A stretch of DNA of 64,000 nucleotides from Malania oleifera (lineage: Eukaryota > Streptophyta > Magnoliopsida > Santalales > Ximeniaceae), in contig NC_080421.1 of assembly GCF_029873635.1 (NCBI RefSeq), positions 40,653,120 through 40,717,119 on the forward strand. Reading direction: 5' to 3'. Positions within the stretch are counted from its first letter, which is position 1. Each line of letters opens with the position of its first letter. The position numbers were made by a program, and so were the translations under genes. Shown here piece after piece: positions 1-64,000 of the stretch. The notes under the pieces are model-generated. The model did not search any database. It saw nothing but the letters and a program-made list of their open reading frames with translations, and was not told the DNA's origin.

Positions 1-387
1 TTTGGAGTAGGGTCTAGAAAATTTCAATTAAAAAATTACTTACGTCAAAATGACGACGACGACGACTAGGACCCCGTGATGGTGTCCGTTCGTCTATTTA
101 ACCACATATTAATGGCAAAATTGAGAAAATGGGAAAAAATTACCTTTCTCCAAGAGTAGTGCCTAAGCCGTTCCCATAAAAAATCCGCTCTAGTAGAAAT
201 GTCGGTAGCAGAACCAGGATTCCAACGGTACCTTCCGTTTCCCGATCCGTCGCAAATTCGTCGAGTAATTGAGAGAAGGAGAGAGACGGAGACGAACGCA
301 GGAAAAAATATTTTACAGGGTGGGGAGGGGCGTGCAGTTCTTCTCCTACTTCTTCTTTCTTTCTTCTCTTCTTATCTCTTCTGTCAG

Positions 388-424
<37 letters not shown>

Positions 425-649
425 AACTTATTTATATATATCATTCTAATTAGTTTTTTTTTTAAATCCAATGTAAAAATATTTAATTTAATTACTAATT
501 ATTTAATTATTTAATTTATCTTAATTTAATTTAATTTCTTTATTTAAAATTTTTTTCCCCACACCATTCCTTTTATTTATTTATCTATTATTTTATTTAT
601 CTTTTTTTTTTAAATTATTTTAATCCTTTTAAATTTTCGGGTCTTTACA
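1..649 (-). mobile_element. LTR fragment, minus strand, continues off the left edge
   Basis: Read on the minus strand, a TGTAAAGACCC start lies at 649, the same kind of LTR head found at 2276 and (as TGTAGAGACCC) at 46725. The piece runs left out of the window. It contains an AT microsatellite (about 391-420) and very AT-rich sequence. No coding domain is visible. The other LTR is not in view, so it may be a solo or truncated LTR. Family is inferred only from the LTR head. Confidence 0.5.
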
Positions 650-1851
650 CAGGCTCATACACTATTCAATCCCTCCGCCCGATACTCAAACCTGTGACTT
701 TGTCTATTTTAGTTTTTAAAAAATGTATATGCATATTTAGAACACCGTTCAACTTAGAAACTTCATAACAAATGCCAACACTACCCCTTGGCACGGGTTG
801 TGCGTTTTACTATAGTCTGGCTGAATCCACCTGGTCCATTAATCCACCAGTGGCACACACCTACCCAGCCGACTATCTTGATACCCACACTGAAAATCAG
901 ATCTGTGGTTGCAGTGTATCTAGAATATAGCAACGGAACCGCGCTTAAGCTTTTTTAAGGCTTCATATAACGTTGAACTTTTTAAAGCTCTCATAGTAAC
1001 AAGTTGTGGTCCCAATATCATATATATAATTTATAATAAAACAAATTAACTTGTTTTAAATTCACAAATTACCTATACAGGTCTAGTATTTTCACAAACT
1101 CATTCATTCATACTGTGGTATAAACCGACACGTACACTCTCGGTTTAACCATTTTTATATACAAAACTCGGTATATAATCGATACCTGTTTTCCACATTT
1201 CAGATAGCAAAATGGAACTCTAGTTCCCATAGTTCATATACGTATTTAAATTGTTTCACATATTCCATTTTATATCATATGCCACACTTATTTGGTCAAA
1301 AATACGCTATATATAGTATATAACTCGAAAAGTAACATTTAAATGGAAAACAAGGGGTTCAAGCATCTTTTGCGTTAAGTTTAATGCAAATAAAGAAGTT
1401 TTGAAAAGTTTGGAAATCATATGCCAAAACCCTCATTTTTAGCAAAACCATAAAATTGTAAAATCGACATTTTTACTTAGTGAAACTTTAGAAATAAGCA
1501 GTCAATACGTGCATATAAATGTGAGCTAACTTTTTAGCAGTTTAGTTTTCTAAAATGACTGATATAAAAAAATCCCCTTACCTTCCCCCAAACTCCGAAA
1601 CACGAATTATACGGCTCCAAAATAGCAAACTGAGTTCTTAGAACCTATAAACCAAAGAACAGTACTTCAACACAATCCTATTTACTACAAACCTACCGAA
1701 CCAAAAACGAACTGACACCCTTACCTCGATTTCGGAATGAAACCCGAAAATCCTCAAAATGAAGATCCGATCCACTATAATCATAGAGGTTTTCCCCTTG
1801 ATCCACATAGTGACGTCGGATCGTGGATTCGGGTGACAAATAGTGGAGGAT

Positions 1852-1890
<39 letters not shown>

Positions 1891-1959
1891 CGAGCTCGCT
1901 GGTTCTAGAGAGAGAGAGAGGGAGTTTTGAGTTTCTTCACCACGAAGAAATGAAATAGA

Positions 1960-1967
1960 TATTTATA
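1960..1967 (-). promoter_or_regulatory. TATA box of minus-strand LTR
   Basis: TATAAATA on the minus strand, 22 bp below the nearest palindrome unit (1989). This is the expected core-promoter position inside an LTR. Confidence 0.5.
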
Positions 1968-1988
1968 ATTTAGTTGATCGGGCCAGAC

Positions 1989-2201
1989 TCATTGACGAAG
2001 TGGAGCGCTCGTCGACGAAGTGGAGCGCTCGTCGACGAGTAGAAGAAAGGCGTTCGTCGACGACAGAGTTGGCCTCGTCGAAGGGCCTGAGATTCCAAAA
2101 TTCCAAAAATCTCTTGGTATCCACTCGTCAACGATCCTTTGAACCTCGCCGATAAGCCACATAAGAGACTTTGTCAACGAGAGGAGGAGCCTCATCGACG
2201 A
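1989..2201. repeat. Phased TCGTCGACGA palindrome array, copy A
   Basis: Exact or near copies of the palindrome TCGTCGACGA start at 1989, 2009, 2029, 2054, 2075, then 2125, 2146, 2171 and 2192. Steps are 20, 20, 25, 21, a 50-bp gap, then 21, 25, 21. Most variant units differ at CG positions. The array lies inside an LTR beside its TATA box. Confidence 0.8.
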
Positions 2202-2279
2202 ACCCTGCTGTTTTCACCTTTTTAAATTTCTTCTCCTTTTCTTATTTGTTTAATCCACATTTCTTGGGTCGGGTCTTTA

Positions 2280-3084
2280 CAAAACTGACTATCCACCACC
2301 AACACTTCCATAATAGTATGGCTGCACTAATATTTCTCTGTATCTATGGTACCGAGCATCCACCATATCCGACCCATCAGGGTTCTTAAAACATATAATT
2401 GCAATTTATGCAATACAACAATATAATAATCTTTTCATTTTCACAACTTATAATCTGTAATAAACTCTCATCATTATTCCCAATAAAACACGTAATAAAT
2501 ATAATACCGTAAAATTCACAATAAAACACTTAATAAATATAACTTCGTAAAAATCTCAACATGCTTAATTATGAGATAAAATAAATTAAATTCATGCCAC
2601 ACGATTAGCGTGTTATTTATAATTCAACAAATTACCGAATAAAATATATAATAATATATTCGGGTATATTTTATTAAAAATGCGGGTATCACCTTCACAT
2701 ATTTAATCTAACTCAAACATATTTAAATAAAATACGACAGGATCAAATCTACGTACTTCAGTTTTACTCACATAAATATTTAAATAGAATCAGTATCACC
2801 AAATTCATATACTCAAATTTAATCGGAATAATTAAAATAAAAATATGATCAAATTTCCGCAGTTTAATTTAATTTAGGCATATGGATGTAATTAAAATAA
2901 AAATAATCAATTTAAATTAGACATATTTTAAAATAAATTCTGACATAACCAATCCACTTATCTTAACTTTAGAGTGGTGCCTACGACGTGCGGATGATGA
3001 AATTTTTCCGATTAAATCATTGAAGAGTGGAGTTGGGACCCGAGAATGATGTCCATTCTTCAATTTGGCCAAGAAATAGCAGAG

Positions 3085-3127
<43 letters not shown>

Positions 3128-4980
3128 ATTGAGGAAGAGATCACATTATATATATAATTATATTATATCAATATATTATATTATATTATTAATAATTATT
3201 AATTAATTAAATAATTTAATTTTTTTTTAGAATTGTCCCACTAATATTGCATATATATTTTTGGGATCGTTATATTCTCCCCTCATAAAAATTTCGTACT
3301 CGAAATTTTGGTAAACATATCCCTATTTAACGTAACAATAGGTTTAAACCTATCCTAACCTACCTATTCCTACCCTTATCTTAATTCATACATATACTCT
3401 GGTAAAAATCATTCTTAGAGTCTACAAAATCTATACTCTATGCTCTAACACCAACTGTAGTGACGACCCGAAAATTTGCTCTGATACCAACTATTGTAAT
3501 CCGAAAAATTTGCTCTGATACCAACTATAACAATCCAAATTTTATACAACGGAATATCCCAAATTCATTGTACCAGTGTACTAAATAACCTTTTATTACA
3601 ACAATATCTCCAATATTATCATCCGTAAAATTCTAAAACATTAAAAAAAATACAACTATTCTAAAATTTATTCTAAATAACTCTTATTATCCTACCCATG
3701 CTTTCGCTCTGCTACTCTGGTTTTTGCTATGCTTCTCAAGATATCTGAAATGTATAATAAAAATTTGGGTGAAACACCTCTTAGTAAGTTAAGACTAGAT
3801 TATTATCAGTGTGTGGCTAAAATGAGCTTTAGTGTAGAAATAATTTAATAATAATTTTAAATAATTTTAGTATACTAGAAATTGCATTTATAAACTTTGA
3901 AACACATTTTTAAATAAATACACGTACTTTTCTCCAAAATTAAAAATATAGGCTTATTTAATGGCTAAAGTCACATAATACACAAATATGTGTAAAAGAA
4001 TAACTTTTGGCCGATGCATGTCATGTTTAACCCCCATGATGGTCTGTGCGGTCCGAAAACTAGACTTAGCATTTGTTGTCTGACCAAAGTTAAGTCAAAA
4101 GTTTATGTTTGTAAGATCAGTTTGCTTACCACATCTTGGTCCGGAAATAGGTGGGTACAACCCTACTCAGGCCAAACTAATTATCCACCATCAACACTTC
4201 CACAACAGTGTGGCAGCACTAATATTTCTCTATATCTACGGTACCGAGCATCTACCACATCCGGCTCATCAGGATTCTTAAAACATATAATTGCAATTTA
4301 TGCAATACAATAGTATAATAATCTCCTCATTTTCTCAACTTTTAATTTGTAATAAACTCTCATCATTATTCCAAATAAAACGCGTAATAAATATAACACC
4401 GTAAAATTCACAATAAAACACTTAATAAATATAACTTCGTAAAAATCCCAACAAGCTTAATTATGTAATAAAATAAATTAAACTCATGCCACATGATTTG
4501 TGTGTTATTTATAATTCAATAAATTACCGTATAAAATATATAATAATATATTCGGGTATACTTTATTAAAAATGTGGGTATGATCACCTTCACATATTTA
4601 ATCTAACTCAAACATATTTAAATAAAATATGACAGGATCAAATATACGTACTTTAGTTTTACTCACATAAATATTTAAATAGAAACAGTATCACCAAATT
4701 CATATACTCAAATTTAATCAGAATAATTAAAATAAAAATATGATTACATTTCCGCAATTTAATTTAATTTAGGCACGTGGATGTAATTAAAATAAAAATA
4801 ATCAATTTAAATGAGACATATTTTAAAATAAATTCTGACATAATCTAACCCGCTTACCCTAAGCTTGGAGTGGTGCCTACGACGTGCGAATGATGAAATT
4901 TCTCCGGTTAAATCATTGACGAGCAAAGTTGAGACCCGATAATGATGTTCGTTCTTCAATTTGACCAAGAAATAGCAGAG

Positions 4981-5036
<56 letters not shown>

Positions 5037-5149
5037 GAGAAATTGAGGGAGAGAGATGGCAATGAGATTGGGGGGTCTGTGTAGTTTAAGCTTTAGGATC
5101 ACATTATATATAATAATAATAATAATATTATAATAATAATAATAATATT

Positions 5150-5183
<34 letters not shown>

Positions 5184-5292
5184 ATTATATTATTTAATTA
5201 ATAATTATTTATCAATTAATTAATTTTTATTTTATTTTATTTTATTAAGATTGTTCCACTAATCTTGTATATATATTTTTGGATTCGTTACA
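2280..5292 (-). mobile_element. Reduced LTR retrotransposon with almost no internal region
   Basis: Two direct LTR copies on the minus strand flank only about 255 bp. The 5' LTR runs from TGTAACG at 5292 down to about 3527; the 3' LTR starts near 3271 and is cut by another LTR at 2280. They align clearly (for example 2286-2420 against 4180-4320, and the GA-rich blocks at 3093-3126 and 4986-5040). A primer-binding site, TTGGTATCAGAGC on the minus strand, is at 3524-3512. A purine tract AGGGGAGAA precedes the 3' LTR at about 3275-3285. A second primer-site-like copy lies at 3477-3490, inside a short local duplication. No gag or pol is visible. It looks like an old non-autonomous or internally deleted element. 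Confidence 0.7.
4987..5032. repeat. (GA)n microsatellite
   Basis: Uninterrupted GA dinucleotide run inside the LTR. A shorter equivalent sits at 3093-3120 in the partner LTR. Confidence 0.9.
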
Positions 5293-6269
5293 AATGTACC
5301 AGCCTTCCAGCTTCTTTTATCTTTAATTCCCCAATTCTTCCTTTGTTCTTTAAATTTCAATCTCTTAGTCTCTCGGCCTTTCTTGTCTCACTCTTTTTAG
5401 TATCTAGTTCTTCTCCAATATTCTCCTCCCCTCAATCTATCGAAGATCACTATTTATAAGCCCAGAGGAGAACAACCCAATTAATTCTGATTAATCAATA
5501 AAATTTGATTGATCAATTATATTAAAATAGATAGATTGATATTTTTTTTTTAGTTTTAATTTTGATTTTGATTTGCAATTACCTGTAATATGAAATCTCT
5601 TTTTGTGTGTGCAAGTGTACGCATGAAAGAGTTAGCCCCTTTGATGAACCGCACAATGAAAGATATCATTACCCTCGGTCTTGTTGCACCACATTCTACT
5701 TCCCAATGGCATTTGAAGTATGAAAAGTTCATACTCACTCTCATCTCTTAAAACCCCTTATATTCTAGTTGTTCTCGATTTCCTACTTGATGATTCATCT
5801 ATGTAGAACTTTAGCCATCTTGGCCACATTGCCTTCCTTTCATCTCTTTTCTTACCATGTATTATAACTTCACAACTAATGGCAAATCATAATTTAGCCT
5901 TTTTTATTAATGAAATTTTACTTGTCTTGACATTTTACCATAAACATCAAATTTTATCACCATCGCCTTTAAAACTAACACAAGCTGCAAAATGCAAATG
6001 TACAACAACCTATCAAACTTTAAGTCTCACTAGGTGGGAGATATTACATGAATCTTTTTCTGCCAATTACATGACCATAGGCGATTTCCTCCAACAATTT
6101 GAATACTCATTTCAAATTATTTTAGGTGTACTCTACCCCTTAATAGTAACTATTTCACTCCTCTGTGCATTATTTGGCAATGCATTGCAACTATAGGTAC
6201 TGTTATGCCTAACCTGCAGTGAATACGTTCTTAATTTGTCTTTTACATTATGCCACTCGTCCACTTTAT
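5293..6269. other. Unassigned sequence between mobile elements
   Basis: AT-rich sequence with pyrimidine-rich 5310-5460. Open frames here (5556-5744 minus, 5879-6196 plus) resemble no protein I recognise and lack exon-like borders. It may be further decayed LINE or LTR sequence. Confidence 0.3.
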
Positions 6270-6560
6270 CGTTGTTATTTCAAATACCTTACTTTTTAGA
6301 TATACTTTTTTCTTAGTTGCCCAACATTATGTTCCACATAACATAATAGACTTAAGGTATTGAGATCTACTTGGCTTATTAATTTTTTGACCTCTTAATC
6401 TTCTCTCCAATATTACTTCTACTATGATTGAAATTTCATTTTGTATATTCTATTTTATTTATACTTATCCTAAAAATTATAGATTTTAAAGTTTTTCCCA
6501 TAATTCTAATTTATATTCTACTTCACCCATCATCTGCAAACAACATACAATGTGTGTTAT
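6270..6560 (-). mobile_element. RTE-type LINE reverse-transcriptase scrap
   Basis: Read on the minus strand, 6550 downward encodes a recognisable reverse-transcriptase core: M-L-F-A-D-D just after 6550, then a stretch resembling the RTE region following FADD (R-I-S-x-N-K-x-E-Y), broken by stops and frame changes. It is a strongly decayed, truncated LINE piece in the same orientation as the four other RTE pieces in the window. Confidence 0.5.
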
Positions 6561-6578
6561 TTGTGGCTCTTATACTTC

Positions 6579-9005
6579 TGTTTTGATAAGCAAAGAAGGA
6601 AGAAGGAAAAACATGAAGGGGGCAGCACAGCAGGTCTCGTCAACGAAGGCAATGTGTTCATCGACGAGGGGACAACAAAGGTTCATCGACAAAGGCTCTG
6701 AAGTTTGTTGACGAATAATTACTGAAAGCAGGAAATTTCATACTTTTGACATCGTCGACAAAAGCCTTGTGTTTGTCGATGAAGGTTCTCTTGGTCTTGT
6801 CGACGAAGCCCTGTGTTCGTTGACGAGAGGCACCTGGACTACAGCAGTTTCTTCAAAAATTTGAATTTTTAAACGTTTTGTGGTTGGGCAAACGGGGGAA
6901 AACCTCCGAGGAACCTCTATATATGTCATATGGGCATATTTTGAGAGAAAGAGGGATCATTTGAGAAGTGTATTGTGTACATTTTGATTTCCATAGTGAA
7001 ATTTGTGTGTCATTTCTTCCGTGGATGTAGGTTTTGCCGAACCACGTAAATCTTCATGTTGATTTTGTTCTGGTTGTGTGTTATTTATATTTACTTGTTG
7101 TTTATTCCGTTGTGCATCTTCATTATTCGATCCGTATTACAACAAATTAGTATCAAAGCGATTGTTGTTATGACATTTGGATCATCTTCTGCAAAATTTA
7201 ACGTAGTCAAATTCGATGGAACCGGAAACTTTGGTTTATGGTAGAGAAGAGTGAAGGACATTTTTGTGCAACAAGGAATGGCTAAGACTTTGCTTGATAC
7301 TCAGCCAGAAGGAATGGATGAGCCAACATGGGTAGATTTGAAAGCAAAGGCAGCGTCTACAATATGCTTGTGTTTGGCCAATGAAGTTCTCTATTGGGTG
7401 ATGGAGGAAGATTCTTCAGCGACTATCTGGCAAAAGTTAGAAAGTCGGTACATGTCTAAATCCCTTAATAACAAACTTTTTCTTAAGCAGCATTTATATT
7501 GGCTTAAGATGGTTGAAGGATCAAGTATGGATCAACACATTAATGCATTTAATCAAATTATAAGTGATTTGATAAGAGTTGATGTGAAGTTTGATGGGGA
7601 TGATAAGACTTTGACACTGTTAAATTATTTGCTCTCGACTTATACCTACAAAAATCTTGTGACCATTCTTACGTGAGGAAAAGAAACTCTTGATCTAGAA
7701 GAGGTAACAAGTGCCTTATTAAATTTTCATCAAAGGTAGAAGATATGTGATGAATGAGAAGAGCTTGTGGTAAAGGGTAGCAATGAGCAAGGCTAAGGAA
7801 AGTTTAAGAATGGGTCTAATCAAAAATCCCGAAATCAATATAAGAAGAATAAGGAAATCTGGTGTTATAAATGCAGTAAAAAAGGGCATGTGAAATCGAA
7901 GTGTTCGGATTGGAAGAAGAGAAATGCTGAAAAGCATGAGGGGTTTTCAAAATCTGTGAATATTGTTCAACAAGAAGATTCAGCGGATGGTGATATTCTA
8001 TCAATTTCAACGAAGTCAGATAATCTAACAAACTCTTGGATACTTGACTCGACATGCTCTTATCACATGACTCTGAACAAGGAGTGATTCAGCACTTACA
8101 AGTTAGTGAATTTTGGATTAGTTCTTATGGGTAATGATTATTCATGCAAGATCATTGACATAGAAAATGCAAAAATAAAAATGTTTGATGGTGCTATAAG
8201 AACATTGTGTAATGTAAGACATATATCTGAATTGATAAAGAGTTTGATATTTCTTGACACTTTGGATTGTAATGACTTCAATTACAAGTCCAAAGATGGA
8301 GTCTTGATCGTATGGAAAGATAATTTGGTTGCAATAAAAGGGTAGAAACTGAATGAGAATATTTACACGTTGTAGGGAATTACCATTGTAGGTGGAGTTG
8401 CAACTGTGGATGCTGAATTAGATGAGACCGTCTTGTGGCATATGCGTCTTGGGCATATGAGAGAACATGACATGAAAGAACTACACAAGAGGAAACTCTT
8501 AAAGGGCTTGAAATCATGTTAGTTGGAATTTTGTAGGATATGTGTTATTTGAAAACAAAACAGGGCAAAGTTCAGATCAGCTACTCATAAGACAAAAGGA
8601 ATTTTTGACTATGTGCATTCAAATGTTTGGGGCCCAGTAAGAGTTGCATCAAAGGGTGGACATGCGTATTATGTGAGTTTCATTGATAATTATTCACAGA
8701 AGGTATGAGTTTTCTTCATGCTTCACAAATCAAGTACGTTTGTCAAGTTTAAAATTTGGAAGACGGAAGTGGAGAACTAGACGGGGAGGAGAATCAAATG
8801 TTTAAGGTCGGATAATAGGACCGAGTACGCTGATTCTCAGTTTATGGAGTTTTGTGTAGAGCAGAGCATCAAGAGACATTTTACAGTTCACCGGACATCT
8901 CAACAAAATTGTGTGGTAGAATGGATGAATCGAACTCTTACTGATAGGGTTCGGTGTCTGAAATTGAATGCAAGGCTACCGAAATGATTTAAGGAGTGTT
9001 TTTAT
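6579..9005 (+). mobile_element. Ty1/copia retrotransposon, 5' part, broken
   Basis: A 5' LTR (about 6579-7144) is followed by a primer-binding-site-like stretch (TAGTATCAAAGC, near 7149), a UBN2-type gag (about 7170-7740), a CCHC zinc knuckle C-Y-K-C-x4-H-x4-C (about 7862-7903), a protease segment (W-I-L-D-S, about 8034), the pre-integrase region (about 8400-8560) and part of the integrase core (to about 8990). Reverse transcriptase, RNase H and 3' LTR are absent: the element stops about 300 bp before NOP10. The order gag-protease-integrase identifies Ty1/copia, TNT1-like. It carries many breaks and is an old fossil. Its LTR holds the TCGTCGACGA array. Confidence 0.88.
6637..6826. repeat. Phased TCGTCGACGA palindrome array, copy B (copia LTR)
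   Basis: Units start at 6637, 6658, 6683, 6705, then 6752, 6773, 6797 and 6817. Steps are 21, 25, 22, a 47-bp gap, then 21, 24, 20: two groups of four. The variants (TCATCGACGA, TTGTCGACGA, TCGTTGACGA, TCGTCAACGA) are CG-to-TG or CG-to-CA forms of the consensus. A TATATAT box follows at 6918. Same architecture as the gypsy-type LTR arrays. Confidence 0.85.
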
Positions 9006-9300
9006 TTTTTATTTTTTTTATGATTCTATTTTGAATTAAAAAAGAAAATTTGCTTACGTTAGAAAGGTTGACTCAATTAGAAGAAGTGAAAAAAAATACT
9101 ATAACAATCTTACAATTAATACTCCACGTGATTTATCTAAAATAAAGTCAATGACTGTTTTAATTATTAAAAATCAACCAATAAAACAATTATAATTAAT
9201 TAAAAAATTTAAACTTCTAGAAAATTCAGGATTAGCAGTTATATTAGTGTGTGTGTGTGTGTGTGTGTGTATATAAAAAATAAATCAAAATATTAATAAA
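9006..9300. other. AT-rich spacer upstream of NOP10
   Basis: AT-rich sequence with a (TG)n run at 9247-9271. It must hold the NOP10 core promoter, but no clear TATA box stands out. Confidence 0.4.
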
Positions 9301-9390
9301 TTTCGTCGATAAGGTGTTTCTCACGAAAACCTTGCCCCGCCGGCCCCCACCGCTGATCTGCAGCCAAACTCTCTTCACGGTTCACGCCAA

Positions 9391-9414
9391 AAACCCTACT
9401 GCGCCTCCAGCCCA
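9391..9414 (+). promoter_or_regulatory. Telo-box and site II element of NOP10
   Basis: AAACCCTA (9391-9398) is a plant telo-box and AGCCCA (9409-9414) is the reverse complement of a TGGGCT site II element. This pair is known from promoters and 5' leaders of plant ribosomal-protein and ribosome-biogenesis genes. It fits NOP10, which acts in rRNA pseudouridylation. The binding factors (TCP-type at site II, Myb-type or Pur-alpha at the telo-box) are family knowledge, not seen here. Confidence 0.6.
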
Positions 9415-9446
9415 GCCTCTATACCCCTCGTCTCTTCAAGTTGAAG

Positions 9447-10356
9447 GTAACTCCCTTCCCCAACCCCTCTTCCACTTCTCACTCTCCCCCTTCATTCATC
9501 TTTATCCTTTTCTTTTTTAATTTTGAAATCACTGCATCGCAAGTATGTTCTCCAGCCTACTCTCCCTCTCTCTCTCTCTCTTCAGTAGATTCAAAGATGT
9601 GATTTTGCTATTTTGTGGTGGTTCTGTCGTTGGATTTGCGTAAAGGGTTTTAGGGTCTCATGTTGGATGCGATTCTTGGATCCTTCCTTTTTTTTTTTTT
9701 TCAGTTGGCTGGCTTCTGCACGTGCTATTGAACCATTGATTCTGAGACTTCTCTAGATATTTTTCTATGCTTCATGCACCCAATTTTCATAATCAATTTT
9801 TATTTTTTATTTTTTAAAAGATCTTATAATTCTTGTTACAGGATAAGTTGTTATTGAGTTTGTCTGCTTAGACCATTAGAATTGGTTTATTATAGTGCTT
9901 TTATTTTACTCGCGAATGACTTCGTTATACTTCTCATTGATACCTTTTTTTTTTTTTTCTGTTCTTTGTTTTGATTACTAACCGTTCTATTGCCTTTAGA
10001 AAGCCAAAACCCAGAAGTTTTGCCTGCCTTTTTATGTTTCTGAGAAGAAAATATGCAGCAATATCTTTCTTTTTTTAGAATTATCTTGTTTGAGTACCTT
10101 TTTTTTTTTTCCCTGGTGAAAACGTAAAAATTCGGATGCCATAAGCAGTTTTTTATTTCCTGAAGTGAGCTGATGTTGAGATTATTAAAGATTTAGGCTC
10201 CATTGTTTGGGCAGGAAATTTAAGAAAAAAGTCTTTATCCTGAAACTCTGTATAGAAATTACTTCCATAGTTTCGTTCAGAAGGAATGAAACCATTTGGT
10301 TCTGTCTCATGATATTCATGTTCTAGACATCTGATATATTACTTTGGATTTAGCAG
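9447..10356 (+). other. Probable 5'-UTR intron of NOP10
   Basis: AAG|GTAACT at 9447 and TTTAGCAG ending at 10356 make a good donor and acceptor pair, with T-rich sequence before the acceptor. The acceptor lies 17 bp before the NOP10 ATG. The leader exon (from about 9310) is C-rich and ends at 9446. Inferred from splice signals only. Confidence 0.55.
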
Positions 10357-10373
10357 GTGAACAATTAGCAACA

Positions 10374-11829
10374 ATGTATCTTCAGTTTTACATAAATGAG
10401 AATGGTGATAAAGTCTACACGACTAAGGTATTTCAATATTATTAACTCTTCAGCTGTTTATCAGATGACATTAATCCTTGAAGCACTGCTTGGTTGGTGT
10501 CATTGCCAATATATTGCTTTGATAAAATAAAAATAAAAATAGAGCATTCCTACTTTCCTGGACTTCCATATAGGAAGAAAAATGCTTGCTGGGCTTTCTG
10601 GTGAATCAGCAGTGCTATAATATATACTAAGACTGCAGCTGTTTCTCTCCTGTCATTTCATGTTGATTTAACCATCTTCCATCATTTCAGATTTTTGCTT
10701 TAGTGCTCTGTGATATGTCAAAGAATAATTCAGAAAAAAATTGGGAGCGCCTTGTCATTGTAATTAAGACAGGGCGGTAAACCTCCCTTGAGAAGTAGTT
10801 TAGCGCTTTGGCTAAAGTTGATGGTGGTTTATTTGCGTGGTTAGCTTTAGAAATCTTAACGAATTGTTTAGTAGGCATCTCAACGCCTCACTTTTGAGGC
10901 AAGGCTTATGAGTGCTTTCTTTATGGTGCATTGGTTGGTGCCCAAATTCCCTATGCATATGTCTTGAGGATTGCCTTTCTGCTTGGTGTGCTCTTAACAC
11001 ATTAAATTATATGCATCCATCTCAACCATGATCGAATTGGGTATGAAGCTAGTGATGTATCCTTACCCTATGTTCGGGAGCATGGAATTGAGTCCTTGAA
11101 TTTGGATAAAACATAATGCAATATTATATTGACTCCCCCCCCCCCCCCCCCCCCGGGGCTCCCAAAAACAAAAAATCCATATAACAACAACAACAACAAA
11201 ACCAAGCCTTAGTCTCCCTAAGTGGGGTCGGCTATATGAATCCTTTTCCCCCAATCCATACAAATCCAAAATCAAGTTCCAAAATCCATACTCCTAACAT
11301 TACATTGGTTTGTTCTTGGGAGCACAGGTTTCAGGTCTTGGATTTGGACAAAATCCTATACAATTTTGTATTGCATTTGTCCAAATAGATGCAAAACAAG
11401 ATCTGAGGTTTGGTATGCCAAGCATGGGTCAGTGTTTGCTTTATTTCCAATTGGTCTTGTGGCTTGGCTAGAATATGAAAGCAATGAGCTTATGTGTGCA
11501 ATATCAAATTTTTGATGCTCTTGATGTCCTTTGACAGTTATAAAAAATTCATTAGGCAAATGTCCATATACAAAAGACATGTACTATAAAATTATCCTTT
11601 TTTAGTGAGTTTTATTATTTCTTTTTGCTGTCTTAAAAAATCTCAAAACTTGAGGAAAAGGATTTTACATATAAACGTTAACTACCAGTTTGGTATTATG
11701 TAGTGGGAAAAAAAATTGAGTTTGAATTTATTGGCTACTTTCGGTTGAATTCCAATTGATCTTTATTTTGTTTGATTCCAGATCTTTGCATATGATTCTT
11801 GGTGGATTAGTAATTGTTTTTTTTCTTTT

Positions 11830-11880
<51 letters not shown>

Positions 11881-12829
11881 TTGAACTTTTTCTGTTTTCT
11901 GTTTTCTGTTTTCTTTTATGTTTTTGTGGAATTTTTTTTTTTGTGAAAACATTTCTCTCTCTTCTTTTGTTCACGAGAATTTTAAAATATAGGGAGAGAC
12001 CCTGACGGACAAAATCAGTTGGTTTTTTTAAAATGGTCTGTCCTAGCCCATGTTTCACAATTTGACCATCCTAATCTGTAGTTTTTGTTAATGTAACTCA
12101 AATTCATGAGGATGTCTAAACGTTTGATAAGAAGATTTTTCTTTGGTGGGAGTTTCTCTTTATGTACTTGTCCCTTAGTATGATGCAAAGAGTCATTTTC
12201 TGCTCATATACAATGCTTGCCACAAAATCTTTCTCCAATTGCAACTTACAATGACATCTTTTAGGAGTTCCTTAGTGAATGCTAATTGGCAAGGACATTC
12301 TTTAGGAGTCCGTTGGTGAATGCGGTTTTCTTTTGTGTAAAGTTGATTCGAGGATGCTGTATTTAGTGATGTTCTATCTTTTTCTTGAACACTACCAATC
12401 CTTGCTGACAAATGAACACTGTTTTTGAAGCTAGTTCTTAATCTCTTGATCTTGTGGGTGATTATCCCCTGTTCACACACCAGACTACAAGGGCATAGGC
12501 AACCATATATTTGGGATATATTTCTAAGTATGTCTTTTGCAGTTAAGCAAATGAGACCTGTTAACTTAATTCTTACCCAACACAAGGAACCAAAAGGACA
12601 CACCTACACACACACACACACACACACACACATGTTGCTGGGATATTTAATTTTAATTAAACCAGCATTCTCTTCCTCCCCTCCCCTTAACTTCCTCTTT
12701 TCTCTCTTGTACTCTATCTTCATGCAGTTTTCTGTATTAATGTTCAATTTCTTTTGGTGCGCAGAAAGAATCACCTCTTGGCTTAGCCACACAATCTGCT
12801 CATCCTGGTAAATTTTTTTCCATCATTAT

Positions 12830-12865
<36 letters not shown>

Positions 12866-13422
12866 GTAGTTGGTTGACAACCGATGTTTTATGACTTTAA
12901 AAGAGAAGGAATGCTTTACTTATTTTGTTAGTTTCTAAATCAGCACATTTATTCATTTTGAGTAAATAAATGATTCTGCAAAACAATGCTAGTGCTCACT
13001 TGAAACTCACCTTTAATTTTGTATGGTGCAGAATAAGCATGGTGCTATGATCTGGTATTTTATTTGATTCATATTGCTTAAATTTGTTATTCAAACTAGG
13101 TTTTTACTTGGTTGGTCTAACATTGGAAAATCAAAAAGAATCTTCATGAAACGTAGCATGGTCATCTCTATCTTTGACACCTCAATCTTCAAAGTACATT
13201 ATCAATCCTTCAAATCTTCTCAAGTAGGCATAGTTGATTATGAAGTTCCAAATGGTTGGCTTGGCTGAAAAGCTTGTTTTGGCTGCTTATTCTGTTTAAG
13301 TTGGGTGTTTCGACAATGTTGAACTACTGCACTTTTTTTTTTTTCCTTTTTCCTTTTTTTTGGGGGCGGGGGAAGGGGTGTCTTTTCATTTTCTTAAGAG
13401 GCTTGAACTTCTAATGTATCTC

Positions 13423-13454
<32 letters not shown>

Positions 13455-13669
13455 CCCCTCTGGCGTGTTTTGGCCATTCTATTTTATTCATTATTGTGCA
13501 ACAAACTTGTTTGTATATATATGCTATTTTCTCAACTGATCTATTTATATTTTTTTTGTCTCCAATTGTAGCTCGCTTCTCCCCTGATGACAAGTACTCA
13601 AGGCAACGAGTTCTTCTCAAGAAGCGATTTGGATTGTTGCCAACCCAAAATCCTCCTCCAAAGTACTAA
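10374..13669 (+). CDS. NOP10: H/ACA ribonucleoprotein complex subunit NOP10
   Basis: NOP10 is the smallest core protein of box H/ACA snoRNPs. With the pseudouridine synthase CBF5 (dyskerin), NHP2 and GAR1 it guides pseudouridylation of rRNA and snRNA in the nucleolus and Cajal bodies. Three coding exons join in frame: 10374-10427 ([18 protein letters not shown]), 12765-12807 ([14 protein letters not shown] plus one base) and 13572-13669 (starting ARFSPDD, ending NPPPKY), giving 64 aa, the usual family length. The N-terminal beta hairpin with Y2, F5 and Y6 and the helix [16 protein letters not shown] that contacts CBF5 are intact. As in other eukaryotes the archaeal zinc cysteines are absent. 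All introns are GT-AG. The first intron holds a LINE tail and microsatellites. The upstream leader carries a telo-box and a site II element. No defect is seen. Confidence 0.97.
11135..11154. repeat. Poly-C tract in NOP10 intron
   Basis: Twenty consecutive C, followed by four G. Long C runs are rare in plant DNA; two more occur at 24902-24918 and 30753-30779. Confidence 0.85.
11182..11280 (-). mobile_element. Short RTE LINE 3' end in NOP10 intron
   Basis: A 99-bp, severely 5'-truncated copy of the RTE LINE 3' end. On the minus strand it ends in a GTTGTTGTTGTT-like tail after the motif GCCGACCCCACTTA. It is bounded by a 10-bp direct repeat AAAATCCATA at 11172-11181 and 11281-11290, the expected target-site duplication. 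The same tail recurs near 26450, 53420 and 63315. Confidence 0.8.
11834..11879. repeat. (AT)n microsatellite
   Basis: About 46 bp of alternating TA in the first coding intron of NOP10. Confidence 0.9.
12605..12632. repeat. (CA)n microsatellite
   Basis: About 28 bp of alternating CA in the same NOP10 intron. A (CT)n run at about 12833-12862 lies just after the second coding exon. Confidence 0.9.
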
Positions 13670-15449
13670 CAGGATTTGACCATGTTGCATTTAGTGTTGC
13701 TTGGTTGCTGTACTTTTAGAGCTTCCCTTCTGTTTCCCCACCTTCATGCAGTAGAGTAGTGAAGAATGTGATTTTCCCGCTATGCATTTTGTTGTACCAT
13801 CGGTGTGAAGTCAACATTTGAATGGAACTAAAAATGGGAGATGAATTTTGAATACATCATTGCTGAACTATCCACATTTGAATGTCCATTAAGATTGAAT
13901 CAGTCAAGTGGTTTTATTATTGTAGTGGTGGCAGAGTGTGCTTGTGCATGAGAAATTGTGATTCACTGTTTTCTTCTTCTTTCTTTGTTTAAAATGCAAG
14001 AGATTGGATGAATGGGTAATGTTCAAGGCATTTCTAACTGTAGGAATTTTTTAGGATCAACGATGCTGCCAAAATTTTAGCTAGTGTTTTGCTGACCCTC
14101 CAGCTCAGTCAATCATGTGTAAGCAGGTTTCTATCATATCTAAATCAACAGCCCTTAGGTTCATATGATAAGGCATTTGCATGAATTTGAAGCTGGGTTA
14201 AAACCTTGATTCCATCCGACGTGCTATGGACCCTCGAATTGCTAGCTTGTGCTTAGAATGGAGGTGGTATATAATGCATCAAGATGGACATCTTGGATTT
14301 GCTCATTTGACCAAAGGTTTGCTTATTTTATGAGCTAGGCTTGGTTTAAGTACTCTTAGCTTTTGCTCAAATTTGGTGAAGTATTCTTAGCCTACTTTTG
14401 CTCGAGTTTGGTAGGTACTCAGCCTACCTTTGGTGCACCACTATTGTAGGATGCTCCTACTCCTATTGTAGGAAGGACTGGTCATTAATAGGTTTTTTAA
14501 CGCCTTCACATGTGTTGGAGTTGGTCAATACTAAAGTTAAAAGGTTATGCATGTTTAAGTAGCTTGGCTATGGTAGGATAGGCTAAATGCTCTCAAGTTA
14601 TATTTGGGACGACATAGGTGTGGGTTATGTGGGTTATGCTCTCAAGTTATATTTGGGTGTGGAACCAATTTACATATTATAAGGCTGGTCAATCTTCTCT
14701 CACCTCTTCTAGTAGTGGCTAAGCAATAGATAGATTGAATTTATCATTTGTTCTCCCCTTTTGTTATCTTATTCTTTTGAGTAAGAGTATTTTGGCTTTT
14801 TGAATGATTAGAGGTCCAAAAGTATGAAATGATAACTAATATAGCCTGTCAAGTACTATTCAATTTAGTCCTCTCATGTAAACCTAGTTGGCCTAAAAGT
14901 CAAGAAGCAGTTTTTCAAAAAAAAATTACTTATGCCCTTTCTTCTTCTTTATTATGAAAGGCAACCCTAAACAAGATAGAATAATACCAACACTGTTAGG
15001 AGGCAGTTTTTTGGATACAATGGCTAGGGTTTTATGAGAACCAAATCTATGTGGGATGGTTGCTTGGAATTGAATGTATAAATGGCTGAATCCATGGGCG
15101 ATGCATGCAATGTTTCTCATCATCACCTATCATCATCTCTCCTAAATTTAAAAGGTCAAGTGTCCATTTTCAACCACCTAAAAATAAAGTCATTCCCCTC
15201 TTTTTTACTTGTCTTGTTTTGTTTTTATTTGTGTAGTCCTAAAGCCAGATTGTTTGGCAAGATAGGGGGGAGTCATTAATACTTTAGAGACAAAGGGACA
15301 TTATGGGCAGCCTTTAATTTGATATAGTTATTATAAACTTTAACATTATTTTATGTTACATCTTATTTAAATTCAAATTCAAGGCACCTCCAAATTTAAT
15401 GGTGACTTAATAATTTTTTTTTAAAATTTTATTGTTTAATAAAAAATAT
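13670..15449. other. NOP10 3' region and intergenic DNA
   Basis: The NOP10 3' UTR probably covers the first 100-250 bp. Beyond it is unremarkable sequence. A short phrase, CTCTCAAGTTATATTTGGG, occurs twice within 70 bp near 14590-14655. I recognise no gene, RNA or mobile element here. Confidence 0.4.
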
Positions 15450-16070
15450 TAAGGGTTCGTTTAGCCGTGAGAAATAATTTTTTATTTTTATTTTTATTTT
15501 TAAATTTTCAAATAATAACAATAAAACATAAGTTAATTTTTCAATTTTACAAAATCTGTATGAAAACTAAAAATAATAAAAGTTTTACATCATTTGCTTG
15601 TCGAAATAATTTTATTTTTTATTTTTAAATTTTTAAATAGTTACAAAAACACCACCTTATATTTTATTTTTCTGAATTTATATAAAAAGTTAGAAAACAT
15701 TCTTTTATTAGTTTCTATATTTTGATTATTGGTGCTATATTTGGGAGAATGAAATAATATAAAATCTAGTATAAAATTGTATTGAACTTTTAAATTCACT
15801 CAATTTAAATTCATGCCTCAAAACTCTTCTTTCAAATACTATCTTATATAATTTTTGAAAATTTTTAAAAAATTATTTTTTTATTTTCCATAATTGTATT
15901 AAAATCTAGAAGTAAAAAAATAAAAATTAATTTAACAACTAAATAAATATTTTATTTTCTATCATTTTTAATACAAATATTGAAAAAAAAAAATTATTTT
16001 TAGAATTCCCTAAAAAACAAAAACGAAAAAATAAAAATATTTTCTACAGCCAAACGACTAAGAATCTCAA
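15450..16070. mobile_element. Probable hAT-like MITE (fold-back AT-rich element)
   Basis: The left end has GTTCGTTTAGCCGTGAGAAA (about 15456-15475). The right end has TTTTCTACAGCCAAACGAC (about 16037-16056), which in reverse complement matches it with a few mismatches. The ~600 bp between is very AT-rich, with mirrored TTTTATTTTTATTTT-type blocks near both ends and no open frame. Terminal inverted repeats of the GTTCGTTTGGC type are common in plant hAT-related MITEs. A target duplication was not clearly seen. Confidence 0.5.
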
Positions 16071-16945
16071 AGATATAACTTTTCAGATTAATTTGTTATT
16101 CATCATTTATTCTTAAAATATCATCAATCTTATAACTTCATTAGTGCATGCATTATGTATCCCTAACTATCATGTATTCCACATAAGATTTAACTCCTAC
16201 AATTCATTACTTAGTTTTCTAAAAAAAGATAGAATTTGATTTCTCTAAAGCAAGAATTTAAAATTGAGATTGGGCCGAGAGTTTTATGGAGGTAAGATTC
16301 TACGTGACTCTCACTCACTTGTAAACAACTATCCACATAAAAAAAAAACACACTTTTATGCACTATTATTACGGACTATAAATAATAACAAAAACTAAAA
16401 ATTACATCATTTGTAAATTCAAAATATTAGTATCCATTTAGTTCTTGAAAAAAGTTTTCATTTTTCATTTTACTTTTCTAAAAAGATATAAAAATGTTAG
16501 GTAAAATTTTATTTTTCATAACATTTGTATGCAATAGATGAACAACAGTACTGTTTACTCGTAAAAATAATTTTATTTTTAATTTCTATATTTTTAAATA
16601 ATTATAAAACACCTTATTTTTTAATATCTTTTTATTATTTATTTTTTAAATTTCTAACTCTTACTTTATTATTTGTTTGAATAATGGAAAAACTTTCTTC
16701 TAATTCATACAAATTCAAATTCAAAAATCCATGATTCTAAAAATTGCCCTATAAAAAATTGAAAAATAAGTTATTTTTTATAATTATTTTGAAATATAAA
16801 AATAAAAAAATTATTTTATACATTTAAATAAACTTTTTATTTTCTACTTTGCATGCATCATTCTCCAAAGTCCAACCAAGAAAAAAAAGAAAAAGCAGAA
16901 AGAAGAAAGATATGAAAAAAGAATGCATGCCGTCCCATAAAAGAA
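16071..16945. other. AT-rich intergenic DNA before the NECAP gene
   Basis: AT-rich with further T-tract and A-tract blocks like those of the adjacent MITE, so part may be a second decayed copy. No gene is visible. Confidence 0.35.
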
Positions 16946-16948
16946 ATG

Positions 16949-17312
16949 TATATAAAATGAAAAGCCAAAAACCCTGGGGGTTGATGAGATGGGAAGGGAC
17001 CAATCATCAATTTAATACGACTCCGCTCCCGTTCTGATCATATCATCGTTCAATCTGCGTAATCCATTTCCATTTTCCAAATTCCATAACAGTTGACCTC
17101 TCACATACACTCTCCTTCCAACCCACGTCTCCCTCCTCTCCTCTCTCTCTGCAACTCTCTCATTGAGAATTTGGTCGATACCTTCCCCTACCCTCGTCCC
17201 AAACCTTCAACGTCCACCTGCCCCCAATCCGCCAGATTCCAAATTCTCCCCATTTTCAAGATTTACTGCTAGGAACAGCCCAGAAGAGCTTTGCACGATA
17301 CACTGAATAATC
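16949..17312 (+). promoter_or_regulatory. Probable promoter and 5' leader of the NECAP gene
   Basis: TATATAAAA at 16949-16957 is a plausible TATA box. A CT-rich leader (17128-17162) follows before the ATG at 17313, as in many plant housekeeping promoters. Inferred from position and composition. Confidence 0.4.
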
Positions 17313-20300
17313 ATGTCGTTTGAGGAGGGAGAGGAGCATTTCGAGCACACCCTTTTGGTTGTGCGCGAAGTTTCCGTCTACAAGATCCCGCCGCGCACCA
17401 CCAGCGGCGGCTACAAGTGCGGCGAGTGGCTGCAGTCCGACAAGATCTGGACCGGCCGCCTCCGGGTGGTCTCGTGCAGGGACCGTTGCGAGATCCGCCT
17501 GGAGGATCCCAACACCGGCGAGCTCTTTGCCGCGTGTTTCGTCCACCCCGGCCAGCGCGACAGCTCCGTCGAGACTGTCCTCGATTCTTCACGATACTTT
17601 GTCTTGAAGATCGAGGACGGCTGCGGCAAGCACGCCTTCATCGGTCTGGGCTTCGCCGAGCGCAACGAGGCCTTCGATTTCAACGTCGCATTGTCCGATC
17701 ACGAGAAGTACGTCAGGAGAGAGCACGAGAAGGAGGCCGGCGAGCCCAGCGATGATAATCACATTGATATTCATCCCGCTGTGAATCACAGATTGAAGGT
17801 ATTGTAATTCAACAACCGGCCTTCAACTTAAATCGGTGTATTTCTTTCTGTAGAAAATTGATCAGTATTTTGGTAGCACTTTTCATACTTTAGAAAGTGA
17901 TAATTGAATTACTTTTAGCTGTTAGAAGCTGGAAAAATACTTTGACAATGCTAACCAAATGCGTTCTTTGGTATTTTTGTGAAAAATTATTTTGCTTCAG
18001 CATCATTCTTAACAATGTTATCTCTTCAGCTTATTGTTGTTGCTGTATGTGGAGTCAGGAGTATAAATATTGTGAAAGTTAAGGGCAGGTTTAATTTCAA
18101 GTATAATATAGTGTAATACAGTTGAGCACTCATGTCTATTCATGTGTGTGTCATATGCTGCTTTGCTCTTGTTCTTGGTTTGACATTTTATTCGGGGTCT
18201 TTGCTGGAGGAATTTTGTCCGATGAGTTATTTGAAATGGTTTAATGTCTATGTTGTTCCCTGCCGAAACTTAAATTCTAGATTAGGTTCCCATGTTTTGA
18301 CTAATTAATGTATCTCTACTTTAGACCAAATAATAGTTTCAGCATGCTGAGGGCAAAAACAGCTTTCTTCTTCTACGTGCTCTTGGTTTCTCAAATGTCT
18401 AGTTTAGCTGAATTACAAGATTTGGGAGTATAGCTAAAGCCTCACACTTGAGAACAAGGTTTTCCATCTGACGTGCTTGAATGGATCCAATATGAGGCTG
18501 AATTAGTGATATAGTGCACACATCTCTGGTAACACCTTATGATTCTCTATTATATATTTGGGAAAACTTCAAATTTCAAATGCAATTCCCAATTTACAAG
18601 GCTTTTTTGCTATATTGCTGATTTGGGGAGGGCATTATGCATCTGAAAAGACTGTTTTTTGTGACTTGAAATTCTGAGTTTCAGGTTTGGGCATAGCACT
18701 TTTCCCATTGGATACAATTAGCCCTAATTAGAGAAAACTTTAAATCAAATATAAAATTTAGGTGATTTTCAGTTGTATATTTTGTATCGGTGTCCAAGTG
18801 GGGTAACCCTAATGATGATAAGCAAGTACAAAAGAATTTAAACTATGAAGAAAGTTTCTTAAGAAAAAAATTAAATGGATTCAGTAGACTGAGAGCAAGA
18901 CATGCTAGACATGCTATTACACATTATCATTTGGTCAAATCAGACTTATTTAATTATCCATGTGTTTCTTGGAGTTTGTTGGCCACAAAGGATTTATGAC
19001 CTAGTCATATGAAGTTTGTCAATGACCTATTATTTTCTGTTCTGCAGGGGCTAATAACAGCTGACTATTACTAAGACCAATAGTGATATAGAACTGTGAA
19101 TGGAAGATGTTTTAGAAATCTATTAACAAGTTCTATTATTGTTTATATTTTTGAAAATTTTCAAATAAGTCTACCTTGTGAGTCATCCATTTAGCGCACT
19201 GCATTAGTTGTTTGCAAAAGAGAAGTTTCAATCTTGTGGATGTTGTCATCCTCATCATTCTTCTTGATACCAAATATTATTCTTGAATTATTATTATAAA
19301 AATGGTTCACTAGATGCCCAAAATGTTAACAGTTCCATGTGCAAGAAAGGCTGGGATAAAACCATTGTAAAGGTACAATTAGTTTAGGGTCGTATATAAC
19401 ATTCCAAGTCAGGTGTGAATGTCTGACCATGAAATATAGGACTTGGCGCAAGCTATCCCTGCAGAGAAAGCAGCCACTTCATAATCATTTGGGTGCTGGA
19501 GAAAACATAAAATCTAAAAGTTCCATTGATCTGGTCCTCATCTGTTTTAAAGGCTTAGCTCCCTTGCAGAAACCCACCGGTGGTGAATTATTTATGTGAA
19601 GTTGTTGGTAACAATGCTATTATTCTTAAGCGAAATGGTTTTTCATTGTTTTTCTCATTCTTCTGGTTATTGTTACTGTTGATGATTTCTCCACCCTATT
19701 AATGCTCATGTAATATTAGTTTAATTGTGAATTAAGTTTTTAATTTGCCCTTCTGCATTGTTTTTGAATCAATCTTCTATTCAAGTGTAAGATGATGTTC
19801 TCTGGTGTATATTTGAGGTTGTCTTTGCTGATGATTTCTAGATATTCGAATTGGCACCTTGCCTTAAACTCAAGTTTGTAGGGTCATTTATCTCTCACAT
19901 ATTGATTGATTAGTCATTTCTCTCTTTCTGCCAGTAGTTTCTTGTTCAGTCTCTGTCTTTGTTATACCATACAAGTTTAGATTGCTTTGTTCCCGTCTGG
20001 ATCGAACTGACTTTTGATGGCTATAGGAAGGCGAAACTATCCGGATAAACGTAAAGAACAAATCATCTAGTGGTACCGGCATGCTTTCATCTGCTGGTTT
20101 GTCAGGAGGGCTTTCTGTTGCTGGAAAGCCAAAAGCACTGGGGCTTGCCCCACCACCTACTGGGCTAGGGAAGATTAGGTCTCCTCTCCCACCACCACCT
20201 AATGATCCTGCTGCTTCTCGGATGACTTCTGCTGGTCATATTCTCAAGGGGTCTAAGGAAAATGTGAAGCGTGCTAATGATCCTCTCTCAGATCTTTCCC

Positions 20301-23300
20301 AACATGAGGTCTGACTTTATTTTCTGTCTTTCTTTTACTGTTTTGAGCATTTGGTTCCAGTTTGGAATATCTATGCACATTTAAAAAAATGGTCTATTTT
20401 AGTGCTAAATTTTAGTTTTGAAATATCATGTCGTTTCATCTCCAAATACTCACATAAGATGGCTTGCAGAAATAAGAAGGCATATTCTTGTTCTTCATTG
20501 ACCTGTAGTTAAGGGTGTGCACAATTTTGTTCAGTTTGGTTTTTTGTAGTTTTTGCCAACACCTTTCTTTTCAGTCTATCCAATAGTCTCTCTCTCTCTC
20601 CCTCATTTATTTTTATATGGCTGTGCAATTCAATTGCCATGAAAGAGATATCTCTTGCAAACCATCCAAATCAACGGGAAATCCTTTGATATTTGCCTTT
20701 GATTTGAAACTTGAGAAGGTGGGGAAAGGTGGTTTATCTTTCCACCTGAGTGGAATTTCGTTCCGAATTGATTGGCAAGGGTATTCTTGGCTGCAGTGTA
20801 ATGGTTTTCCTTTTGCCTGTCCTTGGTAATTGGTTGCTTAGTGAAATTTATTCACAGAATTAGATTTGGGAAAGTTTATTATTGCATAGCAATTACGCTT
20901 TCAAAAAGAGGTAAATTTCTTGAATTGGGGTTGGGTTTGAACGAGAAAAAGATTGTCTGATTTTACTTCTGGAGGCTTTAGAGTTTAGAGGTGATGGCTG
21001 GAGAAGTTTCGTGGAGGAAGCCTCTGATTGATAGTGGGATCTACTCTTACAATTGTTGATGTATTGACAAATGGTAATTCTTTAGATATGCAGTGCCTGA
21101 ATCATTAAATCAGGTAGCCTTTGTGCAAAGCGCGGCAGAGTGGTGGTGTGTCAGGTAATAGGATAGTACTGTTTTTGTGTGAGGGCTGCCTTGGGGGGGG
21201 GGGAGGGTGGTTGCTAGGGCCTCAGCTGAGGTTTGCTGGGGATGATGATTGGCTGTCATAGTCTGGGCCTAGATTTTACTATCATGTTGGATACGGTCCA
21301 ATTTTTAAGTAATTTGGGTTCAAGTCTACATTTGGGTCAATAGCTTATGAACACAGAGCAGACCCAAATGTAAAGTTCTATGTGAATTAAACTTGTGTCA
21401 ATTCTTTAAAGAGCAGGCCAATGCTCAATCCAAGATCAAAAAATGATGCCCATTGTGGTCAAATTTTGGACTAAGGCAGTCAAGCCTATCCTGGAGCAAA
21501 ATTGAATGACGATCATTATTTTATTCCTAAAAAGGTTCTTGTAGCTGAGTTCTCTGACAATCCAAGTATGAAGCATGGCACAAACGATCCATTGCCTAGA
21601 ATGCAGATGAATCAGTTTGCAAGGAAAGTGGAGATCTACAAAAAATTATAGGAACTATGGTGCAAAATAGGATTGGAGAAGAGAACAATTTGCATGTAGC
21701 TTTGTTGTTTCAATTCAGCGGAATTATAGTTGGAAAGAAGGGACTTCAATGAGAGTGGAGTCTGATCAGATTGGGAGGGGAAGGTTCAACTGGTTCTTTA
21801 ATTGAATCAGGTTTCATCATCCCTACAAATAAGGTCATAAACAAACAGATGGCAACTGCAAGAAGAGAATTTCTTTAAGGTGATATTTGGGTGAGATTTC
21901 AGTGTTGTGTGGATAATGTGATTCTGAAAAGCAGAAGTGGGGATCAGAAGACTTCAAATAATGTTAAAAACAATCTTCTCTGACCAGGTGTAGTTGGTAT
22001 CTGTGCAAGGGCGATGCAGCTGGGCTTTGAGAAGTGCAAAATTTTTAGCAACCCAGTAATCAAGAGTTGCATACTACAAAAAGGTTGTTAAAAGAATAAT
22101 GATTGAAGTTTTCTCATGTGGGGGAGCCCCATGATACAAACAGTAGTTCTAGGAAGAAGTGTTGTGAGGGACTGAAATTGGTGACTATTCAGATGAGGGC
22201 AGTATTATGAATAAACAAACAGATGGCAACTGCAAGAAGAGAATTTCTTTAAGGTGATATTTGGGATGAGATTTCAGTGTTGTGTGGATAATGTGATTCT
22301 GAAAAGCAGAAGTGGGGATCCGAAGACTTCAAATAATGTTAAAAACAATCCTCTCTGACCAGGTGTAGTTGGTTTCTGTGCAAGGGCGATGCAGCTGGGC
22401 TTTGAGAAGTGCAAAATTTTTAGCAACCCAGTAATCAAGAGTTGCATACTAAAAAAGGGTTGTTAAAAGAATAATGATTGAAGTTTTCTCATGTGGGGGA
22501 GCTCCATGATTCAAACAGTAGTTCTAGGAAGAAGTGTTGTGAGGGACTGAAATTGGTGACTATTCAGATGAGGGCAGTGATTTTGGATGGTGAATTTGTT
22601 TTTGTTTGCTAATTATTATTGGGTTAATTTCATTCACATTTCCTTTGTGTCTGAGACTTCTACAGGCTACTCAGAATGCAGGGGTGTTTGGAGGGTGATT
22701 AGGACAAGAAGCAAGACCTTGGGAAGATCTTTGTTGGAGAATACTTAAGAATTGGATTGAGGATTGTTGGGTTTAGTTAGTTTATTATGTATTTATTTAA
22801 TTAGTATAGTATTATGTATATTTGAGGGCTTCTTTGTAGTATTGGTGTATTCTAGGGGTATGTTTGTTATGTAATGTAGTTTTGTTGGTATATGTGTAAT
22901 TTCATGTGTTTAAAGGCTTTATTACAAATAGTGCGTGAATGCCATGTTGTTGGCAATCATTGAATTTAGTGAACATGAGTTTCTTCCATTTCAACCCCCC
23001 CATTTTTCTCTTTCATTATTCTTCTTCCCCCTCTTCTTTTCTTTTTCCTTTTGCCCACAGTTTTGTAACTTCCCTCTCCTTCTCTGCTGCTTCATCTTCT
23101 TTCTTCTTGTTCTTCTCCCTTATCTTCCTTTTACTTGTCTTCTTCTCTCTCTGTTTCTCTTCTTTCATTCTATCCCTAATTATTCTCTACCCTGAAATTT
23201 AGTAAAAAAAAAAAAAGGGGAGAAACAGTTCTGAATCCCATTTTTTGAAATCTTGATTTCCATCCAAGATTTTACAACACCGCCCACACCGCCAGAAGCA

Positions 23301-26300
23301 AAACCCCCTGAAACCCTAGCTCCTAAAAGTTCTTTGCCATCTGACCACTAGAGGAGCCCCACATGCTGGCCAAACTTCTCCAGCCATCGGCTCTTCAAAT
23401 ACCCTAATGTCCTATGTTTTTATCATCACAGCACCAACACCATTGAATGGTCTTCCTTTGCCCTATATATCATCGTCTGAAAGTCACTGCCGGCGACATG
23501 TGTGTGAAAAGTTGCCAGAGTCCCCTGCAACTACTAGTTTTGCAAGAAATTACCTTCAGCCATGATATTTTGGTTTCTTCCTTGATATTTTCATCTGCGG
23601 CATGATATTTTGATTGTGGATCTTCTATTTTGCAAGTGAGCATAGAATTTGCTTAGAAAAGCAAGAAATTGTCATTGCCAGCTCTGAGAACCAGGTTCTG
23701 TTGGTGCATTTTTTGAATTTTCTAAGTAAATTTATTTCATTTTGGACCATACTCAAGATCAAAGGTGAATTGAAGATAGTTCTTGAAAATTAGGAGTCAA
23801 ATTTGTGGTTTTGCAAGAGTAAATTGAGAATTGAGCGCGCAATTGTGTTAAGGGCTTTTGGTGATATGTAGTTGCAGTGTATATAAATAAATCCTGCTTG
23901 GTGACGGCTTACTGGAAAAATGAATGGGTTTTGTCATACCTTGTGCATAATATCTATCCATTCCATACCTTTCTAAGTGTGGAGAAAATGTATCCAAACT
24001 CATCATGGATGGAAGATATCCTATGAACATGGTTGCTAGAATTGGAGTCTCTCGTATGCAACTTAACCCATAACCTCACCCAAAGCCTTATGAGGTATCT
24101 TGGGTTAACTCTACATGTTTCTGAAAGATGTTTGATTCCCATCCACATGGCTACTATTTTGATAATGTTTGGTGTGATATCATACCCGTGAATGTTGGCC
24201 ATTAGTCCTTTGTGCTCCTTGGTTTGATGATTTGGGTGTGACTCAAGGACATGAGAATGCATGTCTTCCACAATAATGTTAGCAAGATTGTCTTGAAGCC
24301 TCCACCACCAACCAACCAACCAAGACAAAGGATCTATTACAGTTACTCTACTTGACACTATAGGGAAGGAAATGCATGTGTTTGAAGACATCCAAAGTTT
24401 TTCATACATTCCTATTTGTAGAGTTTGTCATCCCCGTTGAGTTCATTGATGCCAATTCTCAATTCAGGTCTACGGTGCTGGCAATGTAATATGGTTTCTT
24501 ATCTCACTCAGGCGTTGGCTTTCAAAGAAATCAGTTTGTTTCTTACTTTTGATCTGAAACTTCAAAATTGAAGGCCAAATTTTTTCTAACAGGGGGAGAG
24601 TTGATGTAGGACAAGAAACAAAACCTTGGGAAGATCCTTGGTGGAGAATATAAGAAGAATTGGATTGAGGATTGTTGGGTTTAGTTAGTAGTTTATCATG
24701 TCTTTTGTTTAATTAGTATAGTATTATGTATACTTGGAGGCTTGTGTGTAGTATTTGTGTATTCTAGGGATACGTTTGTAATGTAATGTAGTTTTTGGGA
24801 TATATATGTAATTTCATGTGTTTGGAGGCTTTCTTCGAAATGGTGTGTGAAAGCCATGTTGTAGGCAGTTATTGAATTTGAATTGAAGTGAATGTGAGTT
24901 TCCCCCCCCCCCCCCCCCTTGTATCTCCTCTCTCCTTTTTTTCCTGTATTTCCTCTTAAATTTCTTCTAAACTCTCCATGGCTGCAGATCCTTAATGCTG
25001 GCCCTGCTCCAGAGGGCTTCCGATCTTTGAGAATGAAGGAAATTGTCAGGTTGAGGAATAGGTAACTAGTGTTAAAGATGATGCTATTTTGCTCACTTTT
25101 GCCTTTCCAGCGAAGGAATCTAGTGAAAAGGATATTGAAGCTCCAGATCTTATGGACATGGTGGGCATTTGGTTATGGGCTCAGGAAGTTAAGATTGGAT
25201 TGTGGGAAGAGTAAGCTGAAAAAGAGTTTGAAATGTTGTATAGAATATGATGGGAAGAGAATTAATCTCTTTGAAATGTTCTATACTCCTATAAACTGAG
25301 ATGGGAAGTTTTTGAAAAGAAGATCTTTGACTTATTTGTGTTAGGTTTTTTTTGTTTTTATTTTTTTTATTTACTTTTAGGTTTTATTTTTTTGAGGTTG
25401 TCGTCCCCTCGCCTGGTTTTTAATTTGTTTTCACTTAATAAATTTATTTGGTTATCAAAAAAATTTTAGCAAAAAAAAAATGTTATTTATATAAATATTT
25501 GACCCAATAAAATGTAAAATGTAAAATATATTTTGTATATACATATTATATCTTGCAGTTTGGTTCTATTTGCAATTTATATATAGTAAAATGTAAATAA
25601 AGATATATATTACCAAAAAAAAAAGTAAAATGTAAAATATCTCTTATATACACATATTATTGCTTGCTATTTTCCTTTGTCCAAGTAATCAAGATGAACC
25701 AAACTGTGCTGTGTTTTGAAGCGAATTAGACTAAAAATTGCAGTTTGGTCTGATTTGGTTTATGGTTTAAAAGAAATGGTGCACACCAATAGTCCCTCTT
25801 TCAAGCTGTAGATAAAAAAAAAGTATTTTTTTTTTGTTTTTTGCAATCTCCTTTAGAGTCAAATCTGGCCAAATTGTGTACTAGACTGAAAATTGTGGTT
25901 TGGTTCAGTTTGTTTACAGTTTAAACTGAATAATGCACACCACTAGTCCATCTTTTGATTGTAGATAAAAGACTAGAGTATGAATATCTAAAGTTATATA
26001 TAAAATTTTATATTTTGTAAAATTAGATGCAAGGACACAGCAAATCTTTGAAAAATAATGCATGATATGACATGAGTGCTCTAATTTATACTGTGCAAAA
26101 TGTTAAATTTAATATTGATATCACATTGTATATAAAAAATCTAATAAATTCTTAGTACATGACTTCTTCCAAATAATGAGTTTATTGCAATTTCTAAATT
26201 GTAATTTGCTACCTAGAATTTTTATAATTGTTATTTTTTTTATTTACTTAATGATTGATTAATGAGTTTTTATTTTAAATATGTTTAAATTATATTATTT

Positions 26301-27723
26301 TAAGGGTACTTCTAGGTCATCAATTTTATTTTAAAATTTTATTGTTAGGCAGTTATGTTATTATTTATCTCAATGACATTAGATACTTCACAATAATTTT
26401 AGAAGACTTGAGAAGAATTTACCTATTTTAGGTTTAGAAAACAACAACAAGAGGCCGCAAGTCAATTAGATGCGGTCGGCTATATGAATATTTTTTGCCA
26501 ATTTATCTGATCGAGTTCATTTTCCTTTGTTAACTTAAGAGTTATTAAATCCTTCCTCACTGCCACATTCCAAGTCATATTAGGTCTTCCCCTACCCCTT
26601 TTCATACCAGAAACAATGACTAACTCCTCCTCACATGTGATCACCTAGGCCTGTGTTTCAAATACCCAAATCATATAAGCTGCTCCTCCCTGATCTTGTC
26701 TTCGACTAGTGCTCTGCTTAGTTTATTGTGTATATGCTTGGTCCTTATTTTATCTTTTAGTGTTATACCCCTCATCCACCTTAACATTCGGATTTTGGAC
26801 AACATTTTCTTTTTGTGCATGTTGTAAAAAAGTAAAATAAATTATGTTTATGTTATTTTTTAATCAAATTGATATTTTTGGGTTCAAACCTTAACCTATT
26901 TAAAATAAACTTTCTAAATGCAATTTCATCCAATTTTATTGAATCTCATCTCTTTTAGAAATGATTTGCTCCTACATTTAAAAGATAATAATATTTTTTC
27001 TCTACAAAATAATTTAGAGTATTTGTACTTCATATATGGTATGTATATGTACTAGTTTTTTCTTAAAACTAAAATGGAGTTTCTTCCTTAGGGTCAAACA
27101 TTAACTTATTTAAAATATACTTTCTAAATGTAATTTCATCGAATTTTAGTTGAACTTACATTTTTTTAAGAATGCTTTGTCTTATTTTTGAAATAGAAGC
27201 ATACTTTTATCCACAAGATGATTTTCATTGTTCGTACTTTTATATATAAAATATAGATTGTTGCCGTCCTCATCGTCATCACTATTATTAGTACTAATAT
27301 TCTTTATTATTATTATTATTATTATTGTTATTTGTAGTAGTAGTAGTAGTAGTAGTACTGCTGCTATTATTAGTTTTGTAGCCTGGGTTGCATGTGTGTT
27401 GATGCTTCGTGTGTAGTCTTATATGTGATAATTATCATCTTCTTGTTGGAGCAAAGCTGCTTATTACTTCAATCTGGCAGCATGAAACCATTGTAATGGG
27501 TTTATTCTTCATATGTGCTGCACTTCAATGAACTGTTTTATGAATGCACATGCTTCTCTGGTCAAACACTTGGCATTATTAATCAGTTTGTGTTTTACCA
27601 AGACTGAAGAAGCATTTTTAGAAGCGAGCAATTATGTTTATTGTATATTTGCAGAGGAACCTTCCTTCTACAGCTGGATCAGTATCAACTAAGACCACAG
27701 CATCAGGATGGGCTGCTTTTTGA
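17313..27723 (+). CDS. NECAP: NECAP-like adaptin-ear-binding coat-associated protein
   Basis: NECAP proteins bind AP-2/AP-1 adaptor ears and act in clathrin-mediated vesicle formation at the plasma membrane and trans-Golgi. Three exons join at phase 0: 17313-17798, 20027-20308 and 27655-27723, giving 278 aa, close to what I recall for the Arabidopsis relative At1g03900 (about 270 aa). Residues about 1-160 (MSFEEGEEHFEHTLL start) form the PH-like PHear domain, with the family signatures SVYKIPPR, EWLQSDKIWTGRLRVVS and GLGFAERNEAFDFNVAL. Exon 2 encodes a proline-rich linker (APPPTG, SPLPPPPNDP). Exon 3 encodes the tail NLPSTAGS to GWAAF; terminal W-A-A-F is a WxxF adaptor-ear motif. Exon 1 is strikingly GC-rich against its AT-rich surroundings. 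Intron 2 is 7.3 kb and full of repeats. The gene looks intact. Confidence 0.97.
17799..20026 (+). other. Intron 1 of the NECAP gene
   Basis: GTATTG donor and CTATAG acceptor. Ordinary T-rich plant intron; the open frame at 18790-18999 has no protein I recognise. No mobile element was identified. Confidence 0.7.
20309..21836 (+). other. Start of NECAP intron 2, unassigned
   Basis: From 20617 an open frame of 70 codons is followed by sequence broken in all frames. The text is not AT-rich like a plain intron and may be an old LINE or other insertion, but no domain is recognisable. Confidence 0.35.
21837..22580. repeat. Tandem duplication of about 375 bp
   Basis: 21837-22205 is repeated almost exactly at 22211-22580, offset 374-375 bp, with only a few single differences. 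Both copies include AAACAGATGGCAACTGCAAG near the start and GACTATTCAGATGAGGGCAG near the end. The copies are far more alike than the two LTRs just downstream, so the duplication is younger than that insertion. Confidence 0.88.
22696..24905 (+). mobile_element. Small non-coding LTR element in NECAP intron 2
   Basis: Direct repeats of about 290 bp at 22696-22985 and 24605-24905 share TAGGACAAGAA near the start, GGATTGAGGATTGTTGGG, and a TTTCATGTGTTT segment. A polypurine tract (AGGGGGAGAG, about 24591-24600) precedes the second copy, as expected for an LTR. The 1.6-kb interior is pyrimidine-rich at 22990-23190 and has no gag or pol. No convincing primer-binding site was found and the LTR 3' ends are uncertain. 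Non-autonomous, clearly old. Confidence 0.65.
24902..24918. repeat. Poly-C tract in NECAP intron 2
   Basis: Seventeen consecutive C at the end of the second LTR copy. The first copy has a shorter C7 run at a similar place. Confidence 0.85.
24919..26446. other. NECAP intron 2, mixed sequence with a LINE-like tail
   Basis: 25370-25470 looks like a LINE 3' end on the plus strand: a T-rich run, then TAATAAATTTATTTGGTTATC and an A-rich tail. 24987-25060 looks like a cut-out exon (see findings). 25480-26440 is AT-rich with TATATA-type sequence and the repeated word AAAATGTAAAATAT. Confidence 0.4.
26447..26830 (-). mobile_element. RTE LINE 3' fragment in NECAP intron 2
   Basis: On the minus strand the conceptual protein shows the RTE C-terminal signature R-G-R-G-R-P-N-M-T-W followed by D-L-I-T-L-K-L-T and N-W. 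The GCCGAC-containing 3' end and a GTTGTTGTT tail follow at about 26447-26500. It is 5'-truncated and carries stops and frame changes. It lies antisense to the host gene. Confidence 0.8.
26831..27654 (+). other. End of NECAP intron 2
   Basis: AT-rich intron with a (TTA)n/(TAG)n microsatellite cluster at about 27285-27370. TTTGCAG at 27648-27654 is the acceptor of the last exon. Confidence 0.6.
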
Positions 27724-28336
27724 ATTTGCAAGGAGGATGTGTTGGATATGACTAAGATCTTCATTTGTTGTTTTCTTTGGAAAGAAAGAGAATGAAAAAA
27801 AAAAAAAAAAAAAGGAGAAAAGAAAAATGAACAAAGCGTGGAAGCATGAGGCACCAAATGTTTTGATGCTGAGAAATAATGTTTACTGGAGTATGTTGAT
27901 ATGTATCTTTGTCCTGCTTGAACTCAATTTTATTTATATACAGAGAAATTTATTTTTTCCTTTTTTGAATTTTGGTTGAATGAAGATGCAAATTGTGGAT
28001 GATTGAGGAGCATTGTACATCTATGGCCTCTCTTTCAGCCTGAGATGAGATTTGCACCAAAAAATGAGCTTCATTGTGACTGAAGAACTGATTTTAGCTT
28101 TCGTGGGCTCTGTTTCAGCATAGAAGTGTATCTCTTGTTGTACAGGTTCTGGCCCTTCTCCAGTGATTCAGGCATATAAGAACATTGAAAACCCTGAATC
28201 ATTTCATATAATGCTCTGTTCAATATAATTTGTCATGCACATGGATCGAACCCATTGAAGGTGTTGTAGTTTGAGGTTCCATTTCTTGAATGATTATTGC
28301 ATATATTTAATGCCCTCTATTAATGTTATGATGATG
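27724..28336 (+). other. NECAP 3' UTR and downstream spacer
   Basis: A run of about 20 A near 27796 follows the stop codon at 27721-27723. Likely 3' UTR for a few hundred bases; a firm polyadenylation point cannot be set. Confidence 0.45.
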
Positions 28337-28959
28337 CAATGTGTTAGGATTTGATAGTGTGACCTTGGTTAAATGGGGAGGAGAGATGTCTTCACTTCTT
28401 CTCGCCAGAGATTTTTATACTGGATGTTGAATTACTTGGATGATGACTTGTGTGGTTGTCTTGTTAATTGAATATGATAACTAGTTTCACGTATCATTGA
28501 GTATGAAGGTCGCTTGTCTTCATAAATTCATTATTGTTGGAACTGATATTTCGTGACTATGAACGGCTTTCGAAAACCTATCGAGTGTTCATGATAGCCA
28601 TATTGAACGAGTAGTTATTGGTTGACTTTGTCGAGGGAGAGCCTCGACGAGTGCGGCACAGTACGTTAATTGAGTTCAAATTGGGTGTCTTGAACAGTTG
28701 GTATCAGAGCACAATGTGCGTGAGTTCGATGGGCGTGAACACTTCGAGTTGTAAATTGAGAGTTTAAAATTTTGAAAAACAGAACAATGCGGAGATATGT
28801 AAGGCAAGGGATGACTCGAGAAAGATGTGCCAATAGAGTTTTAGGCTGCTAAAAAGAGAATTGATTTTGAAAATAGAATTGTGGAACTTGAGTAAGTCAC
28901 TCCATGTATAAGAATCCCTGGAATGAAGTAGTTGAAAACCTTGAGAATAGGTTGAAGTA

Positions 28960-29420
28960 CATTGAGGACATGATGCCATCTCCCATCTCATGAAGGAGAA
29001 AGACAAACAGAGCTTGCGGTATTCGAAAGGAGGATTGAGCAGTTGGAAACTTATCGAGGGCGTGATTCCATACATAATCCCGAGTAGTGCCAATAGAGCT
29101 TGAGACCTTCCTACGGGAAGCAGACCAATAGAACTTGAGGTCTTCCTGAAAGTATTGAGCTGTTGCTTTGAGTAGGCTGAAACACATCGAGGGCGTGATG
29201 CCATCCATCATCCCAAGGGGTAGTGCCAATAGAGGTTGAGGTCCCCCTACGGGAAACAGACCAATAGAGCTTGAGGTTTGTGAGAGAATATTAAGCTATT
29301 GAAAGCCTTGAATAGGTTGAAACACATCGTGGGCGTGATGCCTTTCATAATCCTATGGGGTAGTGCCAATAGAGCTTGAGACCTCCCTACGGAAGTTATG
29401 GAGATCGTTGCTTATTTTTG
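28960..29420. repeat. ~136-bp tandem repeat inside the non-coding LTR element
   Basis: The phrase TAGTGCCAATAGAG occurs at about 29085, 29221 and 29361, each followed by a CCCTACGG-type segment and CACATCG(A/T)GGGCGTGATG. The unit is about 136-140 bp, three or more copies. Confidence 0.8.
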
Positions 29421-29509
29421 TGCGTGTAGAGATTGGAAAAGAATTCATGACAATTTGATGGGTAAGTGAGCAGAGGACTTCCAGTAGGACTACAGAGAGA
29501 TGGTAATAG

Positions 29510-29820
29510 TTCTCGCAAAACACCCAGGAAAGTAGGCAAGGTGTCATGTCAAGTGCTAAAAGGGTTGGCTGGGTGAACGCTGCACGCTTTGGTAAGTCAA
29601 CATGGTAGAGAAAGGGTAATGGTTTACATCAAGCGCTTAGGAAAGTAGGTAGGGTGTCACACCATGCGCTAAAGGGTTGGCAAAGTGAACGATGCATGCT
29701 TCGGTTCTTATAGCAGGGAAAGGATAATAGTTCACGCCAAGTACTTAGGAAAGCAAGCAGGGTGACACGCCAAAGCGCGAAAAGGGTAGGCAGGGTGAAC
29801 GCTGCACGCTCTGACCAAGT
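29510..29820. repeat. ~100-bp tandem repeat inside the non-coding LTR element
   Basis: Three copies of a unit with CTAAAAGGGTTGGC-like and GTGAACGCTGCACGCT words, at about 29545-29600, 29640-29705 and 29740-29815. Confidence 0.75.
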
Positions 29821-29914
29821 TAATATAGAGACTTGGAGGCCTCTAATGACTTGAACGATGGTTTGATGTGAGATTCAGTAGATTTTAATACCCAAAAGAC
29901 AACAACTGGAATAG

Positions 29915-30185
29915 ATGAGTCGTATATCTTTTCGGTTCTTTACCTGTTAGTTGTCGTAGTTACCTCACATAGTTGATGAGTTGTATCTTTTGTTTTTTAG
30001 ATCCTCAACTGTCAGCTATCATAGTTATCTCACACAATCGGCGAGTCGTATCCTTTTCAGTCCTTTACTAGCCAGTTGTCATAATTACCTCGCACTGTGG
30101 ATGAGTTGTATCCCTTTTTAGTTCTTCACAAGTTAGTGGTTGTATTTCTCTCATACCGTGGATGAGTCATATAGAGTAGAGACTA
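29915..30185. repeat. ~65-bp tandem repeat inside the non-coding LTR element
   Basis: About four diverged copies containing GATGAGT(C/T)GTAT followed by a TTCTTTAC-like word and AGTTGTCGTAGTTACCTC. Units are about 60-68 bp. Confidence 0.7.
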
Positions 30186-30664
30186 AAGATGTTGAGTATA
30201 GCCTGGTAGCCATGCAGTCACTGACGAAGGTCATCAACAACAAGAGTGGGAAGTTTCTTACAAATACATCGACGAGGTCGTCGATAGAGTGAGTGGGGGA
30301 GAATGTTAGGGTTTTGACAATGTCACCTCAGTTAAATGGGGAGGAGAGATGTCTTCACTTGTCCTCGCCAGAAATTTTTATACTGGATGTTGAATTATTC
30401 GGATGATGGTTTGTGTGGTTGTCTTGTTGATTGAATATAACAACTAGTTCCACGTACCATTGAGTATGAAGGTCGCTTGTCTTCATGAATTCATTATTGT
30501 TGGAACTGATATTTTGTGACTATGAATGACTTTTGAAAACCTCTCGAGTGTTCATGACAGCCGGATTGAACATGTCGTTATTGACTGACTCTGTCGAGAG
30601 AGAGCCTTGACGAGTGCCGCGCGACCCATTAATTGAGTTTAAATTGGAGGTCCGTGACACAATG

Positions 30665-31604
30665 CAGTTGATGATGAAGAATTGATCTCATGTCTCCTTC
30701 AGGTGATGACAGTTAATTCTTGGATATCCTTTTTCCGGCATTGAAACCCCCACCCCCCCCCCCCCCCCCCCCCCCCCCCACAATCCTGAAAACCTTTTGT
30801 TTTGGATTTGGTAGACCCGAACCCCTGTGTCATCTGATTTGGTTTGGTTTGGTTTGGAATGTGCTTCAAGCAATGCTTCCCAGCCTTTTGTTTCCAAAGG
30901 CGCTTCATCACTCATCAGCAGTTGTTGAGAGGAGACGTCTCCCCATGTCAGGTCGCTTGGAGAGCTCCTAATAGTTATGTCTCCATATTAAATAATAGAA
31001 TTGTGCTTGAAGCAAGACTTTTAGGGTATTTCATTTGTCTAGATTTAAATAAAATTCAGTATAAATTGTCTTACATTTTATTTAAACTTCACATATCTAA
31101 ATTCGAGGTCTGAATTTTATTGTTTTTAGATAAAATATTTAATTAAATTTCAAGTGTGAACTCCGTAACTTTGTTTCGTAAGCCACACTTGTCCTAGGAA
31201 TAGCTTAATGTTACCATTCCGATTTTGAAAAATAAAAATCAATATCCTAAACTGCAATCGTTTAAAAATTCCTTGAACTTGACAAACTATTATAGTTCTT
31301 GACACCCTGTAATGAGATTGCCAGTGGGATTTATTTGGAAAGAAGTGCAGTGGTCTTGCTCATTATTGCATTTGGGTAGGCATCTATCCTCATTATTTGG
31401 CTTTTAAATTAATTTTCAATTTGTTCTAGACGAGGAGAAAATTGCATTAAGAATTGAAACAATGTACTATTGGACAAGGACAAGGTATCATAAAAAAAAA
31501 AAAAAAAAAAATGACGATCAACGATAAAAAAAATATTACAATGGATGCATCGGCCTATACTTTTGAAGGTCTGGCAGTGATAAATCCTCCCCCAAAAAAA
31601 TCAA
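30665..31604. other. Intergenic spacer
   Basis: Contains a 27-base poly-C tract (30753-30779) and an A run (about 31492-31510). Open frames here depend on the C run and are not genes. Nothing else is recognised. Confidence 0.4.
30753..30779. repeat. Poly-C tract, 27 bases
   Basis: Longest of three C runs in the window. It is the source of the polyproline and polyglycine reading frames on either strand. Confidence 0.9.
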
Positions 31605-31945
31605 GGGTAAAAGACACTCACCTCTCTTGAGGTTCGACAAAAGACAGAGACCTCCCTTGAGATTTCAAAAATCTCAGGAACCTCTCCTGAAATTTGTTAA
31701 AAACAAAATAGACCTCCTTTGAGGTTTCAAAAATGTCATAAATCATTCCTGAGGTTTGTCAAAGAGAGGAAATCTTTCTTTAAAAAGTTTGTCCTTTCGT
31801 ATAATACAAGGAGAAATTTATATCTTTTTGACAAATCTCACTAAAACTTTTAAAATTTTAGAGGAGGTTAGTGGAATTTTTAACCTCTGGAGAGGTCATT
31901 ATCTTTTTATTAAATCTCAGAAAAAATCAATGTCTTTTGCTAAAT
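31605..31945. mobile_element. Probable fold-back/MITE-like element
   Basis: The left half has AAAAGACACTCACCTC and repeated CCTCCCTTGAGGTTTCAAAA-like words. The right half carries their reverse complements (GAGGAGGTTAGTGG, GGAGAGGTCATTATC, AATGTCTTTTGCTAAA). The result is a 340-bp imperfect inverted repeat built of short internal repeats, non-coding. Confidence 0.45.
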
Positions 31946-33379
31946 GAACTGGTCGAAAAGAGAGGAACATCACTCTATCCCATAACAAATGAGGACAAAT
32001 TGTGCCCTCCATAGAAGTTCTTTCTATCCTCTCAATAAAGAGTCCAAAATTGCAAGAGTCTATAAAACACAACTCTTTGTAATTGAGGCAAACCCCAATA
32101 TCTCATGAGAGCTTTCCAAAAATGAGAGATTGATAGACATGCAGCACCTTCTTATGTCTAACAATTTATGCATATTAACTCTATTCAAGTCATAGTACAA
32201 ATGATGGTCCAAATATTCAAGTAACCCTACAGGCTATTTGGTATCACTATCAAAGGTTATAAAACTAAAACTAGAAATAAAAAACATAAGAAGAAATAGA
32301 AATTAAAAAAATAAGAACAAATAACTTATTTGGTATATTTCTAAAATTAAAACAAATAAAAAACTTAATTAAATAAAATCTCACTTTTATCCTTGAATCG
32401 ATAACAACTAAAAAATGATTAAAATAATAAATTACAAATAATATAAATTTAAAAATACTATAATAGAATAAAAATTTGAAATAATAATTATATTTCAAAA
32501 TTTACTTTATAAGAACAATCTTATTGTACATTACAGTTGAAAAATAGCAAAAATATTTTGTAAATAAATTTTATTTTTTTAAAAAATTTATGGACATCTT
32601 TGTTTTAATTATATTTTAAATTCATATGATTATTTTATTTTAATTTTAATTAAAAAGTATGCAAAAATGAATGATTTAATAAAAAAATTTAATTTTGGAT
32701 ATTAAAATATTTTGGCAACTTGCAATTGAAAATCATGAAGTCTGATTTTATTATTTTTTATTTTTTATTTGCAAACAGCTAAAAGCTGACAATAAGAACA
32801 GAAATTTGGAAACATAAACAAACACATTTTCATAATTTGTTTCTTAATTGCATAAAAAAATTAAAAATTATACTAAATATGGTGGATCCAAGGGGAAAAA
32901 AAGTTCAGGGAAGGGTTTTTTTAGAAGGTGAAAAGAAAAAAGAAAAAAAAGATATTAAGAGAATAGCCTTGAATAATCAATCTACCAAACTCTTTCATCC
33001 TCCATGTTAGAAGGAACATACAAGTCCAACATAGAAGGCAAGGAGGTTAGCTCATCAACATCTCTTTCATTGAGATTCTTGAAAAAAATGAAGTCTCATG
33101 AAAGAGAACCCATCTCAGAAGAAAATAATGGGCTAAAAGGAGCATTCTCGAAGAAGAAAACATAAACAACCAAGGCATCATCAGCTTTAAAGAACCCTCA
33201 CCTACCTAAACATCCTCCTAAATTAGGTCCTATTCCCATTTCCAACATCGAAGAGGGTGAGAGTAAAGAGTTGACATATCACTTAGGATAGAAACTTCTG
33301 AGTAATATCAGTTCCTCCACTCTCCCACCCATTTTCATGAAGCCTATATTTACTTTTTCACCTTATACTATAGGAGTTT
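31946..33379. other. AT-rich intergenic DNA
   Basis: 32225-32880 is very AT-rich and could be a decayed MITE (left text GGCTATTTGGTATCACTATC), without a clear partner end. 32900-33380 may belong to the LINE piece that follows. No gene is supported. Confidence 0.3.
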
Positions 33380-34075
33380 ACTTCCAAAGGAAACTTCCAC
33401 AACTATTTACCAATTAGGGAGATTATTTTGGATACCAAGTTGTCAAGCCCTAGGAATTTAGCAACACAGTCCTCCAGAAACAGCATGGTATCATTGGAAA
33501 ATTGGTGATGGGACACCTTCACTTTGTCCCTTCCTATAAGATCAGCCCTAAGCTTTAAAGCATATACAAGCATCCTACTCAAAGTTTCCACCACCAAGGG
33601 AAAAAAAAAAAAAAGGAGACAATGAGTCCTTTTGACCCTTGAGTAGCTTTAAACCACTCTTTAGGTTAACCATTGACAATAACTAACAAATTGGTCAAGC
33701 TCAAGCAACCTTTTATCTACAGTCTACACACCTCCCCAAAACCTTTCCTGCACATCACCTTATCCAAGAAGACTCAATTTACCATATTATAGGGTTCCTC
33801 AAAATCTAGATTAAACAGAAGCTCCCCTTCCTTTTTACATCCTCAACTACCTCACCAACCGCAAGTACAACATCTATAATTTGTCTGTCTCAAATAAACC
33901 AAACCCCTATAAGGTCTAGGAGCATTATTCCTGGTCAACTTAGGCATTATTATTTAAATTTTTTTGACATACAAAGGTTTCTTGAGCCATCAAGCGAAGC
34001 TCGCATCAAGAGGGCTCCAATTAAGACCCTCCACCATCAATTTTTTTAGGAAATCTTTATAAAAAAATTATTTGT
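33380..34075 (-). mobile_element. L1-type LINE reverse-transcriptase fragment
   Basis: Read on the minus strand from 34075, the conceptual protein follows plant L1 ORF2 order: a L-N-W-S-P-L-D-A-S segment, then F-L-D-K-V-M-C-R-K-G-F-G, an I-x-G-C-L segment, and V-S-H-H-Q-F-S-N-D-T-M-L-F (33490-33540), the counterpart of the family's VSHLQFADDT core in which ADD reads SND here. It has several stops and frameshifts. Only the middle of the reverse transcriptase remains; endonuclease and 3' end are missing. Confidence 0.75.
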
Positions 34076-34081
34076 GACAGT

Positions 34082-35015
34082 TGTCGCGACGTCCTGACAC
34101 GAAGCACAGTAGGTGAGGGAATAAAATATATGATTTTTAAAAATTTTGAATTTGGACTCACCACTAATCTATTTTTCCTTGGTGTGGTTAGAACACCTAA
34201 TTACAACTCGTTTAATTTGTCACTAGACTAAACCTAGGCCAAGGAACCAGTAGTCTTGGTTTACGTATACCAGGATTGGAATCGGAAGTTTGGTTATACG
34301 AGAGGAAGGTGTTCGCATCCCTTACACATCCGTTCTATGAACAGTACCTAATTAATTAAGAATTATCCCCAAATTGAATTTAATAACCTTTTAATTTACT
34401 CCTTTTAAAATAAGTGAATAAATGTATAATATTAATAGGATATAAGAAAAACTAGGTGTGACTTAGGAATGTCTAATAAGACCTTTAAAAGAGGGGATGT
34501 TGTTAGAAAAACTCCCCTTAGAGCCGATACAGGTGAGGTTTAAAAATACCCCATTGCCCCTTTTAAAATCATAGGGATACACTTCCCTAAAAAATCAAGA
34601 AAATATTGTTTAAAAATATTCCCATATTTTTCAAAATTTTGTAGAAATTTTTTTGGGTACTTTTGACATTTTTTTTTCAAAATTTTAGGGAATTTTCAAA
34701 GGGGTTTCTTCAATTTTTGCCGAGTCAAAATGACTCAAAATATTTTTCTGGGATTTAAAAAAAAATTTCTCTATTTTTTTTGTGTGAATTTTCTCAATTT
34801 TTAAAATTAATTAAATAATATAAATAAATAAAATAAATAACGAACCAGTTTGACCAGTTTGAATCGGGTCAATCAGTTCGGAGGGGAGTGTGAGGTAGCA
34901 AGACGAGGCCACGTGTCAGCTTCGATTGCTAACATGTGACCTTATATATATACTATTAATGTAGGACGGGTAAGGGTGGTCTATGTCCTACAATTCAACC
35001 TTCACTAGCACATAC
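34082..35015 (+). mobile_element. LTR-like fragment, possibly Ogre/Tat type, cut by the gypsy insertion
   Basis: Starts TGTCGCGACGTC at 34082 and contains a GGTGTTCGCATCCCTTACAC segment resembling the GGTGTT-x-CACCC motif of Tat/Ogre LTR leaders, then CCGAGTCAAAATGACTCAAA. It ends where the large gypsy element begins at 35016. No coding parts. Confidence 0.4.
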
Positions 35016-35096
35016 TGTAATGACCCGAAGAATAATGGTATTTAAATAATAAAAGAAAGGGAAATGGAAACTAGAAACAGAAGGAGGCAGTCGACT

Positions 35097-35384
35097 TCGT
35101 CGACGACATTGCATTTTGGAAAGGATAAATCTTAAGGAATTTTTGAGTTCCTCGTCGACGAACACAGGGGACTCGTCGACAAGGGTATAACAGGAGCTCG
35201 TTGACGAGGGTTGGAGTTCGTCGATGAACTTTCTACAGGACTCATCAATGAGGTGACGTGGCTCGTCGACAAGGAAATACCGAGGGGATGACTTTGGGGT
35301 TTCTGAATTTCGTTGACGAAGGGGAGAGTTCGTCGACGAATTTTCTATTGACCTCGTTGACGAGGTGACGTGGCTCGTCGACAA
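35097..35384. repeat. Phased TCGTCGACGA palindrome array, copy C (gypsy 5' LTR)
   Basis: Units start at 35097, then 35152, 35173, 35198, 35218, 35242, 35263, then 35310, 35330, 35354 and 35375. Steps are 21, 25, 20, 24, 21, a 47-bp gap, then 20, 24, 21. A TTAAATAG box follows at 35395, 10 bp beyond the array. This is the longest copy. Confidence 0.88.
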
Positions 35385-35999
35385 AGGCCACAATTTAAAT
35401 AGGCCTAAAGTTCATTTTTGGACGAAATTTTCCGTGTAGAGCTACTCTCTCTCCTACCCTTCAGTTTCTCCACCTTCTCTCTTCAATTTCGGGCCGAATT
35501 TTCGCCGATTCGAGGATTGGAAGCCACCACGACGCTCTTGAGAAAGTTCTCTGCAAGTCTGCCTGAGCGGATCGTCGGTGGGATTAAGTTGGAAACCATC
35601 CCAAATCCAGGGTAAGGGTTTCTACTCAATATTTGAATTTTTGACAGTTGTAGAAAGTGTTATACGCGTATAAATACTGAACTTTAGTTTTGGAGAATGT
35701 TGTTTCCAGGGTGTTGAGTAGGGAACCTTGTGGGTGCGGGACATATTTTCTTATGAACTTTTCAGGAATCAGGGAAGGGGATAAACTAAGCTAGTATTTT
35801 ATGAAAAATATGTATATTGTTATAGCATTTGATTTTAGGAAAATAAATATATTTATATATGATTTATATTTGGGAAAATACTGTTGAAAGTGATGATAAG
35901 TTAAATATACGAAAAAACCTATTTAGTGTGGCATGAGTAGAAATTAATATGAAATACTATTTCTGGGAATGTGTTAATGATACAGATTTTTATAATGGA

Positions 36000-36250
36000 A
36001 AACCGGTGTACGAGCCGAGATTTTTATATGATTTGCCGGCGTACGGGCCGTGCTATGTGTATGATTTGCTAGCGTACGGGCTGAGCTATGGATATATTTT
36101 GCTGGTGTACGGGTCGTGCTATGGATGTGATTTGCCAGCATACAGGCTGAGTTATGTATATGATTTTTTGGCGTACAGGCTGAGCTATAGATGTGATTTG
36201 CTAGAGTGCGGGCTGTGCTATGATATGATTTTTCGGCGTACGGGCTGATG
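36000..36250. repeat. 36-bp minisatellite in gypsy 5' LTR
   Basis: About seven units of a 36-bp repeat with the core GCGTACGGGCTGAGCTATG and ATGATTTGCC. The unit length is a multiple of three, so a periodic 12-residue frame (Y-D-L-P-A-Y-G-x-x-Y) stays open, but it is not a known protein. Confidence 0.85.
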
Positions 36251-39200
36251 ATATTCATGATACACATATATATGCAAAATGATATGATTGATTTGATAAT
36301 TAATGATATGAAATATCCATGTATCACAGTTTTGGTATATGTTATATGATATCAGAACCTAATTGGCTTGGTCTAGGCTAACACTTGCACGGTACCGTTA
36401 CTATGTGTCCATGGTCTTCGTAATCATGATATTTGTGTTAACGCCGCTGTACAAAGTAGTGTGAGATTGGATGGTCGATATGATTTTTAAGAAGTGTGTG
36501 AGCGCCTCTGGTGTATGGGCCAGGTCTGGCAAACTCATCAAACTTACAGACTATACCTTTGACTTGGTAGTGGTCGGCCAACCATTGTCAGGTCCCGCCT
36601 TCGGGCCACACAACCCTGTCATGTGGGGGTAATACATGACAACAACCAGCTAACTTACTAGGAATGTTTTTGTATTATTATTATATGAGATAAAATATGT
36701 TTATGAAAATGCAGTATGTTCTACCATGTTTTGATGATATATATGTTTTCCCAGATTTGACATAACAATTACTGCATATATTCTGTATGGTATATGTATA
36801 ACATGAAATACTCATGTTGACACACACTGGTATTAGTTTATTTCCCTTACTGAGAGGTGTCTCACCCCGAATTTCATAAATATTTCAGGAGCCCCTGATA
36901 GGAGAATGGGTAAAGCCCCGCTAATCTAGTACGGTAAATCTGCCCTTCTAGAAGGGTAGGTATTTTGATAGGGTCGGATGTATTTTTTGGAAATGACCTT
37001 AAGACTTCTTTTTGGGTTGAGTGTTGTGTATAAATGTGTACAGTGATTGTAGTTACTCTGGTATTATGATGTAGGGTATAATGAGATGTATATGATTGTA
37101 TGTTTCCTGCTATTTAGATTTCTGTTATGTGTTCTGATGTATCCCTGGTACCCACGGGTCTAGGTGGATTATGATCTGCGGAGCTAGGATTTGTGATATT
37201 GTATTTATTGTACTATGAAAAAAAAAAAATGAAAATGTGGAAATTAAGCAAGTCGTGACAGGTTGGTATGAGAGCCTAGGTTGCTAGGTTCTGTAGACTT
37301 TAGAATGCAGCGGAAACAATACCAGACTTTAGGAAATGATTTAAGGTTGTTCTACATTCTAGAGGCAGGATTTCCATGGTAGTTTCTGTATTTTTCCTAG
37401 ATTGACGATTTCAGGAAAACCACAGTAAGCTATTGTCGGGTTGTATTCCTAGAATGTAGGATTGGGAATTAGAAATGTGTTAGAAATGTTGAGATAAGTG
37501 GTGAGGATAGGTGGGTAAATTATGAGGATAGGATTATTGAGTTGCGACTGCTGGATGGATCCAAGAGGAAATAGTGCCCATGCGAGTGGCAGTGATGGAG
37601 CAAGGCCATCAGGTGCAGCTGGGACAGACTCTAACGTGGTATTACGTAGTGTGGCTCAGTAGGTTATGGCTGAGATCGCTAGGAGCTCGAGGGAGCAGAG
37701 TGGTCCATCTGTAAGCCATGGGTGCATTATAGAAAAGTTTATCAAGATGAATCCTTCGACATTCTCAGGTGTAGTTGATTCTGTAGCCGCTGAGAACTGG
37801 ATGCAGGAGACCGAGAAGGTCTTGGCCATGTTATAGTGTACTAAGGAGGTCTTGGCCGAGAGGTGGTGGACCGCAGTGAGACTATTGGAGCAGCAGAGGG
37901 TGACTCCGATAACTATGACATGGACCGGTTTAAAGAATTATTCTTTGATAGGTATTTTCCAACTACTGTCAGGGAGGCTAAGGTAGATGAGTTCTTGAGT
38001 CTGAAGCAGGAATAGCTATCAGTCCAGTAGTATGCGGCGCATTTCATCGAGCTCTCTCGTTTTGCCCCATATATTGTTCCAGATGAAGTGAAGAAGGCGA
38101 GGCAGTTTGAGAGAGGTTTGAGGCGGAGTATATTCAAGTAGGTGGTGATGCTGCGGATCCTGGACTTTGTTGAGTTAGTAGACAGGGTAGCCTTGGCAGA
38201 GATTGGTGAGCGTCTTGATGCAGAGGAGTAGGGATAGAGGAAGAGATCTGTATCTACTGACTACCAGCAGGGTCATAGACTGGGTCAGTGGAGGAGAGGA
38301 AACCATGGCAGAGGGTGGAGGCAGGAGACGGGAGGATGCGAGGTGCAGACAGGGTAGGGTCCTCTAGTTTGTAAGACTTGTGGTAGGAGGCACTGGGGAG
38401 AGTGTCGAGCCAGTAGTGTGATGTGCTATCGCTGTGGTAGATTGGGGCATATGGTGCGAGACTGCCTTACCCTACCATATGCAGTTCCAGCTCCTAAACC
38501 ATACCGGGGAGGTTATCAGGCGCCACGTGGGGGCTAGCAGAGGAATGCGGCTCCAGCTAGGGTGTTTACACTGACGCCAGGTGAGGCTAAGACGGCAGGT
38601 GACGTGGTGACAGGTATGCTTACTATGCTTTCTTTTAAAGTTATTGTATTATTTGACTCAAGAGTTACACACTCGTTCGTGTCTTCGGGGTGTGTTAAAT
38701 TATGTGGGGTTGAAACAAAATCATTAGATGTTGAATTGTTGGTATCTACATCGACTGGGTTATCAGTGAGGTGTAGTATGGTGCTCCGAGGTTGTCCAGT
38801 CGATATTCAGGGAAAGAATTTGTCTACTAATCTGATAGTGCTTGACATGCACGGGTTTGATGTTATTTTTGGCATGGATTGGCTCGCAGCTAATTTTGCC
38901 AGCATAGATTGCCGAGCACGAGAAGTGATATTTAGATCTCCGGAGGAAGTAGAATTCAAGTTTGTAGGGTCGCAAGTGCAATCCCCGCCTCAGCTAGTTT
39001 CAGCTATTCAAGCCAGAAGACTACTGCTGAGTGGTTGTCAAGGGTTTGTGGCTATTGTGAAGGAGATTTCAGAGAATGAATTGAAACTTGCTAGCACGCC
39101 TGTAGTAAAGGAGTTTACAGATGTTTTCCCAGACGAGTTACCAGGCTTGCCACCCGATCGTGAGGTAGATTTCCCTATTGATCTACCTTCCGGTACAACA

Positions 39201-42200
39201 CCAATTTCTAAAGTACCGTACCGGATGACGCCAGCAAAATTGACAGAATTGAAGAATCAGTTGCAAGATCTACTTGATAAGGGCTTCATATGACCCAGTG
39301 TATCTCCGTGGGGAGCTCCAGCTTTATTTGTGAAGAATAAAGATGGGACTATGAGGATGTGTATAGAGTATAGGGAGATTAATAAAGTGACAATCAAGAA
39401 CAAGTATCCTCTACCTTGTATCGACGATTTGTTTGACCAGCTCCAGGGTACACAAGTGTCTTCGAAGATTAACCTCAGATCTGGTTATCATCAAGTGAAA
39501 GTGAAAGTAGAAGACGTCTCGAAAACGGCCTTCAGGACCAGGTACGGGCATTACGAGTTTCTTGTTATGCCGTTTGGTTTGACGAATGCTCCTGCGGTAT
39601 TTATGGACTTGATGAGTAGAGTCTTCCACCAATACTTAGACCAGTTTGTTGTTGTGTTTATTAATGATGTACTGGTCTATTCGAGGAGCTACGAGGAGCA
39701 TGAGACACACTTGAGGCAGGTTTTTCAGACACTTCGGGAAAAGAAGTCGTACACCAAGTTCAGTAAATGTGAATTCTGGCTTGAGAAGGTCGTGTTTTTG
39801 GGGCATGTTGTATCTGAAGACGGTATTTCTGTGGATCCTAGCAAGATTGAGGCAGTAGTAAATTGGGCTAGACCGAGAAATGTCTAGGAGATCAAAAGTT
39901 TCTTGGGGCTAGCTGGCTATTATCACCGTTTCGTTAAGGGATTCTCAGCTTTGTTAGGACCTGTGATACGACTAACGAAGAAGAATGTCAGATTTGAGTG
40001 GGACGACAACTGTGAGCAGAGTTTTCAAGAACTGAAGCAAGGATTAGTCACAGCACCAGTATTGGTTATCCCATCAGGGGGTGAGGGTTATGTCATTTAT
40101 AGTAATGCGTCCTTGAAGAGACTTGGCTATGTATTGATGCAGCATGGCAGGGTAGTGGCGTATGCGTTCAGGCAGTGAAAGAATATGAAAAGAGCTACCC
40201 TACACATGATCTTGAATTGGTTACAGTGGTACACGCATTGAAAATTTGGAGGCATTACCTGTACAGCGAGCAGTGTGAGATTTTCTCCGACCACAAGAGT
40301 TTAAAGTATTTTTTCACGCAAAAGGAATTGAATATGAGACATAGAAGGTGGTTAGAGTTAATTAAAGAATTTGATTGTACCATCAGTTATCACCAGGGGA
40401 AAACAAACGTGATAGCTGATTCAGGGAACCAGTGTTGGCGGCTATGGAGATCCAGTATCCGATCATGATGGATCTGGAGAGACTCGGCATAGAGTTGATA
40501 GAGAGTGATCCTCCAATGTGTATTTTCAGCCTAGTAGTATAGCCTACTCTGCAAGAAAGAATTAAAGCCACTCAAAAGGAACACCTAGAATTAGCAGAGG
40601 TGATGGATTGAGTACAGAATGGTCAGGGGGAGGAATTCAATATTGTAGATGACGGAACTTTGCGGTTCTGTTCCATATTATGCGTTCCTGCAGATACTGA
40701 GATCAGGAAGACTATTTTAGAGGAGGCTCACAAATTTTGGTATACAGTTCATCCCGGTAGTACAAAGATGTACAGAGATCTGCGAGAGTCATACTTGTGG
40801 AGTGCTATGAAGAGAGAGATAACAGAGTATGTAGCCCAGTGTTTGATGTGTCAGCAGGTAAAGGTTGAGCACCAGAGGCCAGCAAGGGTGTTGCAGCCAT
40901 TATTTATCCCAAAGTGGAAGTGGGATCATATATCTATGGACTTCGTGTCAGGACTGCCGATGGCATTACATGGCCAGAATGTCATCTGGGTGGTTGTTGA
41001 CCTTTTGACTAAGACTGCCCACTTTATACCTATCAAGATCAGCTACTCCCTCAACTATTTAGCGGAGATATACATTCAGGAGATAGTTCGTTCTCATGGG
41101 TGCTAGTATCGATTGTGTCAAATAATGACCCGCGTTTTACGTCCGTTTTTGGAAGAGTCTGTAAGAAGCACTAGGGTCTCAGTTGTCATTTAGTACGACA
41201 TTCCATCCTCAGTCAGATGGGCAAACTAAGAGGACGATACAAACATTAGAGGATATGCTCCGTGCGTGCGTATTGGATTTTGGAGGTAGTTGGACCTAGT
41301 TCATGCCACTAGTAGAATTTGCATATATTAATAGTTATCAGACCAGCATTGACATGACACCGTTTGAGGCTTTATATAGTAGGAGATGTCGTTCTCCTTT
41401 GTTTTGGGATGAAGTGGGTGAGCGGCGAGTAGTGGGGGCGGAGCTTGTGCAGCAAGCGTGTGATAAGGTTCGGCTTATCAGGGACAGGATTAGTGCAGCT
41501 CAGAGCTGACAGAAAAGTTATGCTGATAATCGCCGCAGGAATCTAGAATTTGATGTGGGTAATCATGTGTTTTTGAAGATAGCTCTAATGAAAGGGGTTA
41601 TGCGATTTGGGAAGAAGGGTAAACTTAGTCTTAGGTTTATCGGTCCATTTGAGATTCTAGATAAAGTGGGGTCGGTAGCCTATAGGCTAGCTTTACCACC
41701 TGTGTTGTCCAGGATCCACGACGTATTCCATGTTGCTATGTTGAGGAAATACATCCCAGATCCTTCTCATATTATTAGTTATGATGAATTTGAGCTTAGT
41801 GATTCACTGGTGTATGAGGAGGTACTAGTACAGATTCTGGATAGGAAAGTACAGGAGCTACGTAACAAGAAGATTCCTTAGGTAAAAGTTTTATGGAGGA
41901 ATCATGCAATTGAAGAGGCTTCTTGGGAATCCAAGGAGCAAATGAGGTAGAGGTATCCGCATTTATTCCAAGAAGTTTGATTGGGTAAAATGTAAGTAGT
42001 TAGGTAGTATTTCTTTTGCAGATACATGTAATGGTTTAATTAGTGTAGCATTTTAGTTCTGGGAGAATTTTATTTTGTGTATGTAATCTCCCAAGACTCT
42101 GGAATGTAACCGCGATATTCCTCCGCCATAAGTGAGGGTAAGTAATACAATAAGTAGACCCTTTTCTTGTTAAGGGACGACGAGTTATGTGAATAGTAAA

Positions 42201-42313
42201 TTTAGAGGATGAAATTTATAAGGAGGGGAGAATGTAACGATTCGAAGAATAATAGTATTTAAATAATAAAAGAAAGGGAAATGGAAATCGGAAATAGAAG
42301 GAGGCAGTCGACT

Positions 42314-42535
42314 TCGTCGACGACATTGCATTTTGGAAAGGATAAATTCCGAGAAATTTTTCAGTTCCTCGTCGATGAACACAGGGGACTCGTTGACGAG
42401 GGTATAACGGGAGCTCGTCGACGAGGGTTGGAGTTCGTTGGCGAACTTTCTACAGGACTCGTCGACGAGGAAATACCGAGGGGATGACTTTGGGGTTTCT
42501 GAATTTAATCGACGAAGGGGAGAGTTCGTCGACGA
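42314..42535. repeat. Phased TCGTCGACGA palindrome array, copy D (gypsy 3' LTR)
   Basis: Units start at 42314, then 42369, 42390, 42415, 42435, 42459, then 42506 and 42526. Steps are 21, 25, 20, 24, a 47-bp gap, then 20. It has fewer units than the 5' LTR, but the remaining steps are identical. A TTTAAATAG box follows at 42545. Confidence 0.87.
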
Positions 42536-43149
42536 AGGCCACAATTTAAATAGGCCTAAAGTTCATTTTTGGACGAAATTTTTCGGGTAGAGCTACTCTC
42601 TCTCCTACCCTTCGGTTTCTCCACCTTCTCTCTTCGATTTCGGGCCGAATTTTTGCCGATTCGAGGATCTGAAGCCACCACGACGCTCCTGGGAAAGTTC
42701 TCTGCAAGTCTGCCTGAGTGGATCATCGGTGGGGCTAAGTTGGAAACCATCCCATATCCAAGGTAAGGGTTTCTACTCAATATTTGGATTTTTGAAAGTT
42801 GTAGAAAGTGTTATACGCGTAGAAATACTGAACTTTAGTTCTGGGGAATGTTATTTCTAGGGTGTTGAGTAGGGAACCCTGCAGGTGTGAGACATATTTT
42901 CTTATGAGCTTTTCAGGAATCAGGTAAGGGGATAAACTAAGCTAGTATTTTATGGAAAAATATGTATATTGTTATAGCATTTGATTTCAGGAAAATAAAT
43001 ATATTTATATATGATTTATATTTAGGAAAATACTGTTGAAAGTGATAATAAGTTAAATATATGAAAAAACCTGTTTAGTGTGGCATGAATAGAAATTAAT
43101 ATGAAATACTGTTTCTGGGAATGTGTTAATGATACGGATTTTTATAATG

Positions 43150-43440
43150 GAAAACCGGCATACGAGCCGAGATTTTTATATGATTTGTCAGCGTATGGGC
43201 CGTGCTATGTGTATGATTTGCTAGCGTATGGGCTGAGTTATGGATATATTTTATCGACATACGGGTCGTGCTATGGATGTGATTTGCCAGCGTACGGGCT
43301 GAGCTATGTATATGATTTGCCGGCGTACGGGCCGAACTATGGATGTGATTTGCCAGCGTACGGGCTGTGCTATGATATGATTTGCCGGCGTACGGGCCGA
43401 GCTATGGTAAAATGTGAAATACTGGAGTACGGGCCGATGA
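43150..43440. repeat. 36-bp minisatellite in gypsy 3' LTR
   Basis: Same 36-bp repeat as in the 5' LTR, with about one more unit and some rearrangement of unit order. The GTACGGGC core is conserved through the array. Confidence 0.85.
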
Positions 43441-44437
43441 TTTTCATGATATACATATATATGTAAAATGATATGATTGATTTGTTTATTAACGATATGA
43501 GATATCCATGTATCACACTTTCAATATATGTTATATGATATCAGAACTTGGTTGGCTTGGTCTAGGCTAGCACTTGCACGGTATCGTTGTTATGTGTCCA
43601 TGGTCTTCGTGATCATGATATTTGTGTTAATGCCGTTGTACGGGGTGGTGTGAGATTGGATGGTCGATGTGGTTTTTAAGAAGTGTGTGAGCGCCCCTGG
43701 TGTACGGACCAGGTTTGGCAGACCCATCAAACTTGCAGACTATACTTTTGACTTGGCAGTGGTCGGCCAAACATTGTCAGGTCCCGCCTTCGGGCTACAC
43801 AACCCAATCATGTGGGGGTAATACATGACAACAGCTAGCTAACCTACCAGGAATGTTTTTGTATTATTATTATATGAGATGAAATATGTTTATGAAAATG
43901 CAGTATGTTCTGCCATGTTTTGATGGTATATATGTTTTCCCAGATTTGACATAACAGTTACTGCATATGTTCTGTATGGTATATGTATAACATGAAATAC
44001 TCATGTTGACACTCACTGGTATTAGTTTATTTCCCTTAATGAGAAATGTCTCACCCTGAATTTCATAAATATTTCAGGAGCCTCTGATAGGAGAGCGGGT
44101 AAAGCCCCGCTGATCTAATACGGTAGATCTGCCCTTCCAGAAGGGTAAGTATTTTGATAGGGTCGGATGTATTTTGTGGAAATGACCCTAAGACTTCTTT
44201 TTGGGTTGAGTGTTGTGTATAAATGTGTACAGTGATTGTAGTTACTCTGGTATTGTGACGTAGGGTATAATGAGATGTATATGATCGTATGTTTCCTGCT
44301 GTTTAGACTTCCGTTATGTGTTCCAATGTATCCCTGGTACCCACGGGTCCAGGTGGATTATGGTCTGCGGAGCTGGGATTTGTGATATTGTATTTATTGT
44401 AATATGAAAAAAAAAATGAAAATGTGGAAATTAAGCA

Positions 44438-45146
44438 TGGTCACCCACTTCAAATCTCAATTCCTGGCGGCAAGTATCTGCATAACTTTTCTACCGATTA
44501 TGTGTTGCACTTATTCTATCTTGAATAAGTCGGACCTTATCATATGCCCGCTGCACTATATCTGGCCCCAAAACTCGCCTCTCACCTAACTCACTCTAGT
44601 ATAAAGGAGAACGACACCTCCTACCATAAAGCACTTCATAAGGTGTCATGTCTATGCTAGCCTGATAGCTGTTGTTGTAGGCAAACTCCACCAGTGGAAA
44701 ATACTAGGTCTAGCTACCCCAAAAATCTAATACACCCGCTCGCAGCATATCCTTAAGTACCTTAATCATTCTCTCTGTCTGACCATCTGTCTGAGGATGG
44801 AAAGTGGTGCTGAATGCTAACTGAGACCTCAAAGCCTCCTGCAAGCTTTTCCAGAACCATGATGTAAAGTGTGGATCATAGTCTGAGACTATAGATACCG
44901 GTGTTCCATGGGGTCGAACAATCTCCTAAATGTAAATCTTTGCCAATTAGTTCATAGGGTAGCTAACTTTGATAGGTAGAAAATGAGTTGTTTTCGTTAG
45001 CCGATTAACAACTACCCAGATGACATTTTGACCATGCAGTGCCGGTGGTAGCCTAGTAACAAAATCCATGGATATGTGATCCCACTTCCACTCAGGGATG
45101 TAAAGTGGCCGCAACTGTCCTGTCGGCCTCTGGTGCTTAGCCTTAA
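44438..45146 (-). mobile_element. Ty3/gypsy integrase fragment, minus strand
   Basis: On the minus strand the conceptual protein reads [11 protein letters not shown] (near 45090), the integrase core, then [15 protein letters not shown] and G-R-R-C-R-S-P-L. It is related to, but distinct from, the integrase at 40670-41510 and lies in opposite orientation. It abuts the truncated gypsy 3' LTR on one side and a plus-strand LTR head on the other. No LTRs of its own were identified. Broken fossil. Confidence 0.85.
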
Positions 45147-45259
45147 TGTAATGACCCAAAAATTAAAAAACTATAAAATAATTATGAAGTATAATAAATA
45201 AAATGGATTAATGGATAATAAGGGAAAAGGAAAGAAATTAGAGGGAGGAATAGCAGGCC

Positions 45260-45447
45260 TCGTCGACGAATGCTCTGTCTTTGTCGACGAGTGTCCTTTT
45301 GGAGATCGTCGACGAATTTCATTTCTCGTTGATGAAGGAATTCCGAGAGAGTAAATTTGAAACTCTGAATTTCATTGACGAATGTATCTTCTCGTCGACG
45401 AAGTCTCTTCAGTGGTTCGTCGACAAACCCACGTGTCTCATCGACGA
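45260..45447. repeat. Phased TCGTCGACGA palindrome array, copy E
   Basis: Units start at 45260, 45281, 45306, 45326, then 45372, 45392, 45417 and 45438. Steps are 21, 25, 20, a 46-bp gap, then 20, 25, 21: a mirror-symmetric double tetrad. Four units are exact TCGTCGACGA; the others deviate only at CG positions. It is the cleanest example. Confidence 0.9.
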
Positions 45448-45456
45448 AGCCCTGCC

Positions 45457-45464
45457 TATAAATA
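45457..45464 (+). promoter_or_regulatory. TATA box of plus-strand LTR
   Basis: TATAAATA, ten bases beyond the last palindrome unit. Good plant TATA consensus within an LTR. Confidence 0.55.
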
Positions 45465-46326
45465 GAGTTTTCCTTCATTTTCAGTGAGAAACTCGGGGAT
45501 TCACTCTTTCTCTTTTTAAAAAATGGTTTTCCCAACCTTCTTTCTTCGATTCTGGGCGGATTTGATCTAGTTTGATGATCCGGAACCACCATGAGGTTCG
45601 TAAGATCGTTCTTTACAAGGCTGTAGGATCTTATCATTGATTTGTATAAAGAGGACAAGAGTATCGATAATGTCTAATTACCATTACTATCTCGACATAT
45701 AGCCGTTACATTTCAGTATTTCACAAAACCTACTCATTTAATGCCAATTAAAAACTATACTCATTCCACACAATTTTCATTAGTTAATTCATGAATAAAA
45801 CATCTGCTTGATAAAGTAATTTCTGCTGCTAAAACTAGGGTATGAATATCTCCAAGTTGCTATTTTATTAAATATAGATATATAGATAAATGTGGGGAAA
45901 ATGGAGAAAATCAACCCTACCGCTTTAGTTAATTTTAAAATAAGCTTATGGTTCAAAATAACGATTTTCCAACCAGCAAAAATGTTTATAAAGACCTACA
46001 CTATACTTTAAAAATATCATACTTAAATTTAAATGGTTGATTTTAAAAATAAAGTCAGTTAACTGAACCCTAAGCCCGGAAACCCTCGAAAAGCCATAAC
46101 TAAATATATAAAAATCATTTTAACATTCCATTCGGGTAAAACTCTTAAACATAACTGACATAGTATAATCCCCTTACCTGATTCCTAGAAACGACCCAAG
46201 ACACTCGAAAATCGAAACCAAACATTTACCTGAGTTCTAGAATCTACTCCTCTAGACTAGTAAAGATTTGTCCCTTGATCCTTTTGGTACCTTTCGATCA
46301 TCGAAACGGGCAACGAACAGCGAACG

Positions 46327-46331
<5 letters not shown>

Positions 46332-46375
<44 letters not shown>
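46332..46375. repeat. (GA)n microsatellite
   Basis: About 44 bp of GA inside the minus-strand LTR, matching the GA run at 1853-1888 of the related LTR. Confidence 0.9.
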
Positions 46376-46379
<4 letters not shown>

Positions 46380-46465
46380 CATGGGTTTTAGAGAGAGAGA
46401 TTTTTAGATTTCTTAATGAAGAAGCAAACAAAAATCCTATTTGTAGCCCCTTGACCCAGTCAAAT

Positions 46466-46655
46466 TCGTCGACGAAATGACGCTTTTATCGACGAGCCAC
46501 ACAAGGTCATTCGTCGATGGAGGAAGGACCTCATCGACGAACCTTAAGCCTGATATTTTCTGGGCATTCTGGATCTCTTCGTCGATGAGGCTCTGAATTT
46601 CAGTGATGAAGCATAGAAGGGCCTTCGTCGATGAGAACATTGGCTTTGTTGACGA
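46466..46655. repeat. Phased TCGTCGACGA palindrome array, copy F
   Basis: Units start at 46466, 46486, 46511, 46531, then 46579, 46600, 46625 and 46646. Steps are 20, 25, 20, a 48-bp gap, then 21, 25, 21. The array lies beside the TATA-like box of the minus-strand LTR. Confidence 0.87.
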
Positions 46656-46725
46656 AGCCTGCTGTTCCATGTTTAAATTTTCCTTTCTTTCTTTCTTATT
46701 TAATTCTCGAGTTTGGGTCTCTACA

Positions 46726-47039
46726 CGCCAGTGACTGGAACGCGCGGGTGGAAGGAGATAGGAAAGACATAATCAAAATGACACCATTTTGGCATCCGGT
46801 GGAAAGGCCAAAACGGTGTTGTTTCGCTTAAGTGTCAGGCGCATGTGTTCACGTGCCAGCGCGTGGGCTACACGCTCCAGCCTATATTTTTTAAAAAAAT
46901 TAATTATATATATATTGTCTAAAAAATGAAATATTACATCATTATATTTTTATATTTTGTATTATTTTCGTGAAAAATTATTAAATTAATAAAAAATGAA
47001 ATAAATAATAATTTTAAAAATGTGGGGTTCACCAAAAAA
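46726..47039. other. Spacer before the 131-bp tandem array
   Basis: A GC-richer segment (46726-46880, with GTGCCAGCGCGTGGGC) followed by AT-rich sequence. Probably retroelement-derived, but no domain or boundary was found. Confidence 0.3.
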
Positions 47040-47720
47040 TGGTCAAAAATTCTAGGAATGTTCAAAAAACGTTAGAAAAATATAGAAAAGCCAGAATTTC
47101 GTCTTGATTTTCATGTAAAAGCTCAAAATTACAAAATGACCCTCTTTACCATTTTAGACTACCCCGGATCACCTTGTGCAATCAAATTTGGCAAAAAGTT
47201 AGTTAAAAGCCAGAAACAATGGGGCTTCTACCTCGATTTTCGTGTCGAATAGCGAAATTACTAAAAGACACTATCTTATCATTTTGAATTGCTCGGGATC
47301 ATCTAGTGCAAACATAATTGGCAAAAAAAAAAATCAAAAAATCCAGAAATGATAGGGTTTCACCTTGATTTGTGCGCCTACAGTCAAAATTACTGTCAAA
47401 CATCTTCTTATCATTCTGAATTGCTCTGAATCACCCAATAAGGTCTAATTTCGCAAAAAATGGGCAGAAATGTCTGGTATGATAGAGATATTAGCTTGAT
47501 TTATATGCTCATTTCCAAAAATATTGTCAAATTTATTCTTATCATTTTAGACTGCTCTGAATCACCCGTTAAGGTCTGATTTGACAAAAAGTAGACAAAA
47601 ATGCTGAGTGTGACAAGGATATTATCTCAATTTACGTGCAAAAGGTCAAAGCTGATGTTGGACCTCACCTTAAAGTCCTAGACCACCCTGAATCACCCAA
47701 GGCATTCAAAAATGACCCCA
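47040..47720. repeat. Diverged ~131-bp tandem repeat array, about five units
   Basis: The marker word (C)TCTGAATCACCC and its variants recur at about 47161, 47291, 47423, 47554 and 47684: spacings 130, 132, 131, 130. Each unit also carries a TCATTTTGAATTGCTC-like stretch, a GGCAAAAA word and a CTTGATTT word. Units are well diverged, so the array is old. No coding potential. Confidence 0.8.
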
Positions 47721-48097
47721 AATATTTTTTTTTTAAAAAAAAAAGCTAAAAGCAAGAAAATAAGGCAAAAAGCCAAAATTCTCAATGTCCCATAGGAGCT
47801 ATAAATTAATGATCATGTCATTTAAGGCACCGAGACTAATATACAAACCCTAAAAGGTTTAAAATACATTGAAAAGCCCTAGAATGCACTAATGACTCGA
47901 AAAGGCCTGAGAGGTTTTGAAATGCAATTAAAGTTGTAACTCCCCAACCTGAGTCTGTCAGAGAGCACTGCATCTCTCCTCCTCCATCTAGACCAGACAA
48001 TAGGGGGCGGGCCTTATCGGACTAATGACTGACCCCACATACCAACACGTGTCTTTTTTAGTGTGTTTTGTCCTCACTCACACACTTCCTGAGAAAA

Positions 48098-48161
48098 CTT
48101 CTCAAAAGGTCACCCATCCCAAGATTACTCCAAGCCAAGCACGCTTAATAGTGAAGTTCTT
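48098..48161 (-). other. 5S-rRNA-like segment in TRIM 3' LTR
   Basis: On the minus strand, AGAACTTCAC, then TTAAGCGTGCTTGG (48148-48135) and GGGATGGGTGACC (48120-48108) match the middle and 3' part of plant 5S rRNA, including the internal Pol III box A and box C regions. The 5' third of 5S is not recognisable. It is not a functional ribosomal 5S gene. Confidence 0.8.
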
Positions 48162-48519
48162 ATAGGAAGGCTCTCGAAAAGAAAGGTGCACCTTATTGAT
48201 ATGGGGCAGTAACATCTAATCCTTTTAAGTCTTTCTTCCACGGCGTATCACATTCTCCCCCACTTACAGAACACAACGTCTTCATTGCAAACCCACATTT
48301 CTAAACCTAGGCGATGTGAATCTCATCACACTTCCAGTTGGGTAATTTGCTTTGATACCATTTTGTAACGCCCCAACCTGGGTTTGTTAGAGAGCACTGC
48401 GTCTCTCCTCCTCCTAGACCAGACAATAGGGGGCAGACCTTATCGGACTAATGATTGGCCCCATAGACCAATACATGTCCTTTTCAGTGTGTTTTGTCCC
48501 CACTCACACACTTCCTGAG

Positions 48520-48578
48520 AAAACTTCTACCCATCCCAAGATTACTCCAAGCCAAGCACGTTTAACAATGGAGTTCTT
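48520..48578 (-). other. 5S-rRNA-like segment in TRIM 5' LTR
   Basis: Corresponding segment of the second LTR copy, with a GTGCTTGGCTTGGAG core and a GGATGGG word. Somewhat more diverged from 5S than its partner. Confidence 0.7.
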
Positions 48579-48668
48579 ATGGGAATGCTCCAAAAGAGAA
48601 AGGTGTATCTTATTAATATGGGTAGTAACATCTTATCTTTTTAAGTCTTTCTTTCACAGGGTATCACA

Positions 48669-49015
48669 TTAGCCCACTAAAGACAGTAAATAATCTCGAG
48701 GTTAAAAATGGGCATCAAGTAATAGGTTTAGTGGAACCTCTAGGCGGTTAGCTATGAGAGAGTAGACGTAGTTTGGGATAGCTGAATTAGTTTAAAAAGA
48801 GTTTGCATCTCTCTTCCCAACTCTTTGTGTTTTAATTACTTTAATATTTATGTATTTTCATGGCTTGATTAATTTGTTTTAAATTTGACATCAAGCACTT
48901 AAATTTTATTAAAACGAATTCATCTCCACTCTTGGGTTGCCATTTGGGTCAACAACATAATCGTAAGGTAAAAGAAAATAAGGTATAAGATTACAGTGGA
49001 AGACAATGATGTTCA

Positions 49016-49080
<65 letters not shown>

Positions 49081-50424
49081 TTTCTTCTTTCCCTCTTGCC
49101 TTAAGAGTCTATTAGACCGAAGATTTTATTAGGGAAAAGGAAAAGAAAGAAAAATAAAAAGGAAACTTACTTTCCATTATATTTTCTTTATGCACCAAAT
49201 ATTGTTTAAGAAATAAAAAATTATTTTATTATAACTAAAAATTAGAAAAATCAAATGCTAATGATGTATAAAAATCAAGTTTTTGTTCATTAACTTTGTA
49301 TATTTTTAGTTTCTTTCTCACTTGATATACAAACAAGAAAAAATGAAAATTTCTTCTTATTTTTCTCTCTTCCCTCATATTTTTTGAGTTTCAAGTAGAG
49401 CCTAAAATTAAAGGTTTTATGAGAGATAATATGAGAGTTGAGATAAAGGAGAATTGCAGGCAGCCTTTTAAGAAATTTAAGTTTACTAATGATCCATTAG
49501 TTGATACTTTATTTTAATTACAAACTTCTAAAAGAAGTCATTTCAGAAGAATGAAGGAAGTGATATGTTCCCTTAATTAGCAGTAAAGATAAGTAAATAA
49601 ATACACAAAATATTGGTGTTAATCATAAATGGCAGTTTTATTATTTTAAAAAATGTACTGATGTGAAACTGATCTTACCATCCTTTTTTTATATACTAAA
49701 ACTACAAATTCACGCTTGACTTGGATTATTAAAAAAAGTGTTCTCACAAAATATTGTGAACCAAATTTTATTAATCTATAACATGTAATAAAGCATGAGC
49801 ATTCCTAAATTTCACATTTGACATCCTATCATATTCAATGTCAAACAAAACTATGCAGTTTTAGTTTACAAAATTTAAACAGGTTAATTATCTTTAAAAA
49901 TGAGCAAAATAATTCTAGAAAAAAAAATAATCAAAATATCCATCCACAAAACATTTCGATTTTTATCGCAAATTCAAATCGCCCATAATACACAGTCGCA
50001 CGAGTAGCACAAGACATAAATCCAGACATTTTGAGTGTTTAAATTGACGCAAAATTCCTCGTCGACTATATATACAAAATTGATTACATGTGAGATTTTC
50101 CTTCACGGTCAATACAAAAAAGCAACATTCTAAATTGAGGAACAAAATCTACAATATTTACTATGTACGGCAAAATGGGTACCTACTAACCGTTCAGGTT
50201 GGCTCTGAGCAGGTTGGGGCAGTTAACGGCTCTACAAATTTGAAGAGCCGTCTCCAGTGTAGCAAGGAGCATTGCAGCAAACGACACGGGGAATAAAATT
50301 TTCCCTTTACCTCTCACAGAAGCAGGGGTACAGCAAGGAATGCGACAACTCCATCTTTCTTTTATGTAGAAAAAAATACCACCAAGATCGCCCACCGGGC
50401 CAAAAATGGCAACTACAAAAACTA
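48669..50424. other. Spacer and CHR8 3' flank
   Basis: Includes a (GA)n run at 49020-49078 and AT-rich sequence. The CHR8 3' UTR (minus strand) should occupy the part nearest 50424, perhaps down to about 50000. No other gene is seen. Confidence 0.4.
49020..49078. repeat. (GA)n microsatellite
   Basis: About 59 bp of uninterrupted GA, the longest in the window. Unlike the other GA runs it is not evidently inside an LTR. Confidence 0.9.
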
Positions 50425-53400
50425 CTATTCTTCTTGATATTCTTGTTTTAGGACCCAGGAAGACCCATTTGGGTCTTTCTCTAGTGTGGCTATTTCCTTC
50501 AAAAGATTCTTAAACAAGGGAAGAGCATCTGGGGCTATCCTGTCCTTGAAGTGCTGCACTATGCTGGCCGAAGTGGTACGCCCACCTCTTTGTTGTATGA
50601 ACGTACAGATCTGGCGAATCAGTACTTCGGGCGGCACTCTAGATATCTTGTGGGGTGATCTAGAAGGTTTGGTATTGGCTGATTTTGTTTCGTGAGTGGA
50701 AGGTGTAGCCAAGCCAAATTGATGTTCAAGACCATCACCAACTGCTCTTTCTTGGTTCCCTCGAATTTTAGCAAGTAATTCAGCTGAAGATAAAGCCTTT
50801 CCAGCTGACGCCCCAGCAGCAAATGCGTTTGGTTTGGATGCTCCATCACTGGACAAAACTTCTGATGTTTTAGACTTGACAATCAGCTGGGTGTTCACAG
50901 CTGAGCCGAACTTGCGGTGAACAGATGGAGCACCAGCAGCTCCGCATTTCCCTGTCCATGTTGGGACAGATATACTGTCTCGACTTCGAAGCAGTCGTGA
51001 CTGGCGCAGTGCTTCTGCTGCTCTTTGTGCAACTTGGGAGGCCTGCTCCTCGAGCCTCATTCTCTCTCCATCATGTGCATTCATGATAACATCATGGTTC
51101 ATGGCACTCTGAAGGATGAAAAACATCAGCAATTGGGGAAGGAAAATAAAACAAATGGGGCATTAACAGGACATTGTAAAAACACGGTTTGATATCTCTA
51201 TTATTTTTAGAATATGCTTCTTATCAAGCACATCAAAAACTTAGTAGTTTCCACAACTGAAAGTTCGAAACTTTTTGTAGAGAATTGGGTTTGTTCAGAT
51301 TCAGTGAAGGATTTATGAATTAATAGATTTACAGGCTTTGGGAAGAGTAGAGACTGGAGATGATTCAGTCATATGCAGTTGTGGGATCTTGCAGTTTTAT
51401 GAGGATTTGGTTGGAATTTGGAAAGGAACTCTTGCTTTTTAACAGGAAGCAAAACCACTTATCCTTTGATATGGGAAAGAATTCAGCATTTGGCAGGTCC
51501 TTCACAGCTGGCTGTTCTAAAGGGGTTTCTCTTTTTGGTTTGGATCTTCAGCGAGGCTGGAAGGTGGTCTTATGATCGTAGTTTCTCCTTTTCTGTTTTC
51601 TTCTTCTCATACGAGGACGTCTTATTCTCCTGTCTGTACATTTTATCTTCTTTATTAAACTGTCTTCTTTTTCTATTGAAAGTTGTGAGGAACACCCAAT
51701 GAAGCTAAGGGAAATGGCAGGGTGGTTTCCAGTTTCCAGTTTTCTCAAGTGCGATGAAACATCAATGAGGAACAGATTTGCCAAGCACAAACACACACAG
51801 AGACAGACATGCACACACACAGAGACAACATTCATGTACACGCACACATTCTCATGATGATGCTGCAAAAAGAACATGAATACAAACATGTGGTTTTATT
51901 GACACAATAATGGGAATAAACAGCAAATAACAGGGAACTTACATGTATGCCATGAGCATCAAAAAGATTCTTCAAAATATTGGTTTCATCATCTACTTCA
52001 CCTTCAGTCTGATCAGCCTTTTCTTTCCCCTTCCTTCTGCATGCTTTAGCATTTGAGTTGATTTTGTCAACCACAGCATCATCAGCATGTCTTGCTGCCA
52101 CTTTGCGAGATTTCTGCTTATCCTGGTTGTCTTTTTGCATGCCCACAACAGTTACATCTTCCGACAATTGACTAAAAATGTTTGATGTTTCAGTGGAACC
52201 ACCCTCACCATCATCATTCAAAGTGAAGAGATCCTTCATATCCCGGGCTTTAAAGAACCTTCTCTGTTGTGGGTTCTTCAATATCTTATTTGTAAGATAA
52301 TGTTTGTAAATCTGCCGGTGGTACACCTTCTCCTCTATAGTTCCACGGGTGATCAATCTATAAACTGTTACATCCCGTGTCTGACCAATGCGCCAAGCAC
52401 GTTCCCTAGCCTGTTATAAGCAACAGTTGCCTTCAATTTACAAACGTGTTTTCACAGGCAAGCAAGGTTTTAAATTTCACTTCCAGAATTGGTTCAGTCC
52501 TGATTGAAATCAAAACAAAAAATTCCAAATCTATGATTGTGAGAGACTACTAGTCATTCTGCGGAAAGTCATCCAATGCAGGTGATAAGTAAAATTTAGA
52601 CAATTTCATAATTCGGCCACTATATAGACAAAAGATTCCATATATTCAAAATCCATGACTCTTTGGGCAAATTTTAAAATATAAGTATATGCACTTAAAA
52701 TAAAGTGAACAACTCAAAGAAGCAATTGCAAACGATACCTGCATGTCCGTTGATGGGTTCCAATCAGGGTCGAAGATTATTACCCTGTTCGCACCAGTTA
52801 GATTTGTCCCCAAACCACCAACCTTGGTTGTTAAAATGAAAATGAACACCTCATTTGAGTCATTGAATTCATCTATCAAGGCCATTCTTTGTTTTATGGG
52901 TGTTCGACCATCCATTCTTCGATAATTATAGTCACCAGCAGTCAGAAAACCCTCAAGAATATCAAGCATTTGCTGAGTTTGTGCAAAAAGAAGAACACGG
53001 TGGCCCTGTTCCTTCCACATCTTAAGCACTTGGTCAACAACTTTCATTTTTCCACTGCGTTCAGGATTTCCATAGTCTGGATTCTGGAAGGAGTGTTCTC
53101 TCTCAAGCAGATCAGGGTGGTTACAAATCTTACGCATGACATCAATTCCATAAAGAGAGTTTCTATTTCCATCAAATATCTGTTCCACCTCAGAACTAGC
53201 AAGAAATGCCCTATATACAGATCGCTGCTCAGCAGTAAGGCTGCAGAACAGGACATGTTCAGTCTTCTTCGGAAGTTGGGCATTCACATCAGCCTTCATG
53301 CGCCGGAGCAGGTAAGGCATAATCAAGTCACGTAGGACCACTGCGCACCTATACAATGACAAGTTTAGAATTCAGAAGTTATTCAGCACTAGAAACAATT

Positions 53401-56400
53401 CAAAATTAACATACTACAACAACAAAACCAAGCCTTAGTCCCACTAAGTGGGGTCGGCTATATGAATCTTTTTCCGCCAATTTATGCGATCATGGACCAT
53501 TTCTTTTGATAGATTCAAGGATATTAAATCCTTACTCACTATCTCCTCCCAAGTTATTTTAGGTCTACCCCTACCCTTTCTACTGCCCCCCACAGTAACT
53601 AAGTCACTCTTCCTCATAGGTGCACTATAAGGCCTACATTGCAAGTATCCATACCATTTGAGTCGTCCTTCCCTTATCTTATCTTCCATAGGAGCTACAC
53701 CTAACTTACCACGAATATGTTCATTTCTTAATTTATCTTTCAATGTTATACCAATCATCCATCTAAGCATTCTCATCTCAGCAACAAAATTAACATACTG
53801 CAAATCCAATTTAACAATGCATTAGTAAATGACAATCAACTATATAATTCAGCTTTTTCTTTAATTGCTGTTGAAAGGGAGTACAGGCAATCATAAAAAT
53901 CATAATTTTTTGTGGAACAACTAAATTTATTCACAATATTCTTAATACTTGTAAACAACTCTTGTATCATTATACTGAATATTATTAAAATAAGGTTACA
54001 CATTTGATGAAACTGACACATATATCAGAAATAGAAGCTTTTCAAATATTTGGAGATATCATATAGCTCACCTGTAAGCAGTGGAGACTTGCAATGGTGA
54101 AGCATTAGCATAGCCACCAACAGATATAGGAACAGAAAATTCTGCCTCAAATACAGGCAATACCCCCAACTTTCCAGGGAAAACAAAATCAAACAATGAC
54201 CAAAGCTCAGTGAGCTTGTTCTGAATTGGCGCACCAGTCATTATTATTCGGTGAACTGTCTGTAGCTGTTTGCAAACTAGAGTAACTTCTGCATTTGGAT
54301 TTCGAATTCGATGTCCTTCATCCAATACTGCATAACCCCATTCCATGTCAAGCAGTTTTCCCCCAAGCAGCCGAAGTTGCTCATACGTAGTGATAAGCAA
54401 ACCAGAGTCTGATCCCAACACTCGATTTATCAAAGAATCCCATTTTTTCGTGTGCTTAGAAGATAGATTTCCTTCAGTATCACTGTTGAGTGACTCATCA
54501 CTTTCATAATCACTATCATATGTTTTGGCTTGCTTCTTTTTGCTAGGAAAATCCTGAGCTGAATCATGTAGCATCTCCACACAAAATCTTGGGTACCATT
54601 TTTGTGCTTCCCTTTTCCATTGTCGCAAGAGCGTGACAGGGCAAACAATTATACTTGGTTTGTACATATTACTGAAATGCAATGCTCCAAGGAAAGATAA
54701 AACCTGGACAGTCTTACCAAGACCCATTTCATCTCCAATAATTCCACCAGCTCTTTGACAGTGCAGTTCCCATAGCCACTGTACACCCACCTTTTGGTAG
54801 TCAAATAGTTTGCTAAAAATGGTTTCTGGAATTTTCAGCCCACCTTCAAGTGTTACAAAATGATGTTCAGCATCTTCAACAGCAACAGCCTCTTGGTTTT
54901 CTTCTTCATTACCAATCAAGTTATCCCTTCCATATTCTGCAAAATAAATAACTATTTTCATACCAAAAAGCATTGCTACATGGTTCTTTGAAAAGACATG
55001 AATGAACGGAAATGAGGGTTTTCAAAATAAAAATCTCTTTTCTGATAAATTTTTAACATTCCTTAAGTCAACACGATATATCATCAATGTAGACCTCAAA
55101 GCAACTAAATGCAACCAATGAGCAGGATGGAAAGACAGAGAACACGTGTCTAGATGAGTTCATGTGAGTGTTAATGTGTAAAGGGTTGAAGAAAAAATTC
55201 CTATTGGACACTATGCACGAAATGCCCAAACAAGAGACATTTCAAAGAATTATGCATTAATGATTGGGTAATCATTAATTTGCTATCAGGCATTCAAAAT
55301 ATGGGGACTGATACCTCTGTAAAACTCAGTTCCAACTGTATAATATAAGGGGCCTTTCATTAAATGTATCTACCTAACCATAACATGACATGATTCATGT
55401 AAAGTAACCAGAGATCATAAGATCTAGCTGATTAAAAAAGATTATATTGCAAAATATGACAATTATTCATCAGCTATACTACTACAAATACAACTAAAAC
55501 CACCAGCTAACCCCCACCTCCCACAAACATTATGCTGAGACACGACTGAGATGGTGATGTTAAACTAGATGACTACAAGAATACAGAACTTGGAAATGAA
55601 TGAACAATGTGAAGCTGGAGTAGAAACCTGAAGTAGAGGAGGTAAACATATCCACCGATTTAAAAAAAAAATGCCTCCTCATATGCATGAATCTCATAAA
55701 CTACCAAAAACATAGCATAACCGCACATTTTCATTTTCACTCCAAGTGAGCAAATATTATTGCACAAAGAAGTTAAGGAAATCTACCAATAAATATGTAT
55801 TTCAGAAGCTTACCAGTTGAGGGACGAAGTATAGCCATCAGGAACTTTCTCATTCACTTGCCCCTCATTGGCACCATTCTCATTGGTTCCCATTTAACAT
55901 CTTTCAAAAAGAGATTTCCTAACACCTTCAACCAATAGATCCCCACAACACTTCACACCACTTCAACACAAATGACCATGCCTATTACCAAGAGATTTTT
56001 TTGGGGAGAGTTAATTGGAGATCCACACTGGTCTAAACAACAGAGGTAGCCAATCTCCCATACTATACTCCCATCCATCTCAGAATTTGAACATGGGACC
56101 AGGAATCCAAGCTTTAACCACTAAGTTATCTCCTAGGAGACATACCTATGACCAAGAGATGATTCATATAATCTGCAATGCTGGTTATCAAACATACGCA
56201 CACAGAGAGGCTGTATTGCTATTTAACATTCTCAAGCCAGATTACCTGCATCCGTACCCCACGTAAAAGTCCCTTCTTCTCTGCTAAGTTTTCTCATCAT
56301 TTTTGTTTTCATGATCATTTGTTGGTTTCCATGATGCCCTCCTTCCTCCATTTGTTTTTTAATTCATTTTGCGATTCATGAAAGTAGGTGTTATCATTTT

Positions 56401-59400
56401 GATGCAGTCAAAATATAAGTCTCAGTTTAGTTTTAATAAATAGATGATGCTCAAACCAGTTGCATACACTGTAATCATACACAGCACCACAGGGTGGGAT
56501 AGAAAACAAATGATGGGTAGAAACCATGAAAATGCATCACATTTGTCAGCCTTTCCAGTGATTCATCTTCTAAAACAAATAGCTTATTCATGTACAAAGA
56601 ACATTTTGGTAACTTGACTTAATAGATTCATGCATCTACAAAGAACAGGTACCAAGCTAGTATATTAATAAAAAAAAATGCAAACCACATGCTAGCTCCA
56701 CGCTTCTGAGAACAATAAACATACCACTTTCTTCTGAAGATTTTTCTTCACGAGATGACAATTTTCTCCATTTCCTGCCAGGTATAGGCCTTTTCTTTTT
56801 CCCTTTTCCAGCTTTTTTCTTCTCTGTCTCACTTTCTGGGGACAGGGAAACTTTTGTTGGTTTTTTTAGCCTGTGAAAAGGGCAGGCAGGTGCTTCAAGT
56901 CTAGGTGCAGCTTCTGCATCAAGCAGCTTGGTTGTTGGTCGAGCCTGTGCAGCCTCAGATATTGATTGCACAGCTCTAGCAATGCTAGCAGACGTAGTTT
57001 GATCAATTTCATCTTCTTCTTTGGGTAAATTCTGCCTATTAGATTGCACGGGTTGCTGAAGACAGCGTTCGAAGCCCTTCAGCTTATGGAAAGGAGTTAA
57101 AATTCCTTTCCGAACTAACTCATCTCTTTCCTAATAAAAAAATAATAACAATATCTGATAAGCTCCCATGGAATTTTTTTTCTTATAAACTTCAAAGAAT
57201 TTCTAGCATCCAATTGCAGTAGTAACTAATCAATCACTTAAATTATACCATAAGGAACTCACAAAGAGTAGAATTTTAAAAAACTAAGTTTAACTTACAG
57301 TTTCAACAAATCCAGCAGAAGCGGCATCCAACGCTGAATCAAAATCAACATCTTCTGCAAATGAAACAACTTTCTTCCGCTTTTTAAAATTTTTGCTTGA
57401 TTTCTGAACTTCTTTTAACTTTCTCTTGGGTGCTGGCTCCTCTCTTACCAGAGTTTGTAACAAGCTATCATGCTCAATGCCTTCAGAAGGATTGTCATTA
57501 CAGAACTCTGAAAGTTCTTTTTCAAGTTGAGCCTTTGTTTTCTTAAGGCTTCTTAGTCGATCAGCGACTAGGGCATGCTGAAGGGTCAAACCACTAGAAG
57601 ACTTCTGAGAAACAATTTTATCATCTATTGCATCTCCTTCTCCCCTTCTGTCATTTGCAGTAGTGCTGTGGACTTCGTTTCTTGCAACATCTTTCACTTG
57701 TTCAACAGTAGATGCAACAGCTTCTATTTCAATTTCTACAGCCCTCAACTTACTATAGAGTTTTGCTTGGCCAGTTGATGATGATTGTAAATTTTTGTCA
57801 AAATGTTGTTCCTTGGTGTTTCCTCCATCTTCACTGTCATTCCCAACATTGCTTCTTGCCTGCTATTTGAAGATCTTGCTGTCAAATCATCAGGATATAA
57901 ACTAAATCTATTTCAAAAACAAGGCTTTAAAACAACCCACAACCTATGTGAATTCTCATGCAGATCTAGTCACCTAATCGTTGATTGTCATGGCCAGTAG
58001 TTAACATTGTTGAAAATTGTCTTTTTGTGGTTACTAATTCAAAATAATATATAAATTGATTAAAAATATAAGATGCCCATAAATTGATGCCCACAACTAG
58101 AGATCAAATTTTAGTTTTCAGATTTTCTACCAAAAAAAATAATTCCTTGCTTTTGGCATTTTTCTTGTGCTGCGTGCATTCACTATGCTACATAATACAA
58201 GCTTAGAGTTGGGTTGTCCTTAGAATTTAGTGCTCTAGCCTGTCCTGTCCCTAATTTAAACCTAAATTTCTTTGGAAGTTACAAGCCTGCTGCTCACTTG
58301 TTTGATTCAATAAAATTTGGCACAAATATAAACTTTTTAGTCTAATTTCCACTATGATTTACTCAAGGCTTACTATGTGAATAAGATTAGCAGTCATCAA
58401 ACTTGAAGCGGTAGTTTGTCACAATGTATCAAATTCTTTTGAAAAAATAAAATACTGTATCCGAAAAATAAATAAATAAATAAAAATCCCCCCTTCCATT
58501 TCTGATTCCTTCTGAATCAATTTGCAATTGGACAGCGGGTGTTACAATTTAAGCCCAATTGCCATTGCAGCACTTGTTTACCTGGTTCGTTATCTTCTCT
58601 GTTTTTTTTTTTTTTTATATAGAAAAATAAATTCATTAGATAGAGAAAACAATCAGGAGAGAAGACATATCGTTAATAAAATCTGAGAATCCCCACAAAA
58701 AAAAAAAGAAAAATAAAAGAAAAATAAAATATGTAAAAGACAGCAAAAGAAAATCAGCACACCGTAAGAAGAGAGTCAAGAGACTGCCAATCACGCTGAA
58801 CATCTGAAATACACATCCCCTTGAAATTTCCATTGGCCACACCCCATAAAGAAGCCATAAAATGAACCTTTTCCCACAATAACAAATATAATTTCTTCCC
58901 TGAAAATATACACAAGTTACATTCCTTCCACAAAACCCAAAACACTGCAAATAAAGCACAATTCCATAATGCAATTCCTTCTTCCTACCAAACCCCCAAA
59001 AGATAGCCAAGAACTCCTCCACTATCATTGGACAAACCTAACTTTCTCCAAAATAATTGAAAATCTTGTTCCCAACCTTCCATGCAAAATCGCAATGCAA
59101 GAAAAGATGTGAAACAAAATCTGAACAATCAAAACAAAGCATACATATATCAGAAGAGAGAGCCTTTAAAGGTCTCCTAATCTGCAGCAAGTCATTAGTA
59201 TAAAGCACAACAAACCAAAGAAACGCTTTGATTTTAGGGGGGATTTTGACCTTCTAGATAACTTCAAAGTGGAAAGGAGAAATCAGTACCAACAAAGAAT
59301 TCACAGAAAGATTTATAAGAATAAACACCCGAAGAATCCAACAACCAGGATCGAATATCATCTTCGAAGGATACCCTAAAATTATTCAACATAACCAACA

Positions 59401-61480
59401 AAGAAGATAACTCAATAGTTTCCCTATCAATCAAGGATCCCCCAAAGTGAAAATCCCAAGAAGGTAATGGACCACTAGAGTCTAGACTTAAAAGAAGAAA
59501 TGGGATCATTTTGCCCTGAGCTACGGCGCAATAGGTGAAGAAAAGAGCTGGACAAAACAGCATTCTCCAGCCATAGGTCTTACCAAAAATGGATATTACA
59601 GCCTTTGCCCAAAACAAATTTGCTATGGGGAATAAAGAGAGAGTAAATCTGGGAAATGGCTTTCCACGAGCTTTCCAAAGAACATCTAGAACCCAAATTA
59701 GTATACCACCCATTCCAATCAAGTCCAAACTTGTTTTGATAACTTTTTGCCACAAGGAAGAAACCTCTAGTGGGAACCACCAAAGCCATTAAACCATAAG
59801 AGCCGTGTTCTTAGACACCAAATTTCCAAGACCCAAATCCACCCTCCATCTTAGTCCTACAAACCACCTCCCATCTCACCAAATGGTCCCTAAAACTCCC
59901 TACCCCTGAACAAAGAGAATCTCTCATAATTCTCTCAATCTTACTAGCAACTCCCGTTGGAATTTTGAAAATAAAAAGAAAATACAACAGAATACTAAAA
60001 AGACAAACCACTAGCACAAGAACACTGGTCCAACATGTCCACCTACAAGGTCATCTAGCTAAGCCACAAGACAAAGGACCAAGTAGCCCAAGCTAAAGCC
60101 CATGTGACCTCAAAGGGAAGGAGAAAGTACTTCTACCTTTTGAAGGTCGTGGGAATAGAACCCTGAAATTTGGTTCAACAGGTTCCTTGGCAGCCAAATC
60201 TTAAGCATCTTGCTAAGGGGTCTAACAATTGTTTATGAAGAATGAAGAAAATAAGCTAAAACTTTGAAGGGACATCGGTTCTTGGCATCTTCCAACAACA
60301 TTGCTGGCATGTGATGCCCATGACTTCTTATTCCTACATTTGTTTGTGCACCAAAATCTGACTTAGGAGAAATCTTAACAATCCTAAGAATAAAGGATTC
60401 CCACAAAACATGGGCATCCCATCCTCCCCCAAGGTAAGCTTCAATGAATCCCATTCCCAAGGGAATCTTACTTTTGGGACTGCCCCCTCACTATTTTGGT
60501 TGGTTGGACATCTGTCCCCATAATATAGTACTATAGCATATTATATTTAAAATAATAAATTATTATAGAAATGAACATAATATTATTATGTTATAATAAT
60601 ATAATATAATGGTCAATTTAGTTGGATACTATATTGTCCCCAATTATTTTGATTAATTAAATTATTGAGTGTTGAACATTTTTACATTTATGATTGTTGA
60701 AATTTTTGGGAACATGGATTCATTTGGTACATTCTTAGTAGGTTTTTATGCTCAAAATATAGTTATTCTTTATATTTCGTTTGTACAAATATCGAGTTGC
60801 AATGGTCATCTTCTTCAAATGCCTACTAGATTCCCAAAAATGTCATCCTATGAAATACTTTTCAGATGTCGCAAGCTGTATCACCCCTAAGACATTGAAA
60901 TTTTATAACCATAGAAGGATGTTTCTCTATATCCTCCAACCCCTCAACGAAGGCGCACACAGCAATGTAGTTCATCAACTTGTTTTGGACATTGTTGATT
61001 TTCTGGTTTGCAAATAATTGTTTGTACTTGGGTTGGCACCCCCTTGGTGTTCTTTAGTGAAATGTATCTCTTTATTTATAAAAAAAAAAAGGAAAAAAAT
61101 AAAAAATGGAACAAGTTTTACTGAATATAAAAAAACTAGAGTAAAATGGTTGAGTTCAAATTAACATAAACATGTCTAATTCACACTTGCGAGCTAAAAG
61201 CCTGTTGTTCGTAAGAAACAATGCCACTCATCAGGCAGGCTTTTGAAAGCACCAAAAAAAAAAATGGAAAAAAAAAAAATCAAACTCCCAGCAGAATGGG
61301 AATTTCAGAAACTGCAGTACTAAAAAACTACGGAACCATATAACGCATGCAAACAGATGTATAGGGAAGGAGAGAACAGACTAATACCTCAGCTAATAAG
61401 TCTCTTTCAATGTCTTCAGGATTTGCCGATGCAACACCCAAAGTGCTTAACAAAATTTGATCTTCTTCTTCTTCTTCCAT
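50425..61480 (-). CDS. CHR8: CHR8 / CSB (ERCC6, RAD26) Swi2/Snf2 ATPase
   Basis: CSB-family DNA translocase that acts on RNA polymerase II stalled at DNA damage and recruits transcription-coupled repair in the nucleus. Seven coding exons (minus strand): 61480-61388, 57859-57299, 57130-56725, 54936-54072, 53348-52739, 52410-51943, 51108-50425, all GT-AG and in frame, 1228 aa; as I recall, Arabidopsis CHR8 is of similar length (about 1190 aa). The acidic start [15 protein letters not shown] is followed by a coiled-coil-like region and basic clusters (about 185-205 and 322-342). Helicase lobe 1 has GDEMGLGKT (K about 428) and DEGH (559-562). Lobe 2 has [24 protein letters not shown] and [12 protein letters not shown] (846-857). 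The C terminus has a winged-helix-like domain ([18 protein letters not shown], about 1150-1222) as in CSB. The start is the first in-frame ATG after an upstream stop. Looks intact. Several introns hold LINEs. Confidence 0.97.
53416..53784 (-). mobile_element. RTE LINE 3' fragment in CHR8 intron 4
   Basis: A 369-bp 5'-truncated RTE copy. On the minus strand it encodes the C-terminal part of ORF2 nearly open: [29 protein letters not shown] and [11 protein letters not shown], then the GCCGACCCCACTTA 3' end and a GTTGTTGT tail. The 15-bp repeat CAAAATTAACATACT at 53401-53415 and 53785-53799 is a perfect target-site duplication. The insertion has the same orientation as the gene and lies within an intron, away from the splice sites (53349 and 54071). 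The intact duplication and open frame suggest a fairly recent insertion. Confidence 0.93.
54937..56724 (-). other. CHR8 intron 3
   Basis: A 1.8-kb intron. Open frames at 56015-56381 plus are not recognisable. No mobile element was identified with confidence. Confidence 0.7.
58601..60020 (-). mobile_element. 5'-truncated L1-type LINE in CHR8 intron 1
   Basis: Minus-strand reading from about 60015: [28 protein letters not shown], then a long piece (59755-59264) with WDFHFGGSL and [15 protein letters not shown] zf-RVT-like motif C-M-L-C[14 protein letters not shown] follows (about 59150-59090), then W-K-E-x-N near 58920. The copy ends with a tail of about 16 A (T run on the plus strand, 58601-58617). 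This is the C-terminal end of plant L1 ORF2, with stops and frame changes, same orientation as CHR8. No target duplication was found. Confidence 0.85.
60021..61387 (-). other. Rest of CHR8 intron 1
   Basis: 60021-60480 has a weak open frame (60460-60233 minus) without recognisable protein. 61030-61090 looks like a plus-strand LINE 3' end: AATGTATCTCTTTATTTAT followed by an A tail. The first intron is 3.5 kb overall (57860-61387). Confidence 0.4.
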
Positions 61481-62820
61481 TGACTCCAACCAAGCATTTC
61501 ACTTATACATCAAGATACATCTGATAAAAAGACCAGATTCAAGACATTTCAACCTTAGAGATTCACCGGTACAAGTGGGTAATTTAATTTTAGAATTGTT
61601 TTTTTAGAGTTAAGCACATCAGATTTTGGGGAATAAGTGAACAACCTTCTTTCTTTCTTTCTTTCTTTCTATATTTAACTAAATGTCAATTAACCTATGG
61701 GAACAAGTTTGGTTACTATGCATGAATACAGGACTTAAAGGCGCATGCATAGCCTCCATTTCAGTTCTTTCTCATTGGTAGGGAAAAAAAAACACCAAAA
61801 GAAATCTGTTCATGCTAACAAATGGGGTTGACCATAAAAGATATTGTAAAAAATTACTAATTTATATAACTGAATGCTTATAAAACCCGAATTGTCCAGC
61901 TTATGTATTGGAAAACCATATCACACAAATTAAGTTAAAAGAAAAGTCTTATCCATCACAGCAATGCAGAGATCGATTATTATGCAGAAAAAGTTTTTAG
62001 TAGCAAACCCATTTTGTGCAAACTCAACAGCACTTGGGTCTATCCGATACACATATAGATTCCAGCAGAGCTCCGCTCCCAAATGGCAAAAAGAATTTAA
62101 GTGACACTACCCATCCTGGTAGGAAAATTCTATTTTTTTTCATACCATTTTCAACTGTCATTATTGTGACAACAGTGGAATAGAAGTACAGAGAAAATCA
62201 AATTACATTCGATAAAACTGATGCATACAGATCTCACAAGCAACTTAAGTATAAAAAATGAGCACACATTTCCGACAGCACAGGAATAAGAACATTAAAA
62301 AAAATCCACCGAAACACCCATTAGTTGTTATTTTACAAAACATAAAACAAAAATTGAGCTGCTAGAAATCAACTTCTTCTCGTTATTCTTCCTCCTCCCT
62401 ACCCATTACAACATGATCATTCAATGACGCCACAGCACTGTATTATGAACAATCAACACAATTATTTTGAGTTACAAAAACAAAAGCAGCAAACATGCAA
62501 AGAAGAAAACGATACCTAGAAAATCATTCGCTGAATGGAAAAATAAAATAAAATAAAATGCCCGATTTCTTACGGAAGCTTGTAATGGAATGATCGGAAA
62601 AATCATATCATTTATGATTAATTCTAATTCAACATTTTCCGAAAAAATAAAGTCTTTAATGAAAGTACAAGCCCTAGATACAGGCACTACCGAAAAAACA
62701 AAACCTAGATTCAGGGGTGCGGATAATTTTCCACCATCTCCCGATCAAAACTCTTTCTCTGCGTCCGCACACGGGGCCATCTGATTTTATTAGTGCTTTT
62801 CTTCTGTCTGGCGGTCCACC
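61481..62820 (-). promoter_or_regulatory. Probable CHR8 5' leader with UTR intron and small upstream ORFs
   Basis: On the minus strand a plausible UTR intron runs from GTAAGA (62573) to TTTTTATCAG (ending 61521). The exon starting at 61520 opens directly with a five-codon ORF, M-Y-L-D-V. A second ATG (61497) opens a 16-codon ORF that overlaps the main start out of frame. Another ATG near 62781 opens an 11-codon ORF. The GC-richer patch at 62760-62830 probably marks the transcription start. Inferred without transcript data. Confidence 0.45.
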
Positions 62821-63312
62821 CACGACCGGGCGGGTATTATTATTATTATTATTATTATAAGAAAGTAATAAACTAAAATCAATTGTTTTAAAGTATTTTA
62901 AATATTTTTAGAAAAATAATTTCAAAATTATTTTAATTTTCCAAAAAGACATTTTGAGGATTTTAAAATACTTTTACGAATTTTGAATTTGGATATGACT
63001 AGATTATGACAAATTTTAAGACAATAATATATTATATTTTATCCAAATCCAATTCAACTTCAAAATCTATCCAAAATGTTTGGGTTATAAAATAAAATAA
63101 GAAATTTGTGAAAAAGATGAATTGATAAAAAATAAAAAAAAATAGACAAGTTGGGCTCAAAAATAATAATTTAAGAAAAAAAAAAGGGGGAGGGGGTCTA
63201 TGCCAGTCTAATTGTTTTGCAAAGGAAGGAATGAGAAAAATGTTGAAAATTTTTAAAGAGTTTCAATATTTCTCAAAATTACTCATTCAAGGTATGTTCT
63301 AATTTTAAATGT
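62821..63312. other. AT-rich flank upstream of CHR8
   Basis: Contains a (TTA)n run at about 62835-62860 and mirrored A/T-rich blocks. No gene seen. Confidence 0.4.
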
Positions 63313-64000
63313 TCAACAATAACAAAATCAAGTTTTAAGTCCTATTAGGTGGGGTCGGTTATATAAATCATTTCTCAATAATTTAAGCGATCATGGATCA
63401 TTTCTTTTAACAAATTCAATGATATTAAATTCTTACTCATTATCTCTTCCCAAGTTATTTTAGTTCTACCCCTACCCCTTCTACTGCCTCCCACAATAAC
63501 TAATTCACCATTCATCACTGGTGCACTATGTGGCCTACGTTGCAAGTGTCCATACCATATGAGTCGTTCCTCATTTATCTTATCTTCTTTAGAAGTTACA
63601 CCTAACTTACTACGAATATGTTCATTCTTTAATTTATCTTTCAATGTTATACTACTAATCTATCTAAGTATTCTCATCTTAGCAACTTTTACTTTTTGCA
63701 TATTATGTTTCTTCGTCGCCAAACATTCCGATCCATATAGTATATCTAGTCTTATAACTGTCCTATAAAACTTCCATTTCAATTTTAAGAGTATCCTACG
63801 ATCACAGAGCACACTTGAAGTACTTCTCCATTTTACCCAACCTGTTTTAACTCTATGCATTACATCATCTTCAATTTCTCCATCAACTTGCATAATAGAT
63901 CCAAGGTATCGAAATCTACAAGTGCTATTTATTTCTTGTTCATCAAGTTTAACTTTGTCTCCAATATTCCTCTATCATTACTAAAATTACATTTCATTTA
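63313..64000 (-). mobile_element. RTE LINE 3' part, runs off the right edge
   Basis: On the minus strand from the window edge: D-E-Q-E-I-N-S-T-C-R-F-R-Y-L-G-S, then W-K-F-Y-R-T-V-I-R-L-D-I-L-Y-G-S-E-C-L-A-T-K-K-H, M-R-I-L-R-W, Y-G-H-L-Q-R-R-P, R-G-R-G-R-T-K-I-T-W, ending in the GCCGAC-like 3' end (decayed to AACCGACCCC) and a short TTGTTATTGTTG tail. This is the reverse-transcriptase C-terminal half of an RTE ORF2, interrupted by a stop (near 63655) and by minor frame changes. It is longer and older than the copy at 53416. Confidence 0.88.

Follow-up and report, generated by a model that had tools for sequence, protein, structure and literature searches.

Among the closest described systems, the long terminal repeats (LTRs) of Sireviruses carry many palindromic, CpG-rich repeated motif (RM) boxes that make up a CpG island shortly upstream of a conserved TATA box, and a cis-regulatory role has been proposed for them (PMC2829016). 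These boxes are reported to share a CGG-CCG core and to be a feature of a single copia lineage. In plant Del gypsy LTRs, the 5' part includes a CpG-rich region; eudicot Del elements are reported to have no CpG island (PMC4029996). For crapaud of Podospora, a U3 is described that varies upstream of the TATA box while the remainder of the LTR is kept, with co-packaging as a proposed route, and hybrid Ty1/Ty2 LTRs of yeast are mentioned in the same paper (PMC10787394). VANDAL elements, as presented in a further paper, contain short repeat motifs in their noncoding DNA that are bound by VANC anti-silencing proteins (PMC12844716).

Here, we describe a 64,000-nucleotide stretch of the Malania oleifera genome (contig NC_080421.1, positions 40,653,120 to 40,717,119; hereafter the window), in which the LTR of a Ty1/copia element carries an array of palindromic units that is also present in Ty3/gypsy LTRs. 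Like the Sirevirus RM boxes, the array is palindromic, CpG-rich and located upstream of a TATA-like box in an LTR; unlike them, it does not have the CGG-CCG core, its unit being TCGTCGACGA at nearly fixed spacing, and it occurs in gypsy LTRs as well, whose carriers cannot be Sireviruses. Del LTRs share with it a CpG-rich 5' part of a gypsy LTR, but the main text of the Del paper contains neither the word tandem nor the string palindrom. As in crapaud and Ty1/Ty2, the difference lies in the U3 upstream of the TATA box and the remaining LTR is conserved, although the partners in those cases come from one family or from sister families, whereas here they come from different superfamilies. The likeness to VANDAL lies in short repeated motifs in noncoding transposon DNA as candidate cis targets; VANDAL elements are DNA transposons with a trans factor of their own. 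In the literature accessible to us, Sireviruses are known to have CpG-rich palindromic boxes located upstream of TATA, and no report of sharing across superfamilies was found: none of the matches listed described an array common to copia and gypsy elements, most subscription papers and all preprints lying outside the scope of the search, and for TCGTCGACGA in the printed literature no LTR paper appeared by title among the matches listed.

The copia LTR occupies positions 6555 to 7144 on the plus strand (590 bp, TGTT...AACA) and is the 5' LTR of its element. The preliminary description had placed its start at 6579; the flanks of 20 other copies set the boundaries instead at TGTT (6555), where the sequence reads TGTTATTTGTGG, and AACA (7144). 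The LTR is followed by a primer binding site (PBS) at 7147-7159, TTAGTATCAAAGC (many other copies read TTGGTATCAGAGC), which we take to be of the tRNA-Met type. Next comes a broken gag with the start of pol (7245-8519, plus strand), in which Pfam searches of the stop-free pieces recovered Retrotran_gag_2 (1.7e-24), Pol_BBD and gag_pre-integrs; the element ends before the reverse transcriptase (RT). A genome search gave 3118 first-look candidates, of which 40 were scored; each of these spanned 553 or more of the 566 bases of 6579-7144 at 87-100% identity, so that at least 40 near-full-length copies exist. Five LTR pairs have 5-bp target duplications, four of them exact (AAGTA, CGCCT, ATCAT, GGGTT) and one with a single mismatch (GCTAA/GCTAG). 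The internal piece of one of these pairs, on C2, was scanned and contains RVT_2 at 3.3e-66, and both a PBS and a polypurine tract (PPT) are seen in the family. Segment 6555-7144 is therefore a genuine copia LTR, its family having paired LTRs with target duplications, PBS and PPT as well as copia gag and RVT_2. The K2P distance is 0.081-0.139 within the LTR pairs and averages 0.132 over all copy pairs, which fits one old copia expansion. The preliminary description had also raised the alternative of a gypsy solo LTR or fragment that happened to come to rest beside a copia gag; this has next to no probability, as the whole segment recurs in pairs with target duplications, the copia PBS and a PPT, one pair enclosing RVT_2.

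Within this LTR, eight TTCGTCGACGAA-like palindromic units extend over 6636-6827, starting at 6636, 6657, 6682, 6704, 6751, 6772, 6796 and 6816; the previously reported steps of 21, 25, 22, 47, 21, 24 and 20 were recovered exactly. The unit is strongly enriched in the window, with 63 matches to TTCGTCGACGAA at up to three mismatches against 12.7 expected (maximum of 20 in 100 shuffles) and 37 matches to YGTCGACRAR against 0.16 expected. All 21 copia copies compared have eight units with steps no more than 1 bp off those of the window, except for one 33-bp step in L065. These copies were the best matches to an array-containing query and include the five LTR pairs, so that they demonstrate constancy rather than frequency and are not 21 independent insertions. 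The array is preceded by a purine-rich lead-in (6590-6635) ending in CAGCAGGT, which local alignment to gypsy lead-ins identifies as the left part of the shared module. Its halves are separated by a central spacer (6716-6750) containing ATTACTGAAAG, or ATTACCGAGAG in some other copies, which is common to gypsy arrays; ATTACCGAGAG aligns in both copia L066 and gypsy L074_6699, and a TTCTTCTTGG phrase in the second half of the array is likewise common to some copia copies and L074_6699. The lead-in word CAGCAGG, said to be shared at three places, stands at 6628-6634 and has two minus-strand instances, one at 46658-46664 and one, absent from the earlier account, in the gypsy D lead-in at 2204-2210; 45251-45257 reads TAGCAGG. 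The word is weak evidence by itself because it occurs eight times in the window.

Several gypsy LTRs in the window carry the array. The element starting at 35016 is a Ty3/gypsy element, with an LTR pair around RVT_1 followed by integrase. Its 5' LTR (gypsy A; 35016-37260, plus strand) has an array at 35151-35385, a separate unit at 35096 and a PBS at 37263; a broken pol follows at 38538-41878 (plus), with RVP_2, RVT_1, Integrase_H2C2 and SH3_Tf2-1 in gypsy order (Pfam, stop-free pieces). The 3' LTR (42233-44437, plus), cut off at its 3' end, has an array at 42368-42536 and a separate unit at 42313. Tandem repeats with GGCGTACGGGC-like cores lie inside the gypsy A LTRs at 36005-36248 and 43155-43437, and the lengths of these stretches differ between the two LTRs. 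A type B LTR part (45147-45680, plus; array 45259-45448) supplies the best-scoring partner of the copia array; with no linked pol in the window, it is assigned to the gypsy type because it starts with TGTAATGACCC and, past the array, resembles the gypsy A LTR (z 14.0). For a type C fragment (46248-46725, minus; array 46465-46656), the best match in a random sample of the genome is L074_4674, a gypsy 5' LTR. The RT that follows this array LTR (start 4934, PBS at 3077, minus strand) is of gypsy type and shares 73% identity with that of the window. A type D fragment (1771-2290, minus; array 1988-2202) is gypsy-type by LTR similarity alone. The preliminary description had equated the copia steps with those of the LTRs at 35016, 42233, 45147, 46725 and 2276. 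This holds for types B and C (21, 25, 20-21, 46-48, 20, 25, 20-21) and, with extra or missing units, for the two gypsy A arrays (21, 25, 20, 24, 21, 47, 20, 24, 21 and 21, 25, 20, 24, 47, 20), while type D (21, 46, 71, 25, 20, 20) agrees in part only.

Other features lie around these LTRs. A minus-strand gypsy integrase fragment (44436-45144), whose DNA is 72% identical to 40861-41567, sits exactly between the cut gypsy 3' LTR and the type B LTR. Copies of the gypsy B array (query 45247-45460) form same-strand pairs only about 4.0 kb apart (for example C3:36948022/36952021 and C4:101785931/101789900), a spacing that would suit a short and perhaps non-autonomous element, and one further pair is 6.2 kb apart. 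Beside the type D LTR, 2282-3126 and 4174-5023 form an 850-bp direct repeat (91.5% identical, starts about 1.9 kb apart), possibly a small LTR element. Two direct copies at 47934-48254 and 48363-48670, 85% identical and each starting TGTAAC(T/G)CCCCAACC, are perhaps another LTR type. Pieces of host genes are also present, namely a DUF1681 protein (17307-17807) and an SNF2-type helicase (52649-55021, minus).

In the 1.49-Gb genome, TCGTCGACGA-N(8-14)-TCGTCGACGA has 17,686 exact occurrences, compared with 0 for the reversed control pattern; the pair pattern is palindromic, so that both strands give the same count. The 76 plus-strand places listed all lie close to where C1 begins; among them, the unit steps were 20 (30 places), 21 (20), 24 (18) and 19 (8), and none was 18, 22 or 23, though the pattern permitted 18-24. 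In a random sample of twenty 10-kb stretches, with an array defined as a cluster of at least three units, there were 12 arrays in 200 kb, 12/12 in gypsy-type LTRs. Array LTRs adjoin gypsy pol in the right order in three sample regions (L074, L078, L089), the other sample arrays being gypsy-type by LTR similarity alone. The copia fragments in the sample (L077, L080, L081, L086, L092), only some of whose LTRs were delimited, yielded no array assignable to a copia LTR. The bare pattern was also met in viral contigs (40 stretches) and was judged to be coding chance, because the steps listed were all multiples of 3.

Since the units are palindromic and their spacing is nearly symmetric, a gypsy array in reverse complement provides a natural control for similarity between superfamilies. 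Against the U3 of the copia copies, the sense orientation scored above the reverse complement in 21/21 copies for gypsy B (means 140 vs 67) and for gypsy C (means 107 vs 49). Over 17 gypsy arrays, nine gave this preference in 21/21 copies and five in 17 to 20; three were unseparated, namely L074_4674 (13/21), L076_3771 (11/21) and L076_7456 (6/21, the reverse complement ahead). In a second control, the units were kept and everything else in the first 300 nt was scrambled in place. All 21 copia copies beat all 20 such shuffles for six of the 17 gypsy arrays (B, C, D, L074_6699, L074_7131 and L087), and 19/21 did so for L088; the counts for the other ten were lower, down to 1/21 for L074_4674, and in seven of the 17 fewer than half of the copies beat every shuffle. 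In local alignment, the copia lead-in gave z 3.4 against gypsy B (reached by 0/200 shuffles) and z 2.8 against gypsy C (3/200), a modest similarity in a purine-rich sequence.

Outside this region the resemblance stops. Neither gypsy A nor gypsy B resembles the copia LTR over its first 36 nt (z 0.1 and -0.6). Downstream of the array, similarity does not exceed chance against gypsy A (z 1.6, reached by 17/200 shuffles) or B (-0.5), while gypsy A and B are alike there (z 14.0). Because the similarity covers the lead-in and the array and ends at the module edges, the copia LTR reads as a mosaic in which the shared module takes up about 240 bp. A foreign module between an LTR's own ends and its own downstream part is what characterizes a recombinant U3, and this is the arrangement found. 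The preliminary description had left the choice between module exchange and convergent capture of a host-responsive array. The alternative of convergence, that copia and gypsy elements each built the array for the same host factor, whose geometry set the spacing, appears unlikely. It is true that GTCGAC-centred palindromes are also arrayed, with different spacing, in a further LTR of this genome, L108 (G000:C1:69501231-69502831), presumably a Sirevirus-like copia LTR by its ends, so that such arrays can arise separately; the restriction of steps to 19, 20, 21 and 24 among the 76 places also hints at a geometric rule, though shared descent would give the same. However, spacers, lead-in and the central ACCGAGAG motif are common in order and orientation, and a factor recognizing the unit alone needs none of these. 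The orientation-dependent similarity of spacers and lead-in, stopping at the module edges, favours exchange. We therefore consider it probable that the copia LTR is a mosaic, in which a U3 module (about 6590-6828) of common origin with that of several gypsy families lies upstream of the element's own TATA box, R and U5, having moved from gypsy into a copia ancestor as an activating cassette.

The array is not confined to one copia family. A second family, that of L080, has a gag 70% identical to that of the first and a divergent array of ACTCGTCGACGAGT-like units, with two to six units above threshold per copy, a step of 20 or 21 in 8/10 copies and a doubled GATACCGAGAG-like motif in most of them. 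Its sense preference holds for gypsy B in 10/10 copies (means 71 vs 37) and in only 5/10 for L076_7456 and 6/10 for gyA5. Between the two copia families (one copy each, window and L095), the LTR is similar both at its start (z 6.9) and downstream (z 15.8). L080 had been considered as an array-free copia relative and was rejected as such, since it is cut off at 3555 and its family carries the divergent array. Eight other copia 3' ends, five of them supplemented by 600-base pieces, were hand-picked, not drawn at random, among the top 150 RVT_2 matches in a set of 57,104 candidates. Grouped by eye, they include three LTR groups with no array from the LTR start through U3 (L110/L112 with L109/L113; L104-L106 with L114-L116; and L107); L105 and L116 have single unit-like matches, which are not arrays, and L111, where no LTR start could be named, was left out. 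L108, introduced above, contains a second, different GTCGAC-centred array of the genome, with 13 GGTCGACC palindromic boxes upstream of a TATA-like box at steps of 19-43 after a first gap of 149. That the array was inherited from the common ancestor of copia and gypsy is highly improbable, given the three copia LTR groups that do not have it and a module that can be aligned while its flanks cannot.

The position of the array suggests a role in transcription. The copia TATA-like box (6917-6926, plus strand) lies 90 bp past the last unit, within the alignment to the relative L080, and in the second family the distance is 86 bp (L094, L095). In seven gypsy LTRs (gyA5, gyA3, gyB, L076, L078, L084, L088) it is 8-9 bp; TATA words sought in the gyC and L097 LTRs were not found. 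The difference between 86-90 bp and 8-9 bp is expected if the module was set before an existing copia core promoter. The CpG observed/expected ratio is 1.38 in the copia array against 0.68 in the remainder of its LTR; with two further arrays (1.57 and 2.00) and the remainder of a second LTR (0.76), these values compare with 0.54 for the window. Placement upstream of TATA, multiplicity, near-fixed spacing and CpG enrichment together suggest that the array is a promoter or enhancer element. We know of no convincing match between the unit and sites of known plant factors (W-box, as-1, DRE).

Alternatively, the array could act as RNA, as a hairpin that triggers small RNAs or aids packaging, and not as promoter DNA. 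U3 is indeed contained in the 3' end of the transcript, and each of the ten arrays folded exceeded full shuffles in stability (z -2.25 to -6.23). In the same ten arrays, however, the spacers had no pairing advantage over controls with shuffled spacers (z -1.15 to +1.88), so that the stability comes from the palindromic units, and the place upstream of TATA fits a role as DNA. We regard an RNA role as improbable; the related idea that the mirror-symmetric steps are a design for fold-back RNA was rejected on the same spacer result.

The direction of transfer was approached through trees of the arrays; both trees are unrooted, with unsettled bootstraps. With copia family 1, 21 copia and 12 gypsy arrays separated from five type C/D gypsy arrays with support of 99/99. 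When family 2 was added, this deep split fell to 59/73 and the two copia families lay apart in the best tree, yet a single copia array clade was not rejected (p-AU 0.371). These properties of the trees do not fix the direction and number of transfers, and a single transfer, two transfers or later exchange would each be compatible with them. Transfer from copia to gypsy, with later spread by gypsy families, is accommodated by unrooted trees, but it seems rather unlikely in view of gypsy arrays that are more diverse and more abundant (12/12 in the random sample), copia arrays that are found in two related families beside three copia LTR groups without them, and an array that abuts the TATA-like box in the seven gypsy LTRs and is 86-90 bp away from it in copia. 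As the gypsy arrays are broader and more abundant, the U3 module most likely crossed the superfamilies from gypsy to copia.

Such a transfer from gypsy probably ran through U3. The genomic RNA contains U3 a single time, at the 3' end, and from there it is copied into both LTRs during reverse transcription. A single template switch or conversion would thus put the module into both LTRs in the next round. The module may have entered a copia ancestor in one or a few such events, either by a template switch between co-packaged RNAs or by one conversion of a chromosomal 3' LTR, and the purine-rich lead-in would be a plausible crossover site. The array might then be an upstream activating cassette to which a host factor recognizing TCGTCGACGA binds in multiples, and the copia family would have carried this cassette through its expansion. 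It is conceivable, and we put it forward tentatively, that the array, with its eight palindromes, is a portable U3 cassette moving between superfamilies and read by one dominant host factor, the copia lineage thereby using the transcriptional gate of the gypsy elements that crowd this genome.

LTR evolution is usually told lineage by lineage, with copia and gypsy LTRs treated as unrelated. If the reading given here is true, a long control module with near-fixed spacing in both would mean that regulatory DNA can move between superfamilies within one genome. Copia LTRs free of the array are available for comparison, the palindromic core is short and exact unit pairs number 17,686, so that this genome would offer a tractable case for studying the binding factor, the route of exchange and the success of the elements.
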